A DNA stretch of 64,000 nucleotides from Desulfovibrio sp. G11 (lineage in GTDB: Bacteria; Desulfobacterota; Desulfovibrionia; Desulfovibrionales; Desulfovibrionaceae), in assembly GCF_900243745.1 (NCBI RefSeq), contig NZ_LT984798.1:1854501-1918500 (forward strand), written 5' to 3'. Made by a program: the position numbers and the translations under genes. Below, in pieces: positions 1 through 64,000 of this stretch. The first letter of the stretch is position 1. The number at the start of each line of letters is the position of its first letter. The notes under the pieces are model-generated. The model ran no database searches and had not been told where the DNA came from. It was given only the letters and a program-made list of their open reading frames with translations.

Positions 1-966
1 GCGGTTGAGGTATTCATGCTGCCGTTTGACGCCGCCGTAAACAAAGTCGGCGCGCACGCGGAAGGGGTCAAGGGCGGTCCAGTCTCCGGTGATGCCTCCC
101 CAGTAGAGGGTGCTGTACTCGTCATCCCAGATGGACGGGCCGGTGCGCCTTGTGCTGAATGCGGCCGGGTACAGGCCGTCGCGCAGTTGCAGGCCGTCAA
201 TGCCCTGGGTGCTTGCCATGGGATTGTTGAGCGTGAATTTTTTGCTGCCGCCGGGCATGCCCGTAACGGTGGCGGGCATAAGGCTGTTGGGTCCCATGCC
301 TCCGGCCATGGCCCAGGGTGTGAACTTCAGGCCGTCAAGGGTGACCGGCACGGTAAGGGCAACAAGGTCGAAGTTGTCAATAAAATTTGCCGGCCGGCTG
401 GCGTCGCCCTGCCAGTTGTCGTTAAGCAGGCGCATCCATGCAGTGCTTGCCGTCACCTTGGGGCTGAAGGTCCATGCGGCGCTGAGCGCGGCGAGGTCGT
501 CATGCAGCACCGGGCTGTCCATGGCGAAGCCGGGCAGTTTCATGCCTTGCAGGCCCATGCGCAGCTTCAGTCCGGTGCCGGGTACGCGCCAGTCAAGATA
601 GGACTGCTTGATCTTGACCATGTTGCCACCGTCAGCCCCGAGGGCGCCGCCCTGGGCGGCCATGCCCCAGCGCTGCTCGCCGATTTCAAAAAATACCGTG
701 CCGGAAAGATTTTCAGATGCCACAGCGTGCAATTGCAGGTGCAGGCGCTGGATGGCCTCGAAATTGTCTCTCTTTTGGTGTACGGCAGCCCACTGCTGCC
801 CGATTTCGCGCTGTCCCTGCCGGTTTTTGCCCATAAAGCTGCCGCCCTGGATGTAGTCAAAGGCATATTGCCAGCTGCCTCTGACCTTGAATTCCACAGC
901 CTGCCCCGGAGTGGCCGCACCCATCAGTATAGTGGCGGCCAGCAGAAAACCTGTCAGTTTTTTCAT
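1..966 (-). CDS. Outer-membrane porin, Desulfovibrio homotrimeric type (partial, C-terminus beyond window)
   Basis: The reading frame begins at an ATG at 966 and runs off the left edge, so about 322 N-terminal residues are visible. It opens with a typical Sec signal peptide (MKKLTGFLLAATILMGAA, then an AxA-like site near residue 23). The mature protein begins with VEFKVRGSWQYAFDY and continues as alternating polar and aromatic strands rich in Gly, Asn and Trp, as expected for a beta-barrel. This N-terminal style is known from the homotrimeric porins that Desulfovibrio species carry in many copies; they form general diffusion channels in the outer membrane. A GGGGAT ribosome-binding sequence lies just upstream. 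It follows the DASS carrier on the same strand after 46 bases. Family assignment is by recognition, and substrate selectivity cannot be read. Confidence 0.8.
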   Translation of the reverse strand, partial: MKKLTGFLLAATILMGAATPGQAVEFKVRGSWQYAFDYIQGGSFMGKNRQGQREIGQQWAAVHQKRDNFEAIQRLHLQLHAVASENLSGTVFFEIGEQRWGMAAQGGALGADGGNMVKIKQSYLDWRVPGTGLKLRMGLQGMKLPGFAMDSPVLHDDLAALSAAWTFSPKVTASTAWMRLLNDNWQGDASRPANFIDNFDLVALTVPVTLDGLKFTPWAMAGGMGPNSLMPATVTGMPGGSKKFTLNNPMASTQGIDGLQLRDGLYPAAFSTRRTGPSIWDDEYSTLYWGGITGDWTALDPFRVRADFVYGGVKRQHEYLNR

Positions 967-1012
967 CGGAAGAATCCCCATATGTCTGTTGACAGAATGT
1001 GTTGCCCGCTGT

Positions 1013-2413
1013 CTAGCCGAGCATGCGCCAGTAGGGCATGGCGATGACGGCCACAAAAATGCCTGCCAGGATCATGCGCAGGGCCATGACCACAAGCATG
1101 TCCTTGAACCGGATATAGCCGCTGCTGTAAAAATAGAGGTACAGCGCGTATTCATAGGGGAAGAGCAGGTTGTCCAGGCCGTACTGGAAGGAGAAATAGA
1201 GCAGCCGGGGATCAATGCCCATCTGCACGCCAAGCTCGGTAATGGGGGCCGAAAGGGTAGAGGTAGCCGCCAGGGGCGTAAGCAGAAAGTTCATGACCAC
1301 GCCCACCACATACGAGCAGATGGTGGCGAGGGTTGTTCCTGTTTCGCTGAACAGGGGCAGAACAAGGCCCGCCAGCCATTGAGTGACCTTGAGGAAGCCC
1401 CCGGTGCTGCCGATGGCCATGCAACCCATGATGAAGAAGAGCGGCGCGAAATTGATGGCACTTATGCGCTTGCCGTTCATGAGGCTTACGCCCGGCAAAA
1501 AAGATATGGCCGTCACGAGCACAAGCACGGTTCCGGCGCTCAGATGGTGCAGGGTGTCGGTGGAAAGCAGCACCAGCGTGCCGCACAGCAACACCAGGGC
1601 GCGGCGCTGCTCATCGCTCATTACACCAAGTTCCGCATGTTTTTCACGCACGGCCCGGCAGAGGCTTTCCTTGTCGACGTTGGTACGCAGCACGAGCAGC
1701 ACCAGGCCCAGAGACATGAGCGTGTACAGCATGGCCGGAATAAAGTTGAACCTGGCGTATTCCATCCATGTGGTCTGGGTTCCCATCACCTTGTCCACAA
1801 GACCCATGCCCATGACAAGGTCCCCCGCGCCCGTGAGGTAGGCAAGCTTTGTGGAACCGACAGCCAGGCAGGCAGCCAGCACCACGGCCGTGGCCTCGCG
1901 GCTTTTGGGCTTGAAGTCCAGCGCATCGCAAAGGGACAGGGCCACCGCGCAGATGATGGCTGCCTTGCCCATGATGGAAGGAACCAGCGGAGAGATGATG
2001 GCTGCCGCCAGTGTCATGCCTGCCAAGGCTCCGGCAAAGCTGCCGCCTGTCAGCTTGACGCAGGTGAGGGCGATGCGCTTGCCGAGGCCTGTTTCCTGAA
2101 TGATCTTGCCGAGCGTGAATCCGCCTATGACAATGATGGGTACTTCGGAAAGCCACGGGCCGTAAACGACCTTCTGGCTTACGCCGCAAAAAAGGGTGTA
2201 CAGTATGGGCAGGGCAATGCCTACGGCCACTTCGTTCATGCTGTCCACAGCCCAGGCGATGACAGCCCACAGGGTGACGGCCAGAAATGCCGCCATGGGA
2301 TCGGTGAAGGCTTCGCTGCGGGGCATGACGAAGTAGACGGCAAGCGGCAGTATGAGGCTGAATGCCCATTTTGCCAGCATGGCCGGTGTAAGGTCGGAAG
2401 TTTTAACAAGCAT
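1013..2413 (-). CDS. DASS/SLC13-family anion:sodium symporter
   Basis: A 466-residue polytopic membrane protein with about 12 hydrophobic segments. Recognisable family features are the early segment with MNEVAVGIALPI, the repeat segment VPIIVIGGFTLGKIIQETG, and the C-terminal counterpart MNFLLTPLAATSTLSAPI. DASS carriers import di- or tricarboxylates, and some members carry sulfate, in symport with sodium. I start at the ATG at 2413, which has GAGGA at the right distance; a longer in-frame extension has no ribosome-binding site and is hydrophilic and proline-rich. The gene lies 71 bases downstream of the aryl-sulfate sulfotransferase gene on the same strand, with a strong GC-rich hairpin between them, so the two are probably co-transcribed. 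The context allows sulfate or an aryl-sulfate-derived anion as substrate, but that is inference. Confidence 0.85.
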   Translation of the reverse strand: MLVKTSDLTPAMLAKWAFSLILPLAVYFVMPRSEAFTDPMAAFLAVTLWAVIAWAVDSMNEVAVGIALPILYTLFCGVSQKVVYGPWLSEVPIIVIGGFTLGKIIQETGLGKRIALTCVKLTGGSFAGALAGMTLAAAIISPLVPSIMGKAAIICAVALSLCDALDFKPKSREATAVVLAACLAVGSTKLAYLTGAGDLVMGMGLVDKVMGTQTTWMEYARFNFIPAMLYTLMSLGLVLLVLRTNVDKESLCRAVREKHAELGVMSDEQRRALVLLCGTLVLLSTDTLHHLSAGTVLVLVTAISFLPGVSLMNGKRISAINFAPLFFIMGCMAIGSTGGFLKVTQWLAGLVLPLFSETGTTLATICSYVVGVVMNFLLTPLAATSTLSAPITELGVQMGIDPRLLYFSFQYGLDNLLFPYEYALYLYFYSSGYIRFKDMLVVMALRMILAGIFVAVIAMPYWRMLG

Positions 2414-2442
2414 GGCGTCCTCGTGGGGTATCCGGACTTTGC

Positions 2443-2470
2443 CCCGCCCCGGCCGGCAAACCGGGGCGGG
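2443..2470 (-). repeat. GC-rich hairpin between sulfotransferase and DASS genes
   Basis: CCCGCCCCGG and CCGGGGCGGG form perfect 10-base arms around an 8-base loop in the 71-base gap between two same-strand genes. No T-run follows on the minus strand, so it looks more like an mRNA-processing or stability hairpin than a terminator. Confidence 0.55.
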
Positions 2471-2484
2471 ATGTGGAGGGAGGG

Positions 2485-3936
2485 TCAGTTGCCGGAGGGG
2501 TCTTCCACCGAGGCCACACACAGGGCATTGCTGCCCTCATAGGGCTGGCAGCCTTCCACGGTGACCTCTTTGTCGCGGTCTCCGGCCGCGGCTGCGCCGG
2601 GTACGCGGAAGGTGGCCACGTCCAGGGGCGCAATGGCGCTCTCCACGGGTTTTTCCACCTGGGGGACCCATTCATACGGCACGCGGTAGGCGCGGTAGGT
2701 CATGTTCATAGGCACATGCTTGCCCCAGTACGGCGAGATAAATTCCCACACGATTTCATGGTCGGGCGTGACCTCGAAAACGCGACCGTCCGAACCCTCC
2801 GTGATGAGGGTATTGCCGTTGGGCAGGCGCTGCATGCCACTGATAAAGGGGCTGTAGAAACGGTTGCTGTCCATCGGCTCAAGAAAGCCCGCCTCTTTGG
2901 GCGTATACTGCCAGACAATCTTGAGGCTCACGGGGTCTATTTCCAGCACGCGCGAATGGTCGCGCAGGGCTGCCTTGACACCGGTGGGAGCGCCGGGATT
3001 GGGCACGTCGTAGCCGCCCCATCCGCCGTTGTCAAAAATAAGGATGTTGCCTTCGCCGGGCAGTCTGCGGGGGATCATGTGGGCATGGTGCTGGCCGATG
3101 ATCCAGCCGATGGCCCTGAGTTCCGGCGAGCTGTCGTAGTCCGGTCCGAGTTTCCAGGTGATCTTGCCGGTCTTTTTGCTGATGATGAAGATGATGTTGG
3201 CCTCGCGCCCGTCCACAATGATGTTGTCGGGGTGAAAGCGCTCGTCACCCGCATCGTACCACTTGTTGGGACCAAGGGCGGACATTGAGTTGATATGTAT
3301 CCAGTCGCCCATACCTTCGGGCTGCGTGGGCCGGTAGTTGGGGTTGCGCGCAAGGGTGTTTTTGGGGCCTTCCCTGAAGCCCATTTCTTCAAAGTGTTCG
3401 TTGCAGCACCACTCCCAGAGGATTTCGCCGTTCCAGTCGACTTCAAGAATAAGGTCGTCCAGCAGGAGCTTGTCGCTGATGGCAGTATTGCGGACGTTGC
3501 GGTGGCAGAGCACCAGGGTATTGCCTTCCAGCGCCTTTGGTTCCATGCCGGGCGTGAAATAACCCACAGGGTTGCCTTCGCGCTGAAAGTCGTGATGATA
3601 GCGCGCCATCCAGCGGCCTTCGGTGCCGGGATCTTCGATAAATTCGTTGCGGTCGAATTTCCAGACAATATTGCCGTCCCAGTCGGTCTGGACAATGTCA
3701 AGACCGTCCTGCACACTGTATTTGCCACTGCGGCGGCCACGACTGGTAACAAGATATCCGCCGGGAAGCATCTTGTTGGGCATGCCGTGAACACCTTTCC
3801 AGACGTTGACCTCGCGGCCATTCATGTCCATAAGAACAGCACCGACTTCCTGAGCCTGAAAAATGGTGAATCCTCCCCAGCACTTTTCTGGCTTGAACAG
3901 GGTGACTCCTGTGGGGTAAATTGTCGGATGACCCAT
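2485..3936 (-). CDS. Aryl-sulfate sulfotransferase family protein, apparently cytoplasmic
   Basis: A 483-residue protein of the arylsulfotransferase (ASST) family, a beta-propeller fold that moves a sulfuryl group from one phenolic ester to a phenolic acceptor without PAPS. Repeated strand motifs of the type GNIVWKFDRNEF, GEILWEW and GKITWKLG are spaced as propeller blades. The segment GQHHAHMIPRRL supplies histidines and an arginine that could form the catalytic pocket. The start at 3936 is fixed by AAGGAGGA six bases upstream. From this start the protein has no signal peptide, unlike the well-studied periplasmic enterobacterial enzyme. The gene is divergent from a Crp/Fnr regulator and precedes a DASS carrier. 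The family is convincing; donor and acceptor are unknown. Confidence 0.8.
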   Translation of the reverse strand: MGHPTIYPTGVTLFKPEKCWGGFTIFQAQEVGAVLMDMNGREVNVWKGVHGMPNKMLPGGYLVTSRGRRSGKYSVQDGLDIVQTDWDGNIVWKFDRNEFIEDPGTEGRWMARYHHDFQREGNPVGYFTPGMEPKALEGNTLVLCHRNVRNTAISDKLLLDDLILEVDWNGEILWEWCCNEHFEEMGFREGPKNTLARNPNYRPTQPEGMGDWIHINSMSALGPNKWYDAGDERFHPDNIIVDGREANIIFIISKKTGKITWKLGPDYDSSPELRAIGWIIGQHHAHMIPRRLPGEGNILIFDNGGWGGYDVPNPGAPTGVKAALRDHSRVLEIDPVSLKIVWQYTPKEAGFLEPMDSNRFYSPFISGMQRLPNGNTLITEGSDGRVFEVTPDHEIVWEFISPYWGKHVPMNMTYRAYRVPYEWVPQVEKPVESAIAPLDVATFRVPGAAAAGDRDKEVTVEGCQPYEGSNALCVASVEDPSGN

Positions 3937-3958
3937 GATGTATCCTCCTTGATGTTTC

Positions 3959-3985
3959 AAAAGGCGAAATGGCAGTTCGCCTTTT
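3959..3985. promoter_or_regulatory. 10-base perfect inverted repeat in the sulfotransferase leader
   Basis: AAAAGGCGAA and TTCGCCTTTT are separated by 7 bases, 23 bases upstream of the sulfotransferase start and in the 196-base region shared with the divergent Crp/Fnr gene. It could be a regulator operator or a 5' UTR hairpin. A separate TTCACAA half-site at 4068-4074 resembles the Crp/Fnr/HcpR half-site style. Confidence 0.5.
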
Positions 3986-4132
3986 CTCCATGTGGATAAA
4001 ATTTTTGTGTGTTGCAGAATCAGGGTAGCGGCAGGGTGTCTGGGGGCGTGTTCCGTATGCAACATTTTTCACAATAAATTTTTCGGGATGGCGCGGGCTG
4101 TATGAAGGCCGCTGCTTTTGGGAGGTAACTTC

Positions 4133-4885
4133 GTGGGAAAACAGATGGTTGCCGAGGGCGTCAAGGGCAGTCGCAACTGGGCCTTTAAAGAAATGAAGGG
4201 CATGAACGCCCCCTGGCGGTCGGTACTGTATCTTGCCAGACGTTTTGCCTGGGCAAAGGGACATGAAGTGCAGTTTCGCAACCGTCTTTATTTTTTAGAG
4301 AAAGGTCGCGTCAGGCTGACGCATCAAAGCCTTGAAGGTATGGAGAAAATTCTCTGGTACATTCACGAGGGCTGCATTTTCGGCGAAACGCCCTTTCTGG
4401 ATCCCATGCCTTTGGAGAGTTTTTTCACGTGTGCCACGGATTGCGTGGTTTACGGTTTTTCAAAAGAGAGCTTTGATGTGATCAGCCGGGAGCGGCCTGA
4501 CCTTGTGTCCAACCTGCTGCTCTCCATGTCGCGCAAGCTGCGGATACTGTCCAACCAGGCTTCTTCCCTGTACGTGGATAACCTGCTCGTGCGGGTCTGC
4601 AAGTTTATGGCGCAGCATCTTGAGCCGGACAGTCACCCCCTTACGGCGAACCTGGGTATTTCGCGGCAGGAGATGGCAAGCCTGCTTGGGGTACACCGCG
4701 TTTCTTTGTACAAGGTACTGAAGCAGCAGGAAGAGGAAGGGCTTTTTGGTCCCTTTGAGGGCAATGCGGTGGTGATTTTGCAGCCCGAGGAGTTTTTAGG
4801 CTGGCTTCTGCATAATGCACGTCCGGTACACGGAAAGGGGCGCGCTGCCGTAGCACGGCTGCGCGCCCCTTTGGGCTTCAGATAA
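4133..4885 (+). CDS. Crp/Fnr-family transcriptional regulator
   Basis: A 250-residue regulator with an N-terminal cyclic-nucleotide-binding-type beta-barrel (about residues 20-135, including GHEVQFRNRLYFLEKGRV and the turn CIFGETPFLD), a dimerisation helix, and a C-terminal winged helix. The recognition helix region reads RQEMASLLGVHRVSLYKVL. I choose the GTG at 4133 because GGAGG lies 7 bases before it. No Fnr-type cysteine cluster is present, so an oxygen-sensing Fe-S cluster is unlikely; the ligand may be another small molecule or haem. It is divergent from the sulfotransferase-DASS pair and may control it. The last 17 residues are encoded by the stem of a hairpin that looks like a transcription terminator. 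Confidence 0.88.
   Translation: MGKQMVAEGVKGSRNWAFKEMKGMNAPWRSVLYLARRFAWAKGHEVQFRNRLYFLEKGRVRLTHQSLEGMEKILWYIHEGCIFGETPFLDPMPLESFFTCATDCVVYGFSKESFDVISRERPDLVSNLLLSMSRKLRILSNQASSLYVDNLLVRVCKFMAQHLEPDSHPLTANLGISRQEMASLLGVHRVSLYKVLKQQEEEGLFGPFEGNAVVILQPEEFLGWLLHNARPVHGKGRAAVARLRAPLGFR
4834..4872. terminator. Hairpin overlapping the 3' end of the Crp/Fnr gene
   Basis: AAAGGGGCGCG and CGCGCCCCTTT are perfect 11-base arms around a 17-base loop that can pair further. The structure lies wholly inside the final codons of the regulator gene, between it and the convergent flgE, so it may terminate transcription in both directions. T-runs are short (TTT on each side). Confidence 0.5.
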
Positions 4886-4946
4886 AGGAATATCCTGTTT
4901 TTCAAGGCACGGGCGGCACAGTGTGCTGTTATGCCGGCGGCGCGGC

Positions 4947-6446
4947 CTAGCGCTTCAGTTCCACGGCCTTCTGCAGCATCTGGTCGGCAGTGGTGACCAC
5001 TTTGCTGTTGGACTGGAAGCCGCGCTGGGTAATGATCATGTTGGCCATTTCCGTGGCTACATCCACATTGGAATTTTCAATGTTGTACGCGCGTATGGTG
5101 CCGTAGTTTTCGGTTCCGGCTTCGCCCATCTCCATCTGTCCTGCATCAGGGGTAGCGCCGAACATATTGTGCCCTTCACGCCGCAGGCCGTCTTCGCTTG
5201 TAAAGCGGCATACGGGGATCTGCCACAGGTCCATGCTCTGGTTGTTGGAAAAAAGCCCCACCACATCTCCGTTGGCAGAAATGCTGATATTGCTCAAAAA
5301 ACCTTCGGGATAGCCGTTCTGGTTATTGCGCCGCGTGACGGGCGACGATCCCTTGTAGTTGGTTGTGGCGTCAACGGCCACGGTGGCGTCCTGCCCCATG
5401 CCGCCCAGGGCATTCTGGCTGGCGCCTACGGCAGCCGCATTGGCCGGTGCGTTCTGCCAGCCCCCGGCGGCGCTGATGCCAAGGTTCACCGTTGTGGCTA
5501 TGCCGTTGACCGTCATCTGCGGCAGGCCGCCATCCGACAGGGCAGAGGGGGCCCAGTCTGCCAGGTCTTTGCTGCCTTCTGCAGACGGGGTAAAGGCCGT
5601 CATGTCGGTCAGCTGCCCCTTGGCGTCAAAAGTGAGGGTTCCGGTCATCAGCGCGCCTGTGCCGGGCGCAAGCCCGTTTTCATCCCTCGGCGTGTTGCCT
5701 GTGGATATGAGGTATTGCACCACACTGCCGGGGCGGTCGCTGGGGGCGGCGTCAAAGTATATGGTCGCCTGTTGCTGGTTGCCGTTTTCGCCATACAGGG
5801 TGATGCTCTGGGCATAGCCGTATGCCAGATTGGAAAGGGGCGGAGAAGCATTGGCGTCGTAGGTGTTCAGCAGGCTGAAGTAGGGATTGGCCGCATCGGT
5901 GCTGTTCGGCGTTTCCAGGCCTAGATTGAAGCGCATATCCACAGACGTGGTGCTTTTTGAGGGCATGGTGGCAAACTTGTCTATGGTGATCTGCTGCAGG
6001 CCGCCCTTGCTTCCGTCGGCATTGTATTTGTAGCCGTTGAGGGCCAGGCCCGAGGGCGTACGCAAAACCCCTTCCCGGTCGGGGCGAAAGTCTCCGGCGC
6101 GGGTATAGTAGAGGTCCACGCCGTCCGTCACCTGAAAAAAGCCTTTACCACTGATGGCCATGTCTGTGACGGTATTGCTGGATTCAAGCGCACCCTGGCC
6201 GAAAAGCGTGCGGACAGATTCGACCTGAAGGCCCATGCCCACCTGGCCGAGCGCCACGCGCGAGTTATCCTGCGCATTCCACCAGTTTCCCATACCGCCC
6301 TGTTCGGCATAAAAAATATCGGAAAAGAGAATGCCTTGCTGCTTGTAGCCGATGGTGCTGACGTTGGCGAGGTTGTTGGTGGTGACATTCATGCCCTCCG
6401 CCAAGCCCTTCATGCCCGTAGCGCCTATATAAAGTGACGAATTCAC
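4947..6446 (-). CDS. flgE: Flagellar hook protein FlgE
   Basis: A 499-residue flagellar rod/hook-family protein. The N-terminus carries the conserved export and assembly region (SLYIGATGMKGLAEGM then NNLANVSTIGYKQQ). The C-terminus ends with the matching D0 coiled-coil ENSNVDVATEMANMIITQRG and the terminal SKVVTTADQMLQKAVELKR. The middle, about residues 90-400, forms the exposed hook domains. The length fits FlgE and is too long for FlgF or FlgG. The GTG at 6446 is preferred over an ATG four codons earlier because GGAGG lies five bases before the GTG. The product is secreted by the flagellar type III apparatus and polymerises into the hook. The gene stands away from other flagellar genes in this window, with a terminator-like hairpin directly upstream. 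Confidence 0.92.
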   Translation of the reverse strand: MNSSLYIGATGMKGLAEGMNVTTNNLANVSTIGYKQQGILFSDIFYAEQGGMGNWWNAQDNSRVALGQVGMGLQVESVRTLFGQGALESSNTVTDMAISGKGFFQVTDGVDLYYTRAGDFRPDREGVLRTPSGLALNGYKYNADGSKGGLQQITIDKFATMPSKSTTSVDMRFNLGLETPNSTDAANPYFSLLNTYDANASPPLSNLAYGYAQSITLYGENGNQQQATIYFDAAPSDRPGSVVQYLISTGNTPRDENGLAPGTGALMTGTLTFDAKGQLTDMTAFTPSAEGSKDLADWAPSALSDGGLPQMTVNGIATTVNLGISAAGGWQNAPANAAAVGASQNALGGMGQDATVAVDATTNYKGSSPVTRRNNQNGYPEGFLSNISISANGDVVGLFSNNQSMDLWQIPVCRFTSEDGLRREGHNMFGATPDAGQMEMGEAGTENYGTIRAYNIENSNVDVATEMANMIITQRGFQSNSKVVTTADQMLQKAVELKR

Positions 6447-6458
6447 GCTGGCCTCCAT

Positions 6459-6499
6459 AAAAATAGGGGCGGTGGAGGAAAAACATTCCTCCCCGCCCC
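6459..6499 (-). terminator. Intrinsic terminator or attenuator directly before flgE
   Basis: On the minus strand GGGGCGGGGAGGAA pairs with TTCCTCCaCCGCCCC (14 pairs with one bulged base, 5-base loop) and is followed by TATTTTT. It lies after the rhodanese gene and only 13 bases before the flgE start. Confidence 0.75.
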
Positions 6500-6532
6500 A
6501 AAGATGCAGAGAGCGTGCCAGATTGGTGAAAG

Positions 6533-6946
6533 CTATTTTTCTACTGGCAGTCCGCGCTGTTGCCAGATGCTGATGCCTTCGTTCATGTGCAGAATATTCC
6601 CGATCCCCGCCTTTTGCATGCTTTTGTAAGCTCCGGCGGAGCGATTGCCGGTGCGGCAGTAAAGCAGCACCGGGGCATCCTTGGGCAGGTTGGCAATCTG
6701 CGCTTCAAACGGCCCGCCAAAGTAATCTATGTTCACCGCGCCGGGCAGATGTCCCTCACGGAATTCGGCGGGTGTGCGCACGTCTACAATAATCAGGCCC
6801 TGCGGCGGATTCTGTAGCAGGTCGGCCGCGTCCTGCACGCTTATATCCCGGGCGGCTGCGGGCAATGCCGCAAGCATGACGAGGGTGAGCAGGGCAAAGG
6901 CGCAGAGAAAACGGCGGGATACGCTGTTTTGCATGCTGTGTGGCAT
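6533..6946 (-). CDS. Periplasmic single-domain rhodanese-like sulfurtransferase
   Basis: A 137-residue protein with a signal peptide (positive start, hydrophobic stretch LCAFALLTLVMLAALPAAA) followed by one rhodanese domain. The domain starts at VQDAADLLQNPP, carries the substrate-pocket motif VDVRTPAEFREGHLPGA, and has the active-site loop CRTGNRS. The cysteine of this loop would carry the persulfide. The location should be periplasmic. Start choice at 6946 is supported by GGAG six bases upstream. Such proteins move sulfane sulfur or act in sulfide and cyanide metabolism; partners are not visible here. A terminator follows the gene. Confidence 0.9.
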   Translation of the reverse strand: MPHSMQNSVSRRFLCAFALLTLVMLAALPAAARDISVQDAADLLQNPPQGLIIVDVRTPAEFREGHLPGAVNIDYFGGPFEAQIANLPKDAPVLLYCRTGNRSAGAYKSMQKAGIGNILHMNEGISIWQQRGLPVEK

Positions 6947-7149
6947 AAAGACTCCATCGGTTCGGGTGCTGTATCCGGCCCCGGCGCGTCTGGCACGGCG
7001 TTTTCATTGGTCTTTCAGTGAGGGGCGGACGGTTCACGCACTTGCGGTGCGTATGCGCGTGCCGGCCGGTATGCGGGTCGGGCAGGCAGTGCCACGCCTT
7101 TGCCGAGCAGGGCGCGGCACTGTCGCCGGAACAGGTGTTTGCGCCAATA

Positions 7150-8346
7150 TTATTTTACTGTGGCGCGGGCTTTGGCAAAGCCTTCGGCCGCATTGCGGAT
7201 AACGCTTTCGTCCACGCAGAAGGCCAGGCGGAAATGGCCCGGGCAGCCGAAGCCGGTGCCGGGTACGGCGAGCACACGCTCTTCAAGCAGGGCGTTTACA
7301 AAGGCCACGTCGTCGCCGCCGGGAGCCTTGGGGAAGAAGTAAAAGGCTCCCGAAGGCATCTGGAATTCGTAGCCTGCCTGCTCAAGCACCTCGGCCATGG
7401 CCTTGCGGCGGGCCGCGTAGACCTCAAGGTCCACCTGGCTGCCCAGGGCCGCGGCCATGATGTGCTGACCAACCACGGGTGGATTGACAAAGCCCAGAAT
7501 TCGGGTGGTGAGGGTAAGGGCGGCCATGAGCAGCTTTTTCTCTTCTGCGGGCAGCTTGGGCGAAACAGCGGCATAGCCCAGGCGTTCACCCGGCAGGGAA
7601 AGGCTTTTTGAAAAAGAGCTGATGGCAATGGCATAAGGATAGAGAGGCAGCACCGAGGGAACTTCCACGCCGTCATAGGCCAGAAAGCGGTAAGGCTCGT
7701 CAGCCACCAGCCAGATCGGTTTGCCGTATTCCTGGCTCTTGTTGAGCAGCAGGTCGGCAATGGCCGATATTTCCTTGCGCCTGTAGACTACGCCCGTGGG
7801 GTTGTGGGGCGAGTTGATGAGCACTACGCGGGTTTTTTCGTTGATGGCGGCTTCCAGCGCGTCCAGATCGGGCGCAAAGGTGTCTTTTTTGCTTTGCACG
7901 GCCTTGAAGACGCCACCGTGGTTGGACACGTAAAAGCCGTACTCCACAAAATAGGGAGCAAAAGCCAGCATTTCTTCGCCGGGATTGAGCACGGCGCGCA
8001 AAAAGGCGTTGAGTACGCCAGCCGCGCCGCAGCCCAGAATCACGTCTTCAGCCTTCAGGGCTACGCCCTGCTCGCGGCTCAGGTAGTCAGCCAGTTTTTC
8101 CCGGGCCCAGGCAAAGCCGCCGTTGGGCATGTAGCCGAAAGCAAACGGTTCGTGAGCGTGCGCGGCAAAGGCGCGCAAACCTTCGGCCACAGCGGGCGGG
8201 GCGGGCAGGTCGGGGTTGCCCAGGCTGAAATCATACACCTTGTCCGCGCCGTAACGCGCCTTGAGATGTCCTCCGGCTTCAAACATGCGGCGTATCCACG
8301 ATGCGTGTTCGAGGTAGCCGGTAACACTGTCGGCAAGAATAGACAT
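7150..8346 (-). CDS. Pyridoxal-phosphate aminotransferase, class I/II (aspartate-aminotransferase-like)
   Basis: A 398-residue fold-type I aminotransferase. The family fingerprint is complete: DFSLGNPDLPAP near residue 40, SPHNPTG at 179-185, ADEPYRFLAYDG with the PLP-contacting Asp216, and SSFSKSLSLPGERLGY with the Schiff-base Lys247. The enzyme transfers an amino group between an amino acid and a 2-oxoacid in the cytoplasm; the exact substrate cannot be told. The ATG at 8346 is chosen because GGGAG lies six bases upstream; an in-frame upstream ATG adds a Thr-rich stretch without a ribosome-binding site. The gene is divergent from the PEBP-like lipoprotein gene, with a TTATGC/GCATAA inverted repeat at 8389-8411 in the shared promoter region. 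Confidence 0.9.
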   Translation of the reverse strand: MSILADSVTGYLEHASWIRRMFEAGGHLKARYGADKVYDFSLGNPDLPAPPAVAEGLRAFAAHAHEPFAFGYMPNGGFAWAREKLADYLSREQGVALKAEDVILGCGAAGVLNAFLRAVLNPGEEMLAFAPYFVEYGFYVSNHGGVFKAVQSKKDTFAPDLDALEAAINEKTRVVLINSPHNPTGVVYRRKEISAIADLLLNKSQEYGKPIWLVADEPYRFLAYDGVEVPSVLPLYPYAIAISSFSKSLSLPGERLGYAAVSPKLPAEEKKLLMAALTLTTRILGFVNPPVVGQHIMAAALGSQVDLEVYAARRKAMAEVLEQAGYEFQMPSGAFYFFPKAPGGDDVAFVNALLEERVLAVPGTGFGCPGHFRLAFCVDESVIRNAAEGFAKARATVK

Positions 8347-8435
8347 AAAACGACTCCCAGTGGTTGTTGTATTCGCCATGACTATTGGTTATGCTTCCAA
8401 AAGCCGCATAAAGCAATTGTCATTTGGAGGCTCTG

Positions 8436-8873
8436 ATGCGTTTTGATATTCTCGGCAAAGCCGTGCGCGTCCTGATGCCCGCGCTGTGCGCGGCCCTGCT
8501 GTTGCCCGCCTGCTCCACCAAGGAGCCGGAAGCCGCACCCAGCGGCATGACCCTTACGGTAAACCTGCGCGACGTTCACCGCTGCTCGCGTATTTCGCCT
8601 GAAATAACGGTGCTCCAGGCTCCCAACGGTACGGATTATTTTGATGTGCGCCTGGTGGAATACACCGGCGACGCCCAGGAGCTTTTCCTTGGCGGCGGCC
8701 TGTGGGATAATGACAGTTCGGGCGTTATACCTGAAGGTGGCCTGACGCGCCACTATCGCGGTCCCTGCCCGCCTGTCGGACAGGCCAGGGACTATGCCTT
8801 TGTGGTTGCAGCCATGAACAGAAGCAGCATGCAGCCGCTGGCCGTTCGCCTGCACCGCTTTACGCAGGAATAA
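8436..8873 (+). CDS. Lipoprotein with a divergent PEBP (YbhB/YbcL)-like domain
   Basis: A 145-residue protein with a lipoprotein signal ending in LLLPAC, Cys26 being the lipidated residue. The mature part shows hallmarks of phosphatidylethanolamine-binding-protein-like folds: CSRISPEI resembles the C..ISP opening, and HYRGPCPPVGQARDYAF resembles the Y.GPCPP.G..HRY.F block near the C-terminus. The central DPDAP and HW elements of the family are not evident. Function is unknown; bacterial relatives are often annotated as kinase-inhibitor-like without proof. GGAGG five bases before the ATG at 8436 fixes the start. A very strong terminator follows at 8912. Confidence 0.7.
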   Translation: MRFDILGKAVRVLMPALCAALLLPACSTKEPEAAPSGMTLTVNLRDVHRCSRISPEITVLQAPNGTDYFDVRLVEYTGDAQELFLGGGLWDNDSSGVIPEGGLTRHYRGPCPPVGQARDYAFVVAAMNRSSMQPLAVRLHRFTQE

Positions 8874-8911
8874 ACGCCGCGGTCTGCCCGCCCTGCATTG
8901 TGAAAGCCAAG

Positions 8912-8946
8912 AAAAACCGCCGCCGGGTTACCCGGCGGCGGTTTTT
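8912..8946. terminator. Bidirectional intrinsic terminator
   Basis: Two perfect 16-base arms (AAAAACCGCCGCCGGG and its complement) with a 3-base loop, bounded by five A and five T. It sits between the convergent lipoprotein and disulfide-reductase genes and can serve both. Confidence 0.93.
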
Positions 8947-9092
8947 GTGTATCTGTTTTTCAGGGTATTTCGATTTTGAGAACAGATATTTTCAACGTGT
9001 AGTACACGCCCGTTACGGCGTTTGACCGCGCAAACAGATTGCGCTTGCTCCTGCCCGCGCAGCCGTCAGGGCAGTTTCAAGCTTGAGTTGCC

Positions 9093-10802
9093 CTAGACCG
9101 ACAGGCCCATCTTGATGGCCGCCTGCATGCCGCCGGTGGAATTGACCACATCGGTGATGCCGTGGCGGGCCAGCACAAGCAGGCCGTCGTATGCGCGCAG
9201 GCCCGTATTGCAGATGATGGCAACGGGGCGGTCCCTGGGAACCTCGCTGATGCGGGCAGCCACTTCTTCAAGCGGTATGGCGTGCCAGTCCGGGTGTTTT
9301 TCCTGCACGGCGCGTCCGGCGGCAGCGGGGCGCGCATCAATGAAAAACATGTTATTTTTTTCGCGGTTTTTCCACATGTCCATAAACTGGTCGGCGGTCA
9401 CCGGGGTAAAGCGTCCGGCCAGCACGTTGTCGGCCACGTTGCCCACCACGTTGACCACATCCATAGCCGAGGCAAAGGGCGGGGCGTAGGCCACCTCAAG
9501 GTTGGAAATATCTTCCACCGTGGGTTGCGAGTACTGCAGCGCGGCAGCCACGGCATCCACGCGGGCCTTGAGGGAGTCGCCGTCAGCGCAGGCGCCCTGC
9601 ATGCCGAGCACGCGGCTTGTGGCTTTGTCTACCACAAGTTCCAGCGTCATCATGGCCTTTTCGGGATAAAAATGGGCGTGGTCAAACTGCTCCACACTTA
9701 CGCTGAAGGCGTCAAAACCTTCTGCGCGGGCGCGTTCAACGGTGAGGCCCACGCCGCAGAAGGAAAGATCAAAGAGCTTCACGGCCCAGGAGCCGACATA
9801 GCCGGGGAATGTGGCATCGCCGCCCGCAAGGTTGGTGCCGATGACGCGCCCCTGGCGGTTGGCCATGCTGCCCAGCGGCAGGTAGCCCAGCTTGCCGGTA
9901 ATGATGTTCTTGATGGCAACGCAGTCGCCGCCCGCATAGATGGCAGGGTCAGAAGTACGCATGTGCCGGTCCACCACAATGGCGCCGAAGGGGGCCACGT
10001 CAAGCCCGGCATCCCCGGCAAGCTGCCCGTTGGGGATGAAGCCCGCCGCAAAGACCACCAGCTGGGCTTCCAGTTCGCGTTTGTCGGTGACGACCTTGCA
10101 GACCTTGCCGTCCTTGCCTTCAAGGCGCAGGACTTTTTCTCCGGTGTAGACATTCACGTTATGGGTCACGCAGTCGTGGGCGGCCATGCGGGCCACGGGA
10201 TGCGAAAGTACGCCGGGCAGTATCTGGTCGACCATTTCCACCACGCTGCACTTGACGCCCCACATGTCGGCCAGGGCCACGGCGGCCTCAAGGCCAATAA
10301 AGCCGCCGCCCACAATGACGGCCTCGGTGATTTTGCCTTCCTGGCAGGCTGTGCGGATGGCTCCGGCGGCTTCCAGCCGGGTGAGGGAGAGGACATTTTC
10401 AAGGTCCTTGCCTTCCACGGGCGGCACGCGCGGGGTCGCACCCGTGGCGAGTACCAGCTTGTCATAGGGCAGCTTTTCTTCCTGCCCGGTAACCACGTTT
10501 TTGACGGCAAGGGTTTTGGCCGTCCGGTCAATGGCAGTGGCGCGGGTCTGGGTGCGGACAGTGATGCCCTTCATGTCGCGGAAAAAATCGGCATCGCGCA
10601 CCGTATGATAGGGAGTGGAGCGCAGGTCGTCCAGATTCTGGATTTCGCCGGAGACGTAGTAGGGTATGCCGCAGCCGCCGTAAGAAATGAAAACGTTTTC
10701 ATCCACCAGGGTGATTTCCGCATCGGGCATGAGACGCTTGCAACGGGCCGCGGCCTTGGGACCAAGGGCTACACCGCCCACTACCAGAATTTTTTCGGGC
10801 AT
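9093..10802 (-). CDS. FAD-dependent CoA-disulfide/polysulfide reductase with C-terminal rhodanese domain
   Basis: A 569-residue fusion. Residues 1-450 form a pyridine-nucleotide-disulfide oxidoreductase: N-terminal FAD-binding ILVVGGVALGPKAAAR, the single redox cysteine Cys44 in SYGGCGIPYY, a second Rossmann motif VIVGGGFIGLEAA for NAD(P)H, and the late FAD-contact IYAGGDCVAI. A one-cysteine active site of this type is characteristic of CoA-disulfide reductases, NADH peroxidases and NADH-dependent sulfur reductases. Residues about 465-569 form a rhodanese domain with active-site loop CNTGLRAYDG. Fusions of this layout reduce CoA-disulfide, CoA-persulfide or polysulfide. No signal peptide is present, so it should be cytoplasmic. 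It faces the terminator at 8912. The tandem repeat ATGAGCA-A-ATGAGCA at 10829-10843 is in its promoter region. Confidence 0.88.
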   Translation of the reverse strand: MPEKILVVGGVALGPKAAARCKRLMPDAEITLVDENVFISYGGCGIPYYVSGEIQNLDDLRSTPYHTVRDADFFRDMKGITVRTQTRATAIDRTAKTLAVKNVVTGQEEKLPYDKLVLATGATPRVPPVEGKDLENVLSLTRLEAAGAIRTACQEGKITEAVIVGGGFIGLEAAVALADMWGVKCSVVEMVDQILPGVLSHPVARMAAHDCVTHNVNVYTGEKVLRLEGKDGKVCKVVTDKRELEAQLVVFAAGFIPNGQLAGDAGLDVAPFGAIVVDRHMRTSDPAIYAGGDCVAIKNIITGKLGYLPLGSMANRQGRVIGTNLAGGDATFPGYVGSWAVKLFDLSFCGVGLTVERARAEGFDAFSVSVEQFDHAHFYPEKAMMTLELVVDKATSRVLGMQGACADGDSLKARVDAVAAALQYSQPTVEDISNLEVAYAPPFASAMDVVNVVGNVADNVLAGRFTPVTADQFMDMWKNREKNNMFFIDARPAAAGRAVQEKHPDWHAIPLEEVAARISEVPRDRPVAIICNTGLRAYDGLLVLARHGITDVVNSTGGMQAAIKMGLSV

Positions 10803-11164
10803 TTCTGCGCTCCTTACTTGTGAGTATTATGAGCAAATGAGCATTATTAACGTACACTATGTATGCACCGCAATAAAAACAGGGGGCTGTCGCCCATATT
10901 TTGTGCGGTTTTCAGATGGTCTGCGGCAGGCCTTGCAGCCGTGCTGGCATGATAGCATCTGACACGATAACATCGGATGCGATAGACACCGGCCACCCGG
11001 CGCCGTCCGTTTGCGGCCGGGGCATATCCCGCATGGGGCTGGAGCGCGCCCTTACGCAGGGTTTGCGCAGCGTCATGTGCAGGTCTGCCGTGTTGGCGAC
11101 AGCCCTGGTCCGTCCTGCGCCGGGGTACGGCAAGGACACTTCCGCGTTGCGGGCCGCCCGGCGT
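10803..11164. other. Intergenic region between selB and the disulfide-reductase gene
   Basis: No convincing gene. The left part is AT-rich and carries a 7-base tandem repeat (ATGAGCA at 10829 and 10837), a possible operator for the reductase gene on the minus strand. GCATC and GATGC arms near 10945-10980 may form a weak structure after selB. Confidence 0.4.
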
Positions 11165-13138
11165 TCAGCGCCCCCGGTAGCGGCGCTGGTCGCCCACACG
11201 CACGGTAATACGTTCATTGTCCATATATTCCAGAAGGGCAATGAGATACTTGCGCGAAAGCCCCAGTATTTCTTTAAGGCCGCCCACGTCCAGATTGTCG
11301 TTGGTCTCGAACCAGCGGCGCACACGCTCCATGATATCGTTCAGGGCCGGGCCGTGATAGTAAAGGCCGTCCTTGATCTTGACCAGCGCGCCTTCTTCGC
11401 AGAGAAGGCGCAGCACGGGGGCGGCCTCCTTGGCGCTGACGCCCAGTTCTTCCAGTACGTCCTTGGCGTTGGGCGGGGCAAGGCCCGCTCCGGCGTGGGC
11501 GTCCAGCAGCTTCTGCCGCAGGCCCGCCTGATCCGCCGCAAGACTGACCTTGTGCTCGGCCAGCCGCAATCCTTCGCCTTCAAGAGCAAGATGCCCCTGC
11601 TTGAGCGCCGTGTCCAGCACGCGCTGGATAAGGCGTTGCGGCAGGCCCTTGCTCCAGCCCGAGCATAGTGCTCCCCGGGTGAAGCCCGGCTTGAGGGGAT
11701 CTTTGTGGTGCAGTTCCGCCCCACGTTCAAGACAGGCCTGTTGCAGGCTTTCAAACGCCTGCCTGCCTATCCAGAGGCGTCCTTCCTTGTCCCAGCAAAA
11801 AGCGGCGCCGCGTGTGGAAAGCAGTTGCAGGCCCGATTCGAGCACTGCCCGCGGAAAGCCCGTAAGCACACGCAGGCGCGCTTCGTCCGCGCCTGTGGTC
11901 CCGCGCAGGGCCAGCACCGTGTCAATAAAGGCGGCCCGGGCTTCGTCTCGTGCTTTTGCCCCGGCCTTGCCGGCAGGGGTGGATTCAGCCTCTCTGTCCA
12001 GAACTGGCAGTTTTTCCAGCAGGGTCAGCTTGTTTTGCAGGTCCGGATCCTTGCGGCGCAGGTCGGGCGGCAGGGGGCTTAAAAGCAGGCCGCCTGCCAC
12101 AGTGCGCAGGGGAGAATAGGCGCGCAGCACGCAGTGGTCGCCGAAAACACCCACCATTTCGTCCTTGAAGCGGATTTCCGCCAGTGCGGTTTCGCCGGGG
12201 GCCAGCTTGTCCCTGTCCCAAAAAACCACGCGGGCCGCGCATTCTTTTGTGCCGTGGTGAAAATGTATCTCCACCCGCTGGCGCAGGGCGCGCGGGGATG
12301 AGGAAAGGCAGGTCAGGCGCATGAGCCAGCGCCGGGCCGGAAAAAGCTCATCGGGATGGGCCAGCACCTGGCCGCGCTCGATATCACCGACCTCCAGCCC
12401 CTGAACGTTGGTGGCGCAGCGCTGCCCGGCCGGCACGTCGTCAACGCTTTTTCCGTGGCGCTGCAGGCCGCGCGCCCTGGTGGGAGTGCCGGGCGGCATG
12501 AAGCGGAGGTCATCACCGACCTTGACGCTGCCGGAAATGACCGTGCCCGTGATAACCGTGCCGTAGCCTTTCATGCTGAACACGCGGTCCACGGGCTGGC
12601 GGAAGATATCAACACGACGCCGGGCGGGAAGGTCGGCAGCCAGTTGAAAAATATGGGTGCGCAGCGCGTCTACCCCGTCACCCGTTGCCGACGAGACAGG
12701 AAAAACCGGCGCATCCTCAAGAAAGGTTCCGGCCAGAAAACCACGCACATCCTCGGTGACCATTTCAAGCCAGTCGGCGTCCACCATGTCTGTCTTGGTC
12801 AGGGCCACAAAGCCGTTCCGGATGCCGAGCAGAGAGCATATTTCAAGGTGTTCTCGGGTCTGGGGCATGACGCCCTCGTCCGCCGCGATGACCAGCATTA
12901 CAAAGTCCACCCCGGCAGCCCCGGCAACCATATTTTTTACGAACCGTTCGTGGCCCGGTACGTCCACAATACCCAGACGTTCGCCACCGGGCATGTCCAC
13001 CCAGGCGAAGCCCAGTTCAATGGTGATGCCGCGGCGTTTTTCCTCTTCCAGCCGGTCGCAGTTGATGCCCGTGAGCGCGCGCACCAGAGAGGTTTTGCCG
13101 TGGTCGATATGTCCGGCTGTGCCCAGCACTACAGCCAT
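11165..13138 (-). CDS. selB: Selenocysteine-specific translation elongation factor SelB
   Basis: A 657-residue GTPase that delivers selenocysteyl-tRNA to UGA codons followed by a SECIS hairpin. The G domain is clear: GTAGHIDHGKTSLVRALTG, switch region EKRRGITIELGF, DVPGHERFVKNM, and TKTDMVD. Two elongation-factor barrel domains follow (for example VFSMKGYGTVITGTVISG). The C-terminal 250 residues hold the tandem winged helices that bind the SECIS RNA, ending GLKEILGLSRKYLIALLEYM. The ATG at 13138 is preferred because it begins the G domain directly; a longer in-frame extension is low-complexity. Presence implies selenoproteins in this genome, although none is recognised in the window. A small inverted repeat overlaps its ribosome-binding site. 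Confidence 0.95.
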   Translation of the reverse strand: MAVVLGTAGHIDHGKTSLVRALTGINCDRLEEEKRRGITIELGFAWVDMPGGERLGIVDVPGHERFVKNMVAGAAGVDFVMLVIAADEGVMPQTREHLEICSLLGIRNGFVALTKTDMVDADWLEMVTEDVRGFLAGTFLEDAPVFPVSSATGDGVDALRTHIFQLAADLPARRRVDIFRQPVDRVFSMKGYGTVITGTVISGSVKVGDDLRFMPPGTPTRARGLQRHGKSVDDVPAGQRCATNVQGLEVGDIERGQVLAHPDELFPARRWLMRLTCLSSSPRALRQRVEIHFHHGTKECAARVVFWDRDKLAPGETALAEIRFKDEMVGVFGDHCVLRAYSPLRTVAGGLLLSPLPPDLRRKDPDLQNKLTLLEKLPVLDREAESTPAGKAGAKARDEARAAFIDTVLALRGTTGADEARLRVLTGFPRAVLESGLQLLSTRGAAFCWDKEGRLWIGRQAFESLQQACLERGAELHHKDPLKPGFTRGALCSGWSKGLPQRLIQRVLDTALKQGHLALEGEGLRLAEHKVSLAADQAGLRQKLLDAHAGAGLAPPNAKDVLEELGVSAKEAAPVLRLLCEEGALVKIKDGLYYHGPALNDIMERVRRWFETNDNLDVGGLKEILGLSRKYLIALLEYMDNERITVRVGDQRRYRGR

Positions 13139-13147
13139 GTGGTACCC

Positions 13148-13168
13148 CCTGAAGTTATTGGCTTCAGG
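13148..13168 (-). promoter_or_regulatory. Inverted repeat occluding the selB ribosome-binding site
   Basis: On the minus strand CCTGAAG and CTTCAGG pair around CCAATAA. The 3' arm ends in the same AGG that begins the AGGGGGT Shine-Dalgarno sequence 10 bases before the selB ATG, so folding would hide the ribosome-binding site. Confidence 0.5.
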
Positions 13169-13392
13169 ATAACATGCGGCAACGGGCCTTTGCAAATGCG
13201 GCGGGGCCTGTTTTTGTGCGGGGAGGGACCCGCGGGCCGCGGCAGAATATGGGCAGCTTGCCGCCATCTGTGTTACCCGGCCCATGACGGCGCTGTCCCG
13301 GGAGTGTGGACGCGGCATTTTTTGCAAAGCGGCGCGTTGCTGCGTAAGCCCCGGTCAGCAAATCTGTTTACGGTCAACGCCTGAAAGATTTT

Positions 13393-14436
13393 TTAGCGGA
13401 GACTGAAGTCAAAGGGCAGCAGTACCAGCGTGCGGACGGCTTTACCGGCTTTGGTTCCGGGGCGGAACCGCATGCGGCGGGCGGCGTCCAGGGCGGCTTC
13501 TTCAAAATATCCCTGGGGGGTGGCGCTGTGGATGCTGCACTGTCCGGGCTGCCCGCTGGTCTCCACCACCATGCGCACGATAACGCGCCCCTCCACCTTG
13601 CGGCTGCGGGCGGAAGGCGGGTACTCCGGCCTGACTCCTTTGGTCACGGCGGGGGACTGGTCAAGCTGACGGGGAGAATACACTTTGTCAGCGCCTGCCG
13701 CTGTGGCAGCGTCAGTGGCGGAGGAGGCTGAAGCGTCTGCGGCAGCGCCGCCGGTGGAAGCCTGCACGGGCGTGGCTGCGGGCGGTGTGGCGGATTGGTG
13801 TTTTTCAGGCGCGGATGGAGGTGTAGTGCGTTTATTTGTGCCGGCGGATGCAAGCGCCGTTTTTTTGGGCGAAACCGTTTTGGGCCGGGTGTCTGCCGTC
13901 GGCGGGGGCGCTGCGGGTTGCCGCTCGGCCGCGGCGGGTTCCGGCTGCACGGGAGCAGCGAGAGGCGGCGGAGCATCCGCAGGAAGCCCGGTGGTGCCTG
14001 TGGCAGGAACCGGGGCAGCGCCAAGGCGCATCAGTGACACGGCAATGGCGTTTCCGGGAGCATTCTGAACCTCCTGGAACGATAAGCCCAGCAGGGCCGA
14101 CAGAAAAATGGCGTGCAGAAACAGAGAGGCTGCCAGCCCCAAGACCCCGCGGGCGCGGTAAAAAAGCACGGTTTGTCCGGAACAGGCAGCATGTGGCCAT
14201 GCAAGGCGGCCTGTCTGCCCGCCGTTTTTGCGGACGGCATCTTCTCCGTGGTCGTGCGGAGAAGGCGGTGCAGCGGGCAGACAGGCTACAGGGTTGGCGG
14301 GCAGGCATGGCGGCGGACCTGACGGCAGGCAGGCCCAGAGGTCTGCGGGCATGTGGATGCCCCCGCCCCGGGGCAGGCTCGCCAGAACGTCGTGGCAGCG
14401 GGCATGGCTTGCCTTTGCCGAATTTTTCCGCCTCAC
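13393..14436 (-). CDS. tonB: TonB-family energy-transducing protein
   Basis: Up to 347 residues. A cytoplasmic lead is followed by one membrane segment (VLGLAASLFLHAIFLSALLG), then a long periplasmic linker rich in Pro, Ala and Thr (about residues 140-260), and the C-terminal TonB domain of about 80 residues: RPEYPPSARSRKVEGRVIV, then FEEAALDAARRMRFRPG. TonB couples the ExbB/ExbD proton-motive complex to outer-membrane receptors. The start is uncertain: GTG at 14436 with AAGGGG upstream gives an unusually long, Cys- and Pro-rich cytoplasmic lead of about 95 residues; an ATG 28 codons later is also plausible. No exbB, exbD or receptor lies next to it in this window. Confidence 0.85.
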   Translation of the reverse strand: MRRKNSAKASHARCHDVLASLPRGGGIHMPADLWACLPSGPPPCLPANPVACLPAAPPSPHDHGEDAVRKNGGQTGRLAWPHAACSGQTVLFYRARGVLGLAASLFLHAIFLSALLGLSFQEVQNAPGNAIAVSLMRLGAAPVPATGTTGLPADAPPPLAAPVQPEPAAAERQPAAPPPTADTRPKTVSPKKTALASAGTNKRTTPPSAPEKHQSATPPAATPVQASTGGAAADASASSATDAATAAGADKVYSPRQLDQSPAVTKGVRPEYPPSARSRKVEGRVIVRMVVETSGQPGQCSIHSATPQGYFEEAALDAARRMRFRPGTKAGKAVRTLVLLPFDFSLR

Positions 14437-14752
14437 ATTTTTCCCCTTGCGGAGTCGAGCTGGCCCGGCGCGGTGCGGAGCCGGCTATTGTGCTATTGTA
14501 ATAAAATACGTGTTACCGCCGGTGCGCACTACCCTTGTACACCTGCCGTTGTGGTGGACGCGCAGCGCCCGCAGCTTCGGTATTTGAGAATATATATTCC
14601 CGATGTGCCAGGCTCCTGCCGCGGTGTTTGCCAGCGCGATCATCAACACTGCTGTCTTCGCCATAAACCCTTCGGGTAACGGCTGAAGCGCTTGCGCCTT
14701 TGCGGCGGGGCCTGCCCGCACAGCCGCCAGCGCAGCTTGCAGTCACATTGCG
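14437..14752. other. Intergenic region between cheV and tonB
   Basis: About 316 bases. It holds one possible small gene on the minus strand (listed separately) and otherwise nothing that I can assign. Confidence 0.4.
14485..14664 (-). CDS. Possible small secreted or membrane peptide, unknown function
   Basis: A 59-residue frame starting MAKTAVLMIALANTAAGAW, which reads like a short signal peptide, followed by a basic tail ending TGGNTYFITIAQ. The spacing of the GAAGGG sequence to the ATG is too short for a good ribosome-binding site. The composition looks more protein-like than the other frames in this gap, but this is weak evidence and it may be chance. Confidence 0.28.
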   Translation of the reverse strand: MAKTAVLMIALANTAAGAWHIGNIYSQIPKLRALRVHHNGRCTRVVRTGGNTYFITIAQ

Positions 14753-15763
14753 CTAACGGGCTGCGGCCTCTTCTTCGCATGCCCTGATAAGGGCCATGGC
14801 GCGGCGGGCAAGCTGGGTGACTTCCGGCTTGGATATCTGGTCGTCCGCGCCCACGCTTTCGCCCTTGTGGCGCAGCTTGTCCGTGATGAGCGAAGAAAAC
14901 AGTATCACGGGCAGCTTGTTGAGCACATGGTCGGTCTTGATGCGGTGGGTGAGGTTAAGACCGTCCATCACCGGCATTTCAATGTCCGACACCATCACAT
15001 GCACAAAGTCCGAAACGGGTCTGCCGCTGTCTTCACAGCGCTGCTTGATATCTTCAAGCCGTTCCCATGCGGCGCGGCCGTTGGAAACAACCTCAACGGT
15101 AAAGCCTGCTTTTTCCATAAGATCACGCAGCATTTCGCGTACCAGGGCAGAGTCGTCAGCCACAAGGGCACGGTAGCCCTTGTTGGTCCAGTCTTCGCCA
15201 AGGTCGTCCAGGCGCAGGCCCAGCTTGGGATTGAGGTTGGCCACCACCTTTTCCAGGTCCAGCAGAAAAATGATGCGGTCTTCAAGCTTGACCACGCCGA
15301 TGACCGTATTGTTGGAGACGGCGGCCACATATTTGTTCGGCGGCTCAACCTGCTCCCAGCTTATGCGGTGGATACGGTTGACGCCGGATACCATAAAAGC
15401 CGTGGTGACATTGTTGAATTCCGTCACAATGGTTTTGGGCTGCTCTTCATTGGCCGGATGCGTTTTGCCGAGCCACATGGCAAGGTCCACCAGGGGGATG
15501 ATGCGGGAGCGCAGGTTAAAAGCCCCGAGTACACTGGGGTGCTGCACTTCGGGCAGTTCCGTAACCTTGGGCATGCGGATGATCTCCAGCACCTTGGCTA
15601 CGTTGACGCCATAATACCCCCGGTATGAGGCCGGGGCCACGGGCTGGCCGTTTTCGTCCGTCTGGGGCGCATCGGTGGAAGGTGGAACGAATTCGTCAAG
15701 ATAAAATTCTACCACTTCCAGCTCATTGGTGCCGGCTTCAAGCAGGATATTGGTCTGGGACAT
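14753..15763 (-). CDS. cheV: Chemotaxis coupling/response-regulator protein CheV
   Basis: A 336-residue cytoplasmic protein with an N-terminal CheW-like domain (about residues 10-185; hallmark LGAFNLRSRIIPLVDLAMWLG) and a C-terminal receiver domain (about 200-330). The receiver has the acidic pair in ALVADDSALVREML, the phospho-acceptor Asp in VSDIEMPVMDGL, and the terminal lysine in DDQISKPEV. CheV couples chemoreceptors to CheA and tunes signalling by phosphorylation. GGGAGG directly precedes the ATG at 15763. It lies close to, and on the same strand as, ispH, which is unrelated by function. Its presence agrees with the flagellar hook gene in the same window. Confidence 0.92.
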   Translation of the reverse strand: MSQTNILLEAGTNELEVVEFYLDEFVPPSTDAPQTDENGQPVAPASYRGYYGVNVAKVLEIIRMPKVTELPEVQHPSVLGAFNLRSRIIPLVDLAMWLGKTHPANEEQPKTIVTEFNNVTTAFMVSGVNRIHRISWEQVEPPNKYVAAVSNNTVIGVVKLEDRIIFLLDLEKVVANLNPKLGLRLDDLGEDWTNKGYRALVADDSALVREMLRDLMEKAGFTVEVVSNGRAAWERLEDIKQRCEDSGRPVSDFVHVMVSDIEMPVMDGLNLTHRIKTDHVLNKLPVILFSSLITDKLRHKGESVGADDQISKPEVTQLARRAMALIRACEEEAAAR

Positions 15764-15799
15764 GCTGCCTCCCAAAAATCGTGTCGCGCGTGCGGGACG

Positions 15800-16660
15800 T
15801 TATAGCGAAGAAAGCCACTTTTCGGCGGCGTCTATCAGGCTTTTCGGCGTAGATGCGCCAGCCGTAAGGCCCACACGGGGTTTATTTGCAAAATTTTTCG
15901 GTTCAAGCTCTTCGGCGCTCTCCACATGATAGGTGGCGATGCCGTTCAGTGCGGCCACATCCGCAAGTCGCCGGGTATTGCCGCTCTGTCGTCCACCAAC
16001 GACTACCATGACATCTACCGATGAGGCAATGTTTCTGGCCTCTTCCTGCCGCTCGCGGGTGGCATCGCAAATGGTGGATAAAATCGTGAGGTCGTCCAGG
16101 GCGCGGCTCAGGCTTTCCTGAATAGAAGTAAATATTTCGCGGTCCTGCGTGGTCTGCGAAGCCAGCACGTAGGGCTGCGCGGGGTCAAGAGGCAGGGCCG
16201 CCAGTTCTACGGCATTGCCAAATACGTGGGCCGGGCCGCAGGCGTAGGATATGAGGCCGCGTACCTCGGGGTGATCTTCTTCGCCGAAAAGCAGCAGGGT
16301 CGCCCCCTGCGATGTGGCGCGGGCGATGGAAAGCTGCGCCTTTTTGACCTTGGGGCAGGTGGCGTCCACCACGGTGGCCCCGCTTGCGCATACGGCCTGT
16401 TCCACCTGCCGGGTGATGCCGTGCGCGCGTATGACGGCCACATCATCCTGGCGCAGCTGCGCCGGGTCATTGACGCAGACCACACCACGGGTCTCATACT
16501 CCGCCAGTACCTGCGGGTTGTGGATAATGGGGCCGAGCGTGCATATGCGCCCCGCTCCCGCGCTCTGGCCGGCGCGGCGCTCCAGGGCGGTATTGAGTTT
16601 TTGCAGGGCGAGGCTCACGCCCATGCAGAAGCCCGCTGTTTTGGCACGGCGTACGTTCAT
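15800..16660 (-). CDS. ispH: 4-hydroxy-3-methylbut-2-enyl diphosphate reductase
   Basis: A 286-residue enzyme for the last step of the MEP isoprenoid pathway, converting HMBPP to IPP and DMAPP with a [4Fe-4S] cluster. The three cluster cysteines are all present: Cys12 in KTAGFCMGV, Cys102 in VDATCPKVKK and Cys198 in STICDATRERQ. The substrate motif IRAHGI and the family block VVGGRQSGNTRRL are also intact. Length is somewhat shorter than enterobacterial IspH but within the family range. GGAG lies upstream of the ATG at 16660. The gene sits between cheV and the dihydrouridine synthase on the same strand. Confidence 0.95.
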   Translation of the reverse strand: MNVRRAKTAGFCMGVSLALQKLNTALERRAGQSAGAGRICTLGPIIHNPQVLAEYETRGVVCVNDPAQLRQDDVAVIRAHGITRQVEQAVCASGATVVDATCPKVKKAQLSIARATSQGATLLLFGEEDHPEVRGLISYACGPAHVFGNAVELAALPLDPAQPYVLASQTTQDREIFTSIQESLSRALDDLTILSTICDATRERQEEARNIASSVDVMVVVGGRQSGNTRRLADVAALNGIATYHVESAEELEPKNFANKPRVGLTAGASTPKSLIDAAEKWLSSL

Positions 16661-16745
16661 ATATTCTCCTTGGAGGGCGTGCGCGCTTGCAGGCGCGGCC
16701 CTGCGTCTCATCTGGGCGGTTGCCCGGTATCAGGCGGCCAGAGTC

Positions 16746-17741
16746 TCAAACCGTCAGGCATCTGTCCAGCGCTTCGGTCAGTTCTTCCCAGGTGGAGCAG
16801 CGGCACAGTTCCTGCCGCAAGGCCCGTGCGCCGGGCAGGGCGCGCACGTAGCGCGGCACGACGCTGCGCATCTTCCATACCGCGGCCTTGCCGGGGCAGT
16901 GCAGGCGTGCAAGTTCCATGTGGCGCAAAATCATGGCCTTGAGCGAGGCTGCGTCATGGGCCTGCGGATGGCCGCCTGCGCACAGGGCGGCATGATCAGC
17001 GAAAATAGCGGGATTGTACATGGCCCCGCGCGCATACATGAGGCCTGCAGCGCCGGTCTGTTCGAGGCAGGCCATACCCTCGGCGGCGGAAAAAAGATCG
17101 CCGCTGGCCAGCAGGGGAATGGACAGGCGCGGGGCAAGGTCGGCCAGCGCTTCCCACTGTGCTGTGCCGCCAAAACCCTGACGGGCCGTGCGCGGATGCA
17201 GCACAAGCCAGCCCGCACCCGCGTCTTCAAGCCGCAGGGCCAGGTCAGGCAGTACCGGGCGCGTGTCGTCAAGGCCGAGGCGCAGCTTGAAACCCACGCG
17301 GCCGGGGCCGGCGGCTGCGATCATGCCGCGGGCCACTTCAAGAATATTGCCTGTATCGCCAAGCATGGCCGCTCCCGCGCCCTGACGCAGCACTTTTGCC
17401 ACAGAACAGCCCATGTTGAGGTCAAACCAGCCGTAGCCCGCATCGCGCAGCAGGCTGACGGCGCGGGAAAGAAACGGGGCTTCGGCTCCGAAAAGCTGTA
17501 CAACAAGCGGTTGGTCTTCGGGCAGGCTCGCCAGAAGCTCGTTGGTGCCGGGGCTTTGGTACACCAGCCCCTTGGCGCTGACCATTTCCGTCACGCAAAC
17601 GGCGGCTCCGTACTGGCGGCAGAGCAGCCTGAAAGGCAGGTCGCTGTAGCCCGCCAGCGGGGCCAGCCAGGGATGTTCGCGACCAATGGGCAGGCTTGCC
17701 GGGTTACAGGGGCAGACGGGCAGGGAAAAGGCCTTGCTCAC
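16746..17741 (-). CDS. tRNA-dihydrouridine synthase (DusB-like)
   Basis: A 331-residue flavoenzyme that reduces uridines in the tRNA D-loop. The TIM-barrel signature is present: LAPLAGYSDLPFRLLCR at the FMN site, EMVSAKGLVY, VQLFGAEAP, and DLNMGCSVAKVLRQGAGAAM with catalytic Cys112. The usual MGCP motif reads MGCS here, a mild deviation. Late motifs LHPRTARQGFGG and LLASGDLFS contact phosphate and FMN. A GTG start at 17741 is preceded by AAAGGAT. Cytoplasmic. It lies upstream of ispH on the same strand and may share a transcript. Confidence 0.92.
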   Translation of the reverse strand: MSKAFSLPVCPCNPASLPIGREHPWLAPLAGYSDLPFRLLCRQYGAAVCVTEMVSAKGLVYQSPGTNELLASLPEDQPLVVQLFGAEAPFLSRAVSLLRDAGYGWFDLNMGCSVAKVLRQGAGAAMLGDTGNILEVARGMIAAAGPGRVGFKLRLGLDDTRPVLPDLALRLEDAGAGWLVLHPRTARQGFGGTAQWEALADLAPRLSIPLLASGDLFSAAEGMACLEQTGAAGLMYARGAMYNPAIFADHAALCAGGHPQAHDAASLKAMILRHMELARLHCPGKAAVWKMRSVVPRYVRALPGARALRQELCRCSTWEELTEALDRCLTV

Positions 17742-17919
17742 GGTGATCCTTTATGGAGAAGCGTGTCGTCCCGCGGATGTCCTGCCCCGGCTGCGGCAGG
17801 GCGTGCCGGCGTTCGGGACCGTGCCGGCGTACGCCGCAGCTTCAAGGCTGCCGGGTTTTTCTGCGGAGAAGGGCATACGCCGTTACGGCGACACGCTGGC
17901 TTCAGTTGCTGGTTCAGGG

Positions 17920-20109
17920 TTACGGGGCCTTGCGTTCGTCCTCGGGCATGGGGGGGCCTTGCAGGTCATCCACGCCGGGAAATTCTGCCGGGGGCCGCGG
18001 CCCGACAATAAGAATGCTGCCCTGGGGTGCATCATCGGGCAGAGGAACGGCCTTGCCCGCCGGGGCGGAGTCTTCGCAGCGCGGGCCGGAAGCGCTCGCG
18101 GCAGAAGCGCTGGAGGCTGTGTGAGCGTTGCCGTCGCAGTCAGTCCGGCTTTCCAGGCCTGTTGCATCGGTCCCATCAGTTTCGCCAGCTTCGCCGTGCT
18201 CTTCGTCGTCATGATGGTCCATATCCAGGGGCAGCTGGTCGATCTGCGTGGGGGCGGTGCTGGCGGCGGCTCCGGCTTCCGTCGCTTCAAGCAGGGGCGG
18301 GGTGTCGTCTTCATCTGCATCCTTGCCGGCGGCGTTTTCCGGCAAGGCCCCGGCATAGGTTGCGGCGGCGGTTTCGGCAAGGGGCGCAATGCCCGGCACG
18401 GGATAGGTGCACAGGCCGTCGCGGCAGGTAATGCGGCTCAGCAGCTGGGCAGCCTGCCGCAGCCCTTCGTTGATGGTTTCGGCCACAAAGCCATTGCTCA
18501 GATAATCCAGTATGCCCGTGCGCTGAAGTATCCTGTTTACGGAACGGCTGCCCACAACCAGAATGACGGGAATGCTGCGGGCGTAGCAGCGTTCCACAAA
18601 CTGCGAAAGGGCGTACGCGCCCGAGGCATCCAGCCAGAAAACGCGGGTGAGGTGCAGGACCACAAGGCGTGTCGGCTCGTCATCTTCTTCATAAAGCTGG
18701 CGCTCAAGCTCGTGGATGGCGCCGAAAAAGAGTGTGCCTTCAACAACATATACGGCGATGCCGTCGGGCCGGTCCGCCGGGGCCTCGCGCAGCAGGGGAT
18801 CATTGGGGCGCAGGCGGCGTACGCGGGGATGGGCTGTTTTGTAGATGAAAAGCACCAGCGACAGCAGCACGCCGATGAAGATGGCTTTTTCAAGATCAAA
18901 GATAAGTGTGGAGGCAAAGGTAAGGGACAACACCAGCCTGTCGATGCGCGTAGCTACCAGGCACAGGCGTATGGCCTCGATATCGATCATCTGTGCGGCG
19001 ATGATGAGCAGAATGCCGCCCAGCGCGGGTAAGGGCAGCCATGCAATGAACGGGGCCAGCGCAAAAAGCATGGGCAGGGCCAGCAGGCCGGAAAATACCG
19101 TGCCCATGCGGGTGCGCCCGCCGGAGGTGACCATAAGGGCGCTGCGTGTAAAGGAGCCGCAGCCCGGTATGCCGGAGGTAATGCCCGCGGCCATATTGCC
19201 CAGCCCCTGCCCGATAAGTTCCTGGCTGCCGTCAAAGTTGTCGTTCTTGACGCTGGCGAGCTGTTTGCCGATGGCCAGGGATTCTACGGTTCCCAGCAGG
19301 GCCAGGGCCAGCGCAGGCATGAAAAGGTCGCGCACGGCAGCAAGATCAAAAGCCGGAGGCATGGACAGCGGCGGGATGACGCTGGGAATGGCCCCCACCA
19401 GCGGTACGCCGTGTTTGTCTGCCTCAAGATACCACGAAACTGCGGTAACCAGGGCCAGGGCCGCCAGTGAGGACGGAAAGCGCCGCGAAATGCGTTTGAG
19501 GCCCAGCGCAAGCACAATGGTCAGGGCAGCCAGGCCCACGCACCATTCGTTCAGTTGGGGCAGGCCGTGCAGCACATCGAACATCTGGTGAAAAAATCCC
19601 GCTTTCTTGGGGCCGGGGATGCCGAAAACCGTTTTGAGCTGGCCCATGCCGATAAGCAGGGCCGCGCCCGTGGTAAAGGCCACCATGACGGAATGCGAGA
19701 TAAAGTTGGCAAGGTCGCCCAGTCTGGCAAGGCCCATGCCCACCTGTATCAGCCCGCAAAAAAGCGCCAGCCCGAAGATATACGTCATGCGTATTTCTTC
19801 GGGCATGTTGATGATGAGGGTGCCGCCCACGCTGATGGTGGCCATAGTGGAGAAAAGTACCATAGAGATGGCATTGGTAGGGCCGGCGGCCATAAAGCGC
19901 GACGACCCCCACAGGGCCGCCATGACCACCGGCAGCATGCAGGCGTAAATGCCGTATTGTGGATGAACCCCGGCAATGATGGCATAGGCCATGGCCTGCG
20001 GCACTGCCATGGGCGTGACGGTAAGGGCGGCCGTTATGTCTGCCCTGAAATCCCGGGGCGAGTAGGTTTTGAGTGTGGACAGAAAAGGAAAGATGGCCGA
20101 CAGGCGCAT
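17920..20109 (-). CDS. SulP-family anion transporter with STAS domain and long acidic tail
   Basis: A 729-residue inner-membrane carrier. Residues 15-430 hold the SulP membrane domain (signature AALTVTPMAVPQAMAYAII near the start, later GIPGCGSFTRSALMVTSGG). Residues about 440-560 are the cytoplasmic STAS domain, ending LDASGAYALSQFVERC. SulP proteins import sulfate, bicarbonate or dicarboxylates, usually with sodium or protons. The last 150 residues are unusual: low complexity, rich in Asp, Glu, Ala and Pro, with the patch MDHHDDEEHGEAGETDG. The ATG at 20109 has GGGAGG upstream, which lies inside the end of the preceding GAF gene; the two genes are one base apart and translationally coupled. 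Confidence 0.9.
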   Translation of the reverse strand: MRLSAIFPFLSTLKTYSPRDFRADITAALTVTPMAVPQAMAYAIIAGVHPQYGIYACMLPVVMAALWGSSRFMAAGPTNAISMVLFSTMATISVGGTLIINMPEEIRMTYIFGLALFCGLIQVGMGLARLGDLANFISHSVMVAFTTGAALLIGMGQLKTVFGIPGPKKAGFFHQMFDVLHGLPQLNEWCVGLAALTIVLALGLKRISRRFPSSLAALALVTAVSWYLEADKHGVPLVGAIPSVIPPLSMPPAFDLAAVRDLFMPALALALLGTVESLAIGKQLASVKNDNFDGSQELIGQGLGNMAAGITSGIPGCGSFTRSALMVTSGGRTRMGTVFSGLLALPMLFALAPFIAWLPLPALGGILLIIAAQMIDIEAIRLCLVATRIDRLVLSLTFASTLIFDLEKAIFIGVLLSLVLFIYKTAHPRVRRLRPNDPLLREAPADRPDGIAVYVVEGTLFFGAIHELERQLYEEDDEPTRLVVLHLTRVFWLDASGAYALSQFVERCYARSIPVILVVGSRSVNRILQRTGILDYLSNGFVAETINEGLRQAAQLLSRITCRDGLCTYPVPGIAPLAETAAATYAGALPENAAGKDADEDDTPPLLEATEAGAAASTAPTQIDQLPLDMDHHDDEEHGEAGETDGTDATGLESRTDCDGNAHTASSASAASASGPRCEDSAPAGKAVPLPDDAPQGSILIVGPRPPAEFPGVDDLQGPPMPEDERKAP

Positions 20110-20110
20110 G

Positions 20111-21244
20111 CTAGTCCTCCCTTGGCGCGTCGTCTTCCAGCCGCAGGACATCATGTCCCAGCGCGTAATGCATAAGACGCGGACGCTCCACGGATTTTTT
20201 GAGGGAACTGATAATACGGGTCATGCGCCGTGTGCCTTCAAGCACTCCGCCCAGATGCCCCGCAAGCTCGGTAAGGTCGGCACGGGCCAGGGCGCTTTCC
20301 AGCTCTTCGGCCAGGATGCGCCCCCGGGTGTTTTCGGGAAATTCCGCCATCAGTTCGCGGGTGAGGCGCAGGGCGCGAGCCTGGGTTGCGTCAATATCTT
20401 CGACAAGTTCGCCGCAGTATTCGGCCTGGTTGCGCATGACGTTGATGGCATTGTTGCCGTAGTGGGCCATGGCCCCGGCGGCTTTTTCCAGCGCGTCACG
20501 GGCCACGGCAATGCGGCGCCCCACGGTAAGCGAAACAAGGCGGGCGCATTTGCCGAGAAAGCGCTCGTCATAATTTTCAAAGCCGTATTCACGCTTGGTA
20601 TAGAGCATGACAAGGCCGAAGGGCGGGCGGTCGTTGCGTTCGCGCAGCACAAATGCCAGGCGGGAGCGGTAGCCTTCCTTGTAAATCATGCAGTCAAAGG
20701 AGTCACCGCCCTTTTCAATGGCCTGAAGATTGTTGGAAACCACATACCGGGTGTGCCCCTGAAGAATGGCGTTCATCACGGGGTGTTCCCGCAGGCCTTC
20801 TTCCAGCATGGGCGCCACGATGGGGATGGCCTTGCCGTTCACATGGCTGGCCGAGCGCGCCACCCACTCTCCTTGTTTGTTGCGCAGGCGGCAGACGTAG
20901 AGTTCGGCGTGCAGGGCGTGCACAAGAATTTCGGCACTCTGGCGCAGTACCTCGCCCGGAGGAGCCATGCGGTCGGCAATGGCCAGCAGGTCGCTTGAGA
21001 CGCGCAGCAGCATTTCCGTATCGCTCTGCATGGACGCAACAGAAGACAGCAGGTGCAAAAGGCAGCGCCAGCTGCGCAGGGGAACGCCGCGCACCGAGGG
21101 GCGATAGCCCTGGTTAAGCGTTCTCCTGGCGGCAGGCAAAAGGCCCAGGACGGCCACGCGCATTTCCGGCGGGGCGTACTTTAAAAGGCGGATGATCTCC
21201 TCACGGATATATTCTTTCGTGTGCTGTGGCACCGTATGCTCCAT
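20111..21244 (-). CDS. GAF-domain protein with orphan histidine-kinase H-box (no ATPase domain)
   Basis: A 377-residue soluble protein. Residues about 80-245 read as a GAF sensory domain (LLAIADRM, LYVCRLRNKQGEW, GLVMLYTK). A helix then carries AGAMAHYGNNAINVM with His261, which closely resembles the phospho-acceptor box of sensor kinases of the type GGIAHDFNNLL. The protein ends about 115 residues later, and no N, G1 or G2 ATP-binding motifs are present, so it cannot autophosphorylate alone. It may act as a phosphotransfer partner or a signal-dependent adaptor. It is immediately upstream of, and coupled to, the SulP carrier, so it may tune transport. No ribosome-binding site is obvious before the ATG at 21244, and a GC-rich inverted repeat lies just upstream. 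Confidence 0.72.
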   Translation of the reverse strand: MEHTVPQHTKEYIREEIIRLLKYAPPEMRVAVLGLLPAARRTLNQGYRPSVRGVPLRSWRCLLHLLSSVASMQSDTEMLLRVSSDLLAIADRMAPPGEVLRQSAEILVHALHAELYVCRLRNKQGEWVARSASHVNGKAIPIVAPMLEEGLREHPVMNAILQGHTRYVVSNNLQAIEKGGDSFDCMIYKEGYRSRLAFVLRERNDRPPFGLVMLYTKREYGFENYDERFLGKCARLVSLTVGRRIAVARDALEKAAGAMAHYGNNAINVMRNQAEYCGELVEDIDATQARALRLTRELMAEFPENTRGRILAEELESALARADLTELAGHLGGVLEGTRRMTRIISSLKKSVERPRLMHYALGHDVLRLEDDAPRED

Positions 21245-21659
21245 TGCATGAAAATGCAGAAGGCTGCGGCCTTGTCAAGCCGCAGCCGCCTGAAAACTTC
21301 TGGCAGGGGCTGTCTGTGGTCTGTAAGGCGCAGAGCCGCGCCGGTCGAGTAAAAACAGGACTTGCCGCAGGGTAGCCAGCATAGTCCTGAACGGACGGCA
21401 GGTCAACGGCATTCATTATTTTGACCCGCTCACGTGACAACTGCGGATACTATCTGTAATATTTTAGAACCATAAGCTATTTTATTAATGGCAGCAAATT
21501 TGCATTAAGCTTTTCACGCTCCGTGGTGCGCATCGCGCGCTGCCTGCGCCAAAGAGGCGGGAGCGCTCGTTTTGCCCGGTTGCGTTGTTGTGCGGCCTGC
21601 GTCGTGTGACGGCGCGTCGGCAAAGAACAGGCCAAGGCCATCAGATTTGAGGATTTTTC
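21245..21659. other. Divergent intergenic region
   Basis: About 415 bases between the GAF and transglycosylase genes. It contains the perfect inverted repeat GGCTGCGGC/GCCGCAGCC at 21262-21287, in the 5' region of the GAF gene, with TTGACA inside its loop on the minus strand. The right half is AT-richer and may hold the promoter of the plus-strand gene. No gene is convincing. Confidence 0.45.
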
Positions 21660-22739
21660 ATGAAGCGCCATAAGACCCTTGCCATCCTTGCCGGTTGCCT
21701 TGGCAGTACATTGCTGCTCCTGGGCTTGCTGGCGGGTTTTGTGCCGCAGCATGAAGGGTATGAGGTGCGCCGCCGCGCAAGCCCTGTTGTGGTCAGCCTG
21801 CGGCCCGAAGACATGCCTGCTCCCATCGTTCCGCAGGGCGACGGTTCGCGCCAGTGGTCCTTGCGCCGCGCGGCATCGCCCGTGGTGGCGCCGGTGTCTT
21901 TGGCCGATGCTTCGTCACGGGCTGAGACAGAGGACGGCGACGGTTTTTTCAGCCAGGTTCCGGCAGGCACGGGGCAGTTGGCTTCTCTGCTGGCGCTTGA
22001 TGGATTTTCCATGCCGCCGCTGCTGGCTGTACAGCCCTCGCGCTTCGGGGACGCTGTTGACGCCAGGGGGCTGCCCCTGCGCTGGCTGGCTGCCGAAACA
22101 TTGCTTGAGGGCTACAGCCCCCTGCCGCCGCGTACCGGCAAGACCGCCGGGCAGGGCGGTACAAGGGGTATGTCTGCGGCCAATGCCTTTTACGGTAACG
22201 ATATGCTCCCGCCCAGGGCGCGGCGCTACCAGCAGATAGTGGAAAGCTTTGCCGGGCGCTATAATCTGAGCACCGAACTTGTGTACGCCATTATCCACAG
22301 CGAAAGCTCGTTTTCCCCCACCCTTGTGAGCCACAAGTCGGCCATGGGCCTGATGCAGATTTTGCCGGACACGGCCGGGGGCGAGGTGCACCGTTATCTG
22401 TACGGGCGCACGGGCGACGTAAGCTTTGAAGACCTGCGCGTGCCGGAAACAAATATCCGCTACGGTACGACCTATCTGCACATTCTGCTCACGCGGTATT
22501 TCGCCGGGGTGCACGACCCGAGGGCACGTGAATACTGTGCCGTAGCCGCATACAATATGGGGCCGAACCGTTTTTTGCGGCTTTTCGGCAACAGTCCGGA
22601 AGAAGCTGTTGACGCCATTAACGCCCTGACAGCAGAACAGTTGTACGAAGACCTGACCATCCGCCTGCCCGTGGCCGAAACCCGCGCCTATGTCGCCAAG
22701 GTCGCCAGGATGAAAGGGCATTACGCCGCGCTGCAATAA
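21660..22739 (+). CDS. Membrane-anchored lytic murein transglycosylase (SLT domain, MltC-like)
   Basis: A 359-residue protein with an N-terminal membrane anchor or signal (LAILAGCLGSTLLLLGLLAG), a proline-rich linker to about residue 185, and a C-terminal goose-type lysozyme fold. The catalytic Glu lies in AIIHSESSFSP; the next family motifs are SHKSAMGLMQILPDTAG, the block NIRYGTTYL, and VAAYNMGPNRFLR. Such enzymes cleave the MurNAc-GlcNAc bond of peptidoglycan to give 1,6-anhydro ends, acting at the periplasmic face. The domain order resembles MltC rather than soluble Slt70. No lipobox cysteine is obvious, so anchoring is probably by an uncleaved helix. The gene is monocistronic by layout. 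Confidence 0.88.
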   Translation: MKRHKTLAILAGCLGSTLLLLGLLAGFVPQHEGYEVRRRASPVVVSLRPEDMPAPIVPQGDGSRQWSLRRAASPVVAPVSLADASSRAETEDGDGFFSQVPAGTGQLASLLALDGFSMPPLLAVQPSRFGDAVDARGLPLRWLAAETLLEGYSPLPPRTGKTAGQGGTRGMSAANAFYGNDMLPPRARRYQQIVESFAGRYNLSTELVYAIIHSESSFSPTLVSHKSAMGLMQILPDTAGGEVHRYLYGRTGDVSFEDLRVPETNIRYGTTYLHILLTRYFAGVHDPRAREYCAVAAYNMGPNRFLRLFGNSPEEAVDAINALTAEQLYEDLTIRLPVAETRAYVAKVARMKGHYAALQ

Positions 22740-23125
22740 AGGGTTTTGCCGTAATCCTGTCTGCTGCTGCGCGGGACAGGCACAAGGTTGTAGCCCGGCT
22801 TTGGCCGTTGGCGAAGGGCTTGCGGATGAAGACGGCGGCGGCAGGTGCTTTCGTTGCCAGGCCCAGATGCGCGTATTCAAGAACCTTGAAACATATATCG
22901 TAAGATTGATATGTTTCGGGGCGCGGCCTCCGGCAGGCCACCCGGTGGCGAGGTGCGCGGGCGGATGGATGCGCGCTTGCGGCGGCGGCAATGTTTTTGA
23001 ACAGAAAGCAAGGCCCGCCGGGAAAAAACGGTTGAGGTGGCAGTAAAAACAACGTACACCATTGACAACACGCCGCGCAGGCCGTGCAACGCCACGCGGA
23101 AATTCTGAGAGGAGTGTTCATTACC
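22740..23125. other. Intergenic region upstream of the Skp-like lipoprotein gene
   Basis: About 386 bases without a gene. It holds a 9-base perfect inverted repeat in an AT-rich island (22888-22917, listed separately), and a TTGACA at 23062 with a poor -10 (TGCAAC) 17 bases on. Confidence 0.45.
22888..22917. promoter_or_regulatory. AT-rich 9-base inverted repeat, candidate operator
   Basis: GAAACATAT and ATATGTTTC are separated by 12 bases. It stands out as an AT-rich patch in a GC-rich gap, 149 bases after the transglycosylase gene and about 210 bases before the Skp-like gene. No T-run follows, so it looks more like a protein-binding site than a terminator. Confidence 0.45.
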
Positions 23126-23731
23126 ATGCGTATCCGTTATTTTATGCCGCTGGCCCTTCTGCTGAGCCTGATGCTTATTGCCTGCCAACAGGGTGAAGGC
23201 TCGTCCCAGGCCAAACTGGCGGTCGTTGATATGACGCGCGTCATGCGCGACAGCGAAGCCGGCAAGGCCGGCGTGAAGCACCTTGAAAGTCTGCAGGCCG
23301 ACATGCAGGCCCAGCTGAACGACATCCAGAAGCGTCTGGAGCAGAACGCCGACGACGCCGATGCACAGAAAGAACTGCAGACCGTATATATGGCCTCGCA
23401 GCAGCGCATGCAGGTGGAGCAGCAGAACGTTGTGAACGTGCTGTATGACACCATGCAGCGCATCATCAACGCTTACCGTGCCGACAAGGGCTACGCCCTC
23501 ATCATCAGCTCCGAGGCTGCCGCTTCTTTTGACCCCAAGGCTGACGTGACCAACGATATCATCACGGCCATGGACAAGCAGAAGGTCGACTTCAAGCCCG
23601 CGGCCGAGGCCGAAAAGGCCCCTGAAGCCGAAGCCGGCAAGGACGCCGGACAGGCCGAAAAGCCCGCTGAAAAAGCTGCTGAAAAGCCTGCCGCAAAGGC
23701 TGACAAGGCTGCGAAGGCCGACAAAAAATAA
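23126..23731 (+). CDS. OmpH/Skp-family periplasmic chaperone, predicted lipoprotein
   Basis: A 201-residue protein. The signal ends in LSLMLIAC, a lipobox with Cys20, so the protein is probably lipid-anchored rather than free like enterobacterial Skp. The OmpH/Skp core follows: KLAVVDMTRVMRDSEAGKAG, a long charged coiled coil (about residues 50-115), then YALIISSEAAASF and TNDIITAMDK. The family binds unfolded outer-membrane proteins as a trimer. The last 45 residues form a repetitive Ala-Lys-Glu-Pro tail that is not part of the Skp core. The ATG at 23126 is preceded by GAGAGGAG at a rather long 11-base spacing. A strong terminator follows. Confidence 0.85.
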   Translation: MRIRYFMPLALLLSLMLIACQQGEGSSQAKLAVVDMTRVMRDSEAGKAGVKHLESLQADMQAQLNDIQKRLEQNADDADAQKELQTVYMASQQRMQVEQQNVVNVLYDTMQRIINAYRADKGYALIISSEAAASFDPKADVTNDIITAMDKQKVDFKPAAEAEKAPEAEAGKDAGQAEKPAEKAAEKPAAKADKAAKADKK

Positions 23732-23782
23732 CCTGAGCACCGCGCTTTCCATTGCCGGCCCAAGGCCGGATAATGGCTGTTC

Positions 23783-23820
23783 AAAAACCCCGTTCCAAGC
23801 AGCGGGGTTTTTGTTTTTTT
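23783..23820 (+). terminator. Intrinsic terminator after the Skp-like gene
   Basis: AAAAACCCCG pairs with CGGGGTTTTT around a 10-base loop, followed by a G and seven more T. It lies 50 bases past the Skp-like stop codon. Confidence 0.92.
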
Positions 23821-23872
23821 GTCCGGCCTGCACGCGCAGTGCCGCCTCGCCCTGGCGGAACCGCAACATGCT

Positions 23873-24136
23873 TCATGGCAATATTTTCGGGTGTCCGGCC
23901 GAAAGGTCTTTGTCCCCCCACGGCTGAAGCAGTGCGTGTAGCTGTTTTTCTGGCGTCAGCGTGATCGGCTCCTCAGGGGTGCGCGGGCATTTTCTGAACA
24001 TCTCGTGGGGTATCCTGTAAGCGCTGGCACGATCCTGCCAGGGTGTACTGTGCTCCGGCTGTGCGTGCTGGACAGCAGCGGCCCGCAGGGTCATGATGCG
24101 GCCGCGCGACAGTGTGCGGCCGTTTGTGTTTTTCAC
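23873..24136 (-). CDS. Possible small hypothetical protein
   Basis: An 87-residue minus-strand frame (GTG start) in a gap, with a balanced composition and a C-terminal half such as EEPITLTPEKQLHALLQPWG that reads like protein. The only purine-rich sequence upstream abuts the start codon, so translation is doubtful. Nothing about function can be said. Confidence 0.25.
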   Translation of the reverse strand: MKNTNGRTLSRGRIMTLRAAAVQHAQPEHSTPWQDRASAYRIPHEMFRKCPRTPEEPITLTPEKQLHALLQPWGDKDLSAGHPKILP

Positions 24137-24159
24137 CTTTTCCGTTCTTGAGAATTGCC

Positions 24160-25143
24160 ATGTTTCATGCTTTTTTTGCTGTTTTTCCGGTGTTTTGCAT
24201 TATCGCCCTCGGAGTGCTGCTCAGGGCGCGTGATGTATTGCCCGAAAACGCCGGGCCGGTACTCGGCGTGTATGTGCTCAAGCTGGCCCTGCCCCTGCTC
24301 ATTTTTCACCTGCTGGCCGGAGCGAGTCCGGAGGACCTGGCCAGAGGTGGCTTCTGGCTGGCCGTTATCGGCTCTCAGGTTATTGTCTACATGCTCGGCT
24401 ATGTGGGCGACAGGCTGTTTTGCCGTCGTGGGGCCGGTCCGGCGGTAATCAGCGGGCTTTCCTGCTCGGCCTGCAACGCGGCCTTTGTGGGGCTGCCCAT
24501 TGTGTCAAACCTCTGGCCGGGCAACAGCGAGGCCATGCTGGTTGCGGGTCTGGCTATCCTCACGCCCAATGTGGTCATGATCATGGCGCAGACCCGGCTG
24601 GACATCCTGTCCGGCTCTCTGGCCTGGAAGGGCGGTAATCCGCTGGTTTTTGCGGGCAGCGTGGCGCGTATCTTCATTCTGGGTAATCCCATCCTGCTGG
24701 CTACACTGGCCGGGGGGGCGCTTTCCCTGACCGGGCTTGGCCTGTGGGAGCCGCTGGACCGTGCCATCAGCCTTGTGGGCTACACCGCCGCCCCCTGCAT
24801 GCTGCTGGCGCTCGGGCTGGATCTGCAGCAAAAACTGGCCGTGGCCACACGCCGCGCCCAGGGGGGAGTGCTGCTGCGCCAGATATGGTTTTCTCTGTGC
24901 AAGCTTGTGCTGCACCCCCTGCTGTGCTGGGGGATTATGTACGCGCTCGGCATTACGGGCCTGTGGCTGACCATTGGTGTGCTTATCAGCGCTACAGCTA
25001 CAGCCCTGCTGGTCAGCGTGCTGGCCCAGGTTTACAACGCTGTGCCGGAAGAAGCCGCCCTGACTGCTGTGGTCAATAACGGCCTGAGCATACTGACCCT
25101 CACTGGTTTTGTCTGGCTGTTTCAGACCTTGGGCATGGTTTAG
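24160..25143 (+). CDS. AEC-family (auxin efflux carrier-like) permease
   Basis: A 327-residue integral membrane protein with about ten hydrophobic segments in two repeats of five. Segments such as VFPVFCIIALGVLLRARDVL at the N-terminus, SACNAAFVGLPIVSNLWPG in the middle and ATALLVSVLAQVYN near the C-terminus match the bacterial AEC layout, where the fourth segment carries the N..F.G.P motif. Characterised bacterial members move malate or other organic anions. The start at 24160 has only a weak GAGAA upstream. Convergent with lipA; a large hairpin lies between them. Confidence 0.87.
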   Translation: MFHAFFAVFPVFCIIALGVLLRARDVLPENAGPVLGVYVLKLALPLLIFHLLAGASPEDLARGGFWLAVIGSQVIVYMLGYVGDRLFCRRGAGPAVISGLSCSACNAAFVGLPIVSNLWPGNSEAMLVAGLAILTPNVVMIMAQTRLDILSGSLAWKGGNPLVFAGSVARIFILGNPILLATLAGGALSLTGLGLWEPLDRAISLVGYTAAPCMLLALGLDLQQKLAVATRRAQGGVLLRQIWFSLCKLVLHPLLCWGIMYALGITGLWLTIGVLISATATALLVSVLAQVYNAVPEEAALTAVVNNGLSILTLTGFVWLFQTLGMV

Positions 25144-25260
25144 AGCAATTTGTCTGCGCGGTTAAGTGCCATAACGAGCGTGTTTTCAATGCCGGGAATA
25201 CATGTTCTCAAAGCTGCGATGCGTTAGCAGACGCACGTGCAAACGCTGCGAAGACAGCCT

Positions 25261-25340
25261 GAAAAACAGGGGTTTTTCCGACAGGCGAAGCCCCGGCCCT
25301 TTCCCGCGAGGTAGACTTTCACGGGAAAAGGCCGGGGCTT
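25261..25340. terminator. Two hairpins between convergent AEC and lipA genes
   Basis: A small hairpin GAAAAAC-AGGG-GTTTTTC lies at 25261-25278. A large one follows: AAGCCCCGGCC at 25288-25298 pairs with GGCCGGGGCTT at 25330-25340, extended inward by TTTCCCG/CGGGAAA. T-runs are short on both strands, so termination is likely but not certain. Confidence 0.65.
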
Positions 25341-25437
25341 TACTTGTGGATACACTTTACCCGCAGGTGAGTTGCGGCATTATTTCAGCAAAAAATCTGC
25401 TCCGGCGCGGGAGTGCGTGTTTTCAATGCGCGGCGTG

Positions 25438-26337
25438 TTACGCCCCGGGCTGCACGAAACTTCCCGCCTGGTAGCTGCTGCGCACCAGCGGGGCAGAAAA
25501 GACGTGCCTGACGCCCAGTGATTTTCCGTAGTCGGCATAGGCTTCAAACTGTTCCGGCGTTACATAGCGGTCAAGGGGGTGGTGCTCCTTGCTGGGGGGC
25601 AGGTACTGGCCGATGGTGATGATGGAGCAGCCTGCGGCGTGCAGGTCGCGGATGACTTCGCGCACCTGGTCATCAGTTTCGCCAAGGCCCACCATAAGGC
25701 CGCTTTTGGCCGTACCCCCGGCAGCATGTACCCTGCGCAGCAGTTCCAGGCTCTGCTCGTAGCGGGCCTGCGGGCGCACCCTGCTGTACAGCGCCGGATG
25801 GGTTTCCACATTGTGGTTGATCACATGGGGGGCGGCGTCCATAACCGTACGCAGGGCCTGTTCGTTGCCCTGAAAATCGGGAATGAGTACCTCGATGCTG
25901 CTCTGGGGCAGCGCCATGCGCACGGCGGTGATGGTGCGGGCAAAATGCCCGGCTCCGCCGTCTTCCAGATCGTCCCGCGTGACCGAGGTGATGACAATAT
26001 GCCGCAGGCCCAGGGTGCGTGCGGCCTTGGCCACGCGCTCCGGCTCATCGGGGCTGGGGGCAGCGGTCTGACCGGGGTGGATGTTACAGAAGCGGCAGTT
26101 TCGCGTGCAGGTTTCGCCCAGAATCAGAAAGGTAGCTGTTCCGGCGGAGTAGCATTCCTGCCGGTTGGGGCAGTTGGCCGCCTTGCAGACGGTGAAAAGG
26201 CCCAGGTCATCCACAAGGCCGGTGGTGGAAAAAAAGCGTTTGTCCGAGGCCAGTGGTCGGCGCAGCCAGGGCGGCATGCGCATGGCTTTTTGCGGCCTGT
26301 CGCCGCAGGAGCCGGATGTGGAGGTTTTGCAGGTCAC
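25438..26337 (-). CDS. lipA: Lipoyl synthase
   Basis: A 299-residue radical-SAM enzyme that inserts two sulfur atoms into octanoyl groups on carrier domains. Both iron-sulfur sites are intact: the auxiliary cluster cysteines 51, 56 and 62 in CKAANCPNRQEC, and the SAM-binding cysteines 77, 81 and 84 in CTRNCRFCNI. The C-terminal serine needed for the auxiliary cluster is in PLVRSSYQAG. The GTG start at 26337 overlaps the lipB stop codon by four bases (GTGA), with AAAGGA upstream, so lipB and lipA are translationally coupled in the order lipB-lipA. Together they form the endogenous lipoate pathway for 2-oxoacid dehydrogenases or glycine cleavage. Confidence 0.95.
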   Translation of the reverse strand: MTCKTSTSGSCGDRPQKAMRMPPWLRRPLASDKRFFSTTGLVDDLGLFTVCKAANCPNRQECYSAGTATFLILGETCTRNCRFCNIHPGQTAAPSPDEPERVAKAARTLGLRHIVITSVTRDDLEDGGAGHFARTITAVRMALPQSSIEVLIPDFQGNEQALRTVMDAAPHVINHNVETHPALYSRVRPQARYEQSLELLRRVHAAGGTAKSGLMVGLGETDDQVREVIRDLHAAGCSIITIGQYLPPSKEHHPLDRYVTPEQFEAYADYGKSLGVRHVFSAPLVRSSYQAGSFVQPGA

Positions 26338-27047
26338 TTTTCAGTCCTTTGCGCGTCTTGCAACAGTGTCATGAGGTCTTGGGCGGTCCGCAGGGTGGGC
26401 AGAGGCTGGGCATGGTCCCCGGCGGGCTGGAAAATATGGTAAAATTCTTCGAGAAAAGCTGTTTTTACGGCGGGCATGTCCGGAACCGGGCCTGCGGTTT
26501 CCCGCGCTATGGATGTGGCGGCCACGCCTTCCAGACCGCAGGGCGAGATAATATTGAACAGGGACAGGTCTTCCGCCACGTTGAGAGCCATGCCATGCAT
26601 GGTGACGTAGCGGCTCACCGCGATGCCCAGCGACGCGATCTTTCTTTCGCCCGTCCACACGCCGGGAAAGCCCTGACGGCGTGCTGCCGTTACGCCAAAG
26701 CGGGCCAGCATGCGTATGGCGGCTTCTTCAAGGTCATGCACATAGGCGCGGATGCCGCCGGAACGCTTTTTCAGGCTGATAACCGGATAGGCCACAAGCT
26801 GGCCCGGAAAATGGCAGGTCACATTGCCGCCCCGGGTGCTGTGCACAATGTCCACATGCCCGTTCCACATGTCTTGCAGGTGCGGCGGAACATTCTCTGC
26901 ACCGGAATTTTTGCCGATGCTGACGGTGGGCGGGTGCTCGAGAAGAAGCAGGATGTCGTCCCCGCCGGACTGTACCATTGCCTGTACCTGTTTTTGCAGG
27001 GTAAAGGCGTCTTCATAGCCTGTGCGGCCCAGATCGAATGCAAGCAT
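26334..27047 (-). CDS. lipB: Lipoyl(octanoyl) transferase
   Basis: A 237-residue transferase that moves octanoyl from acyl-carrier protein to lipoyl domains. It has the family motif TRGGNVTCHFPGQLV at 71-85, Lys136 in GERKIASLGIAV and the acyl-accepting Cys170 in ISPCGLEG. The lysine-cysteine pair is the known catalytic dyad. It is 43 bases downstream of the biotin-ligase-N-like gene and overlaps lipA by four bases, so the three probably form one transcript. Confidence 0.95.
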   Translation of the reverse strand: MLAFDLGRTGYEDAFTLQKQVQAMVQSGGDDILLLLEHPPTVSIGKNSGAENVPPHLQDMWNGHVDIVHSTRGGNVTCHFPGQLVAYPVISLKKRSGGIRAYVHDLEEAAIRMLARFGVTAARRQGFPGVWTGERKIASLGIAVSRYVTMHGMALNVAEDLSLFNIISPCGLEGVAATSIARETAGPVPDMPAVKTAFLEEFYHIFQPAGDHAQPLPTLRTAQDLMTLLQDAQRTEK

Positions 27048-27090
27048 GTTGTTTCTGCTGTTTTTCGTTTTGTTTACGCGGGCTGTCCTG

Positions 27091-28566
27091 TTACCGCAAG
27101 TCGCAGGGAGTCGAATCCTGCGAAAGAAAAACCAGTTCTTCCGTAATATCCAGCAGTTCTTCCATAAGGCCGCCGCCGCTCATGGGATGGCCGAAAAGCG
27201 CATGCCGCTGACAGTCCAGTCCGCGCCTGTTCACGGCGTCCGGCAGGCTGGGCGAAAGGGTTTCGGCCAGGCGGCAGGCCAGAAAATACCCTTCGGCCCC
27301 GGCGGCGAAGCGGTCTGCCAGATCGCTGAAACGTGGGCGCACTACGCGCCAGTAGGCCAGGGCCGTCGCAGAAGGTTCGAGGCTGGCCGCCGTGCACAGG
27401 GCCGCATGCAGGTTGTTGCACGCCGCGCCGGGCAGGCCCGTGCGCCAGCCCCACAGCCAGTGGGTGCGTGCAAAAAAAAGATGGTGCTCCACGGCAAGAT
27501 CCAGCAGGTCGCGCATGTGGCGCAGGGCGTTCAGCAGGGGGGCGCTGTCTTCGGGCCAGGCATGGCATGGGTGGCGCAGTTGCCACAGGGGTACGTCCGC
27601 CCTGTCCGGCTCAAGGCCGGTAAGCTGGTGCAGCAGCTGGGCCAGCCATGCGTTGGCATCGGGACTGTGCGGTGTTTCAAGATGTGAATAGCTCAGTACA
27701 TAGTTTCCCCGGCCATGGCGGCCGCTGACCACGAGAGGCTGGCCCTTGAGAAAGTCGGGCAGAAGGTTCACGCCGTAAAGCTCCTGCCACTGCCCGAAAA
27801 TATGCGGCGGTATGCTTTGCAGCGGCAGGTCGGCCAGCCAGAAGTCGGCATCGGGCGCATCATAGGAGGCCAGCACATGCACACCACTGTTGTCTTCGGC
27901 AGCAAAGCGCCCGGGCCACCACACGGGCAGGCTTGGGGGGCGCTCCGTTCCGGCGGACAGGGGCAGACAGCGAGCGGAAACCCTGCCCGCAGCTTTTCCC
28001 GCGCCGGGGCAGGTTCTGGCTGCCGGGGCCGCTGCGGCCTGCTGTTTTTTGGGGGAGACGCTGTTGGGGCGTGGTGGTGGGCGGAAGGAAAATTCGCCGT
28101 TATCGCAGACGCGCACCCGTGCATGGCCTGAGATAAGATGGTGCAGCCTTTCTGGATAGGCGGCCCGCCCCCAGGGGCAGATGCCCAGGCCCTGCTGCGG
28201 CGCTGCATGACTCAGGGCCAGCCCTGCTCCGCCGCAGAACCCCAGATAGTTGCCGCCTTCTTCCATCCAGCGGCGCACGGCCCGTATGCCGTCGTCGCCC
28301 AGACCGGCGGCCTTGAGGCGCGCGTTGCCGCCGGGAACCAGCAGCAGGGAGGCGCGCCCGGACGGCTGTTTTTCCGTATGAGCGGGCGGTTGCGTAGTGT
28401 CAGGGGCATTGCCGCCGTGCGGCTTGCCTAAAAGAGCGCCTTGAGCTATCTCTTTTCCCTTAACCAGGCGGCAGGGCAGTCCCATGGCGCGCACGGCGCG
28501 CCAGGCCATGAGGCCCCAGATGTGAGACGAATCCCATAAAATACAGATTGGCTGAGCGGCATGCAT
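27091..28566 (-). CDS. BPL-N-like (class I glutamine-amidotransferase fold) protein
   Basis: A 491-residue protein resembling the N-terminal domain of eukaryotic biotin-protein ligase, a glutamine-amidotransferase-like fold. Supporting motifs: ICILWDSSHIWG at the start, LLLVPGGNARLKAAG, GGNYLGFCGGAGLAL with a nucleophile-like Cys111, and the later block GQPLVVSGRHGRGNYVLSYSHLETP. No biotin or lipoate ligase domain is attached. Residues about 165-215 are an Ala/Pro-rich insert. The role of stand-alone bacterial BPL-N proteins is not known to me. The position directly upstream of lipB-lipA suggests a link to cofactor attachment, which is inference. Convergent or divergent neighbours: valS starts 38 bases away on the other strand. 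Confidence 0.75.
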   Translation of the reverse strand: MHAAQPICILWDSSHIWGLMAWRAVRAMGLPCRLVKGKEIAQGALLGKPHGGNAPDTTQPPAHTEKQPSGRASLLLVPGGNARLKAAGLGDDGIRAVRRWMEEGGNYLGFCGGAGLALSHAAPQQGLGICPWGRAAYPERLHHLISGHARVRVCDNGEFSFRPPPRPNSVSPKKQQAAAAPAARTCPGAGKAAGRVSARCLPLSAGTERPPSLPVWWPGRFAAEDNSGVHVLASYDAPDADFWLADLPLQSIPPHIFGQWQELYGVNLLPDFLKGQPLVVSGRHGRGNYVLSYSHLETPHSPDANAWLAQLLHQLTGLEPDRADVPLWQLRHPCHAWPEDSAPLLNALRHMRDLLDLAVEHHLFFARTHWLWGWRTGLPGAACNNLHAALCTAASLEPSATALAYWRVVRPRFSDLADRFAAGAEGYFLACRLAETLSPSLPDAVNRRGLDCQRHALFGHPMSGGGLMEELLDITEELVFLSQDSTPCDLR

Positions 28567-28604
28567 AATGCTGCACTATTGCCGCCTTTTACGGAGAATG
28601 CAAG

Positions 28605-31271
28605 ATGGCGGATACCCTACCCAAGGGCTACGAGCCCCATGACGTGGAAGCCCGGTGGCGCAAGCACTGGGAAGAAGACAAAACCTTCACGCCCGACCCG
28701 GATGCCCCTGGCGAACCTTTTTCCATAGTCATTCCGCCGCCCAACGTCACCGGCGCGCTGCACATCGGCCACGCCCTCAACCTGACGCTCATTGACGTGC
28801 TCTGCCGTCACGCCCGTCAGAAGGGCAAGAATGTGCTTTGGGTTCCCGGTACTGACCACGCGGGCATTGCCACCCAGAACGTGGTGGAGCGTGCTTTGGC
28901 TGCTGAGGGCAAAGGCCGCAAGGACCTGGGCCGCGAGGCTTTTATTGACCGCGTGTGGGAATGGCGTGAAGACTACGGCCACCGCATCCTTGACCAGATC
29001 CGCGCCATGGGCGCTTCGGTGGACTGGTCGCGCCTGCGCTTCACTATGGATGAAGGCCTTTCTGCCGCCGTGCGCAAGGTTTTTGTGCAACTGTACAACG
29101 ACGGCCTTATCTATAAGGGCGATTATATCATCAACTGGTGCTCCCGATGCCATACGGCGCTTGCCGATGACGAGGTCGAGCACGAGCAGAGCAGGGGCAG
29201 GCTCTGGAAGGTGCGCTACGCCCTTGCGGACGGCTCCGGCTCCATCACCATCGCCACCACCAGGCCTGAAACCATCCCCGGCGATACGGCCATCTGCGTG
29301 CATCCCGAGGATGAACGCTACGCCCACATGGTGGGCAAGACGGCGCTGGTTCCCGTACTGGGCCGCGAAATTCCCATCATTGCCGATGCCTACGTGGATC
29401 GCGAGTTCGGCACCGGCGCACTCAAGGTGACGCCCTGCCACGATCCCAACGACTGGATGCTGGGCAAGAAGCACGATCTGCTCTTTATTCAGGCCATTGA
29501 CGAAAACGGCATCATGAAGGCTGAAGCCGGAATCTATCAGGGGCTGGAAAAGGCGGCATGCCGCGAAAAAATCGTGGCCGACATTGAGGCCGCCGGACAG
29601 CTCGAAGGCGTGGAAGAACTGGAACACGCCGTGGGCCATTGCTACCGCTGCCACACCGTGGTGGAACCCCACGTTTCCACCCAGTGGTTCGTGGCCGCCA
29701 CAAAGATGGCCCCGGCTGCCCGTGACGCCGTGCCAGGCATGACCCGCATTTTGCCGGAATCCTGGCTCAAGACCTATTATCACTGGCTGGACAATATCCG
29801 CGACTGGTGCATCAGCCGCCAGATATGGTGGGGCCATCGCATCCCCGCCTGGACCTGCGAGGCGTGCAGCCAGCTTATCGTGGCCGAAGAGGCCCCGGAC
29901 GTCTGCCCCCACTGCGGCAGCACCGCCCTGAAGCAGGATGAGGACGTGCTGGACACCTGGTTTTCTTCGGCGCTCTGGCCGTTTTCGACCATGGGCTGGC
30001 CTGCCGATACCAGAGAGATGCACCGCTGGTACCCCACATCCGTACTGGTAACGGGTTTTGACATCCTGTTTTTCTGGGTGGCCCGCATGATGATGATGGG
30101 CATCCACTTTATGGGCAAGCCGCCCTTTGCTGACGTGTACCTGCACGCGCTGGTGCGTGACGCATCCGGCCGCAAAATGTCCAAATCCACGGGCAATGTC
30201 ATCAACCCGCTGGAAATGATAGACAAGTATGGTTGTGATGCCCTGCGCTTCACGTTGACGGCCTTTGCCGCCATGGGGCGCGATATCCGTCTTTCCGAAG
30301 ACCGTATCGAAGGCTACCGCCATTTTGTCAACAAGCTCTGGAATGCCGCACGCTTCACTCTCATGAACCTGCCCGAAGAGGCCCCGGCCCGCGTGGACCT
30401 TGCAGCCATACAGGGGCTGCACCATCAGTGGCTGCTGCACAGGCTTGAGATGGTTAAGCAGGACATGGACCAGGCCCTTGAGGACTACCGCTTTAACGAT
30501 GCGGCCCAGCTTGGGTACAAGTTTCTCTGGAACGAGTTTTGCGACTGGTATCTTGAGCTTGTCAAGCCGGACATGCAGAGTGAAGACGAGCAGCGCAAGG
30601 CTGCCGCCCAGTACGTGCTGTGGCTGGCCCTGCGGGAAATACTGCTGCTGCTGCATCCGGTCATGCCTTTTGTCACGGCCGAGATATGGGCGGCCCTGCC
30701 CGTGCCTGCCGGTGAAAAAAGCACTGACCTGGCCTGCGAGCTTTACCCCGCGTTGCGCCCGGCCTGCGTGCGCCCGGCCGAGGCTGCCCGCATGGAGCTT
30801 GTTCAGGGTATTATCGTGGCCGTGCGTACCATCAAGGCCGAGCTTGGCATCAGCCCCGCGCATCGCGTAGGCCTGCTTTTGCATCCCGTGGATGCGGCCC
30901 AGCAGGCCCTGCTGGAAGAAAACCGCGACCTCATGCTCACCCTGGCCCGTCTGGAAGAGCTCACCGTGGGAGCGGACGTACAGGCGCCCAAGGCCTCGGC
31001 TTCGGCCGTGGTGGAAGGTTGCCAGGTCATTGTGCCGCTCAGGGGGGCAGTGGACCTTAATGGCGAACTGGCCCGGCTGGACAAAGAACTTGCCAAGCTT
31101 GAAAAAGACATTGTGGGCGTGAACAAAAAGCTCAGCAACGAGAGCTTCATAAGCCGCGCCCCGGCCGACGTGGTCGAGCGCGAGCGCGAGCGCGCCGGGA
31201 AGCTGCTGGACGCCAAGGCCAAGCTGGAAGCTCTGCGTACCCGTTTTGCCGAGGCCCTGAACGAAGAATAG
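28605..31271 (+). CDS. valS: Valyl-tRNA synthetase
   Basis: An 888-residue class Ia aminoacyl-tRNA synthetase. The HIGH motif is at residues 53-56 (PPPNVTGALHIGHAL) and KMSKS is near residue 525 (GRKMSKSTGNVINPLEM). The editing domain in between includes TTRPETIPGDTAI. A zinc-binding-type CEACSQL...CPHCG motif lies near residue 420. The C-terminus ends with the valine-enzyme coiled coil, rich in Lys and Glu (LARLDKELAKLEKDIVGVN). It charges tRNA-Val in the cytoplasm and removes mischarged threonine. The ribosome-binding site GGAG is 10 bases before the ATG. A 12-base inverted repeat follows the gene. Confidence 0.97.
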   Translation: MADTLPKGYEPHDVEARWRKHWEEDKTFTPDPDAPGEPFSIVIPPPNVTGALHIGHALNLTLIDVLCRHARQKGKNVLWVPGTDHAGIATQNVVERALAAEGKGRKDLGREAFIDRVWEWREDYGHRILDQIRAMGASVDWSRLRFTMDEGLSAAVRKVFVQLYNDGLIYKGDYIINWCSRCHTALADDEVEHEQSRGRLWKVRYALADGSGSITIATTRPETIPGDTAICVHPEDERYAHMVGKTALVPVLGREIPIIADAYVDREFGTGALKVTPCHDPNDWMLGKKHDLLFIQAIDENGIMKAEAGIYQGLEKAACREKIVADIEAAGQLEGVEELEHAVGHCYRCHTVVEPHVSTQWFVAATKMAPAARDAVPGMTRILPESWLKTYYHWLDNIRDWCISRQIWWGHRIPAWTCEACSQLIVAEEAPDVCPHCGSTALKQDEDVLDTWFSSALWPFSTMGWPADTREMHRWYPTSVLVTGFDILFFWVARMMMMGIHFMGKPPFADVYLHALVRDASGRKMSKSTGNVINPLEMIDKYGCDALRFTLTAFAAMGRDIRLSEDRIEGYRHFVNKLWNAARFTLMNLPEEAPARVDLAAIQGLHHQWLLHRLEMVKQDMDQALEDYRFNDAAQLGYKFLWNEFCDWYLELVKPDMQSEDEQRKAAAQYVLWLALREILLLLHPVMPFVTAEIWAALPVPAGEKSTDLACELYPALRPACVRPAEAARMELVQGIIVAVRTIKAELGISPAHRVGLLLHPVDAAQQALLEENRDLMLTLARLEELTVGADVQAPKASASAVVEGCQVIVPLRGAVDLNGELARLDKELAKLEKDIVGVNKKLSNESFISRAPADVVERERERAGKLLDAKAKLEALRTRFAEALNEE

Positions 31272-31276
31272 AAGGA

Positions 31277-31314
31277 CATGGCGCGGGCGTGTGACACAGT
31301 ATGCCCGCGCCATG
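31277..31314 (+). terminator. Hairpin after valS
   Basis: CATGGCGCGGGC and GCCCGCGCCATG are perfect 12-base arms around a 14-base loop, six bases after the valS stop. The following CCTTTATGCTGTTTT is only loosely T-rich. Confidence 0.6.
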
Positions 31315-31496
31315 CCTTTATGCTGTTTTGCCTCATGCTGCCTTCTGCGGGTGCCCGGGCAGATCCCGCCACGTGGCGCACAGGGGCGTAGCGCCTTTCT
31401 GGCGGTCATGTGCCGGGCGAGCATGCAGGCTTTGTACGCTTTCTCAATGTTGAAGCTCTAGTTGTGGCCGCTTATGACGGCCTGTATGAGGAAAGT

Positions 31497-31841
31497 ATGC
31501 ATCCCGCCACCTTGGCCTATCTGCAACTGGGCGGAGCCATTCTGCTTGAGGTTATTGCCACGTCATGCCTCAAGCAGTCCGAGGGCATGAGCCGTCTTGT
31601 CCCCACTGTGACTGCCCTGGTCGGTTACGGCTTTTCATTTTTCCTGCTATCGCTGGTGCTCAAGGTTATACCCATGGGGGTTTCCTACGGCATCTGGAGT
31701 GGCGTGGGCATCGTTATTGTCTCTATCATCGGCCTTGTTTTTTTCGGGCAAAAACTTGACCTGGCGGCCTGCATAGGGCTTGGATTTATTGTTGTGGGCG
31801 TGCTTGTCATCAATTTTTTTTCCAGCTCCGTGCCGCATTGA
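31497..31841 (+). CDS. Small multidrug resistance (SMR) family transporter
   Basis: A 114-residue protein with four membrane helices, the standard SMR size. The essential membrane Glu lies in GAILLEVIATSCLKQSEG, matching Glu14 of EmrE. The second and third helices (PMGVSYGIWSGVGIVIVS) and the fourth (GLGFIVVGVLVINFF) match the family. SMR dimers exchange protons for cationic drugs or guanidinium. GAGGAAAGT precedes the ATG. It stands alone between valS and the ribosomal operon. Confidence 0.92.
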   Translation: MHPATLAYLQLGGAILLEVIATSCLKQSEGMSRLVPTVTALVGYGFSFFLLSLVLKVIPMGVSYGIWSGVGIVIVSIIGLVFFGQKLDLAACIGLGFIVVGVLVINFFSSSVPH

Positions 31842-31947
31842 TCACGAGCGGGCAACATGGCGCAATGATACGGTAAAAAGACATCGCCGACGTGACGCCA
31901 GACGGTGTTTTCATGCCCGGATCACGGCTTTTCGCCGGGGGGCGCTA

Positions 31948-31976
31948 TTGACAGCCTTTGACAGGTAAGCTATGTC
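31948..31976 (+). promoter_or_regulatory. Sigma-70-type promoter for rpsL-rpsG-fusA
   Basis: TTGACA and TATGTC are separated by 17 bases, about 50 bases before rpsL. This is the best -35 box in the window and fits a highly expressed ribosomal operon. Confidence 0.75.
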
Positions 31977-32027
31977 CTGTCCTCTTCAGGTGTCTAGTTT
32001 TTGAAAAATCCCAAATGGAGGGAAAGA

Positions 32028-32399
<372 letters not shown>

Positions 32400-32512
32400 C
32401 CTTTTGTATCTGTACGGCGTGCGCCATGCGGCGCGCCTGGCCGCCCGTTGTTTCGAGCGCCGGTGCGTTGCGGGGTTGGTGACGCCGAAAACCCGCATGA
32501 AGGAGAAACCCC

Positions 32513-32983
32513 ATGCCCCGTAAAGGTCCTGTTCCCAAAAGGGAAGTGCTGCCCGATCCGATTTATTCCAGCCGTCTCATCACCAAGTTCGTGAACCGGC
32601 TCATGTATGACGGCAAAAAGGGCGCCGCTGAAAAAATTTTCTACAGCTCGTTGGAGCACTTGGCCGAAAAGACCGGTGAAGAACCCATGCGCGCCTTTGA
32701 AAAGGCCCTGGACAACGTGAAGCCCCACATGGAAGTCAAGGCCCGTCGCGTAGGCGGCGCTACCTATCAGGTTCCCATGGAAGTGCGTCCCGAACGCCAG
32801 GTTTCCCTGTCTATCCGCTGGCTCATCAACTACGCCCGTTCCCGTGGCGAAAAAGGCATGACCGCGAAACTCTCCGCAGAACTGCTGGATGCTTTCAACG
32901 GGCGCGGTGGCGCGGTGAAAAAACGCGAAGACACCCACCGCATGGCTGATGCCAACAAGGCCTTCTCTCATTACCGCTGGTAA
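32513..32983 (+). CDS. rpsG: 30S ribosomal protein S7
   Basis: A 156-residue primary 16S-rRNA-binding protein of the small-subunit head. It starts [16 protein letters not shown], contains [17 protein letters not shown] and [17 protein letters not shown], and ends [10 protein letters not shown]. Length and sequence are standard. AAGGAG lies 9 bases before the ATG. A terminator-like hairpin lies between it and fusA, which could set the ratio of S7 to EF-G. Confidence 0.98.
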
Positions 32984-33014
32984 GAGGCCGTCCCGATTTT
33001 CTCATGAATGTATC

Positions 33015-33050
33015 CCGACGCCGCATCCGTAAGGAAGCGGCGTCGGTTTT
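33015..33050 (+). terminator. Attenuator-like hairpin between rpsG and fusA
   Basis: CCGACGCCGC at 33015-33024 pairs perfectly with GCGGCGTCGG at 33037-33046, loop 12 bases, followed by TTTT. It begins 32 bases after the rpsG stop and ends 42 bases before the fusA start, so it would act inside the operon. Confidence 0.7.
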
Positions 33051-33091
33051 GCACCACACCACACCGCATCCGCAGTATGGAGGATAACCCC

Positions 33092-35170
33092 GTGTCCCGC
33101 ACCGTTCCTGTAGACAAACAGCGCAATATCGGCATCATGGCCCATATTGACGCCGGCAAAACCACCACCACCGAGCGCATTCTTTTCTATACCGGCGTGA
33201 GCCATAAGATTGGCGAAACGCACGAAGGCCAGGCCACCATGGACTGGATGGAGCAGGAACAGGAGCGTGGCATCACCATTACCTCCGCTGCCACCACCTG
33301 CTTCTGGAAAGACTGCCGCATCAACATCATCGACACCCCGGGCCACGTTGACTTCACTATTGAAGTGGAACGTTCGCTGCGTGTGCTTGACGGCGCCATC
33401 TGCGTGTTTGACGCCGTGGCCGGTGTTGAACCCCAGTCTGAAACCGTGTGGCGCCAGGCCGACCACTACGGTGTGCCCCGCATCTGCTTTGTGAACAAGA
33501 TGGACCGCATCGGCGCCAACTTCTTCCGCTGCGTGGGCATGATCCATGACCGCCTGGGCGCCAAGGCGGTGCCGCTGGAACTGCCCATCGGCGCTGAAGA
33601 CAAGTTTGAAGGCGTCGTGGACCTCGTGCGCGGCAAGGCCATCCGCTTTGACAAGCTCAGCAAGGGTCAGGAATTTCTGGTTGAAGACGTGCCCGCCGAC
33701 ATGAAAGACCTCTTTGAGGAAAAGCGGCACGAACTGCTTGAAGCCGTGGCGGAAGAAGATGAAGTACTGCTCGAAAAGTACCTGAGCGGCGAAACCCTTA
33801 CGGAAGAGGAAATAGTTTCCTGCATCCGCAAGGCCACCATTGCCCGCTCCATCGTTCCTGTCATGTGCGGCTCGGCTTTCCGCAACATGGGTGTGCAGCC
33901 CCTGCTGGACGCCGTGGTGGACTATCTGCCTTCACCTGTGGACATTCCGCCCATGCCCGGTCATGTGCCCGGCAAGGAAGATGAAATCATCGAATGCCAC
34001 TGCACCGACAAGGAACCCTTGGCCGGCCTGCTGTTCAAGCTGTTCTCCGACCCCTTCATCGGGCATCTTTCGTTCTTCCGCATTTACTCGGGCTTCCTTG
34101 AGTCCGGCAGCACGGTGTACAACTCCAACACCGGCAAGCGCGAGCGCATCGGCCGCATCCTCAAGATGCACGCCAATAAGCGTGAAGACGTGAAATGGGC
34201 CGGCGCGGGCGACATTGTGGCTCTTGTGGGCCTCAAGAACGCCGCCACCGGCGACACCCTGTGCGATGAAAAGCGCCCGGTCATTCTGGAGTCACTGAAT
34301 ATTCCCGAGCCGGTCATTGAAGTGGCCATTGAGCCCAAGACCAAGGCTGACCGCGACGCCCTTTCCGCCGCGCTCAACAAGCTCGCCAAGGAAGACCCCT
34401 CTTTCCGCGTCAAGGGCGACGAAGAAACCAACCAGACCCTCATCGCCGGCATGGGCGAACTGCATCTGGAAATCATCGTTGACCGCCTGACCCGTGAATT
34501 CAACGTGAACGCCAACGTGGGCAAGCCTCAGGTGGCCTATCGCGAAACCATTTCCAAGCCCGCCAAGTCCGACCTCAAGCACGCCAAGCAGTCCGGCGGG
34601 CGCGGCCAGTACGGCCACGTTGTTATCGAGATCGAGCCAAACCCGGGCAATGGCTATGAGTTCATCAACTCCATCACCGGCGGCGTCATTCCCAAGGAAT
34701 ACATCACCCCGGTGGACAAGGGTATCAACGATGCCCTGAAGTCCGGTGTTCTGGCCGGTTTCCCCGTGGTGGACGTGAAGGTCAATCTGGTCTTCGGTTC
34801 CTACCACGAAGTGGACTCGTCGGAACAGGCCTTCTACGTGGCAGGCTCCATGGCCATCAAGGACGCCATGCACAAGGCCAGCCCCGTGCTGCTTGAACCC
34901 ATAATGGACGTGGAAGTGGTGACGCCCGAGGAATACCTCGGCGACGTCATGGGTGACCTCAACGGCCGCCGCGGCCGTGTGCAGAGCATGGAAGCCCGCG
35001 CCGGCGGTGCGCAGAGCGTGCGCGCTCAGGTGCCGCTGTCCGCCATGTTCGGCTACGCCACTGACCTGCGCTCGCGCACTCAGGGCCGCGCCACCTTCAC
35101 CATGCAGTTTGACCATTACGAAAAAGTGCCCCAGGCCATTTCTGAAGAAATTCAGAAAAGCAGGACATAG
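33092..35170 (+). CDS. fusA: Translation elongation factor G
   Basis: A 692-residue GTPase for ribosomal translocation. G-domain motifs: [44 protein letters not shown] and [10 protein letters not shown]. Domains II to V follow, with the domain IV segment [15 protein letters not shown] and the terminal sequence [16 protein letters not shown]. The GTG at 33092 is chosen because GGAGG lies 8 bases upstream and the length then matches EF-G exactly; an upstream ATG would add a basic 28-residue lead across the hairpin. No tuf gene follows, so this is a shortened str operon. Confidence 0.97.
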
Positions 35171-35486
35171 GCATTATGCGGGCGGGCGTTCCTCGGAGCG
35201 CCCGCCCTTGTCCTTCGCGTCACGGGCAGGCTGCTGCCGCCCATTGGCAGCGAAGGCCGGGGAAGGATATCCGGCGCGCGGGTGCGGGGTCCTTCCCTTT
35301 GTTTTTCGCGCCGCGGGTATTGCTGTAAAAAAAGGCACAGGTTACGCGGCTGGCGTAGTTGCCGGAAGGTTCCTTCCTGGGCGCACGTGCCTGTGCCATG
35401 TGAAAACAGCACAATGGCGCGCAGCCCGGGGTTTTGGTGCAGACGTCCGGCACTGATGCCGATGGCATACTTTGAGGAGAGCACCC
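35171..35486. other. Region between fusA and argJ
   Basis: About 316 bases. It holds a hairpin after fusA (GGGCGGGCG/CGCCCGCCC at 35180-35207, weak T-run, probable terminator) and a nested structure before argJ listed separately. No gene. Confidence 0.5.
35334..35397 (+). promoter_or_regulatory. Nested stem structure upstream of argJ
   Basis: GGCACAGG at 35334 pairs with CCTGTGCC at 35390; inside it lies the tight hairpin GGAAGG-TT-CCTTCC at 35364-35377. The structure ends 90 bases before the argJ start. It could be an RNA leader element or a pair of operator sites; I do not recognise a known riboswitch. Confidence 0.35.
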
Positions 35487-36674
35487 ATGCAGAATGATTT
35501 GCCCAAAGGGTTCAGGGCCGGGGCCGCAGCAGCCAGCTTCAAGAAAGCAGGTCGCGACGATCTGGGCCTCATTGTTTCCGACACGCCCGCCGTGCTGGCG
35601 GGCATGTTTACGCAAAATCTTTTCAAGGCTGCGCCCGTGCTGGTTTGCCAGGAGATTCTGGCGCGCGGGCGGGCAGTACGCGCCGTGCTTGCCAATGCGG
35701 GGCAGGCCAATGCCTGCACTGGCGAAGAGGGGCTTGCCAACTGCCGTGCCACGCAGGCTATGGTGGCTGGCCTTACCGGGCTTGGGCAGGATGAAATCCT
35801 GCCTCTTTCCACGGGCGTTGTGGGTGCGCATCTCAAGATGGGCCTTTGGCTTGATGCTGTCCCCGCGCTGGTGCAAAGCCTTGGCAGCCGCGATGCCGAG
35901 GGCTTTACCCGCTCTTTCATGACTACCGACGCTTTTCCCAAGTTTGCCACGCGCGATGTGGCGCTTGCCGGCGGAACCGTGCGCCTGACGGTTATGGCAA
36001 AGGGAGCCGGCATGATCTGCCCCAACATGGCAACCATGCTCTGCGTGGCCCTGACAGATGCGCAGGTAGCCGCAGAACCCTGGCAGGCCATGTTTGGGCG
36101 CGCCGTGAACAAGACCTTTAACAGGGTGAGTGTGGACGGCGACACCTCCACCAACGACACCATTCTGGGCCTTGCCAACGGAGCCTCGGGCGTGGCTGCG
36201 CAGGGACCGGAAGATATCGGCCTGCTCGAGGAGGCGCTTACAGCCATTCTGGGGCAGGTCTCTTACATGCTGGTCAAGGACGGCGAAGGCGCGCGCAAGG
36301 TTATTCATATTACGGTCAGCGGAGCGGCAAACGACGCTGATGCCGAGCTGGTGGCCCGCAGCGTGGGGCATTCGCAACTGGTCAAGACGGCCATTTATGG
36401 CGGGGACGCCAACTGGGGCCGTATCGTGACGGCCGTGGGGTACAGCGGGGCCAGGTTTGATCCGGCGGCGGTGAGTATGAAGCTCTGCGGCATTGAGCGC
36501 TTTCGCAAGGGCTGCCCGGTCAATGAGGACCAGGAAACCGCGCTTACCGAGCTGCTCAAGGGTGAGGATGTGCAGGTGGATATTGATCTTGGCGGCGGAT
36601 CCGGCTCGTATACGTTCAAGGCTTCGGATCTTGGGCATGAGTATGTGACGGAAAACGCCGATTACCGCTCATAA
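35487..36674 (+). CDS. argJ: Bifunctional ornithine acetyltransferase / N-acetylglutamate synthase
   Basis: A 395-residue arginine-biosynthesis enzyme that recycles acetyl from N-acetylornithine to glutamate and may also use acetyl-CoA. The proprotein cleaves itself between Ala and Thr in KGAGMICPNMATML, and the threonine becomes the nucleophile. Other family blocks: SFKKAGRDDLGLI at the start, VLANAGQANACTG, STGVVGAHLKM, SVDGDTSTNDT, and the terminal HEYVTENADYRS. GAGGAG lies upstream of the ATG at 35487. It follows fusA but is separated by probable termination and leader structures, so it is likely its own unit. Confidence 0.95.
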   Translation: MQNDLPKGFRAGAAAASFKKAGRDDLGLIVSDTPAVLAGMFTQNLFKAAPVLVCQEILARGRAVRAVLANAGQANACTGEEGLANCRATQAMVAGLTGLGQDEILPLSTGVVGAHLKMGLWLDAVPALVQSLGSRDAEGFTRSFMTTDAFPKFATRDVALAGGTVRLTVMAKGAGMICPNMATMLCVALTDAQVAAEPWQAMFGRAVNKTFNRVSVDGDTSTNDTILGLANGASGVAAQGPEDIGLLEEALTAILGQVSYMLVKDGEGARKVIHITVSGAANDADAELVARSVGHSQLVKTAIYGGDANWGRIVTAVGYSGARFDPAAVSMKLCGIERFRKGCPVNEDQETALTELLKGEDVQVDIDLGGGSGSYTFKASDLGHEYVTENADYRS

Positions 36675-37345
36675 GGGACGCCTCTGCGGTGGTGGTGGGC
36701 CGCCTCGCGGCGGGCAGTATTGCGTGATCCGCAGGGATTGAAAGAGAGAAGGCTTGTCCTTTGGGATGGGAATTTTGCCGCCCTGCGAGATGCGCCTTCG
36801 CGGCGAACCGTGATACGCTGCACCACAGGGGTGAGAGGGGAAAGAGCTTGTCCTTTGAGATAGGTTTTTTGTCGCCCTGCGGGCGCAAGGGCTTTTTCTT
36901 TGTTTGTTATTTTGGCCGCCTGCGCGGCGTGCGGCAAGGCGGGGCCGGTTATGGGGCTGCGCCCCCTTCTCGGCCCCCCTTGCATCCCCCCGAAGCACCC
37001 CCGCTGGGCTTTCCATATTCCATCAGCCCTCCAGGCTACATCTGCGCTCACTCCGGGCAATCCTGTTGGGCTTTCCTGCTTCCGTAATTCCGCGAGGGCT
37101 GCGCGGCCTCTGCTGCGGGAGCTTCCCTCGCTGGTCGCTCGGGTGATCTCCCTGCGCGCCGCGCAATACCATCCATCGCTTTCGCCTTGCATGAAAAATT
37201 CGGGTCCGTTGCAAGACCGAAAATAACGAACCTGCCGCAGGACAAGTCCTTTCCCCGCTGGGCAGCAAGCCTCCTTGCCGAAGACAAGCCCTTTCCCTCA
37301 TTGCTCGGGCCGCCATTGCCCGGGCGTACTCGCACCCCAGGCCTT
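36675..37345. repeat. Non-coding tract with four diverged copies of a short motif
   Basis: About 671 bases with no credible gene. Two direct copies of a roughly 45-base motif lie at about 36738-36785 and 36834-36880, sharing CTTGTCCTTTG, GAT.GG, TTTT and CGCCCTGCG. Two shorter inverted copies lie at about 37234-37257 (AGGACAAGTCCTTTCCCC) and 37280-37299 (AAGACAAGCCCTTTCCCT). Between them is GC-rich sequence with CCCC and GGGG runs. The arrangement suggests decayed REP-like or mobile repeat units rather than coding sequence. Confidence 0.6.
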
Positions 37346-37858
37346 TCAATTACCCTGTGGCGGCGAGGGCTGCGTGGCTTGTGCTGCCGAGGCCTCACGA
37401 GGTATGAGGCAGGGCGAGCGTCCGGCCAGGCGCAGGCCTATCTGCACCAGCAGAACCGGCACAAGTATAAGGGCGCAAAACAGGTGGCAGAGTTTGATCA
37501 CGGCATAGGTTTTACCAAAAAAAGCCACGTCCGGAAGATTGTGCAGCACCAGGGTCAGGCCGCTGAGGATAAGGGCGCCGAGCAGTGCCACCCGCAGGTA
37601 TCCCCCAAGGGTGAGACGCAGATATCCCCGGCCCTGCCGCCACCAGATGATGACGGCGTAGGTGCTGAGCATGAGCAGGGCCGCAGCCGCATAGTAGTGC
37701 CACAGGGAGGCCCGGTTGTCCCAGTCCACCAGGCCGTAGCGTACGGCAAAAGGCAAATGGGCCAGGCCGGAAAGCACTGCGGCCATCAGGCTTGCAGGCC
37801 ACAGGATATGAAACAGACCGGAAAAAAGCTTCCGGTTCCGGTGCTGCGACCGCATCAT
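37346..37858 (-). CDS. Four-helix membrane cytochrome b-type subunit
   Basis: A 170-residue integral membrane protein with four hydrophobic helices. Histidines 17, 54, 106 and 125 lie in or near helices (LFHILWPASLMAAV, LWHYYAAAALL, LTLVLHNLP, IKLCHLFCALIL) and could bind two b haems, as in formate-dehydrogenase and hydrogenase gamma subunits or b561-type cytochromes. It would exchange electrons between the Fe-S partner and the menaquinone pool. The ATG at 37858 overlaps the stop codon of the upstream Fe-S gene (ATGA), with GGAG eight bases before. Family assignment is by topology and context. Confidence 0.72.
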   Translation of the reverse strand: MMRSQHRNRKLFSGLFHILWPASLMAAVLSGLAHLPFAVRYGLVDWDNRASLWHYYAAAALLMLSTYAVIIWWRQGRGYLRLTLGGYLRVALLGALILSGLTLVLHNLPDVAFFGKTYAVIKLCHLFCALILVPVLLVQIGLRLAGRSPCLIPREASAAQATQPSPPQGN

Positions 37859-38853
37859 GGCTTGCGCTCCTTTTTCCGGTCGCGCCACAGGCGCAATGAA
37901 GCAAGGGCGGCTCCGGCCAGGGGGGCCGCCAGCACGATATCAAGCAGGCTGTTTTCTTTCTCCATACTGGCCCTGGCCGGGCGCAGGCTCGGCTGCCCAA
38001 AGTCTACCTGTTCCTGCTGCAGCATGGCGGCTTCAATGTCCCTGAAAGGGATGGAAGAAACGTAGATGGTGTTGGTTCCGCCGTTTTCCGTAAGGCCGAA
38101 GAGTTCTCCACGCCGCAGGCTCGCCATTTCTTTTGCACGGCTCACCATTTTGTTGCGCGGGCCGATGCTTTGTGCTCCGGACGGGCAGGCAGCCACACAA
38201 ACGGGCGGCTGCCCCTGTGCCAGCAAGTCCCGGCAATAATCGCACTTGAATACAAGTCCATAACCGATATAGCGGGGTGCCAGTTTGAGATAAGGGCCAA
38301 CGCCTGACTGGCGCTGGGGAATGCCCCAGGGGCAGGCCCGATGGCAGGGGCCATCTCCCAGGCACATGGATTCATCAATGTATGTAGCCCCCTGTGGGCT
38401 TTGCCGGGCCGCACCGGAAGGGCACAGGCTCACACATTGAGGATTGAGGCAATGCAGGCAGCGTCGCGGCATGAACACCTTGTGTCCCTCCCGGCGGCCG
38501 GAAAGGGTGCAGGACTGGATGTACAGCCAGTTGTACGGGGTAAGGCGGTTTGTCACATCCTGCCGGTCAGACCAGTCGATGACAGGTTTCCAGGAGGGAA
38601 CCGTGCGGGGGATGGGTTTCTGCGGTAGCGGCAGGCCGGCAAGGTTGCGCTCCCGGCAGGCAGCGACACACGCACCGCAGCCGGTGCAACGGTCCACATC
38701 AATAATGGTACAGCAGTCCACATCATCGGTAGACAGCCGCAGGGCCATGGCCTGGGCGGGCTGAAAGCCTGCTAGTCCGAGACCGGCGACTCCCGCGGCG
38801 GATGTCAGCCCTTTGAGCAGGCGCCTGCGTTCTGGTAGAAAATCCTTTGCCAT
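37855..38853 (-). CDS. Tat-exported four-cluster ferredoxin subunit with C-terminal anchor
   Basis: A 332-residue electron-transfer protein. It begins with a twin-arginine signal (PERRRLLKGLTSAAGVAGLG), so it is exported folded with clusters in place. Four cysteine groups bind [4Fe-4S] clusters: CTGCGACVAAC, CLHCLNPQCVSLCP, CLGDGPCHRACP and CDYC with CVAACP. The layout matches beta subunits such as HybA or FdnH. A hydrophobic segment near the C-terminus (LDIVLAAPLAGAALASL) anchors it at the periplasmic side. The ATG at 38853 is preferred for its AAGGGG; an ATG nine codons earlier is possible. It is coupled to the cytochrome b gene, but no catalytic oxidoreductase subunit is adjacent. Confidence 0.88.
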   Translation of the reverse strand: MAKDFLPERRRLLKGLTSAAGVAGLGLAGFQPAQAMALRLSTDDVDCCTIIDVDRCTGCGACVAACRERNLAGLPLPQKPIPRTVPSWKPVIDWSDRQDVTNRLTPYNWLYIQSCTLSGRREGHKVFMPRRCLHCLNPQCVSLCPSGAARQSPQGATYIDESMCLGDGPCHRACPWGIPQRQSGVGPYLKLAPRYIGYGLVFKCDYCRDLLAQGQPPVCVAACPSGAQSIGPRNKMVSRAKEMASLRRGELFGLTENGGTNTIYVSSIPFRDIEAAMLQQEQVDFGQPSLRPARASMEKENSLLDIVLAAPLAGAALASLRLWRDRKKERKP

Positions 38854-38903
38854 GCTGCCCCTTGAGAGATTCTTTGCCATGTCTTTTTATGGATTGTATA
38901 CAC

Positions 38904-38933
38904 ATAGTACGCGTAGCGAGATGTTCGCGTCAA
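38904..38933 (-). promoter_or_regulatory. Sigma-70-type promoter for the Fe-S/cytochrome b pair
   Basis: On the minus strand TTGACG and TACTAT are separated by 18 bases, about 50 bases before the Fe-S gene. Confidence 0.6.
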
Positions 38934-39096
38934 CGCGCGGCCCGGCAGAAATGGGAAAAAGAGAAGAGCGCCATGCCGGAATCGCCGCTTGATGCAGCGA
39001 TGCCGGCGGCGCGGCAGTTGTTGCGATGGTCCTTTGTTGCAACCGTGCAGGCAGAGTTGTTCAGGCGTACGGTGCGCCGGAAAGCGGATGGGCGGG

Positions 39097-40503
39097 TCAG
39101 GCCGCCTTTTTTTCAAAGGGCGGCGGCGGCCGCCAGCGCCAGAAAAGGGCCAGCAGGGGAACAAGCCCGACAAGTTCTGCCACCTCGCGCGGGGCCATCT
39201 TGCCGGTGAGCCACCACAGGGCCAGGCTCACCATAATGGCCGCCAGCATAAGCAGCCATTGCCCTGCGCTCATTGGGCGGGCGGCCCACTGGAAAAAACC
39301 CACCGTCAGAATGGCGACCCACACCTTGGTGATGGTCAGAGACAGGGCAGCGCCTTCCAGCGGCATGGCCGGAATGAGCGTAAAGCAGCAGATGATGTTG
39401 AGTACAAGTCCGCTCACATAAAAGGCCAGCAGCAGCCGGTGGCGGCGCATGCCTATCATGGCATAGGCTGCCAGATTGTGCAGAAAGGCTGTAGCCAGGC
39501 ACGGGGTGAGCAGTTGCTGGGCGCGGACGGCGCTTTCATAGTTCTGCCCGTAGATGAAGGGCAAAAAACGGTCACTTTCCACACAGATAAGAAAAATTAT
39601 GGGCAGGGCTGCGGCCCAGAGTGTCCGGGCGGTCTGGCCGGCCAGCTGGCTGAAGGCTGCCCGATCTTGCTGCCAGTGCCTGGCCAGCAGGGGAAATATG
39701 ACCTTGCCCAGCAGGGCGCTGGAAACCAGAACCGACAGCCCCTCAATGGTTTCCCAGGCAACGCCGTAACCGCCCACATCGGCATTGCCGCCGTACTGTT
39801 TGAGAAAAATAACGTTGATCTTGTTGTAGAACATGGCGCAGGCGGCCATGCAGGTAAAAATAAGGCCGTGTTTCATCTGGCGTGCAAGGTCAAGCATACC
39901 GGCCTTGCCGACGCCGGTCAGGGGATTGCGCCCCAGCGCTACCAGCGCGAAGATGATGCAGAGCACGGACTCGATGGGCTTGTACAAGGCGATGACAATG
40001 GGCGGGGCGCCCATCACCACGCAGGCAATACCAAAGCCGATGCCGATGAGGGCCGACGGCACACGGATGCGCATTTCGACATCCTGCCGCCCACGGGCCT
40101 GGCACAGGGCAAAAAAGGAGTCGCTGACGCCGTCGAGGCCGAGGCCTGCAGCAATGCAGAGCACGATGAGGCGCAGTTCCGGGCTGTAGTTCTGCCAGCC
40201 TGTCACCAGCCATGTGGTGACCAGCGCCAGCACCAGCACAACAAGCTTGAGCCATGTAACCTCGCCGAGCAGCGCCCGGGGGCGGCCCTCACGCCGGGCG
40301 AAGGTGGACAGCAGAAAATCGTTAAGCCCCACATCGGCAATGGTTTTCACCAGATAGCCAAACGTGAGGGCCAACACGATCTGACCCATAATATCCGGGC
40401 TGCGGCGGGCCAGCAATATGGTAAAGGCCGTCCATGCCAGGTCGCGCGTCCATTGCGCACCCAGAATGTACCCGAGCCTGCGGGGGATGCTTTTGAGCTT
40501 CAT
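39097..40503 (-). CDS. Wzx-type polysaccharide/lipid flippase (MOP superfamily)
   Basis: A 468-residue membrane protein with 12 or more helices. The N-terminal block RRLGYILGAQWTRDLAWTAF and the segment MGQIVLALTFGYLVKTIADVGLNDF are typical of Wzx/MurJ-like flippases, which move lipid-linked glycans to the outer face of the inner membrane. It ends in a proline- and lysine-rich cytoplasmic tail. It is the last gene of a four-gene minus-strand operon, nine bases after the adaptor gene. Together with the glycosyltransferases in the divergent arm it points to export of a glycosylated product. Confidence 0.82.
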   Translation of the reverse strand: MKLKSIPRRLGYILGAQWTRDLAWTAFTILLARRSPDIMGQIVLALTFGYLVKTIADVGLNDFLLSTFARREGRPRALLGEVTWLKLVVLVLALVTTWLVTGWQNYSPELRLIVLCIAAGLGLDGVSDSFFALCQARGRQDVEMRIRVPSALIGIGFGIACVVMGAPPIVIALYKPIESVLCIIFALVALGRNPLTGVGKAGMLDLARQMKHGLIFTCMAACAMFYNKINVIFLKQYGGNADVGGYGVAWETIEGLSVLVSSALLGKVIFPLLARHWQQDRAAFSQLAGQTARTLWAAALPIIFLICVESDRFLPFIYGQNYESAVRAQQLLTPCLATAFLHNLAAYAMIGMRRHRLLLAFYVSGLVLNIICCFTLIPAMPLEGAALSLTITKVWVAILTVGFFQWAARPMSAGQWLLMLAAIMVSLALWWLTGKMAPREVAELVGLVPLLALFWRWRPPPPFEKKAA

Positions 40504-40512
40504 GCCTCGGCT

Positions 40513-41457
40513 TTACCTGCCGCCCCCGAAACGCACAACGGCCTTGAAGCCGGGCTTGAGTTCCAGATCAGGGTTGGGAACAGTGATCTCCACCGTGTAA
40601 TAGGACGGATTTGAGACACTCATATCATTGGAAACCCAGGATATTTCATTGACCTTGCCTGGAAATACCTTGTTGCCGAGCGAGGGAATCTCCACGTCTA
40701 CCTTATCCCCTTCCGAAATGCCGCTGATTTCGGCCTCGTACACAGGCACCTGAATCAGCACGGGGTCAAGCTGTCCTACCCTGATGGGCATGCTCCCTGC
40801 CTGCAGCAGGGTGCCGGGATTGAGGGTGGCGTCAAGCGAGAGCACATAACCCTTGATGGGGGAGGTCAGGGTGAGGGTTTCAGGCAGGATTTCGCCCTCC
40901 CTGATTTCCTGACCAAAATAGCTGCTCAGTTCCTTGAGGCGAATGGCAAAGCTGTTCTCAGCTTTTTTGATGGTAGTGGTGGTGAGTTCGATACGGCGCT
41001 GCAAAGAGGTTACGTCTTCTTCAAGGCGGCCGGAAGCCTGACGGGAGCCAAGGCCCGAGGCGGCAAGCTGACGCGCCTTGTTGCGCTGGGCGATGGTTTC
41101 GGCCAGTTTGCGTTCAAGGTCAAGCACCTGGCTCTTGAGGCTTTCTGTGCCGGGCCCCTGCATAACTTCGCGCTGCAAGGCGCGTTCGGCGTCTTCGTGC
41201 AGGTGATAGCGCATGAGCGGGGCATTTTCTTCAACGGCTTCGCCGGGTTTGACAAGCACATCATCCACCACCCCGTTAAAGGGCATGGGTATGGCGCGCA
41301 TAACAGTAGTCACCACTTTGCCGGTAAGGATGGTCACGCCGCTTTTGCCGCCTTCGGCCGCGGAGGCAGCGGCAGCGAATGCCAGGCTGCACAGCAGGAC
41401 CAGTGTCAGAAACAGGCCGGGCGCGGCGAAAAAGCGTAGACGGGCAAGGCGTTGCAT
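40513..41457 (-). CDS. Membrane-fusion (HlyD/RND-type) periplasmic adaptor
   Basis: A 314-residue protein with an N-terminal signal or anchor (FLTLVLLCSLAFAAAASAA). A barrel-sandwich lipoyl-like half (VMRAIPMPFNGVVDDVLVKP) is followed by a helical hairpin of about 85 residues (KSQVLDLERKLAETIAQRNK and onward), the second sandwich half (ESLTLTSPIKGYVLSLDATL with minor variation), and a beta-barrel (VLIQVPVYEAEISGISEGD). Such adaptors join an inner-membrane pump to TolC. Its ATG overlaps the stop codon of the TolC-family gene (TAATG), so the two are coupled. No ABC or RND pump gene is in the operon. Confidence 0.88.
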   Translation of the reverse strand: MQRLARLRFFAAPGLFLTLVLLCSLAFAAAASAAEGGKSGVTILTGKVVTTVMRAIPMPFNGVVDDVLVKPGEAVEENAPLMRYHLHEDAERALQREVMQGPGTESLKSQVLDLERKLAETIAQRNKARQLAASGLGSRQASGRLEEDVTSLQRRIELTTTTIKKAENSFAIRLKELSSYFGQEIREGEILPETLTLTSPIKGYVLSLDATLNPGTLLQAGSMPIRVGQLDPVLIQVPVYEAEISGISEGDKVDVEIPSLGNKVFPGKVNEISWVSNDMSVSNPSYYTVEITVPNPDLELKPGFKAVVRFGGGR

Positions 41458-42923
41458 TACAGCACCTCTTTGGCGGGCAGGCCGAGGAAATGTTCCTGAA
41501 GGGCCGTGGAAAGATACATCCATTCAAGCTGGGCCAGCTCGCAGGACAGCTCGGCGCGGATAAGGGCCACCTGGGCCTGCACCATGGCTTCCTGCCTGTC
41601 GGCCACGGCGGGCAGTTCGGCGATGCCTTCGTTGAAAGAAATATGGGCTTCCTTGAACTGCATGGCCGCTGTGTCAAAGCGCGTACGTGCCAGCTTGAGT
41701 TCGGTTTCGGCCAGGGCCACGCTCTGTTCGGCCTGCAGCCACCGGTTGGAATAGTCGGTGCGCTTGCGTGCCATTTCGTGGAATGCCTGCGCCTTCTGCA
41801 TGCGGGCAGTCTGCACACCGCGGTAACGGCGCCCCCAGTCCAGCAGGGGGAAGCTGAAGTTCAGGTGCAGGAAGGTATCCTCACTGCCGCTGGCCGGCTG
41901 ATACTGACCGGCGGGCGGGTTTTTGTCGATGGCGATGCTCATGTCGGGAATATACTGTGCCCAGGCAACCATGATGTTATAGTCACCGAGCTTGATCTGG
42001 CCGCGCAGCAGCAGGTCGTCTTCGGTAGTGGTCCAGCGTTCATCCCATTTGAGTTTGCGCCCGTTGAAACCGCGCAGGATTTCTTCGGCGCTGGAGGTGT
42101 CCACATCCAGACGCTGCTGGGGGTCCACGCCCGCAAGGATCTTGAGCTGGGTAAGCTGCATGGTTTCTTTCATCTTGGTCTGCTCCAGCATAAGCTCAAG
42201 CTCGCGCTGGTGCTGCATTGCCAGATTGAGGGAAACCCCCTGGCGGCCGTCAACGGCTTCCACCTGCTGCCAGTAGGAAACCAGTTCCTTGCCGATGGGC
42301 AGCAGATCTTTCTGTGCTTTGACGATTTTTTTCTGCGCCTGCAGCTGCAGGTAGGCCTGACCGATCTTGTAGATAGCCTCGCCCACGGCCTTGCGGTGGG
42401 TGGAGATGGCCAGATTGACCATGGCCTTTTGCACCTGATGTTCAAAATAGGCGGCCACAGGATTGGGAAAGGCAGCGTGAAAGCCCACGGTAAACTTGGC
42501 GCGCCCGTAGTCGCCGGGGGTGTCCTTGTGGTCCATGTTGTAGCGCGTGAGGTTGTTGGTAACCTGCATGGTCATGCGTGGTTCGGGCAGGTATTTCCAC
42601 ACGGCGTCGGTAAGGGCAACACGCTTGATTTCCAGATCCACCGCGCTGTTGACCAGAAGCGGCGACTGCTGGATGGTAAGAAAGACGCAGTCCTCAAAGG
42701 TGAAGACCTTGGCGGGATCATAAAGGTTGGGAACCGCAGCCTCGAGCTTGGCCTTGTTTTCCACCGGCACCCCGGGAGCCTCTTCCAGCCAGTGCCTGGC
42801 GGGGAGTTCCGGCGACTTGAGTCCGGCCTTGTTGGAGGCGCAGGCAGAGAAAAGAAGGGTCAGAACGAGCAGCAGCGGAAGATAAGTCCGCGCTGGAAGG
42901 AAAGTACGTGCGTTATGCGGCAT
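41457..42923 (-). CDS. TolC-family outer-membrane efflux lipoprotein
   Basis: A 488-residue protein with a lipobox signal (LLVLTLLFSAC, Cys28). Two repeats of long amphipathic helices follow, separated by beta segments, as in the TolC/OEP trimeric channel: first repeat about residues 75-260 (VFTFEDCVFLTIQQSPLLV, then KAVGEAIYKIGQAYLQLQAQ), second about 300-485 (LHLNFSFPLLDWGRRYRGV, then WLQAEQSVALAETELKLARTR). It would form the outer-membrane exit duct. It lies 68 bases after the PKS-like gene and overlaps the adaptor start by one base. Confidence 0.9.
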   Translation of the reverse strand: MPHNARTFLPARTYLPLLLVLTLLFSACASNKAGLKSPELPARHWLEEAPGVPVENKAKLEAAVPNLYDPAKVFTFEDCVFLTIQQSPLLVNSAVDLEIKRVALTDAVWKYLPEPRMTMQVTNNLTRYNMDHKDTPGDYGRAKFTVGFHAAFPNPVAAYFEHQVQKAMVNLAISTHRKAVGEAIYKIGQAYLQLQAQKKIVKAQKDLLPIGKELVSYWQQVEAVDGRQGVSLNLAMQHQRELELMLEQTKMKETMQLTQLKILAGVDPQQRLDVDTSSAEEILRGFNGRKLKWDERWTTTEDDLLLRGQIKLGDYNIMVAWAQYIPDMSIAIDKNPPAGQYQPASGSEDTFLHLNFSFPLLDWGRRYRGVQTARMQKAQAFHEMARKRTDYSNRWLQAEQSVALAETELKLARTRFDTAAMQFKEAHISFNEGIAELPAVADRQEAMVQAQVALIRAELSCELAQLEWMYLSTALQEHFLGLPAKEVL

Positions 42924-42991
42924 CTGGCACCCTTTACAGGCTCGCGCGCCCGGCGCGTTGGTATGGTCACGGTTGTTGCGGCGGGAACGCG

Positions 42992-45900
42992 CTAAGGCGC
43001 GGTGGGTCCGTGGTCCCGCCGGTCAAATTCCAGATGATGAAGGGTGAGAAAGACGCGGCCGCGCTCGTCAACGGCCTGGCCGTCAAAACGCAGCAGTCGG
43101 GGATCCGACCAGGAGCGGCGCAGCACCACATGCCACGGCCCTTTGCCCCTTTCGGCCCCGAATCGGATAAAACCAGCCGCGTGCAGCCGCCAGCAGCGTA
43201 CCGCATCGGCCACTGCTGTTATGCCCGCGCTGGCATGTTCAGCTTCCTGGGCTATAGACAGCCAGGCAGCCTGCACCATTCCCTCCACCACATGCAGAAC
43301 ATCAGCATAGCCTTTATTGCCCTCGGGGGCAATGGCCGCATGCGGCGGATTGAGGCGCGCCGCGTATCTGTGCTCTGGTAAAACCAAAAAATTTCGTAAC
43401 ATGCGCCAGGGCGCACCAAGGCCGGTGGCCTCATAAAAAAGTTCGGTGTCCAGACCGGGAACTGCGGCATCGCTGTTTTTTCCGGAAATTCCGGTCTCGT
43501 GCGACCACAGGGGGGGCACCTGCCCACTGCCCGCAGCCAGTAAGGTCATGCCTCCGGCTACAGGGGTGTACTGGCCGAGATGCCTGCCGTTGGCCGTGAT
43601 TTCGCGTACGGCCAGCTCGCCGCGGCACATTCGGGTCATGACGCCGTCCTGCATGAGCCAGGGTTCGGCCTCCACGGTCAGGCGGCATTCGCGTGTGATG
43701 CCGGGCGGCAACAGCGGCGGTTCATGAAAGCGCAGGTCTGAAAATCCGGTTACGGTAAGCCAGGGCAGCCACAGGCTGGAGGCTTCCAGCAGGGCCGCAA
43801 GAGCGCGGCCGGGCGGCAGCCAGGGAGTGTTTCCGTCAAGGGCATTGCCAGGCTGGCCGCCATGCAGGGCCAGATCAGTGTCGGCAAAGCGGGAGTAATG
43901 GCAGCCGCCCTGAAACAGTGTGGCCGTGCCGCGGTATGGCGGGTGCGGATCGGGAAAAACCAGGGGGTAGAAGCGTGGCCGCTCGACCATGGCCAGACTG
44001 GTGCTCGCAGAGGGATGCTCCCCCCGGCGGCCGGGTTCATCGCTGCACGGCAGGGTGGTGTGCCGCGCCCAGAATACACGCTCCGTTGTGCCACGCAGCA
44101 GTTCGCGGGCCAGCAGGTCGCCCCACTCGTTAAGCCCGGCTCGCAGGCCGCGTTCAAGCAGGCGTACGGCGCGTACGGCTACTCCCGCTTCCTGTCCCAG
44201 AGTGTCAAGGCGCTTTTCCAGCGGGCCGTCGCAATACATGTTTTCCTGCGTGGGCAGAAGCAGGCTGCACAGGCAGGCATAGCGCAAGCCATGCCCCAGG
44301 GCGGAGCGCATGGCAGCTTCCAGAACCTCCGGCATGCGGGCGGCGGCGAAACCGGCATCTGAAGAGGCCGGGCCGCGGGCTGTTCCGGCCGGCTGCGCAA
44401 GGGCGGCGGGCGCGAAGATGAGGCCGTCCACGCGGCCTTCGCGGTGGGCCAGCGCGTCAAGAACCATGCGGGCTTCTTCGGCCAGGGCCAAGGCTTCTGT
44501 GGCGCTTTGCGGCAGGCGTATACGCAGGTCAAGAGGCACAAGGCGCGAGCCGGCCTTGACCAGGGGAGCGCAGGCTTCAAGCTGCTCCTTCGGCACGGCC
44601 AGCACGCAGCCCAGCGGGGCGAGCCCGCTCATGAGCGCGGGCAAAAGATCGGGTTCAAAAAAGAGCAGGGCCAGCACGTCGCCCTTGCGTATGGGCAGTC
44701 CCTGCCCGCAGGGATCCAGCGGCAGTTGGGCAGGGGCACCTTGTGCCTGACTTCCGTCATCTTCGGCCCGGGCGCTTTCTTCCGGCTGATGCCGTAGCAA
44801 GGGCGCAAAACGGCACAGGGGCGCGCAGGCGCAGGCCTGGGCTGCACGACGGGAAGGGTTTGCGCCTGTTGATGCGCGTTCCTGCCTGCCTTCGGCAAGG
44901 GGGTGACCGCCCAGAATGCGCGCCAGATCGCCTATGGTGGAAACCTTGAGCAGGTCTTCAAAATTGACAGTGATATCCAGCGCTTTTTCCACTTCCTGGA
45001 TAATGAGCGGAAAACGGCTGGAGCGCAGGGCCAGATCATAGCGCAGGTCCATTTCAGGACGCAGATCTTCCACAGGACGCCCGCTGGCGCGCGCCAGCAC
45101 GTCCATGACCACGGGCAGGGCCGCGGAGGCGGAAACGGAGGCAGCCGTTGCTTCGGTTCCTGAAAGGGGAACGGACCGGCTTTCGGGCGGCAGCGCATGT
45201 TCTGCGGATGGCGTGTCTTGCGCGCCGTGCTCCACGGGGCAGGCGGCGTCAGGAGTTCCGGCGGGCACAAGGCCGCAGTGGGGCAGCGGCATGCGCGCGG
45301 CAGCTGTGGCATCTTCGCCGTCATGCATGGCGGTGAAGCGCGCGCGGATGGCGCTTTCGCGCAGATGGCCGAGGGCGTAGAGCCGGGCGCACGTCTGCCG
45401 CATCCCTTCAATTTCTTTGCCCTTGCGTCCGGCCGACAGGCAGAGGGCCCGGGCTTCATTGTCTCGGGCAAGGCCGCAAAGGGTATCCTGAGGACCCAGC
45501 TCCACAAAATGGCGGATACCGTCCCTGCCCCACATGGCATGCACACACTCGGTCCAGCGAACGGAATTTTCGTCCAGGTCGGTGATGTGGCGGCAGATGG
45601 AAGGCTGGTCATCCGGGTAGAAGCCGGTGGTGATGCAGCTCAGCATGGGACTGATGGGAGCGTGCATCTCAAGGGCATTGAGGCGGCGCAGCGAAAGATC
45701 GCGCAGTACGCGCATGCTCGGATGATGGAATGCCAGGCTTACGTTGAGCACAATGGCCGGTATGCGCCGCTTGCGCAGGTTCTTGCGGGCTTCCTGCAGG
45801 GCCTCGCGCGGGCCGCTGAGGATGAATTGCTGGGGCGTATTGTAATTGGATACATACAAGGTCGGCCAAGCGGCGCGGATTTCTTCCACGATTTCCGCGC

Positions 45901-47254
45901 TGGCGTGCACGGCCATCATGCCTGTCTCACGCGTGGCCGCGGCTTCCAGCTCGGCCATGTGCACTGCGCGCGTGTCCAGGATATACCAGGCCACTTCGGG
46001 CGAATAGATGCCGCTGAAGCAGAGGGCGATAAGTTCGCCCAGGCTGTGACCGCAAAAGAGCGAGGGACGCAGGCCCAAGGAGGAAAGTACGCTCCACTGC
46101 GCAAATTCGAGCATGAAAAGGTAGGGTGACTGCCAGCGGGTGAGGCTGATCTTTTCCACATTCTTTTCATCCATAAGGCCAAGCACGTCCCAGTCCGCCA
46201 CGGCGGCGATGCGGTCCATGGCCGCGCGCGCCACAGGAAAACTGTCGTACAGCTCACGGCCCATGCCCGGCCAGACCGAACCAAGCCCGCAGCACATGAC
46301 GGCCAGGGGCGGCGGCGTATGGGCAGGGGACAGCCACAGGCCGCGCGGCTCAAGGGCCGCAAGGGCGGCAGCATCGGGGTTGCGCGGCAGGGCGAGCAGC
46401 TCCTGCCGCCACAGGGGACTGGTGGCGCCTATGCGCCATACTGTGCCGTCCTGGGGAAGTTCCGCGTAGCGCACTCCGTCAAGAATGATCTCGCCTGGCG
46501 CGGCATGGGCGCCGGATGTGCCGGGCATGTCGGGCGCGGCAGACGTGTCTGTTTCGGGCTGCTGGCGGAGCGCGGGGGCGACGTGCGCCGGCGCTGTTTG
46601 CTCCGGTGTGTCGCGTGCCGTGTTTTTGCGGCACGTAAGCGTGTCGCAGCAGGGCGGGGTGATTTTGGGCAGGCGCAGCAGCAGGGGTTGGCAATGCAGC
46701 CTGTTGTCCTCATCAGCCGTGAAGTCCAGCAGAAGGATGGTAGGTACGCGACCTGTCTGGGGCCATAGGGGCTGGTCTACTCCCAGAGGGCATTGTGGCG
46801 GGGCTTCGGAGGCGCTTTCGCCAGGGGCTTCCACGGCGTCGCTTCCCTGTTCCGGCATATGGCGCAAAAGTTTTTCGGCCTCCTGCACAAGGCCGGGGGC
46901 GAAGGGGTCGCACTGCAGCCGGACCGGACCGATGCGCCAGAGGTTTTGCAGGCCTTCAAGGGCCAGCGCCAGCGGCTGGGCCAACGGGGTGGGGGTTTTC
47001 TGCTCGTTCCAGCAAAGCCAGAGCATGACAGGGCCGGAATCTTCCGCATGGGTGAGCCAGTCAAAGCACTGGCGGGCCATGGTCTGGGCGCAGGCCTGCC
47101 CTGCAAGGGCAGACTGCCGGGCAGGGCCGGAATCCTCGGAGCCGGGACGTGAAAACGTTGCGCCGGGAAGCGACACAACGAGCAGCCCGCCGGAAAGAAC
47201 GGTGCTTTGCGCTGTACGGTTTTTACCGTATTGAGGAGCAGGATCTTGCTGCAT
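42992..47254 (-). CDS. PKS-like multidomain protein: acyltransferase, carrier protein, reductase-like and dehydratase-like regions; no ketosynthase
   Basis: A 1,420-residue cytoplasmic protein. Residues 1-310 are not recognised and contain a Pro/Ala-rich part. Residues about 318-610 are a PKS acyltransferase: GLGSVWPGMGRELYDSFP, catalytic Ser404 in GHSLGELIAL, His near 510 in LAFHHPSMRVL. Residues about 710-785 resemble an acyl carrier protein, with DLRYDLALRSSRFPLIIQEV where the phosphopantetheine serine should sit (Ser745 or 746). Residues about 850-1090 look like a structural or reductase-like Rossmann half. Residues about 1110-1410 resemble a hot-dog dehydratase. No ketosynthase CHSS-type motif is present. 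The ATG at 47254 lacks a clear ribosome-binding site. It heads the operon with TolC, adaptor and flippase genes. Confidence 0.8.
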   Translation of the reverse strand: MQQDPAPQYGKNRTAQSTVLSGGLLVVSLPGATFSRPGSEDSGPARQSALAGQACAQTMARQCFDWLTHAEDSGPVMLWLCWNEQKTPTPLAQPLALALEGLQNLWRIGPVRLQCDPFAPGLVQEAEKLLRHMPEQGSDAVEAPGESASEAPPQCPLGVDQPLWPQTGRVPTILLLDFTADEDNRLHCQPLLLRLPKITPPCCDTLTCRKNTARDTPEQTAPAHVAPALRQQPETDTSAAPDMPGTSGAHAAPGEIILDGVRYAELPQDGTVWRIGATSPLWRQELLALPRNPDAAALAALEPRGLWLSPAHTPPPLAVMCCGLGSVWPGMGRELYDSFPVARAAMDRIAAVADWDVLGLMDEKNVEKISLTRWQSPYLFMLEFAQWSVLSSLGLRPSLFCGHSLGELIALCFSGIYSPEVAWYILDTRAVHMAELEAAATRETGMMAVHASAEIVEEIRAAWPTLYVSNYNTPQQFILSGPREALQEARKNLRKRRIPAIVLNVSLAFHHPSMRVLRDLSLRRLNALEMHAPISPMLSCITTGFYPDDQPSICRHITDLDENSVRWTECVHAMWGRDGIRHFVELGPQDTLCGLARDNEARALCLSAGRKGKEIEGMRQTCARLYALGHLRESAIRARFTAMHDGEDATAAARMPLPHCGLVPAGTPDAACPVEHGAQDTPSAEHALPPESRSVPLSGTEATAASVSASAALPVVMDVLARASGRPVEDLRPEMDLRYDLALRSSRFPLIIQEVEKALDITVNFEDLLKVSTIGDLARILGGHPLAEGRQERASTGANPSRRAAQACACAPLCRFAPLLRHQPEESARAEDDGSQAQGAPAQLPLDPCGQGLPIRKGDVLALLFFEPDLLPALMSGLAPLGCVLAVPKEQLEACAPLVKAGSRLVPLDLRIRLPQSATEALALAEEARMVLDALAHREGRVDGLIFAPAALAQPAGTARGPASSDAGFAAARMPEVLEAAMRSALGHGLRYACLCSLLLPTQENMYCDGPLEKRLDTLGQEAGVAVRAVRLLERGLRAGLNEWGDLLARELLRGTTERVFWARHTTLPCSDEPGRRGEHPSASTSLAMVERPRFYPLVFPDPHPPYRGTATLFQGGCHYSRFADTDLALHGGQPGNALDGNTPWLPPGRALAALLEASSLWLPWLTVTGFSDLRFHEPPLLPPGITRECRLTVEAEPWLMQDGVMTRMCRGELAVREITANGRHLGQYTPVAGGMTLLAAGSGQVPPLWSHETGISGKNSDAAVPGLDTELFYEATGLGAPWRMLRNFLVLPEHRYAARLNPPHAAIAPEGNKGYADVLHVVEGMVQAAWLSIAQEAEHASAGITAVADAVRCWRLHAAGFIRFGAERGKGPWHVVLRRSWSDPRLLRFDGQAVDERGRVFLTLHHLEFDRRDHGPTAP

Positions 47255-47584
47255 AAAGTTTCAAGCCTGTGGAGCGCGGTTGGTCAAAAGGGGCCGAACC
47301 GTGATCTCAGATCGGCTAAGGGCGTTATGTTAGGTTATATCGCAGTGCTTGTCCAGAAGAGCAGCGGTAAATATGCGCCGGAAATGCGCGCGGCAAACCG
47401 GCCGCAGTGCCCTGAAGTCTTGCAGGAAGCCGGTTTTGCGGTCTGCTGTGTATTTGTCATTCCGCACTTGCCATAGTTTCGCGCTTTGGCTATACTAAAT
47501 CCTTACAAAGTTGCGCTCTGTGCCCGGCGGCTCGCCGCAGGGTGCGGATAGGCGCGTTTTTTGGACAAATTAAGAGGACAAGGC
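47255..47584. other. Divergent promoter region of the PKS/oxoamine-synthase locus
   Basis: About 330 bases. It carries a good promoter towards the oxoamine synthase (listed), a weak TTGACC towards the PKS gene on the minus strand near 47282-47287, and the short palindrome GATCT-C-AGATC at 47303-47313. No gene. Confidence 0.5.
47468..47496 (+). promoter_or_regulatory. Sigma-70-type promoter for the oxoamine synthase operon
   Basis: TTGCCA and TATACT are separated by 17 bases, about 90 bases before the oxoamine-synthase start. Confidence 0.65.
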
Positions 47585-48907
47585 ATGAAGAAAGACCATT
47601 CCTGTCAGGCCGGAAAAGAGGCGGCATCAACAACCGCTGCCGCTACTGAAAGCTCCGCCGGCGGTTTCAGCCGCATGCGTTCCAAGCTCGCCTTTGACCG
47701 GCTTGTGGAGATGGGAGCCAAGATGGGGATGGAGAATCCTCTTTTTCTTTGCCACGAGCGCGCGGCCAAGGCCACAACGCTCATTGAAGGCAAGGAATAT
47801 CTGAACTTTTCCACCTACGATTATCTGGATATCAACGCCCATCCGGAAATAACCGAGGTCGTCACCGAGGCCGCCGCCGTGTACGGCACTTCTGCCGGAG
47901 CCAGCCGTCTTGTGGGTGGCGAGCGCCCGCCCCACCGTGCGCTGGAGCGCGCCTTCGCTGACCTGTACGGCGTGGAAGACAGTATCGTATACGTGAGCGG
48001 CCACGCCACCAACGTATCCACTCTGGGTTTTCTGCTTGGCCACCGCGACGCCATCTTTCACGACGGTCTGGCCCACAATTCGCTGATTCAGGGCGCACGC
48101 CTGTCCCATGCGGCGCGCTACTCGTATAATCACAACGACTGCGATGCCCTTGAGGAGATTCTCAAGGCCAAGCGCGCAGAGCATAAACGGGCCATTATCG
48201 TTACCGAAGGCCTGTTCAGCATGGACGGCAACATTCCCGACCTGCCCCGCATCATTCAGCTGAAAAAGCAGTACGACTGCATGCTGCTGGTGGACGAGGC
48301 GCACTCGCTGGGCGTGCTGGGCGCAACCGGGCGCGGCGCTCACGAGCACTTCGGCATTGACGCCAACGAAGTGGACATGTGGATGAGCACGCTCTCCAAG
48401 TCCATGTGCGGGTGCGGCGGTTTTATCGCCGGCCGGCATGAGCTGGTGGAATTTCTCAAGTATGGTTCGCCGGGCTTTGTGTTCAGCGTGGGTATGCCCC
48501 CGGTTATTGCCGTGGCCTGTCACAAGGCTCTGGACATCATGCTGCGCGAACCGGAACGGGTACACAAGCTGCAGCGGATTTCCAAGTTTTTTGTGGAGTA
48601 TGCTTCGAGCATCGGCCTTGATACGGGCGCGGCCCAGGGCTACGCCATTGTACCTGTCATGGTGGGTGACCCCATGGTGGCGGGTTTTCTGTCCAACGCC
48701 CTGTTCAAGCGCGGCATCTACGTCATGCCCATCACCTTCCCCGCCGTCAAGGAAGGCACAGACCGGCTGCGTTTCTTCCTTTCGGCCGCCCATACGGAAG
48801 AGCATATCCGCAAGGCGCTCGATGCTGTGAAAGAAGAGATTCCCAAGGCGCAGGCCATTGTTGAAAAATACAAAAACGACCACGCCGAAGAATCCCTGGG
48901 CGAATAA
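47585..48907 (+). CDS. Alpha-oxoamine synthase family PLP enzyme
   Basis: A 440-residue fold-type I enzyme of the family that includes BioF, glycine C-acetyltransferase, CqsA and serine palmitoyltransferase. These enzymes condense an amino acid with an acyl thioester, lose CO2 and give an alpha-amino ketone. Motifs: LNFSTYDYLDINAHPE, YGTSAGASRLVGGERPPHR, FHDGLAHNSLIQGARLS, DEAHSLGVLGATGRG with Asp237 and His240, and the Schiff-base Lys272 in STLSKSMCGCGG. Compared with BioF it has an N-terminal extension of about 35 residues and a longer C-terminus. GAGGAC precedes the ATG at 47585. Position opposite a ketosynthase-less PKS-like gene suggests that its acyl donor is on that carrier domain (inference). 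Confidence 0.9.
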   Translation: MKKDHSCQAGKEAASTTAAATESSAGGFSRMRSKLAFDRLVEMGAKMGMENPLFLCHERAAKATTLIEGKEYLNFSTYDYLDINAHPEITEVVTEAAAVYGTSAGASRLVGGERPPHRALERAFADLYGVEDSIVYVSGHATNVSTLGFLLGHRDAIFHDGLAHNSLIQGARLSHAARYSYNHNDCDALEEILKAKRAEHKRAIIVTEGLFSMDGNIPDLPRIIQLKKQYDCMLLVDEAHSLGVLGATGRGAHEHFGIDANEVDMWMSTLSKSMCGCGGFIAGRHELVEFLKYGSPGFVFSVGMPPVIAVACHKALDIMLREPERVHKLQRISKFFVEYASSIGLDTGAAQGYAIVPVMVGDPMVAGFLSNALFKRGIYVMPITFPAVKEGTDRLRFFLSAAHTEEHIRKALDAVKEEIPKAQAIVEKYKNDHAEESLGE

Positions 48908-48921
48908 AAAATAACACTCCG

Positions 48922-48941
48922 GCCGGGCCTTATGGCCCGGC
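48922..48941 (+). repeat. Hairpin between oxoamine synthase and first glycosyltransferase
   Basis: GCCGGGCC-TTAT-GGCCCGGC, perfect 8-base arms, in the 57-base gap. The following TCTCGTTTG is not a real T-run, so this may lower rather than stop read-through. Confidence 0.55.
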
Positions 48942-48964
48942 TCTCGTTTGCTGCGGAGACCGAC

Positions 48965-50323
48965 ATGTCTTTTACCAGTGGCGATGCCACAGAAGCGGGA
49001 GCGGAACGCGGCCGGCCGGCAGCACCTCCGGCTGTCGCCTATGTGCTTCTATGGTTCCCCTTATCCTCGGAGACCTTCATATTCCGTGAGGTTGTGCAGC
49101 TCAGGCAGCGGGGCCTTCCGGTCTATGCCTACAGTATGTACGGTGAAAACCTGAAGGGCTGCAGCGAAGAGATGCGCGATTATGACGGCCCTGTGCGGCG
49201 CATGGGTTTCAGGGCTGCGGGCAGGGTTCTGGCCGCTTTCTGGCGCGCCTTGCGACAGCGGCCGGGCAAGGTGTGGGGGCTTATGCGCGAGGGGCTTTTC
49301 CGGCGCATGCGCAACCTTGAGGCCGTGGGCGAGAATACCTGGTGTTTTCTGGCGGGTTTTCTGCTGGCCGAGCAGTGTCGCCGGGACGGCGTGCAGCTTA
49401 TTCATGCGGCCTGGGCCAACGGGCCTGCCACTGCCGCCTGGGTGGCCTCCCGTATGTCCGGTATTCCTTTTGCCTTTACGGGGCGTGCGGGTGATATCTA
49501 TCCCGAAGACGGCCTGTTGCAGGAAAAATCGCGCGATGCGCTCTTCATCCGCACCAATAACCGCACCAACGTGCAGTGGCTGCGCAGCTTTTGCCCGCCC
49601 GAAGGCGGGGACAAGGTGCACGCCATCTATAACAGCCTCACATTCCGCCCGCGCGGGCGGTGTGCCATGCCCATGCAGCCGCCGTACCGCCTGCTGGCCG
49701 TGGGGCGCTTTGCCCGTACCAAGGGCTTTCCCGAACTGCTCACGGCCATGGCCCGTCTGCGGCGTGAAAACGTGCCGGTGACCCTGACCCTTGTGGGGGA
49801 CGGCAACTGGCGGCGCAAGCTGACAAAAATGCGTGATGCGCTTGGGCTTGCCGGTTTTGTGGACATGCCCGGCTTCATCCCCCACGATAAAATCTGCGAC
49901 TTCATGCTGGATCACGACATGCTTGTCATGCCCAGCGTTGTGCATACCAACGGCGACCGCGACGGCATCCCCAATGTGATCATGGAGGCCCTTTCACACC
50001 GCATGCCGGTTATTGCCACCGATGTGTGCGGTATTTCCGAGGTGATCATTGATGGTGAGACCGGCCTGCTGGTGCAGCAGCGCGATCCGCGCGCTCTGGC
50101 CGGGGCCGTGCGCCGCATGCTTGCCGACAGGCAGGCTGCGCTGGATATGGCCGAAGCGGGCCGCGCCCTGGTGGAAAACCTTTTTGACCCCACCCGCAAC
50201 ATTACGGCCGTATACGACCTGTATGTAGCGGAATGCGCCCGCGCCGCCCGGAAACGGGACAATGGTCACGATGCAGCCGGCCGGAGCTTTGCCGTAACCG
50301 GCATGGCGGAAGAGGGCGCATGA
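48965..50323 (+). CDS. GT4-family glycosyltransferase A
   Basis: A 452-residue GT-B-fold glycosyltransferase. The N-terminal Rossmann half begins YVLLWFPLSSETFIFREV. The C-terminal nucleotide-sugar half has LLAVGRFARTKGFPELLTAM, TLTLVGDGNWRRKL and the EX7E-type segment GIPNVIMEALSHRMPVIATD. Such enzymes retain the anomeric configuration and build glycans on lipid or protein acceptors at the cytoplasmic membrane face. GGAG lies before the ATG at 48965. Its stop overlaps the next gene's start (ATGA). It is a clear relative of the second glycosyltransferase at 51579. Confidence 0.9.
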   Translation: MSFTSGDATEAGAERGRPAAPPAVAYVLLWFPLSSETFIFREVVQLRQRGLPVYAYSMYGENLKGCSEEMRDYDGPVRRMGFRAAGRVLAAFWRALRQRPGKVWGLMREGLFRRMRNLEAVGENTWCFLAGFLLAEQCRRDGVQLIHAAWANGPATAAWVASRMSGIPFAFTGRAGDIYPEDGLLQEKSRDALFIRTNNRTNVQWLRSFCPPEGGDKVHAIYNSLTFRPRGRCAMPMQPPYRLLAVGRFARTKGFPELLTAMARLRRENVPVTLTLVGDGNWRRKLTKMRDALGLAGFVDMPGFIPHDKICDFMLDHDMLVMPSVVHTNGDRDGIPNVIMEALSHRMPVIATDVCGISEVIIDGETGLLVQQRDPRALAGAVRRMLADRQAALDMAEAGRALVENLFDPTRNITAVYDLYVAECARAARKRDNGHDAAGRSFAVTGMAEEGA

Positions 50324-51345
50324 GCCGTCCGGATCTTTATCTTGCCGTCAGCCTTGATGTGGAAGAGGAAGGGCTGTTCGGCGGGCAGTACGCCCGCCGG
50401 GGCTGTTCCACTGCCAATACGGCCAGTCTGACGCGCCTTGCCCCCTTGTGCGAACGGGGGGTGCGGCCCACACTGTTCTGTGCGCACAGTGTGCTGGCCG
50501 ATGCGGCTTCCCGCAGCGCTCTGGCTCATGCCCGCGACAGGTACGGGGCGGAAATCGGCGCGCATCTGCACCACTGGAACACGCCGCCTCTGACCCTTGA
50601 CGGACCCGAGGCCGACGCCGCCCTTGCCGACAATGCCGCCAGTGTACCCGCGGCCGCAGTTCCCGGCCCTCTCATGGCTGCCAAGCTTGCAAGCCTCATG
50701 GCCGCCGGACGGGATTTTCAGGGCGCAGCGCTGACATCGTTTCGTATGGGGCGCTGGGACCTGCACCGCGCCCTCTGGCCGTTGCTGGCCGAAGCCGGTA
50801 TCCTGGTGGATGCCTCGGTGCGTCCGCTGTATTGCGGGGCCACACCGCAGGCCGGGCCGGACCATTTTAGCGCACCGCGCGATCCGTACTGGGTATCCAT
50901 GCCGGAGGGCCGGATTTTTGAAGTTCCCCTCAGCGTAACCCCGCTTTTGCCGTGCCTGCCCCGCCTGCTGGGCCGCGCTGCGCCGCGCCTGCGTCCCGGA
51001 TTCAAAAACTGGGGCGCCCTGAGTCTTTTGCCCGTCTATCATCCCTTGTGGGCCATGCAGGCCATAACCAGGCTGTTTGTGGCACGGGGCGGCCGGGTGT
51101 TGTCCCTTACGTGGCACTCTTCAGAAATGATGCCGGGCGGCGCGCCGCATCTGCCCGATGCCGCCGCTGTGGACAGGCTTATGGGCAAAATACTGGCCTG
51201 GACAGACTGGCTCATGGCCCGCTGGAACGTGCGTTGCCTGACGATGGCACAGCTGCGCGAAACCCTGGGGCCAGTTGCTCCGGACAGCAGCAGTCTGCAC
51301 CGGGCCGCAGACGGCAGTCCAAATGACTGGGCCTGCTTTTCATAA
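50320..51345 (+). CDS. Polysaccharide-deacetylase-like protein
   Basis: A 341-residue protein related to NodB-fold deacetylases. It opens with LYLAVSLDVEEEGLFGG, in which Asp and Glu lie where the catalytic acid motif sits, and has GAEIGAHLHHWNTPP, an H..H-type metal motif. Later blocks are TSFRMGRWDLHRALWPL and LSLTWHSSEMMPGG. These enzymes remove N-acetyl or O-acetyl groups from sugars. No signal peptide is present, so it would act in the cytoplasm on a precursor. The start at 50320 overlaps the preceding glycosyltransferase stop by four bases, so it is coupled to it. Confidence 0.8.
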   Translation: MSRPDLYLAVSLDVEEEGLFGGQYARRGCSTANTASLTRLAPLCERGVRPTLFCAHSVLADAASRSALAHARDRYGAEIGAHLHHWNTPPLTLDGPEADAALADNAASVPAAAVPGPLMAAKLASLMAAGRDFQGAALTSFRMGRWDLHRALWPLLAEAGILVDASVRPLYCGATPQAGPDHFSAPRDPYWVSMPEGRIFEVPLSVTPLLPCLPRLLGRAAPRLRPGFKNWGALSLLPVYHPLWAMQAITRLFVARGGRVLSLTWHSSEMMPGGAPHLPDAAAVDRLMGKILAWTDWLMARWNVRCLTMAQLRETLGPVAPDSSSLHRAADGSPNDWACFS

Positions 51346-51578
51346 ACTGTTGCGGGCAGGAAAATGTTCACGCACAGTTGCCACACAACGGAACAGCGCT
51401 GCCATGCTGTGCGTTTCAATGGCGTATTCCATTTTTCAGGTGGCTCCCGGCGGAATCAACGCCGCCTCGCGGCGCGTTGCATCATGTGCGGCCTTAGGGC
51501 ATTTTGTCTTTGAAACAAAGTGTATGCCCTGGAATACAACCTGTGGATTTGCCCCTTGCAGACGCTCAGGAGCAAGTA

Positions 51579-53000
51579 ATGACAAAAGACACGACAAGCG
51601 GAAAACCCACCTCGCCGCCATTTGCGCCCGGCCTGCCCCATGTGGCCTGTGTGCTGCTCTGGTACCCACTTTTCACCCAGCCTTTTATATTCCGTGAAGT
51701 GCAGGGCCTGCGTCAGCGCCTCCCCGTTTCGGTTTACAGCCTGTATGGTCCCAACCTGCGCCACTGTTCTACGGAAATGCGCAGTGCGGCGCGAGAAACC
51801 ATCACTATGGGTACGCGTGCGCTACCGGCCATACTGGGTGAACTGCTACGCCAGATGGTCGCACATCCCTTGCGGCTGGGGCGGCTTTTCAGGCGCACCA
51901 TGTTCCGCCGCTGGCGCTGCATTGAAACCCTGGGTGAAAATCTCTGGGCTTTTTGCGCCGGCGTCTATCTGGCTCGCCGTTTCAAGGAGGCAGGCATAGA
52001 CATGATTTATGCCCCCTGGCCGCGCGGTACAGCCACTGCCGCCTGGGTGGCCGGGAGCCTTGCCGGACTGCCCTTTGCCACCTGCGCGCGGGGCGACAAC
52101 CTTGAGCCTGCCGACCCGGACCTTGGTGACAAGCTGGAGGCTGCCTTTCTTGTGCGCGCCAACAATGCCGCCGATAAGGGGCGTATTGAGAATTTCGACA
52201 GGGGACAGGCCAAGGGCAAGGTGGAACTGGTCTATAACGGCCTGACCCTGCCGCCACCCCCCGGCAGGAGCGGATCGGCCGCTGAGGATGCGTCTGCGGC
52301 CACCCCCGTACGCGACGGTGTGCACGGTTATGCCTGCGCGATGCCGCATCTGGAAGAAGCCCGGCCTTCAGCCGTACCCGAACCCATGACGCGGCCTGTG
52401 CGTTTGCTGGCCCTGGGTCGTTTTGACGTTACCAAGGGTTTTGACGTACTGCTCCGTGCCTGCGGCATTCTGCGCCGGCAGGGGCTGGACTTCAGGCTGA
52501 CGCTGGCGGGCGGCGGCGGCAAGGCCATGGGCCTTGGCTGCATGCAGGCAGAACTGATGCGTCTGTACAAGGAGCTGAAACTGGAAGGGTATGTGACCAT
52601 GCCCGGTCTGATCTCGCATAACGAACTGCCCCGGCTTCTTGGTGAGCATGATATTTTTGCCGCTCCCTGCGTAGTGCACGCCTCGGGCCGCCGCGACGGC
52701 ATCCCCAATACGGTTATCGAGGCGCTGGCCTACGGCTTGCCCGTGGTCAGCACCACGGTCAACGCCCTGCCCGAGGTGGTACGGCACGGCAAAACAGGTC
52801 TGGCCGTGCCTCCGGGAGATGCCGAAGCCCTGGCCGAAGCCATTGCCCTGCTTGCCGGAGACACGGCCCTGGCGGCGCACCTGGCCCGCAACGGCCGGTT
52901 GCTGGCAGCCCATATGTTTGATCCTGAAGCCAACAATGATCGTTTGGCCCGCATATTTACCAATAATTACAAATGCTGGAAAGAATCATGTGTGGAATAG
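51579..53000 (+). CDS. GT4-family glycosyltransferase B
   Basis: A 473-residue GT-B-fold glycosyltransferase. Its N-terminus CVLLWYPLFTQPFIFREV and VSVYSLYGPNLRHCSTEM line up with glycosyltransferase A, showing duplication of an ancestral gene. The C-terminal half has LLALGRFDVTKGFDVLLRA, LTLAGGGGKAMGLG, and GIPNTVIEALAYGLPVVSTT. It carries an insert of about 45 residues between the two halves (residues 225-275), Ala/Pro-rich, absent from glycosyltransferase A. GGAG lies before the ATG at 51579. A 233-base gap without a gene separates it from the deacetylase gene. Its 3' end overlaps the asparagine synthase start by 13 bases. Confidence 0.9.
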   Translation: MTKDTTSGKPTSPPFAPGLPHVACVLLWYPLFTQPFIFREVQGLRQRLPVSVYSLYGPNLRHCSTEMRSAARETITMGTRALPAILGELLRQMVAHPLRLGRLFRRTMFRRWRCIETLGENLWAFCAGVYLARRFKEAGIDMIYAPWPRGTATAAWVAGSLAGLPFATCARGDNLEPADPDLGDKLEAAFLVRANNAADKGRIENFDRGQAKGKVELVYNGLTLPPPPGRSGSAAEDASAATPVRDGVHGYACAMPHLEEARPSAVPEPMTRPVRLLALGRFDVTKGFDVLLRACGILRRQGLDFRLTLAGGGGKAMGLGCMQAELMRLYKELKLEGYVTMPGLISHNELPRLLGEHDIFAAPCVVHASGRRDGIPNTVIEALAYGLPVVSTTVNALPEVVRHGKTGLAVPPGDAEALAEAIALLAGDTALAAHLARNGRLLAAHMFDPEANNDRLARIFTNNYKCWKESCVE

Positions 53001-54928
53001 CCGGTATCTGCCGATTGGACGCTTCGCCCCTTGACCCCCAGGCCCGCCACTGGGTGCAGGCCATGACCGACCGCATCGCCCACCGGGGACCGGACGGCGA
53101 AGGGCAGTGGCTGAACGGCCCGGTCTGCCTTGGGCACAGGCGGCTCTCCATTATTGACCTCGGCACGGGCGGCCAGCCCATGCACAGTGTTGATGGGCGT
53201 TATACCATCGTCTTCAATGGTGAAATATACAATTTTGCGGAACTGAAAGAAGAGCTTTCCAGCGCCGGGGCGTGCTTTCAGACCAGTTCGGATACAGAGG
53301 TCATCCTTGAGGGCTACCGCCAGTGGGGCGTGGACTGCCTTGCCCGTTTTAACGGCATGTTTGCCTTTGCCCTGTGGGATGCTGTGGAGCAGCGCCTTTT
53401 TTGCGCGCGTGATCCTTTCGGCAAGAAGCCCTTTTTTTATACGGTGCAGCAGGGCAGGCTGCATTTCGCCTCGGAGCTGACGGCCCTTGAGCAACTGCGC
53501 GGCCAGGGCGCCGGGCTGAACCTGACCCTGCGGCCCGAAGCCGTCATGCGCTATCTGGCCTATGAATATGTGCCGACCCCGCAGACGGTGTATGGTGAGG
53601 TGGAAAGCCTGCCCCCGGCGCACTGGCTTGTGCTTGAAGGCGGAAGCCTGCGCACCGGCCGTTACTGGGACATGCCCGTGCCGGACGAAAACGACCGCCG
53701 CAGCACCGATGAACTTTGCGAAGAGCTGCGGGTTCTGCTGGCCCGGGCCGTGCGCCGCCGTATGGTCAGCGATGTGCCGCTGGGCGTTTTTCTTTCGGGC
53801 GGCATTGACTCGTCCATTGTGGCAGGGCTGATGGCCCGGCAGTCGTCCTCGCCGGTAAAGACCTTTTCCATAGGCTTTACCGAGGCCAGCTACGACGAGT
53901 CCCGCTATGCCCGTATTGTTGCCGGGACCTTCGGCACGGACCACCACGAGCGCGTACTTTCGGCAGAAGAATGCGCCGACAATCTGCCCGGCATCATCAG
54001 CAAAATGGACGTACCCATGGCGGACGCTTCGGTTGCGCCCACCTGGCTGCTTTCGGGCGTGACCCGCGAAAAGGTCACTGTGGCGCTGGGGGGCGATGGC
54101 GCGGACGAACTGTGGGCCGGGTATGAGCACTATATCGGCTTTAAGGTGGCGGAGTGGTATAACGCTTTGCCCGCCGTGCTGCGGCGCAAGGTTGTGGAGC
54201 CTCTGGCCCGCCGCCTGCCGTCGTCCGCCGGATATATCAATCCGCGCCTTGCGGTAGCCACGTTTTTGCGCGCCGCGCAGGCTCCGGCCTGGCAGCGGGT
54301 GCAGACCATGCTGACGGCCTTTACGCCCGACATGCAGGCGGAGATATTGTCCGGCTCCTTCAGGGCGCAGGCTCCGGAATTTCTTGCGCCGGAACGCCTG
54401 TTTGCGCCCACGCGTGAACAGTATGAGCACTGGCCCCATAACACGGCCGCGCCGCTGGCGAGAGCCTTTCATGTGTACGTGCGCCAGTTCATGCTGGATG
54501 ACATTCTGGTCAAGGTAGACCGTTGCTCCATGCTGCACAGCCTTGAGGTGCGCGCACCGTTTCTGGACAGGGATGTGGCCGAATTCGCCGCCCGTCTGCC
54601 TGTGGACCGCAAACTGCACGGCTTCAAGCGCAAGTGGCTGCTCAAGCGGGCGTTTGCCGACCTGTTGCCCAGAGAGATACTGTATCGCAACAAGCGGGGT
54701 TTTCAGATTCCCGTTGCTGAATGGCTGCGCGGACGCATGCGGCCGCTTGTGGAAGACCTGCTCAGCGCAGACAGCCTCAGGGCGCAGGGTATTTTTGACC
54801 CTGCCGCCGTGCGCGCCCTTGTGGACGAACATGTTTCGGGCAGGGCGGACCTGCGCAAGCCGCTCTGGACCCTGCTGGTCTTCCAGCTCTGGTGGCAGGC
54901 GCACAACGGAAGCGGAACAGGTATATAG
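52988..54928 (+). CDS. asnB: Asparagine synthase (glutamine-hydrolysing), class II amidotransferase
   Basis: A 646-residue enzyme. After removal of Met the protein begins with Cys (MCGIAGICRLD), the N-terminal nucleophile that releases ammonia from glutamine. Further glutaminase motifs are RGPDGEGQW, HRRLSIIDL and FNGEIYNF. The synthetase half has the ATP pyrophosphatase loop FLSGGIDSSIVAG near residue 265, and GDGADELWAGYEHY. In surface-glycan loci such proteins usually amidate a sugar carboxylate or another acid rather than making free asparagine. The overlap with glycosyltransferase B and the GGAAAG ribosome-binding sequence inside that gene support coupling. A terminator lies about 85 bases downstream. 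Confidence 0.9.
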   Translation: MCGIAGICRLDASPLDPQARHWVQAMTDRIAHRGPDGEGQWLNGPVCLGHRRLSIIDLGTGGQPMHSVDGRYTIVFNGEIYNFAELKEELSSAGACFQTSSDTEVILEGYRQWGVDCLARFNGMFAFALWDAVEQRLFCARDPFGKKPFFYTVQQGRLHFASELTALEQLRGQGAGLNLTLRPEAVMRYLAYEYVPTPQTVYGEVESLPPAHWLVLEGGSLRTGRYWDMPVPDENDRRSTDELCEELRVLLARAVRRRMVSDVPLGVFLSGGIDSSIVAGLMARQSSSPVKTFSIGFTEASYDESRYARIVAGTFGTDHHERVLSAEECADNLPGIISKMDVPMADASVAPTWLLSGVTREKVTVALGGDGADELWAGYEHYIGFKVAEWYNALPAVLRRKVVEPLARRLPSSAGYINPRLAVATFLRAAQAPAWQRVQTMLTAFTPDMQAEILSGSFRAQAPEFLAPERLFAPTREQYEHWPHNTAAPLARAFHVYVRQFMLDDILVKVDRCSMLHSLEVRAPFLDRDVAEFAARLPVDRKLHGFKRKWLLKRAFADLLPREILYRNKRGFQIPVAEWLRGRMRPLVEDLLSADSLRAQGIFDPAAVRALVDEHVSGRADLRKPLWTLLVFQLWWQAHNGSGTGI

Positions 54929-55228
54929 ACAGCCGCCATTGGAAATGCTTTCATCATCGTTGTCGGGCCGCCTGCCCGGCGGCAATAGAAGGGCTGTCGG
55001 GGAGTGCCCCCGCCGGGGCCGCGCGGCGTTTTTTATTTCCGCGGTATCCGGTTGCTTGGCAGTTGCGCGGTCAGTGCGGTCCCTGCTGCCTTTTTCGTGG
55101 TGCCTCTTCTTGCCAGCCGTGCCCCGATGCTTATATGCTGTCAGGGCGTTTCAGTGCGCGGCATGAGGATTTTCCGGCAATACACCGTGAAACGCGTTTG
55201 TATAATTTCCGCAAGGTGAGGAGTTTGC
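54929..55228. other. Region between asnB and htpX
   Basis: About 300 bases without a gene. It contains hairpins GCCGCC/GGCGGC (54967-54983) and the terminator at 55011-55038. No clear promoter for htpX was found. Confidence 0.45.
55011..55038 (+). terminator. Intrinsic terminator after the asnB operon
   Basis: CGCCG-GGGCCGCG-CGGCG followed by TTTTTTATTT. The stem is short but GC-only and the T-run is strong. Confidence 0.75.
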
Positions 55229-56089
55229 ATGACCAGCCAGATCAAGACCGTTCTTCTTCTGGGTTTGCTTTCGGGGATCATCATTGTGCTTGGCGGCCTG
55301 CTGGGCGGGCGCACGGGCATCATCATCGCTTTTGGCATGGCCCTGATCATGAACGTGGGCAGTTACTGGTACTCGGACAAGATCGTGCTATCCATGTACC
55401 GTGCGCGTGAACTCGCGCCGGAGGAAGCCCCATACCTGCACAGGATCGTCGAAGAGCTGTCGCACAATGCGGGCATTCCCAAGCCCCGCGTCTGCGTGGT
55501 TCCCGAAGAGGCCCCCAATGCTTTCGCCACGGGGCGTAATCCTGAAAATGCCGTGGTTGCCGTTACAGAAGGGCTTATGCGCCTGTTGCCGCCCGAAGAG
55601 CTGCGCGGCGTGGTAGCGCATGAAATCGGGCATATCGTCAACCGCGACATACTTATCCAGACCATTGCCGGGGTGATGGCTTCCGCCATTGTGACCATGG
55701 CGAATATTTTTCAGTTTACGGCCATTTTCGGCGGCAACCGCGACAGCGAGGGTAACGGCGTCAACCCCATCGCGGCGCTGGTGATGGCCCTGCTGGCCCC
55801 TATGGCTGCAGGTCTGGTGCAGATGGCCATTTCGCGCTCGCGCGAATATCTGGCCGACGATACCGGGGCGGCGCTTTGCGGGCAGCCCCTGGCCCTGGCA
55901 GGCGCCCTTGCCAAACTGGGCGCGGCCAGCGGGCGCATACCCATGCGTGAAGGCAATCCCAGCACCGAGCAGATGTTCATTGTGTCCCCCATGTTTGCCC
56001 ATGGCAGCATGGCCAATCTTTTCAGCACACATCCGCCCCTGGAAGAGCGTATCCGCAGGCTTCAGGCCATGGCTGCTTCCCGGCGCTGA
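55229..56089 (+). CDS. htpX: Membrane zinc metalloprotease HtpX (M48)
   Basis: A 286-residue inner-membrane protease for membrane-protein quality control. Two N-terminal membrane segments (VLLLGLLSGIIIVLGGLLG and GIIIAFGMALIMNVGSYW) are followed by the zinc motif HEIGH at 131-135 and the third ligand Glu in SRSREYLADDTGA. Two more hydrophobic segments lie between them. The C-terminus has FSTHPPLEERIRRL, a family signature. GAGGAG precedes the ATG. It probably forms a unit with the small lipoprotein gene 59 bases downstream. Confidence 0.95.
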   Translation: MTSQIKTVLLLGLLSGIIIVLGGLLGGRTGIIIAFGMALIMNVGSYWYSDKIVLSMYRARELAPEEAPYLHRIVEELSHNAGIPKPRVCVVPEEAPNAFATGRNPENAVVAVTEGLMRLLPPEELRGVVAHEIGHIVNRDILIQTIAGVMASAIVTMANIFQFTAIFGGNRDSEGNGVNPIAALVMALLAPMAAGLVQMAISRSREYLADDTGAALCGQPLALAGALAKLGAASGRIPMREGNPSTEQMFIVSPMFAHGSMANLFSTHPPLEERIRRLQAMAASRR

Positions 56090-56148
56090 CAGTCCGTCCA
56101 AAGGCGGCATATAACCGGGCGCGAGCGCCCGTCATACTGAGGTAGACA

Positions 56149-56541
56149 ATGCAAGCACGCCTTTTGCTGGTTACACTGTTGGCCCTGCCCCTGCTGGCCT
56201 GCGTCAAGGCTGGCCCGGCGCCCGAGCCGGAGCAGGAATTCCAGGCAGAGCCTTGCCCCTTTGTCTATGTTTTTGCTCCGGGCAATTACATTGTAGACAT
56301 TGCAAGCGGCTCGCAGGTGGTGCTTGACCCCGGAGTACAGGAGTTTGAGCTTTTCTGTTCGCCCGGCGCGGCCCGTACCGCCATCAATGAGGGCATGGAA
56401 AAGGGTGCGCTGCCCGAAGGTGACTGGCGCATCTACCGGCTGGACGGCACGCTGGAAGATCTGGCCCAGAAAAATCCGCATCAGCGTTATACGCTCAAGC
56501 GCATGGCTCAGGTGGTGGACTGGGTAACGGAAAATATTTAG
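56149..56541 (+). CDS. Small lipoprotein of unknown function
   Basis: A 130-residue protein with a lipobox signal (LLALPLLAC, Cys18). The mature region is acidic at first (EPEQEFQAEPCPF) and then forms one compact domain, with FAPGNYIVDIASGSQVVLDP, WRIYRLDGTLEDLAQKNP and a C-terminal helix RYTLKRMAQVVDWV. Two further cysteines (in AEPCPF and ELFCSPG) might form a disulfide. I do not recognise the family. GAGG before the ATG supports translation. It follows htpX closely, so an envelope role is likely. Confidence 0.75.
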   Translation: MQARLLLVTLLALPLLACVKAGPAPEPEQEFQAEPCPFVYVFAPGNYIVDIASGSQVVLDPGVQEFELFCSPGAARTAINEGMEKGALPEGDWRIYRLDGTLEDLAQKNPHQRYTLKRMAQVVDWVTENI

Positions 56542-57068
56542 GTCGGACCAGAGGCATGCTGCGCTCCTGCATGAACGCCGGCCGTGCTGGCTGAAGCCGC
56601 TCTTGCGATCTGCACGGGCAATATTTTTAGCGGTCGGCCATGTGAGCAGAAGCCGTAAATGATGAAAGGCCGGTCCCTGGACCGGCTTTTCCTGTATGGA
56701 TTCCTGTGGTTTTCTGGGGCGTGCCGTATTGCGACCATCCCCGCTGGCTTGCAAAGAGTTCGCGCCGTGCGTGAGAGGCGAAGCGCGGCAGCCATCTCCG
56801 CCGCATGTCGTCTGCCAATGGCAGAAATTGCGCGGCGGTGTGATGTGTGTCTGCTTCCGCAGCCGGAGAATCTTTTTATTTTTCTGCCGTTTCAGGAATG
56901 ATTCCTGTTCGTGTGGATCTAACTGGCGGTCATTGCAGCCTTTGTTGCAGTTTATGCTGTTCAGCGTGTCATGGTGGCGCTGTGTGTTGTCCTGCTCTAT
57001 ACTGGCAACATGTAAAACATGCTTTTGCCCGTCACGGGTGAAAGAGTACCCCATAAGAGGATAAAACT
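56542..57068. other. Region upstream of the Mop protein gene
   Basis: About 527 bases. It contains the terminator at 56665-56690. TATACT near 56998 is a possible -10 for the Mop gene but has no good -35. The small palindrome CATGT-AAA-ACATG lies near 57009. Reading frames here look like chance. Confidence 0.45.
56665..56690 (+). terminator. Intrinsic terminator after the htpX-lipoprotein unit
   Basis: GCCGGTCC-CT-GGACCGGC preceded by AAAG and followed by TTTT, 124 bases past the lipoprotein stop. Confidence 0.85.
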
Positions 57069-57497
57069 ATGGAAACCAGCGCGAGAAATGTTTTCAAAGG
57101 TAAAGTGGTGGCGGTGCGTTCCGGTGCTGTCAATGACGAAGTGGAGCTGGCCGTTGACGGCGGGCTTACCATCGTGGCTTCCATTACCCAGGTGAGCACC
57201 CGCAAGCTTGGACTCAAGCCCGGTGTTGAAGCGATGGCCCTGATCAAGGCGAGCTTTGTGCTGCTGATGAATGACGCCGAAAACTATCTTCTTTCCACTC
57301 GCAACCAGTTTCCGGGTACTGTCAGCAAGGTCACGCCCGGTGCGGTCAACGCCGAAGTGCAGGTAGACCTGCCCGGCGGCGCGGGCATTACGTCCATTGT
57401 GACCATGGGCAGTGTGGAAAAGCTGGCCCTGGCCGCCGGGAAAAAAGTGACGGCCATTGTGAAGGCTTCGCAGGTTATTCTGGCCGTGCCCAAATAG
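57069..57497 (+). CDS. Molybdopterin-binding (Mop/TOBE) protein with two repeats
   Basis: A 142-residue cytoplasmic protein made of two Mop domains of about 68 residues. The first starts at ARNVFKGKVVAVRSGAVNDE and the second at STRNQFPGTVSKVTPGAVNAE; each ends in the pattern GVEAMALIKASFVLL or GKKVTAIVKASQVIL. Di-Mop proteins of this kind bind molybdate or tungstate oxyanions and buffer them. It lies near the MoeA-like fusion, which supports a molybdenum or tungsten role. AGAGGATAAAACT precedes the ATG. A hairpin follows. Confidence 0.93.
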   Translation: METSARNVFKGKVVAVRSGAVNDEVELAVDGGLTIVASITQVSTRKLGLKPGVEAMALIKASFVLLMNDAENYLLSTRNQFPGTVSKVTPGAVNAEVQVDLPGGAGITSIVTMGSVEKLALAAGKKVTAIVKASQVILAVPK

Positions 57498-57564
57498 CCC
57501 TGTTTTTATTGTGCGCAATCTGCTGCCCGCATGTTCATGTGAACGCACAGGCAGCTGGCGCAGA

Positions 57565-57595
57565 AAGGCCCGGAGCATGAAAGGCTCCGGGCCTT
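57565..57595 (+). terminator. Probable terminator after the Mop gene
   Basis: AAGGCCCGGAG pairs with CTCCGGGCCTT (11 bases, 9-base loop), 68 bases past the stop. The T-run is short. Confidence 0.65.
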
Positions 57596-58045
57596 GTGTA
57601 TTTCGCAGGCACAGGCTGTTGGCTCCTGGGGTGTCCATGCCGTCCCGCCGGGCCGGTCTGTGGGCAAGCTGCGGGCGGGCGGGGGGATGTGCCGGAAATG
57701 CGGCGTATGTGGCCGGCGGGGCAAATGTTGCTGTTCCGACGAACGCAGGAGAGTGGGAAGAGGGCGTGCTGCGCGGATATTCCGGGAGCAGGCGGGTGCG
57801 GCAGATTGTGCGGGGCTGGCTGATCCGGCTTTTTGGAGGGCAGGATATGGCCGGGGCATGGGGCTTGTTGGCGGCGTAGCGGGATACGCGTTTTTTGAAT
57901 ATTGTTCTGGAGAATTTGGCGCAGATTTTGCCGCACGGCGCGCAGAAAAAAAGGTCGAGAAAAAAAGATGATACGGGGCAGGGAGTTGGCGTAAAAAAGT
58001 TCATCAAAAGATTACAAAAAATGCATAATCTTTATATTTACACTG

Positions 58046-58063
58046 TTGTGAATTTTTTATCAA
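58046..58063. promoter_or_regulatory. Candidate Rex-type operator
   Basis: TTGTGAA-TTTT-TTATCAA matches 12 of the 14 half-site positions of the TTGTGAA-N4-TTCACAA consensus reported for Rex in sulfate reducers. It is about 60 bases upstream of the -35 box of a gene of the alcohol-dehydrogenase family. A Crp/Fnr-type regulator could use a similar half-site. Confidence 0.4.
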
Positions 58064-58107
58064 TAGGATTATTTGCGCGAAAATTATGTGAAAAATTGCG
58101 CAGCTCC

Positions 58108-58136
58108 TTGACCTAAGCTTATATTCGTTCTAGCTT
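58108..58136 (+). promoter_or_regulatory. Sigma-70-type promoter for the Fe-ADH-family gene
   Basis: TTGACC and TAGCTT are separated by 17 bases, 44 bases before the start codon. Confidence 0.6.
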
Positions 58137-58179
58137 GATGCAGCGCAATAAAAGCCCAGCGTGATCGCGGGAGGTTGCC

Positions 58180-59388
58180 ATGTGGGATGACTGCTGCGAT
58201 TACAATATGGTTCGCGAAGTACGGGTAAAAGGCATTGCTTACCTCGGTGTGGGAGCCATAGACAAGATAGACCCCATCCTGGGCAGGTTGAAAAGCGAAG
58301 GGATAACAGCAGTTCTTTGTGTTTGCGGCGGGCATGCCTACCGTGCTTCGGGCGCGTGGGATAAAGCCGAGGCCGCCGCCCTCAGGCACGGCATTGTGCT
58401 GGCCCTGTACAACAGGGTTACCCCCAGCCCCACCACAGATACTGTGGATGACGCCGCAGCCCTTGGGCGGGCCATCAATGCCGGAGCGGTGCTTGCCATA
58501 GGCGGGGGCAGCCCTCTGGACTGTGGCAAGAGTGCGGCCATACTGCTGGCCAATCCCGGTAAAAGCGCTGAAGATCTTTTTTGTTTTCGCTTCACGCCCC
58601 AGAAGGCCCTTCCTCTAGTTGCCGTCAATCTCACCCACGGCACGGGCAGTGAAGTAAACCGTTTTGCCGTGGTCACCGTATCGGGGCGCAGCCACAGGTC
58701 CATTGTGGGGCATGACTGCATGTACCCCCGGTACGCCATTGACGACCCCGCCCTTATGACCGGGCTTTCGGCAGAGCAGAGCCGCTATGTGTCCATAAAT
58801 GCGTTCTGCAGGGTTGTGGAAGCTGCCACAGCCACGGCAGCCAACCCCCTGGCGGTTACGCTGGCCCGCGAAACCGTGCGCCTGGTTCATCACTGGTTAC
58901 CGGTGGCGCTGGATGAGCCGGAAAATCTCAAGGCCCGTTACGGGCTGTGCCTGGCAGCCCTTCAGGCCGGAGTGGCGTTTGACAACAGCCATCTGCACCT
59001 GGCGCACGCGCTGGAGCAGCCTTTGGGCCGCTTGCGAAATCTGCCTCACGGCATGCGTCTGGCCATTCTGCTGCCTGCTGTGATTGGCGCATGTTACGCC
59101 GCCAAGCCCGATGTGCTGGCGCATGTGCTTGGGCCGGTGGCCCCGGGCCTGCGGGGCATGCCCGAAGAAGCTGACCAAGCGGCGCGGGCTGTGGAACGCT
59201 GGATATTCAGCTTGGGCATAACGCAAAAACTCCTGGACTTGGGAGTCCAGGAGTTCGATGTGGAAGAGTTTTGCAACTTCGTCGAGCAGACGCCTTCGCT
59301 GGGTCTTCTGCTCTCGGTAGCGCCGGTCAGTATTTCCCGCCAGCTTGTGGCAAGAATTTACACTGAATCGTTGCGCCCCATGATGTGA
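58180..59388 (+). CDS. Iron-type alcohol dehydrogenase family protein with incomplete metal site
   Basis: A 402-residue protein of the group III dehydrogenase fold. The NAD-binding signature GGGSPLDCGKS is at 108-118, and VNLTHGTGSEVNRFAV matches the family. Of the four metal ligands, the two late histidines are kept (His276 in LAHALEQPLG, His290 in LPHGM). The earlier Asp and His, normally in a DA..HA.E motif, are replaced: the segment reads INAFCRVVEA, giving Asn207 and Arg211. The protein therefore may not bind iron in the usual way. GGGAGG precedes the ATG at 58180. A promoter and a Rex-like site lie upstream, and a terminator follows. Function is uncertain; it may be a redox enzyme with another cofactor use or a non-catalytic relative. 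Confidence 0.85.
   Translation: MWDDCCDYNMVREVRVKGIAYLGVGAIDKIDPILGRLKSEGITAVLCVCGGHAYRASGAWDKAEAAALRHGIVLALYNRVTPSPTTDTVDDAAALGRAINAGAVLAIGGGSPLDCGKSAAILLANPGKSAEDLFCFRFTPQKALPLVAVNLTHGTGSEVNRFAVVTVSGRSHRSIVGHDCMYPRYAIDDPALMTGLSAEQSRYVSINAFCRVVEAATATAANPLAVTLARETVRLVHHWLPVALDEPENLKARYGLCLAALQAGVAFDNSHLHLAHALEQPLGRLRNLPHGMRLAILLPAVIGACYAAKPDVLAHVLGPVAPGLRGMPEEADQAARAVERWIFSLGITQKLLDLGVQEFDVEEFCNFVEQTPSLGLLLSVAPVSISRQLVARIYTESLRPMM
59228..59255. repeat. 12-base perfect inverted repeat inside the Fe-ADH-family gene
   Basis: AACTCCTGGACT and AGTCCAGGAGTT with a 4-base TGGG loop, inside the coding sequence about 135 bases before its stop codon. Confidence 0.85.
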
Positions 59389-59410
59389 AATTGCCCATCC
59401 TCCTCCAGGG

Positions 59411-59475
59411 CCGGACTGATCTGCCGCAGTCCGGTCCATACCCAGCCCCTCCGTTTGCCGACGGCGGGGCTTTTT
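59411..59475 (+). terminator. Double hairpin terminator after the Fe-ADH-family gene
   Basis: CCGGACTG/CAGTCCGG at 59411-59433 is followed by AGCCCC-T-CCGT, loop, ACGG-C-GGGGCT at 59444-59471 and a TTTTT run. It ends at the stop codon of the convergent MoeA-like gene. Confidence 0.88.
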
Positions 59476-59479
59476 CTTA

Positions 59480-61468
59480 TCACGCCCCAAGGCGGACGCC
59501 AAGCTCAAGTTTTTGCCCGGTCAGACGGGTGTTGTAGCCGCCAAGGGCCTCAAGGCGTTTTTTGAATTCCGGTTTCTGCAGCAGGCTTTCTACACTGACC
59601 ACTCGGGGATCCTCCCTGAATGCTTCGGGAACGGCAAGGTCCCAGCGCTCGCCCGCCAGGGGTATAAAATCCAGTCCCACGGCTCTGGCTGCGGCCGCCA
59701 CGCCGGGACCACAGTCGGCCTTTCCCGTAAGTACGGCGGCGGCTACGGCAAGCTGGCTTTCCACCTCATTTTCATAGCCCGGAACATCCTGCGGGGTCAT
59801 GCCGGCATGGCGCAAAAGGGCGTCAAACTGCATGCGGGTGCTTGAACCTGCCTGACGGTTAACGCAGCGCAGCTTCATGTTTTTAATGTCGGCCACGCTT
59901 TTGAGTCCGCGTGGATTGCCCGCAGGAACCACCAGCCCGACCTGACGGATAACCAGATTGATCAGGGCAATCTTGCCCTCGGGCCAGTGCTGTTGCACAA
60001 AGGCGAAGTTGAAGCCGCCCTTGTCGTCGTCAGCCATATGCAGCACGGCCATATGGCAGTGCCGGTTTTTCAGGGCCTGTACGGCATCGGCGGCATCCGC
60101 GCCCGCGCAGACAAGATGCACGGCGTGCGGCAGGCGCAATAACCCGTCGGCGAGCAGGTCCAGCGCCACATCATCGCCCCCGGCGCAGAACAGCGTGTTG
60201 TACAGGCTGTCGGCCGGGCGCAGGGGCCGGGCGCGCACCGTGCTGCCAAGGGCTATACCCTTGCCGCTGGCCGTGATGTGGGCAAGCGCCTGAGTCCGGA
60301 CCGCGCTTTTATGCCCCTCGCCCATTCGCAGGGGCATGGCTATCGTCTTTTCCGCGACCCGCGCCAGGGCCAGGGGGGCAAAAACATCAAGGCCGGGGTG
60401 CGCGGGCAGACTGGCCGCCAGCTCCGCCGTCAGCTTTCCGGCAGCATCGGCATCGCCGGCAAGTGTTTTGGCATAACACAGGCCCGGGCGACGCGACATG
60501 AGCAGCAGGGCCGGGGCCACCAATGCGTCAAAAGCCGTGAGACTGCCTGCGGGCGAGCACGGCAGGCAAAAGACAGGCCTGCCTTCATATACGGCCGTCA
60601 TGGCCGGTGCCCCGGGCAGCAGGCCGATGTCGGGGGCCACAATTCTTCCTTCACGTTCCATCAGGTCGCGTACGGCCGTCAGGGCGTCATCACCTGTGGC
60701 GCACAGCAGCAGGGCGTGGGCCCCGGCCTTCAGGGCGGACTGCAAAAAATCACGCACAACACCGGCATCGGCGGGCAGGCAGGGTGCTGTTTGCACGTGA
60801 CAGTCGATATCCTGAGCCAGGGCTGCCAGGGCCGGGATGATGCCGTCCGCAGCGGCAGTTACGGCAGGCCCGTTTTTTTCGGGCGTTGGGGCAGGGTCAG
60901 CCACAGCCGCGAGGTGCAGTTGCAGGCGGTCCCACACCTGCACTTCGGTAATTCCCGCCGCCAGCAGCGCGCCCATATCCGCGGGGCGGAGGGTGTGATT
61001 GCGCGGGAAGAGGGTTTCTCCTGCCGCCATGTCCGCTCCGGCTCTGCGCACATGCAGCCACGGCAGCATGGGGGCCGTAATACTGACGCCGCCCTTGCCG
61101 TCCACTGCAGCGTGAACCGGCAGGGCCACGGCATCGCAGCCTGGGGGAAGAATCTCGCCGGGCCGGACGGCAAAGCAGTTTTTTCCCGCCTGCAGCAGAG
61201 CGGGATTGTTGCTGTCGGCGGTATAGGTGTCCGCAGCCCTGAGAGCATACCCCTTCGCGGCGGCCAGGGGCGAAGGAGGAACGTCGGCGGCCGCAATGAC
61301 AAATTCACTCAACACGCGCCCGTCGGCAGCTTGTGTCGGGCAGGATACAGGCTGCGGCAGCCGGTTCTGGCCGTCAGCGGCGCGGGCCGTGTCCAGGGCG
61401 CCGAGCAGCTTGTCGAGCGCGTCGCCCAACGGCACGGTTTGCGTGTAGATATTGCTTTGGGGAGCCAT
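59480..61468 (-). CDS. MoeA-like protein fused to a C-terminal periplasmic-binding-like (PBP-like) domain
   Basis: A 662-residue fusion. The first 430 residues follow the MoeA (molybdopterin molybdenumtransferase) order: LPQPVSCPTQAADGRVLSEF, PPSPLAAAKGYALRA, PGEILPPGCDAVALP, and GLLPGAPAMTAVYEGRPVF. Key MoeA residues are missing: the usual NSAMDGYA reads LAAAKGYA, losing the catalytic-site Asp, and the TGGVSVG loop reads LLCATGDDAL. Residues about 440-662 are a substrate-binding-like domain (INLVIRQVGLVVPAGNPRGL, QAGSSTRMQFDALLRHAG, GKADCGPGVAAAARAVGLDF) of the type seen fused to MoeA or ModE-like proteins. It may sense molybdate, tungstate or the cofactor. GGAGG lies just before the ATG at 61468. 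The 3' end is convergent with the Fe-ADH gene. Confidence 0.83.
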   Translation of the reverse strand: MAPQSNIYTQTVPLGDALDKLLGALDTARAADGQNRLPQPVSCPTQAADGRVLSEFVIAAADVPPSPLAAAKGYALRAADTYTADSNNPALLQAGKNCFAVRPGEILPPGCDAVALPVHAAVDGKGGVSITAPMLPWLHVRRAGADMAAGETLFPRNHTLRPADMGALLAAGITEVQVWDRLQLHLAAVADPAPTPEKNGPAVTAAADGIIPALAALAQDIDCHVQTAPCLPADAGVVRDFLQSALKAGAHALLLCATGDDALTAVRDLMEREGRIVAPDIGLLPGAPAMTAVYEGRPVFCLPCSPAGSLTAFDALVAPALLLMSRRPGLCYAKTLAGDADAAGKLTAELAASLPAHPGLDVFAPLALARVAEKTIAMPLRMGEGHKSAVRTQALAHITASGKGIALGSTVRARPLRPADSLYNTLFCAGGDDVALDLLADGLLRLPHAVHLVCAGADAADAVQALKNRHCHMAVLHMADDDKGGFNFAFVQQHWPEGKIALINLVIRQVGLVVPAGNPRGLKSVADIKNMKLRCVNRQAGSSTRMQFDALLRHAGMTPQDVPGYENEVESQLAVAAAVLTGKADCGPGVAAAARAVGLDFIPLAGERWDLAVPEAFREDPRVVSVESLLQKPEFKKRLEALGGYNTRLTGQKLELGVRLGA

Positions 61469-61791
61469 ATATCCTCCTTGCGGGCAATCTTGCCTTGAAG
61501 TTGCTCTGGCGGCCGCAGGGGCGGGCGCCCGCCGGAAAGGCGTACGCGGCAGGTTCGCAGTCAATCGCCGGAGCGCATCCGGCTGCGTTGAAACAGGGCT
61601 GCAAATCCGGCCTGCCACGGAAAGGTGGGCCGGGGCAGACGAGATCGCATATGTCCACACTGCAAACATACATGTTCCGGCGTTACTTGCAAATATGGGA
61701 GGGCCGGAGCAGACCCCTCTGGGCTGTATTGCGTGCCGCTGCGGCTGGGCGTATACTGGTGGTTCGGATGTAACCTCAACCCTGCGGCGGC
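61469..61791. other. Divergent leader region of the MoeA-like gene
   Basis: About 323 bases. On either strand CTGCCACGG and CCGGGGCAG (about 61612-61639) can pair, and CCGGAGCGCATCCGG and GGCGGGCGCCCGCC give more stems closer to the MoeA-like start. A structured RNA leader is possible. The right end holds the promoter of the aldolase gene. No gene. Confidence 0.45.
61729..61757 (+). promoter_or_regulatory. Sigma-70-type promoter for the aldolase gene
   Basis: TTGCGT and TATACT are separated by 17 bases; the start codon at 61792 is 34 bases after the -10. Confidence 0.65.
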
Positions 61792-62595
61792 ATGCCGTTT
61801 GATATGACCGTACATGAAATACGCGCGCTTCTGGCTGCGGACAAAGCCACAGTAGGTACATGGCTGCAGCTGCCTTCTGCGGATGTGGCGGAGCTTATGG
61901 CTCGCGCGGGCTATGACTGGGTGGCTGTGGATATGGAACACGGCTCCTTTGGCCGCACCGGGCTGCCGGACATCTTCCGGGCCATCGAATGCGGTGGGGC
62001 TGCACCCTTTGCCCGCCTGCCCGAAGCCGGGAAAACCCAGATCAAGTCCGCTCTGGAGGCGGGTGCTCAAGGGCTGATTTTTCCCATGATTGAAAGCCGT
62101 GAGCAACTGGACCGCGCCATTGACTGGGCCGTTTATCCCGGCCAGGACCATTGGCGTTCCGCCGGAGAAACCGCCGGTGAATACAGGGGAGTGGGCTTCT
62201 GCCGGGCCAATGCATTCGGCAAATGCTTTGACGAGTATCGCGGCTCCCTCGCGCCCGAAATATTTCTTGTGGCGCAGATAGAGCATATCCGCGCTGTGGA
62301 AAACCTGGATGCCATCCTGTCGCATCCGCGCCTGGACGCCATAATGGTCGGTCCATACGACCTTTCCGGCTCCATGGGGCTTACGGGGCAGTTTGACCAT
62401 AAGGACTTCAAGGCGGCTATGGAGCGCATCGCGGCCGCCTGTGCGCGCCACAAGGCCCGCATGGGACTGCATATCGTGCAGCCCGACCCGGTTGAACTCG
62501 GGCGGCAGATCGCGGCAGGCAGCCGTTTTATTGCCTACGGCATTGATTCCGTCTTTCTCTGGCATGCTGCTGAGCGGCCGGATCAGGGAGAATAA
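61792..62595 (+). CDS. HpcH/HpaI-family aldolase
   Basis: A 267-residue class II aldolase of the 2-oxo-acid (pyruvate or phosphoenolpyruvate-type) group. Metal- and substrate-binding motifs are present: DWVAVDMEHGSFGRTGL, the helix start LVAQIEHIRAVENLDAI, and IMVGPYDLSGSMGLTG. It forms or splits bonds between pyruvate and an aldehyde. Next to an SDR epimerase and a KdsB-like cytidylyltransferase it may make a 3-deoxy-2-ulosonic sugar acid, which is inference. The start at 61792 lacks a good ribosome-binding site; an ATG four codons later is no better. It ends two bases before the epimerase gene. Confidence 0.88.
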   Translation: MPFDMTVHEIRALLAADKATVGTWLQLPSADVAELMARAGYDWVAVDMEHGSFGRTGLPDIFRAIECGGAAPFARLPEAGKTQIKSALEAGAQGLIFPMIESREQLDRAIDWAVYPGQDHWRSAGETAGEYRGVGFCRANAFGKCFDEYRGSLAPEIFLVAQIEHIRAVENLDAILSHPRLDAIMVGPYDLSGSMGLTGQFDHKDFKAAMERIAAACARHKARMGLHIVQPDPVELGRQIAAGSRFIAYGIDSVFLWHAAERPDQGE

Positions 62596-62597
62596 CT

Positions 62598-63512
62598 GTG
62601 AAAATAACCGTTTTTGGCGGATCCGGCTTTCTGGGTTCGCATATTTGCGACAAGCTTTCTGATGCCGGGCATGCTGTCACAATTGTTGATCTGCATCCCT
62701 CTCCCTGGCTGCGACCTGATCAGGCCATGCTCACGGGCAATATTCTTGAAGAAGAAACCGTGCGCAGGGCTGTGGAAGGCGCAGACATGGTGTTCAACTA
62801 CGCGGGTATAGCCGACATCGGCGAAGCCAATAACCGCCCGGTGGACACAGCGCGCATCAATGTGCTCGGCAACGTCATGATTCTCGAAGCCTGCCGTCAG
62901 GCCGGGGTACAGCGCTATGTCTTTGCCAGTTCCCTGTACGTGTACGGCAAGTCGGGCGGTTTTTATCGTTGCAGCAAGCAGGCGTGCGAGCTGTATATTG
63001 AAAATTATCAGGCCATGCACAACCTGCCTTACACCATACTGCGGTACGGTTCGCTGTACGGTCCCCGGTCAGACCGGCGTAACGCCATCAACCGCTTTGT
63101 GTACGAAGCTCTTTCCACAGGCGGTATTACCTATTATGGCGCGCCTACGGCCCTGCGCGAATATGTGCATGTGGATGATGCCAGCGCCGCCACCCTGGCC
63201 GTGCTGGCTCCGGAATTTGAAAACCAGAACATCATCATTTCCGGCAACCAGCCCATGCGGGTCGGCGACCTGTTCAAGATGATCGGTGAAATGCTGGGCA
63301 AGGAACTGGTCATCAATTACCAGAACGACCCCAACAGCGGGCATTATCAGGTAACGCCCTATGCCTTCATGCCCAAGGTGGGGCGCAAGCTGGTGCCGCC
63401 GCTTACCGTGGACCTCGGGCAGGGCATCCTGCGCGTTATGGAAGAAGAGCATAAGGAAATGCATCCGGATCTGGAGTCAGAGGGCGGCTATCTCGTGGCT
63501 ACAGACGACTAG
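62598..63512 (+). CDS. NAD-dependent sugar epimerase/dehydratase (extended SDR)
   Basis: A 304-residue Rossmann-fold enzyme. The nucleotide motif is VFGGSGFLGSHI; the active site has SSLYVYG with Tyr123 and Lys127 in the YxxxK motif (FYRCSKQACE). ILRYGSLYGPRSD and REYVHVDDASAAT match nucleotide-sugar epimerases. It would epimerise or dehydrate a nucleotide-linked or free sugar. The GTG start at 62598 has GGGAG upstream and only two bases separate it from the aldolase stop, so they are co-translated. Confidence 0.9.
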   Translation: MKITVFGGSGFLGSHICDKLSDAGHAVTIVDLHPSPWLRPDQAMLTGNILEEETVRRAVEGADMVFNYAGIADIGEANNRPVDTARINVLGNVMILEACRQAGVQRYVFASSLYVYGKSGGFYRCSKQACELYIENYQAMHNLPYTILRYGSLYGPRSDRRNAINRFVYEALSTGGITYYGAPTALREYVHVDDASAATLAVLAPEFENQNIIISGNQPMRVGDLFKMIGEMLGKELVINYQNDPNSGHYQVTPYAFMPKVGRKLVPPLTVDLGQGILRVMEEEHKEMHPDLESEGGYLVATDD

Positions 63513-63629
63513 GCGCTGTTTGCGCACGGCTTTTTTCTTTCGTTCGTACAGGCTTGCTCGCCAAAACGCCTGTCCGGTGAGTCATGCTGAAAATATTTCT
63601 GAAATTTTGAGGCCATAAGGAGCCGCTAT

Positions 63630-64000
63630 ATGAACATTATTGCCATTATTCCCGCGCGTATGGGGTCCAGCCGTTATCCCGGCAAGCCGCTTGCCCTCAT
63701 CCACAACGTACCCATGGTGGGTCATGTGGCCTTTCGCACGGGCATGAGCAAAACGCTTTCTTCCACCTATGTGGCCACCTGCGATGAAATTATAGAAAAT
63801 TACTGCAAGGATGCGGGCCTGCCCTGCGTCATGACCGGCGATCATCATGTGCGCTGTTCTACGCGCACGGCCGAAGCCCTGCTCAAGATCGAGGCCGCCA
63901 CCGGCAAAAAGGCCGACATTGTTGTTATGGTGCAGGGCGACGAGCCTATGGTGCGGCCCGAGATGATCGACGCCGCCGTGGCCCCCATGCTGGCTGATCC
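63630..64000 (+). CDS. KdsB-like cytidylyltransferase (partial, C-terminus beyond window)
   Basis: About 123 N-terminal residues are visible. MNIIAIIPARMGSSRYPGKP is the nucleotide-binding loop of CMP-sugar synthetases, followed by STYVATCDEII, a motif like the KdsB T..H.S.T.R block (MTGDHHVRCSTRTAE), and VVMVQGDEPMV. It would activate a 3-deoxy-octulosonate or a related acid as CMP-sugar. AAGGAG lies before the ATG at 63630. It follows the epimerase by 117 bases on the same strand, so the three genes probably serve one surface-sugar pathway. True KDO synthetase versus a paralogue cannot be told from this fragment. Confidence 0.88.
   Translation, partial: MNIIAIIPARMGSSRYPGKPLALIHNVPMVGHVAFRTGMSKTLSSTYVATCDEIIENYCKDAGLPCVMTGDHHVRCSTRTAEALLKIEAATGKKADIVVMVQGDEPMVRPEMIDAAVAPMLAD

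Follow-up and report, generated by a model that had tools for sequence, protein, structure and literature searches.

A ketosynthase-less acyltransferase-carrier protein and an alpha-oxoamine synthase at a putative surface-lipid locus of Desulfovibrio

Introduction

The reaction of alpha-oxoamine synthases (AOS) uses an amino acid rather than malonyl, SxtA is a carrier-AOS protein, and the loading didomains of modular PKSs consist of an acyltransferase (AT) followed by an acyl carrier (ACP), without a ketosynthase (KS). CP-PLP2 proteins, in which a carrier is joined with an AOS, have been tabulated (PMC3870968), and PfSgaAB is described as a PKS together with an AOS of SPT activity that makes sphinganines; this recent work showed bioactive bacterial sphingolipids to be products of an AOS linked to a PKS (PMC12134224). 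For PUFA-type synthases, pfaA is given as KS-MAT-ACPn-KR and pfaD as ER (PMC3098273), and a Gln-Arg pair is reported as a mark of malonyl ATs (PMC12895367).

Here we describe a locus of Desulfovibrio sp. G11 within a window of 64,000 nucleotides, by which we mean the whole stretch of DNA that was analysed. A sequence-only reading had pointed out a PKS-like protein lacking a KS motif and a divergently transcribed AOS beside it, and this observation holds. No description of the locus was found among the matches listed (titles and abstract beginnings) in the literature on Desulfovibrio PKS, oxoamine synthase, sphingolipids or PfaA.

Results

The coordinates of the genes and domains are collected in Table 1. 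Pfam analysis of the PKS-like protein led to Acyl_transf_1 with E 8.9e-32 and PP-binding (PF00550) with E 8e-6, both above cut-off and the latter as a single stretch instead of a tandem array. Thus, the AT recognised in the sequence-only reading from Ser404 in GHSLGE is real, and the carrier that it had placed at residues 710-785 is a true PP-binding domain, which AF2 modelled as helices. No KS family was detected by Pfam in the 1,420 residues up to E 1, as had been noticed from the missing motif, and no KS remnant was detected by hhalign in residues 1-300 (probability 0.1). The N-terminal extension had a mean occupancy of 0.20 among orthologues, and the mean identity to the window copy in the alignment was 73% for the AT, 59% for the ACP, 37% for the KR-like region and 48% and 40% for the two dehydratase (DH) halves.

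Table 1. Features of the Desulfovibrio sp. G11 locus (positions in the window)
Feature	Position	Strand	Basis or remark
Wzx/MOP-family flippase	39097..40503	-	Pfam, NCBIfam
HlyD-type periplasmic adaptor	40513..41523	-	Pfam, NCBIfam
Outer-membrane efflux protein (OEP/TolC-like)	41457..42923	-	Pfam
KS-less PKS-like protein, AT-ACP-pseudoKR-pseudoDH	42992..47254	-	1,420 aa ORF, Pfam, orthologues
Dehydratase-like double hotdog, residues 1090-1415	43010..43987	-	Structure comparison
Pseudo-ketoreductase	44024..44734	-	SDR fold, without Gly-rich cofactor motif
Acyl carrier domain, residues 716-780	44915..45109	-	Pfam PP-binding; presumed phosphopantetheine Ser is S745 (LRSSRFP)
Acyltransferase domain, residues 321-588	45491..46294	-	Pfam Acyl_transf_1
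N-terminal extension, residues 1-254	46493..47254	-	Poorly conserved
AOS (PLP, BioF/Kbl/SPT family)	Frame 47561-48907, probable ATG 47585 (440 aa)	+	Pfam, NCBIfam, PDB matches
GT4 glycosyltransferase (EpsE-like)	48932..50323	+	Pfam, NCBIfam
Conserved protein of the AOS operon	50320..51345	+	Polysaccharide-deacetylase-like by eye only
Second GT4 glycosyltransferase	51504..53000	+	Pfam, NCBIfam
AsnB-type amidotransferase	52973..54928	+	Pfam, NCBIfam

Residue conservation was followed in a 31-row alignment, made of the window, L169, L170 and 28 of 34 genus loci (omitted were L068, where the gene is incomplete, and L046, L049, L050, L051 and L056, where it is present), and in 56 named loci, which are no independent sample, as some of their genomes are also in the alignment. 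The AT residues S404, H510 and R429 were found in 31/31 aligned sequences and Q375 in 29/31; among the named loci the corresponding counts were 55/55 for S404 (one frame is cut), 56/56 for both R429 and H510, and 52/55 for Q375. The protein thus has the Gln-Arg pair of malonyl-type ATs (Q375, R429). The carrier S745 was present in all 31 aligned sequences and in 54 of the 56 named loci, the exceptions being one cut frame and the L144 copy, which looks frame-shifted.

VIA aligned mainly the dehydratase part of the C-terminal model, and a separate model of the KR-like part was therefore built and searched. This part adopts an SDR fold (AF2 pLDDT 87.9), with SDR/FabI enzymes as top Foldseek matches (best E 7e-8, TM only about 0.5). 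Of 24 KR-bearing sequences, 23 have no Rossmann Gly motif and the last one has a chance Gly-rich stretch; the catalytic Tyr of ketoreductases occurred in 2/31 aligned sequences. Moreover, the region was shorter than 60 residues in 9/54 intact frames, or in 11/56 named loci when the cut L133 and the frame-shifted L144 are counted. By structure comparison, the dehydratase-like region has the fold of PKS dehydratases (Z about 24-25, rmsd 3.0-3.4, about 270 residues), with His1131 in 21/31 and Glu1324 in 26/31 aligned sequences and in 29/56 and 36/56 named loci respectively. The structure alignment A2 comprised 45 of 55 loci and the window. What had been called reductase-like therefore keeps the SDR fold, but its cofactor motif is missing or the region is deleted, and the 'dehydratase-like' region has the proper fold, but its catalytic His is absent in 10/31. 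Judged by these residues, the conserved part of the protein is a predicted malonyl-type AT-ACP and not an iterative PKS, with a pseudo-enzyme or a deletion in place of the KR and a degenerate DH. Of the domains required in a functional iterative type I PKS, AT and carrier are present, but KS and an intact KR are not.

The PKS-like protein matches the C-terminal half of PfaA-like synthases (ER-KS-AT-ACPn-KR-DH) of 2,400-2,600 residues from sister genera. Residues 292-1413 of the window copy were collinear with 1193-2612 of the L164 synthase (hhalign probability 100, E 6.1e-98, 1,071 columns), which places the protein, along the shared half, with the KS-AT-ACPn-KR-DH synthases. All 5 long synthases found were NMO/ER-KS-AT-PP-KR-PS-DH by Pfam. 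TIGR02813 gave 95.1 bits for the PKS-like protein at a curated cut-off of 1010.1, and the long PfaA-like relatives, with 431 and 359 bits, likewise remained below it. From the collinearity, an ancestral PfaA-like synthase most likely lost its ER-KS part in the Desulfovibrio lineage, the direction (loss, not gain) being what we infer.

Four PF00109 places were detected in the G11 genome, none of them within the window. No listed PF00109 place overlapped the PKS-like match in a genus sample of 37 genomes, and the missing KS is therefore not an assembly accident. None of these genomes is without a PF00109 match, but in 7/37 there is just one, in a FabF-sized frame of 418-496 aa. A dedicated trans-acting KS was rejected on this ground, and the constantly co-occurring dedicated KS gene that the sequence-only reading had considered is thus not seen in this sample. 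In addition, tblastn (E 1e-12) with two reference KS regions found no matching gene in 57 loci, and hence no SgaAB-type adjacency.

The divergent neighbour, correctly named an oxoamine synthase from the letters alone, gave Aminotran_1_2 with E 6.4e-48 in Pfam and is a fold type I PLP enzyme with the Schiff-base Lys and the conserved Asp and His. Lys280, D245, H248, H172 and R404 (448-aa numbering) are found in 50/50 members of its clade. All NCBIfam scores were below the curated cut-offs, with 348 bits for BioF, 323 for Kbl and 292 for the SPT equivalog NF047600 (cut-off 640). Since BioF and Kbl outscore SPT, and Kbl/AONS structures are matched best in the PDB, serine is not established as substrate. 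In a tree of Desulfovibrionaceae AOSs only (63 of 80 rows after merging identical ones), the clade of 50 was supported with 100/100 and nested among AOSs adjoining KS-containing PKSs; in 12 loci fetched outside the clade a PKS was beside the AOS in 12/12, with the KS part within reach in 11. From this nesting, the AOS seems to have changed its partner from a KS-containing PKS to the KS-less protein. As the other members of its lineage partner PKSs, formation of an amino ketone from a thioester is plausible, and release of a chain from the S745 carrier as amino ketone is possible.

Downstream of the PKS-like gene, the OEP gene was found in 52/57 loci, the other 5 ending within 4.5 kb, and it was accompanied by Wzx in 52/52. 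Upstream, the AOS is the divergent neighbour in 36 of 50 loci with at least 3 kb of sequence; in the remaining 14 it was not detected in the 4.2-10.2 kb upstream, so that each operon may have a product of its own. The AOS, glycosyltransferase and AsnB genes remain together when separated from the PKS-like gene (L187-L190), and in the 67% complete genome G113 the exporter and the AOS are kept, but the PKS-like gene is missing from the interval between OEP and AOS. The AsnB-type protein scored 522 bits with asn_synth_AEB (cut-off 267) and 592 bits with TIGR03108, below the cut-off of 817. The protein encoded at 50320..51345 had no sequence match in Pfam, NCBIfam or PDB, PDB profile search included. 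Pfam revealed no SDR fit for a ketosphinganine reductase among the AOS-operon genes of the window, and Rfam no match in 39000-55300.

The PKS-like gene was found in 76/79 genus genomes, even in those of 1.4 Mb (G009), the AOS gene also in 76/79 and both in 74/79. Of 24 same-order genomes outside the family, 22 gave matches of AT-domain length only and 2 none. Two narrow peptide patterns, which remote homologues may escape, led to the 57 loci, all from Desulfovibrio/Desulfovibrionaceae or one Deltaproteobacteria MAG; the locus occurs in Desulfovibrio piger ATCC 29098 as well (L121).

Discussion

The locus most likely serves a surface (perhaps sphingoid-like) glycolipid with Wzx-HlyD-OEP export. 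As a whole, the reading as a surface-amphiphile locus with an AOS and a remnant AT-ACP, the C-terminal half of a PfaA-like synthase, has a probability of about 0.45 in our estimate. Selection would keep the AT-ACP didomain, whose carrier would be charged from CoA by the AT of the same protein, with malonyl or else with a different acyl group. The AOS, from a lineage of PKS partners, would join an amino acid, by analogy serine, to a FAS-derived acyl thioester and so form an alpha-amino ketone, which the glycosyltransferases and AsnB may decorate and Wzx, HlyD and OEP may export. One acyl group of the product would be supplied by the AT-ACP, through an enzyme that putatively takes it from the carrier. 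Besides the collinearity with the long synthases, the conserved AT and carrier residues, the missing KR motif and the position of the AOS clade, we counted in favour the 74/79 genomes with both genes and the precedent described for PfSgaAB (PMC12134224). Counted against were the 14/50 loci with the AOS away from the PKS-like gene, G113 without the latter, the lack of a ketosphinganine-reductase-like SDR and the AOS being nearer to BioF/Kbl than to SPT.

The AT-ACP might also serve the export operon only, transferring malonyl or another acyl group onto a Wzx-flipped glycan or lipid, with an unrelated AOS product. The constant company of OEP and Wzx (52/52 loci with enough downstream sequence), compared with an AOS adjoining in 36/50, would fit, as would the AOS-GT-AsnB genes staying grouped on their own; the co-occurrence of both genes in nearly all genomes and their divergent arrangement in most loci speak against it, as does the lack of a candidate acyl acceptor enzyme, and we consider it unlikely. 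Rather doubtful is a KS-independent pair in which a dicarboxylic acyl group is placed on the carrier by the AT-ACP and the AOS condenses this group, or a chain passed to the same carrier, with an amino acid, the amino-ketone head then being glycosylated and exported; gut Desulfovibrio would then have a genus-wide, uncharacterised sphingoid-like glycolipid whose synthesis needs no dedicated ketosynthase. The exporter in such a scheme is the three-part Wzx-HlyD-OEP set, with the MOP-family flippase as inner-membrane component.

A split PKS module, with a housekeeping FabF-type KS elongating on the AT-ACP in trans, is quite improbable: a PF00109 match is available in 37/37 genomes, but in place of the KR there is a pseudo-enzyme or a deletion, the DH is degenerate, and no dedicated KS accompanies the gene, only one PF00109 match being left in 7/37. 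To the same degree improbable is the proposal of the sequence-only reading that the AOS stands in for the KS as chain-forming enzyme on the S745 carrier. All tested catalytic residues of the AOS are kept and its relatives adjoin PKSs; as it condenses an amino acid and not malonyl, however, it would be unable to iterate, and with KR and DH degenerate or missing there is no processing cycle for it to feed. The 14/50 loci without adjoining AOS and the AOS retained in G113 without PKS-like gene also argue against a replacement in elongation. A functionless decaying relic, suggested by the loss of KS and ER, the degenerate KR and DH, the KR deletions in 9/54 intact frames, the gene missing at the locus in one genome and the L144 copy, is very improbable, as AT and carrier residues are invariant while other regions drift and the gene is kept down to genomes of 1.4 Mb.

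In the preferred reading of a surface-amphiphile locus, the genus-core AOS, the chain-less AT-ACP and the flippase-adaptor-porin set predict an undescribed surface lipid in a common gut genus. The PKS-like protein itself clearly exemplifies how a megasynthase can be cut down to its loading half.

Compared with known systems, the AOS beside a PKS-type gene resembles PfSgaAB, a likeness by description and not by sequence comparison, but in G11 the PKS-type gene is KS-less, PfaA-like and divergent rather than in line, and the setting is one of glycosylation and export, with no reductase like the proposed PfSgaC seen in the operon (PMC12134224). The general layout described for PfSgaAB is found in a second, KS-containing PKS-AOS pair of the G11 genome (C1:2.72-2.73 Mb). 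With SxtA and the tabulated CP-PLP2 proteins (PMC3870968) the likeness would be a carrier feeding an AOS, a use that is putative in G11, where carrier and AOS are encoded by separate, divergently transcribed genes. The AT-ACP-KR-DH half of the sister-genus synthases relates the protein to PfaA/PfaD PUFA-type synthases, from which it differs by the lack of KS and ER, a single carrier, the pseudo-KR and the degenerate DH. PfaB (pseudo-KS and AT) is similar in that the AT of a PUFA-type synthase works apart from chain extension, but it is reported to have no Gln-Arg pair and to move long-chain acyl groups (PMC12895367), whereas the AT described here keeps the pair. Finally, the protein shares an AT-ACP without KS with the loading didomains of modular PKSs; unlike these, its AT-ACP precedes a pseudo-KR and DH, and no extending module adjoins it in 57 loci.

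Domain content of the PKS-like protein

The sequence-only reading had described an acyltransferase (AT) and a carrier domain without a ketosynthase (KS) in the 1,420-residue PKS-like protein, and Pfam bore this out: an acyltransferase lies at residues 321-588 (E 8.9e-32), a phosphopantetheine-binding domain at 716-780 (E 8e-6), where a carrier had been expected near residues 710-785, and no ketosynthase was detected. PF00109 has four places in the window's genome, none of them within the window. All 31 aligned PKS-like sequences share S404, H510, R429, H403, N470, N472, Q476 and the carrier S745, and 29 keep Q375. A recheck on 56 frames from named genomes, overlapping in part with the genomes of the alignment, gave S404 in all 55 readable frames, R429 and H510 in 56/56, Q375 in 52/55 and S745 in 54/56, the two exceptions being one frame cut by its contig and one (locus L144) broken ahead of the carrier. 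According to an excerpt of PMC12895367, a Gln-Arg pair sets malonyl ATs apart from the long-chain AT of PfaB; the AT of the PKS-like protein is predicted to be malonyl-specific. Mean identity to the window's protein is 73% in the AT, 59% in the ACP, 37% in the KR-like region, and 48% and 40% in the two DH halves.

The reductase-like and dehydratase-like regions have recognisable folds, but both are degenerate. The KR-like region adopts an SDR fold, but the Gly motif is missing (one of 24 sequences has a Gly-rich stretch, by chance) and the catalytic Tyr is present in 2/31 sequences; the region is shorter than 60 residues in 11/56 frames, or 9/54 without the cut and the broken frame. The DH region has a PKS dehydratase fold (Z 24.8 to 7cpx, rmsd 3.2, 283 residues), with the presumed His in 21/31 and a Glu in 26/31 aligned sequences; in the named set these alignment-dependent figures are 29/56 and 36/56. 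The canonical dehydratase motif has Asp at the position of this Glu. As at least four of five KS-containing homologues from three sister genera (the long synthases) also have Glu there, this residue by itself is no proof of a dead enzyme.

Coordinates of the features discussed, in the window or in the fetched locus named
Feature	Sequence	Position	Strand or orientation	Basis
Wzx-type flippase, HlyD adaptor, TolC-like porin	window	39097-42923	-	
PKS-like ORF, 1,420 residues	window	42992-47254	-	Pfam domains
AOS-family gene	window	47561-48907, start probably ATG 47585	divergent from PKS-like gene	BioF, Kbl, SPT models
Conserved protein of the AOS operon	window	50320-51345	+	
CRISPR-like array	L071 (G000:C1:2715001-2735000)	2741-3939		
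Highly reducing PKS with own AOS	L071	7836-18605		
NRPS-PKS hybrid cluster	L069 (G000:C1:26001-46000)	2331-18726		
372-374-aa frame	L165	4699-5823		
372-374-aa frame	L166	4121-5239		
372-374-aa frame	L168	15161-16282		

Distribution and gene order

The PKS-like protein was found in 37/37 genomes of the genus sample, in G004 (63% complete) just as a piece within a 211-aa frame. A family-wide search with a threshold of E 1e-40 gave matches in 85 of 288 genomes: 76 of the 79 of the same genus, three of genus g41, one of g23, and five of g36, g38 and g49 together, where the match falls in KS-containing proteins of 2,431-2,616 aa. The three non-matching genus genomes are 63, 67 and 89% complete, and one of them, G118, does carry the gene, cut at a contig end (L163). 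An orthologue (at least 67% identity) of the divergent alpha-oxoamine synthase (AOS) is present in 76/79 genus genomes and 3/3 of g41; none was found in G004, G026 and G110 (63-80% complete). Both genes occur in 74/79. The locus of G113 (genome 67% complete) has an OEP-AOS gap of 0.9 kb with no PKS-like gene, on a contig without N; the gene is cleanly absent from this place, though a copy may lie in the third of the genome that the assembly lacks. The KS-less PKS-like/AOS locus is real and genus-wide; no description of it was found among the literature listed.

A scan of genome contigs gave 57 loci for comparison of layout. Downstream of the PKS-like gene come the exporter genes OEP and Wzx in 52 loci, the remaining five ending too early. 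On its other side, AOS lies divergently next to it in 36 and was not in the available upstream sequence in 14; upstream sequence is shorter than 3 kb in seven. No gene matching two reference KS regions was found in the 57 loci. Where AOS lies apart from the PKS-like gene (L187-L190), it is still grouped with GT and AsnB genes. The PKS-like gene is more tightly linked to the exporter than to AOS.

The flippase, adaptor and porin genes form a conserved row with no other pump gene between, possibly a three-part exporter with a MOP-family component. The AOS operon also encodes a strongly conserved protein (motifs DVEEEGLF, GAHLHHWNTPP, FRMGRW and HSSE) with no sequence match in Pfam, NCBIfam or PDB.

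The oxoamine synthase and its relatives

BioF, Kbl and SPT models each score on AOS, none of the three above cut-off. In a tree of 63 AOSs the window's clade comprises 50 (support 100/100, stem 0.84), its sister being five AOSs from g32, g33 and g40, with long branches flagged. Lys280, Asp245, His248, His172 and Arg404 are kept in 50/50 of the clade and 13/13 of the others. At 13 positions the genus clade has a fixed residue that differs from that of the others, consistent with a changed partner or substrate.

Outside the genus and g41, 22 genomes carry an AOS, and the neighbourhood was fetched for 12 of them. A PKS of a second type adjoins AOS in 12/12, with the KS part within reach in 11; the contig of L181 carries just the last 671 residues of this PKS, and the PKS neighbours in L176 and L178 were identified by tblastn. 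The window's genome itself holds, at C1:2.72-2.73 Mb, a KS-AT-DH-MT-ER-KR-ACP PKS with an AOS 50% identical to the window's, and a second AOS of this kind occurs in 11/37 genus genomes. On L071 this complete pair lies directly upstream of Poly_export/SLBB (Wza-like) and ABC-2 membrane protein genes, a capsule-type export set; a CRISPR-like array (20 repeats, first 28 bases identical, spacing 61-62 nt) and the PKS gene are about 4 kb apart. Elsewhere on C1, the hybrid cluster of L069 encodes a 2,896-aa KS-MT-KR-ACP-C-A-ACP-TE protein with no AT listed by Pfam, a 1,104-aa C-A-PCP and a 1,465-aa KS-AT-KR-ACP.

Probable descent of the PKS-like protein

By Pfam, each of the five long synthases reads ER(NMO)-KS-AT-ACP-KR-PS-DH, with one to three carrier motifs. 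A PfaD-PfaA fusion would have this order, pfaA being KS-MAT-ACPn-KR and pfaD an ER in PMC3098273. When the 31 KS-less sequences and the five long synthases were aligned profile to profile, they gave a single collinear match, in which residues 292-1413 of the window's protein pair with 1193-2612 of the L164 synthase (probability 100, E 6.1e-98, 23% identity), so the KS-less protein corresponds to the C-terminal half of the long forms. The KS part was probably lost rather than gained by the long forms, which the degenerate KR and DH support. Around their long synthases, L164, L166 and L168 have GT1- and AsnB-like genes, and L164 has a Wzx-like gene as well; the gene setting is therefore shared in part. 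The KS-containing loci L165, L166 and L168 also contain similar 372-374-aa frames close to a gene of the size of a phosphopantetheinyl transferase, with a Pfam ACPS match on L165 only; the L165 copy of the frame has no Pfam match, and by eye the protein is possibly an N-acyltransferase.

Proposed role and comparison with known systems

We propose that the locus would build a surface amphiphile. AOS would convert a fatty acyl thioester to an amino-ketone long-chain base, and AT-ACP would donate an acyl unit; in a less likely variant, AT-ACP may pass its acyl group straight to AOS. The sugar transferases and AsnB would decorate the product, and Wzx, HlyD and OEP would export it. The earlier suggestion of AOS as a substitute for the KS is judged unlikely as far as chain elongation is concerned, given the degenerate KR and DH, the 14 loci without AOS in the available upstream sequence and the G113 locus with AOS and no PKS-like gene. 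In PMC12134224, the AOS of PfSgaAB forms 3-ketodihydrosphinganines from serine and acyl-CoA, and the PKS + AOS layout described there resembles that of the KS-containing PKS-AOS pairs. The locus is a variation on known PKS/AOS lipid systems.
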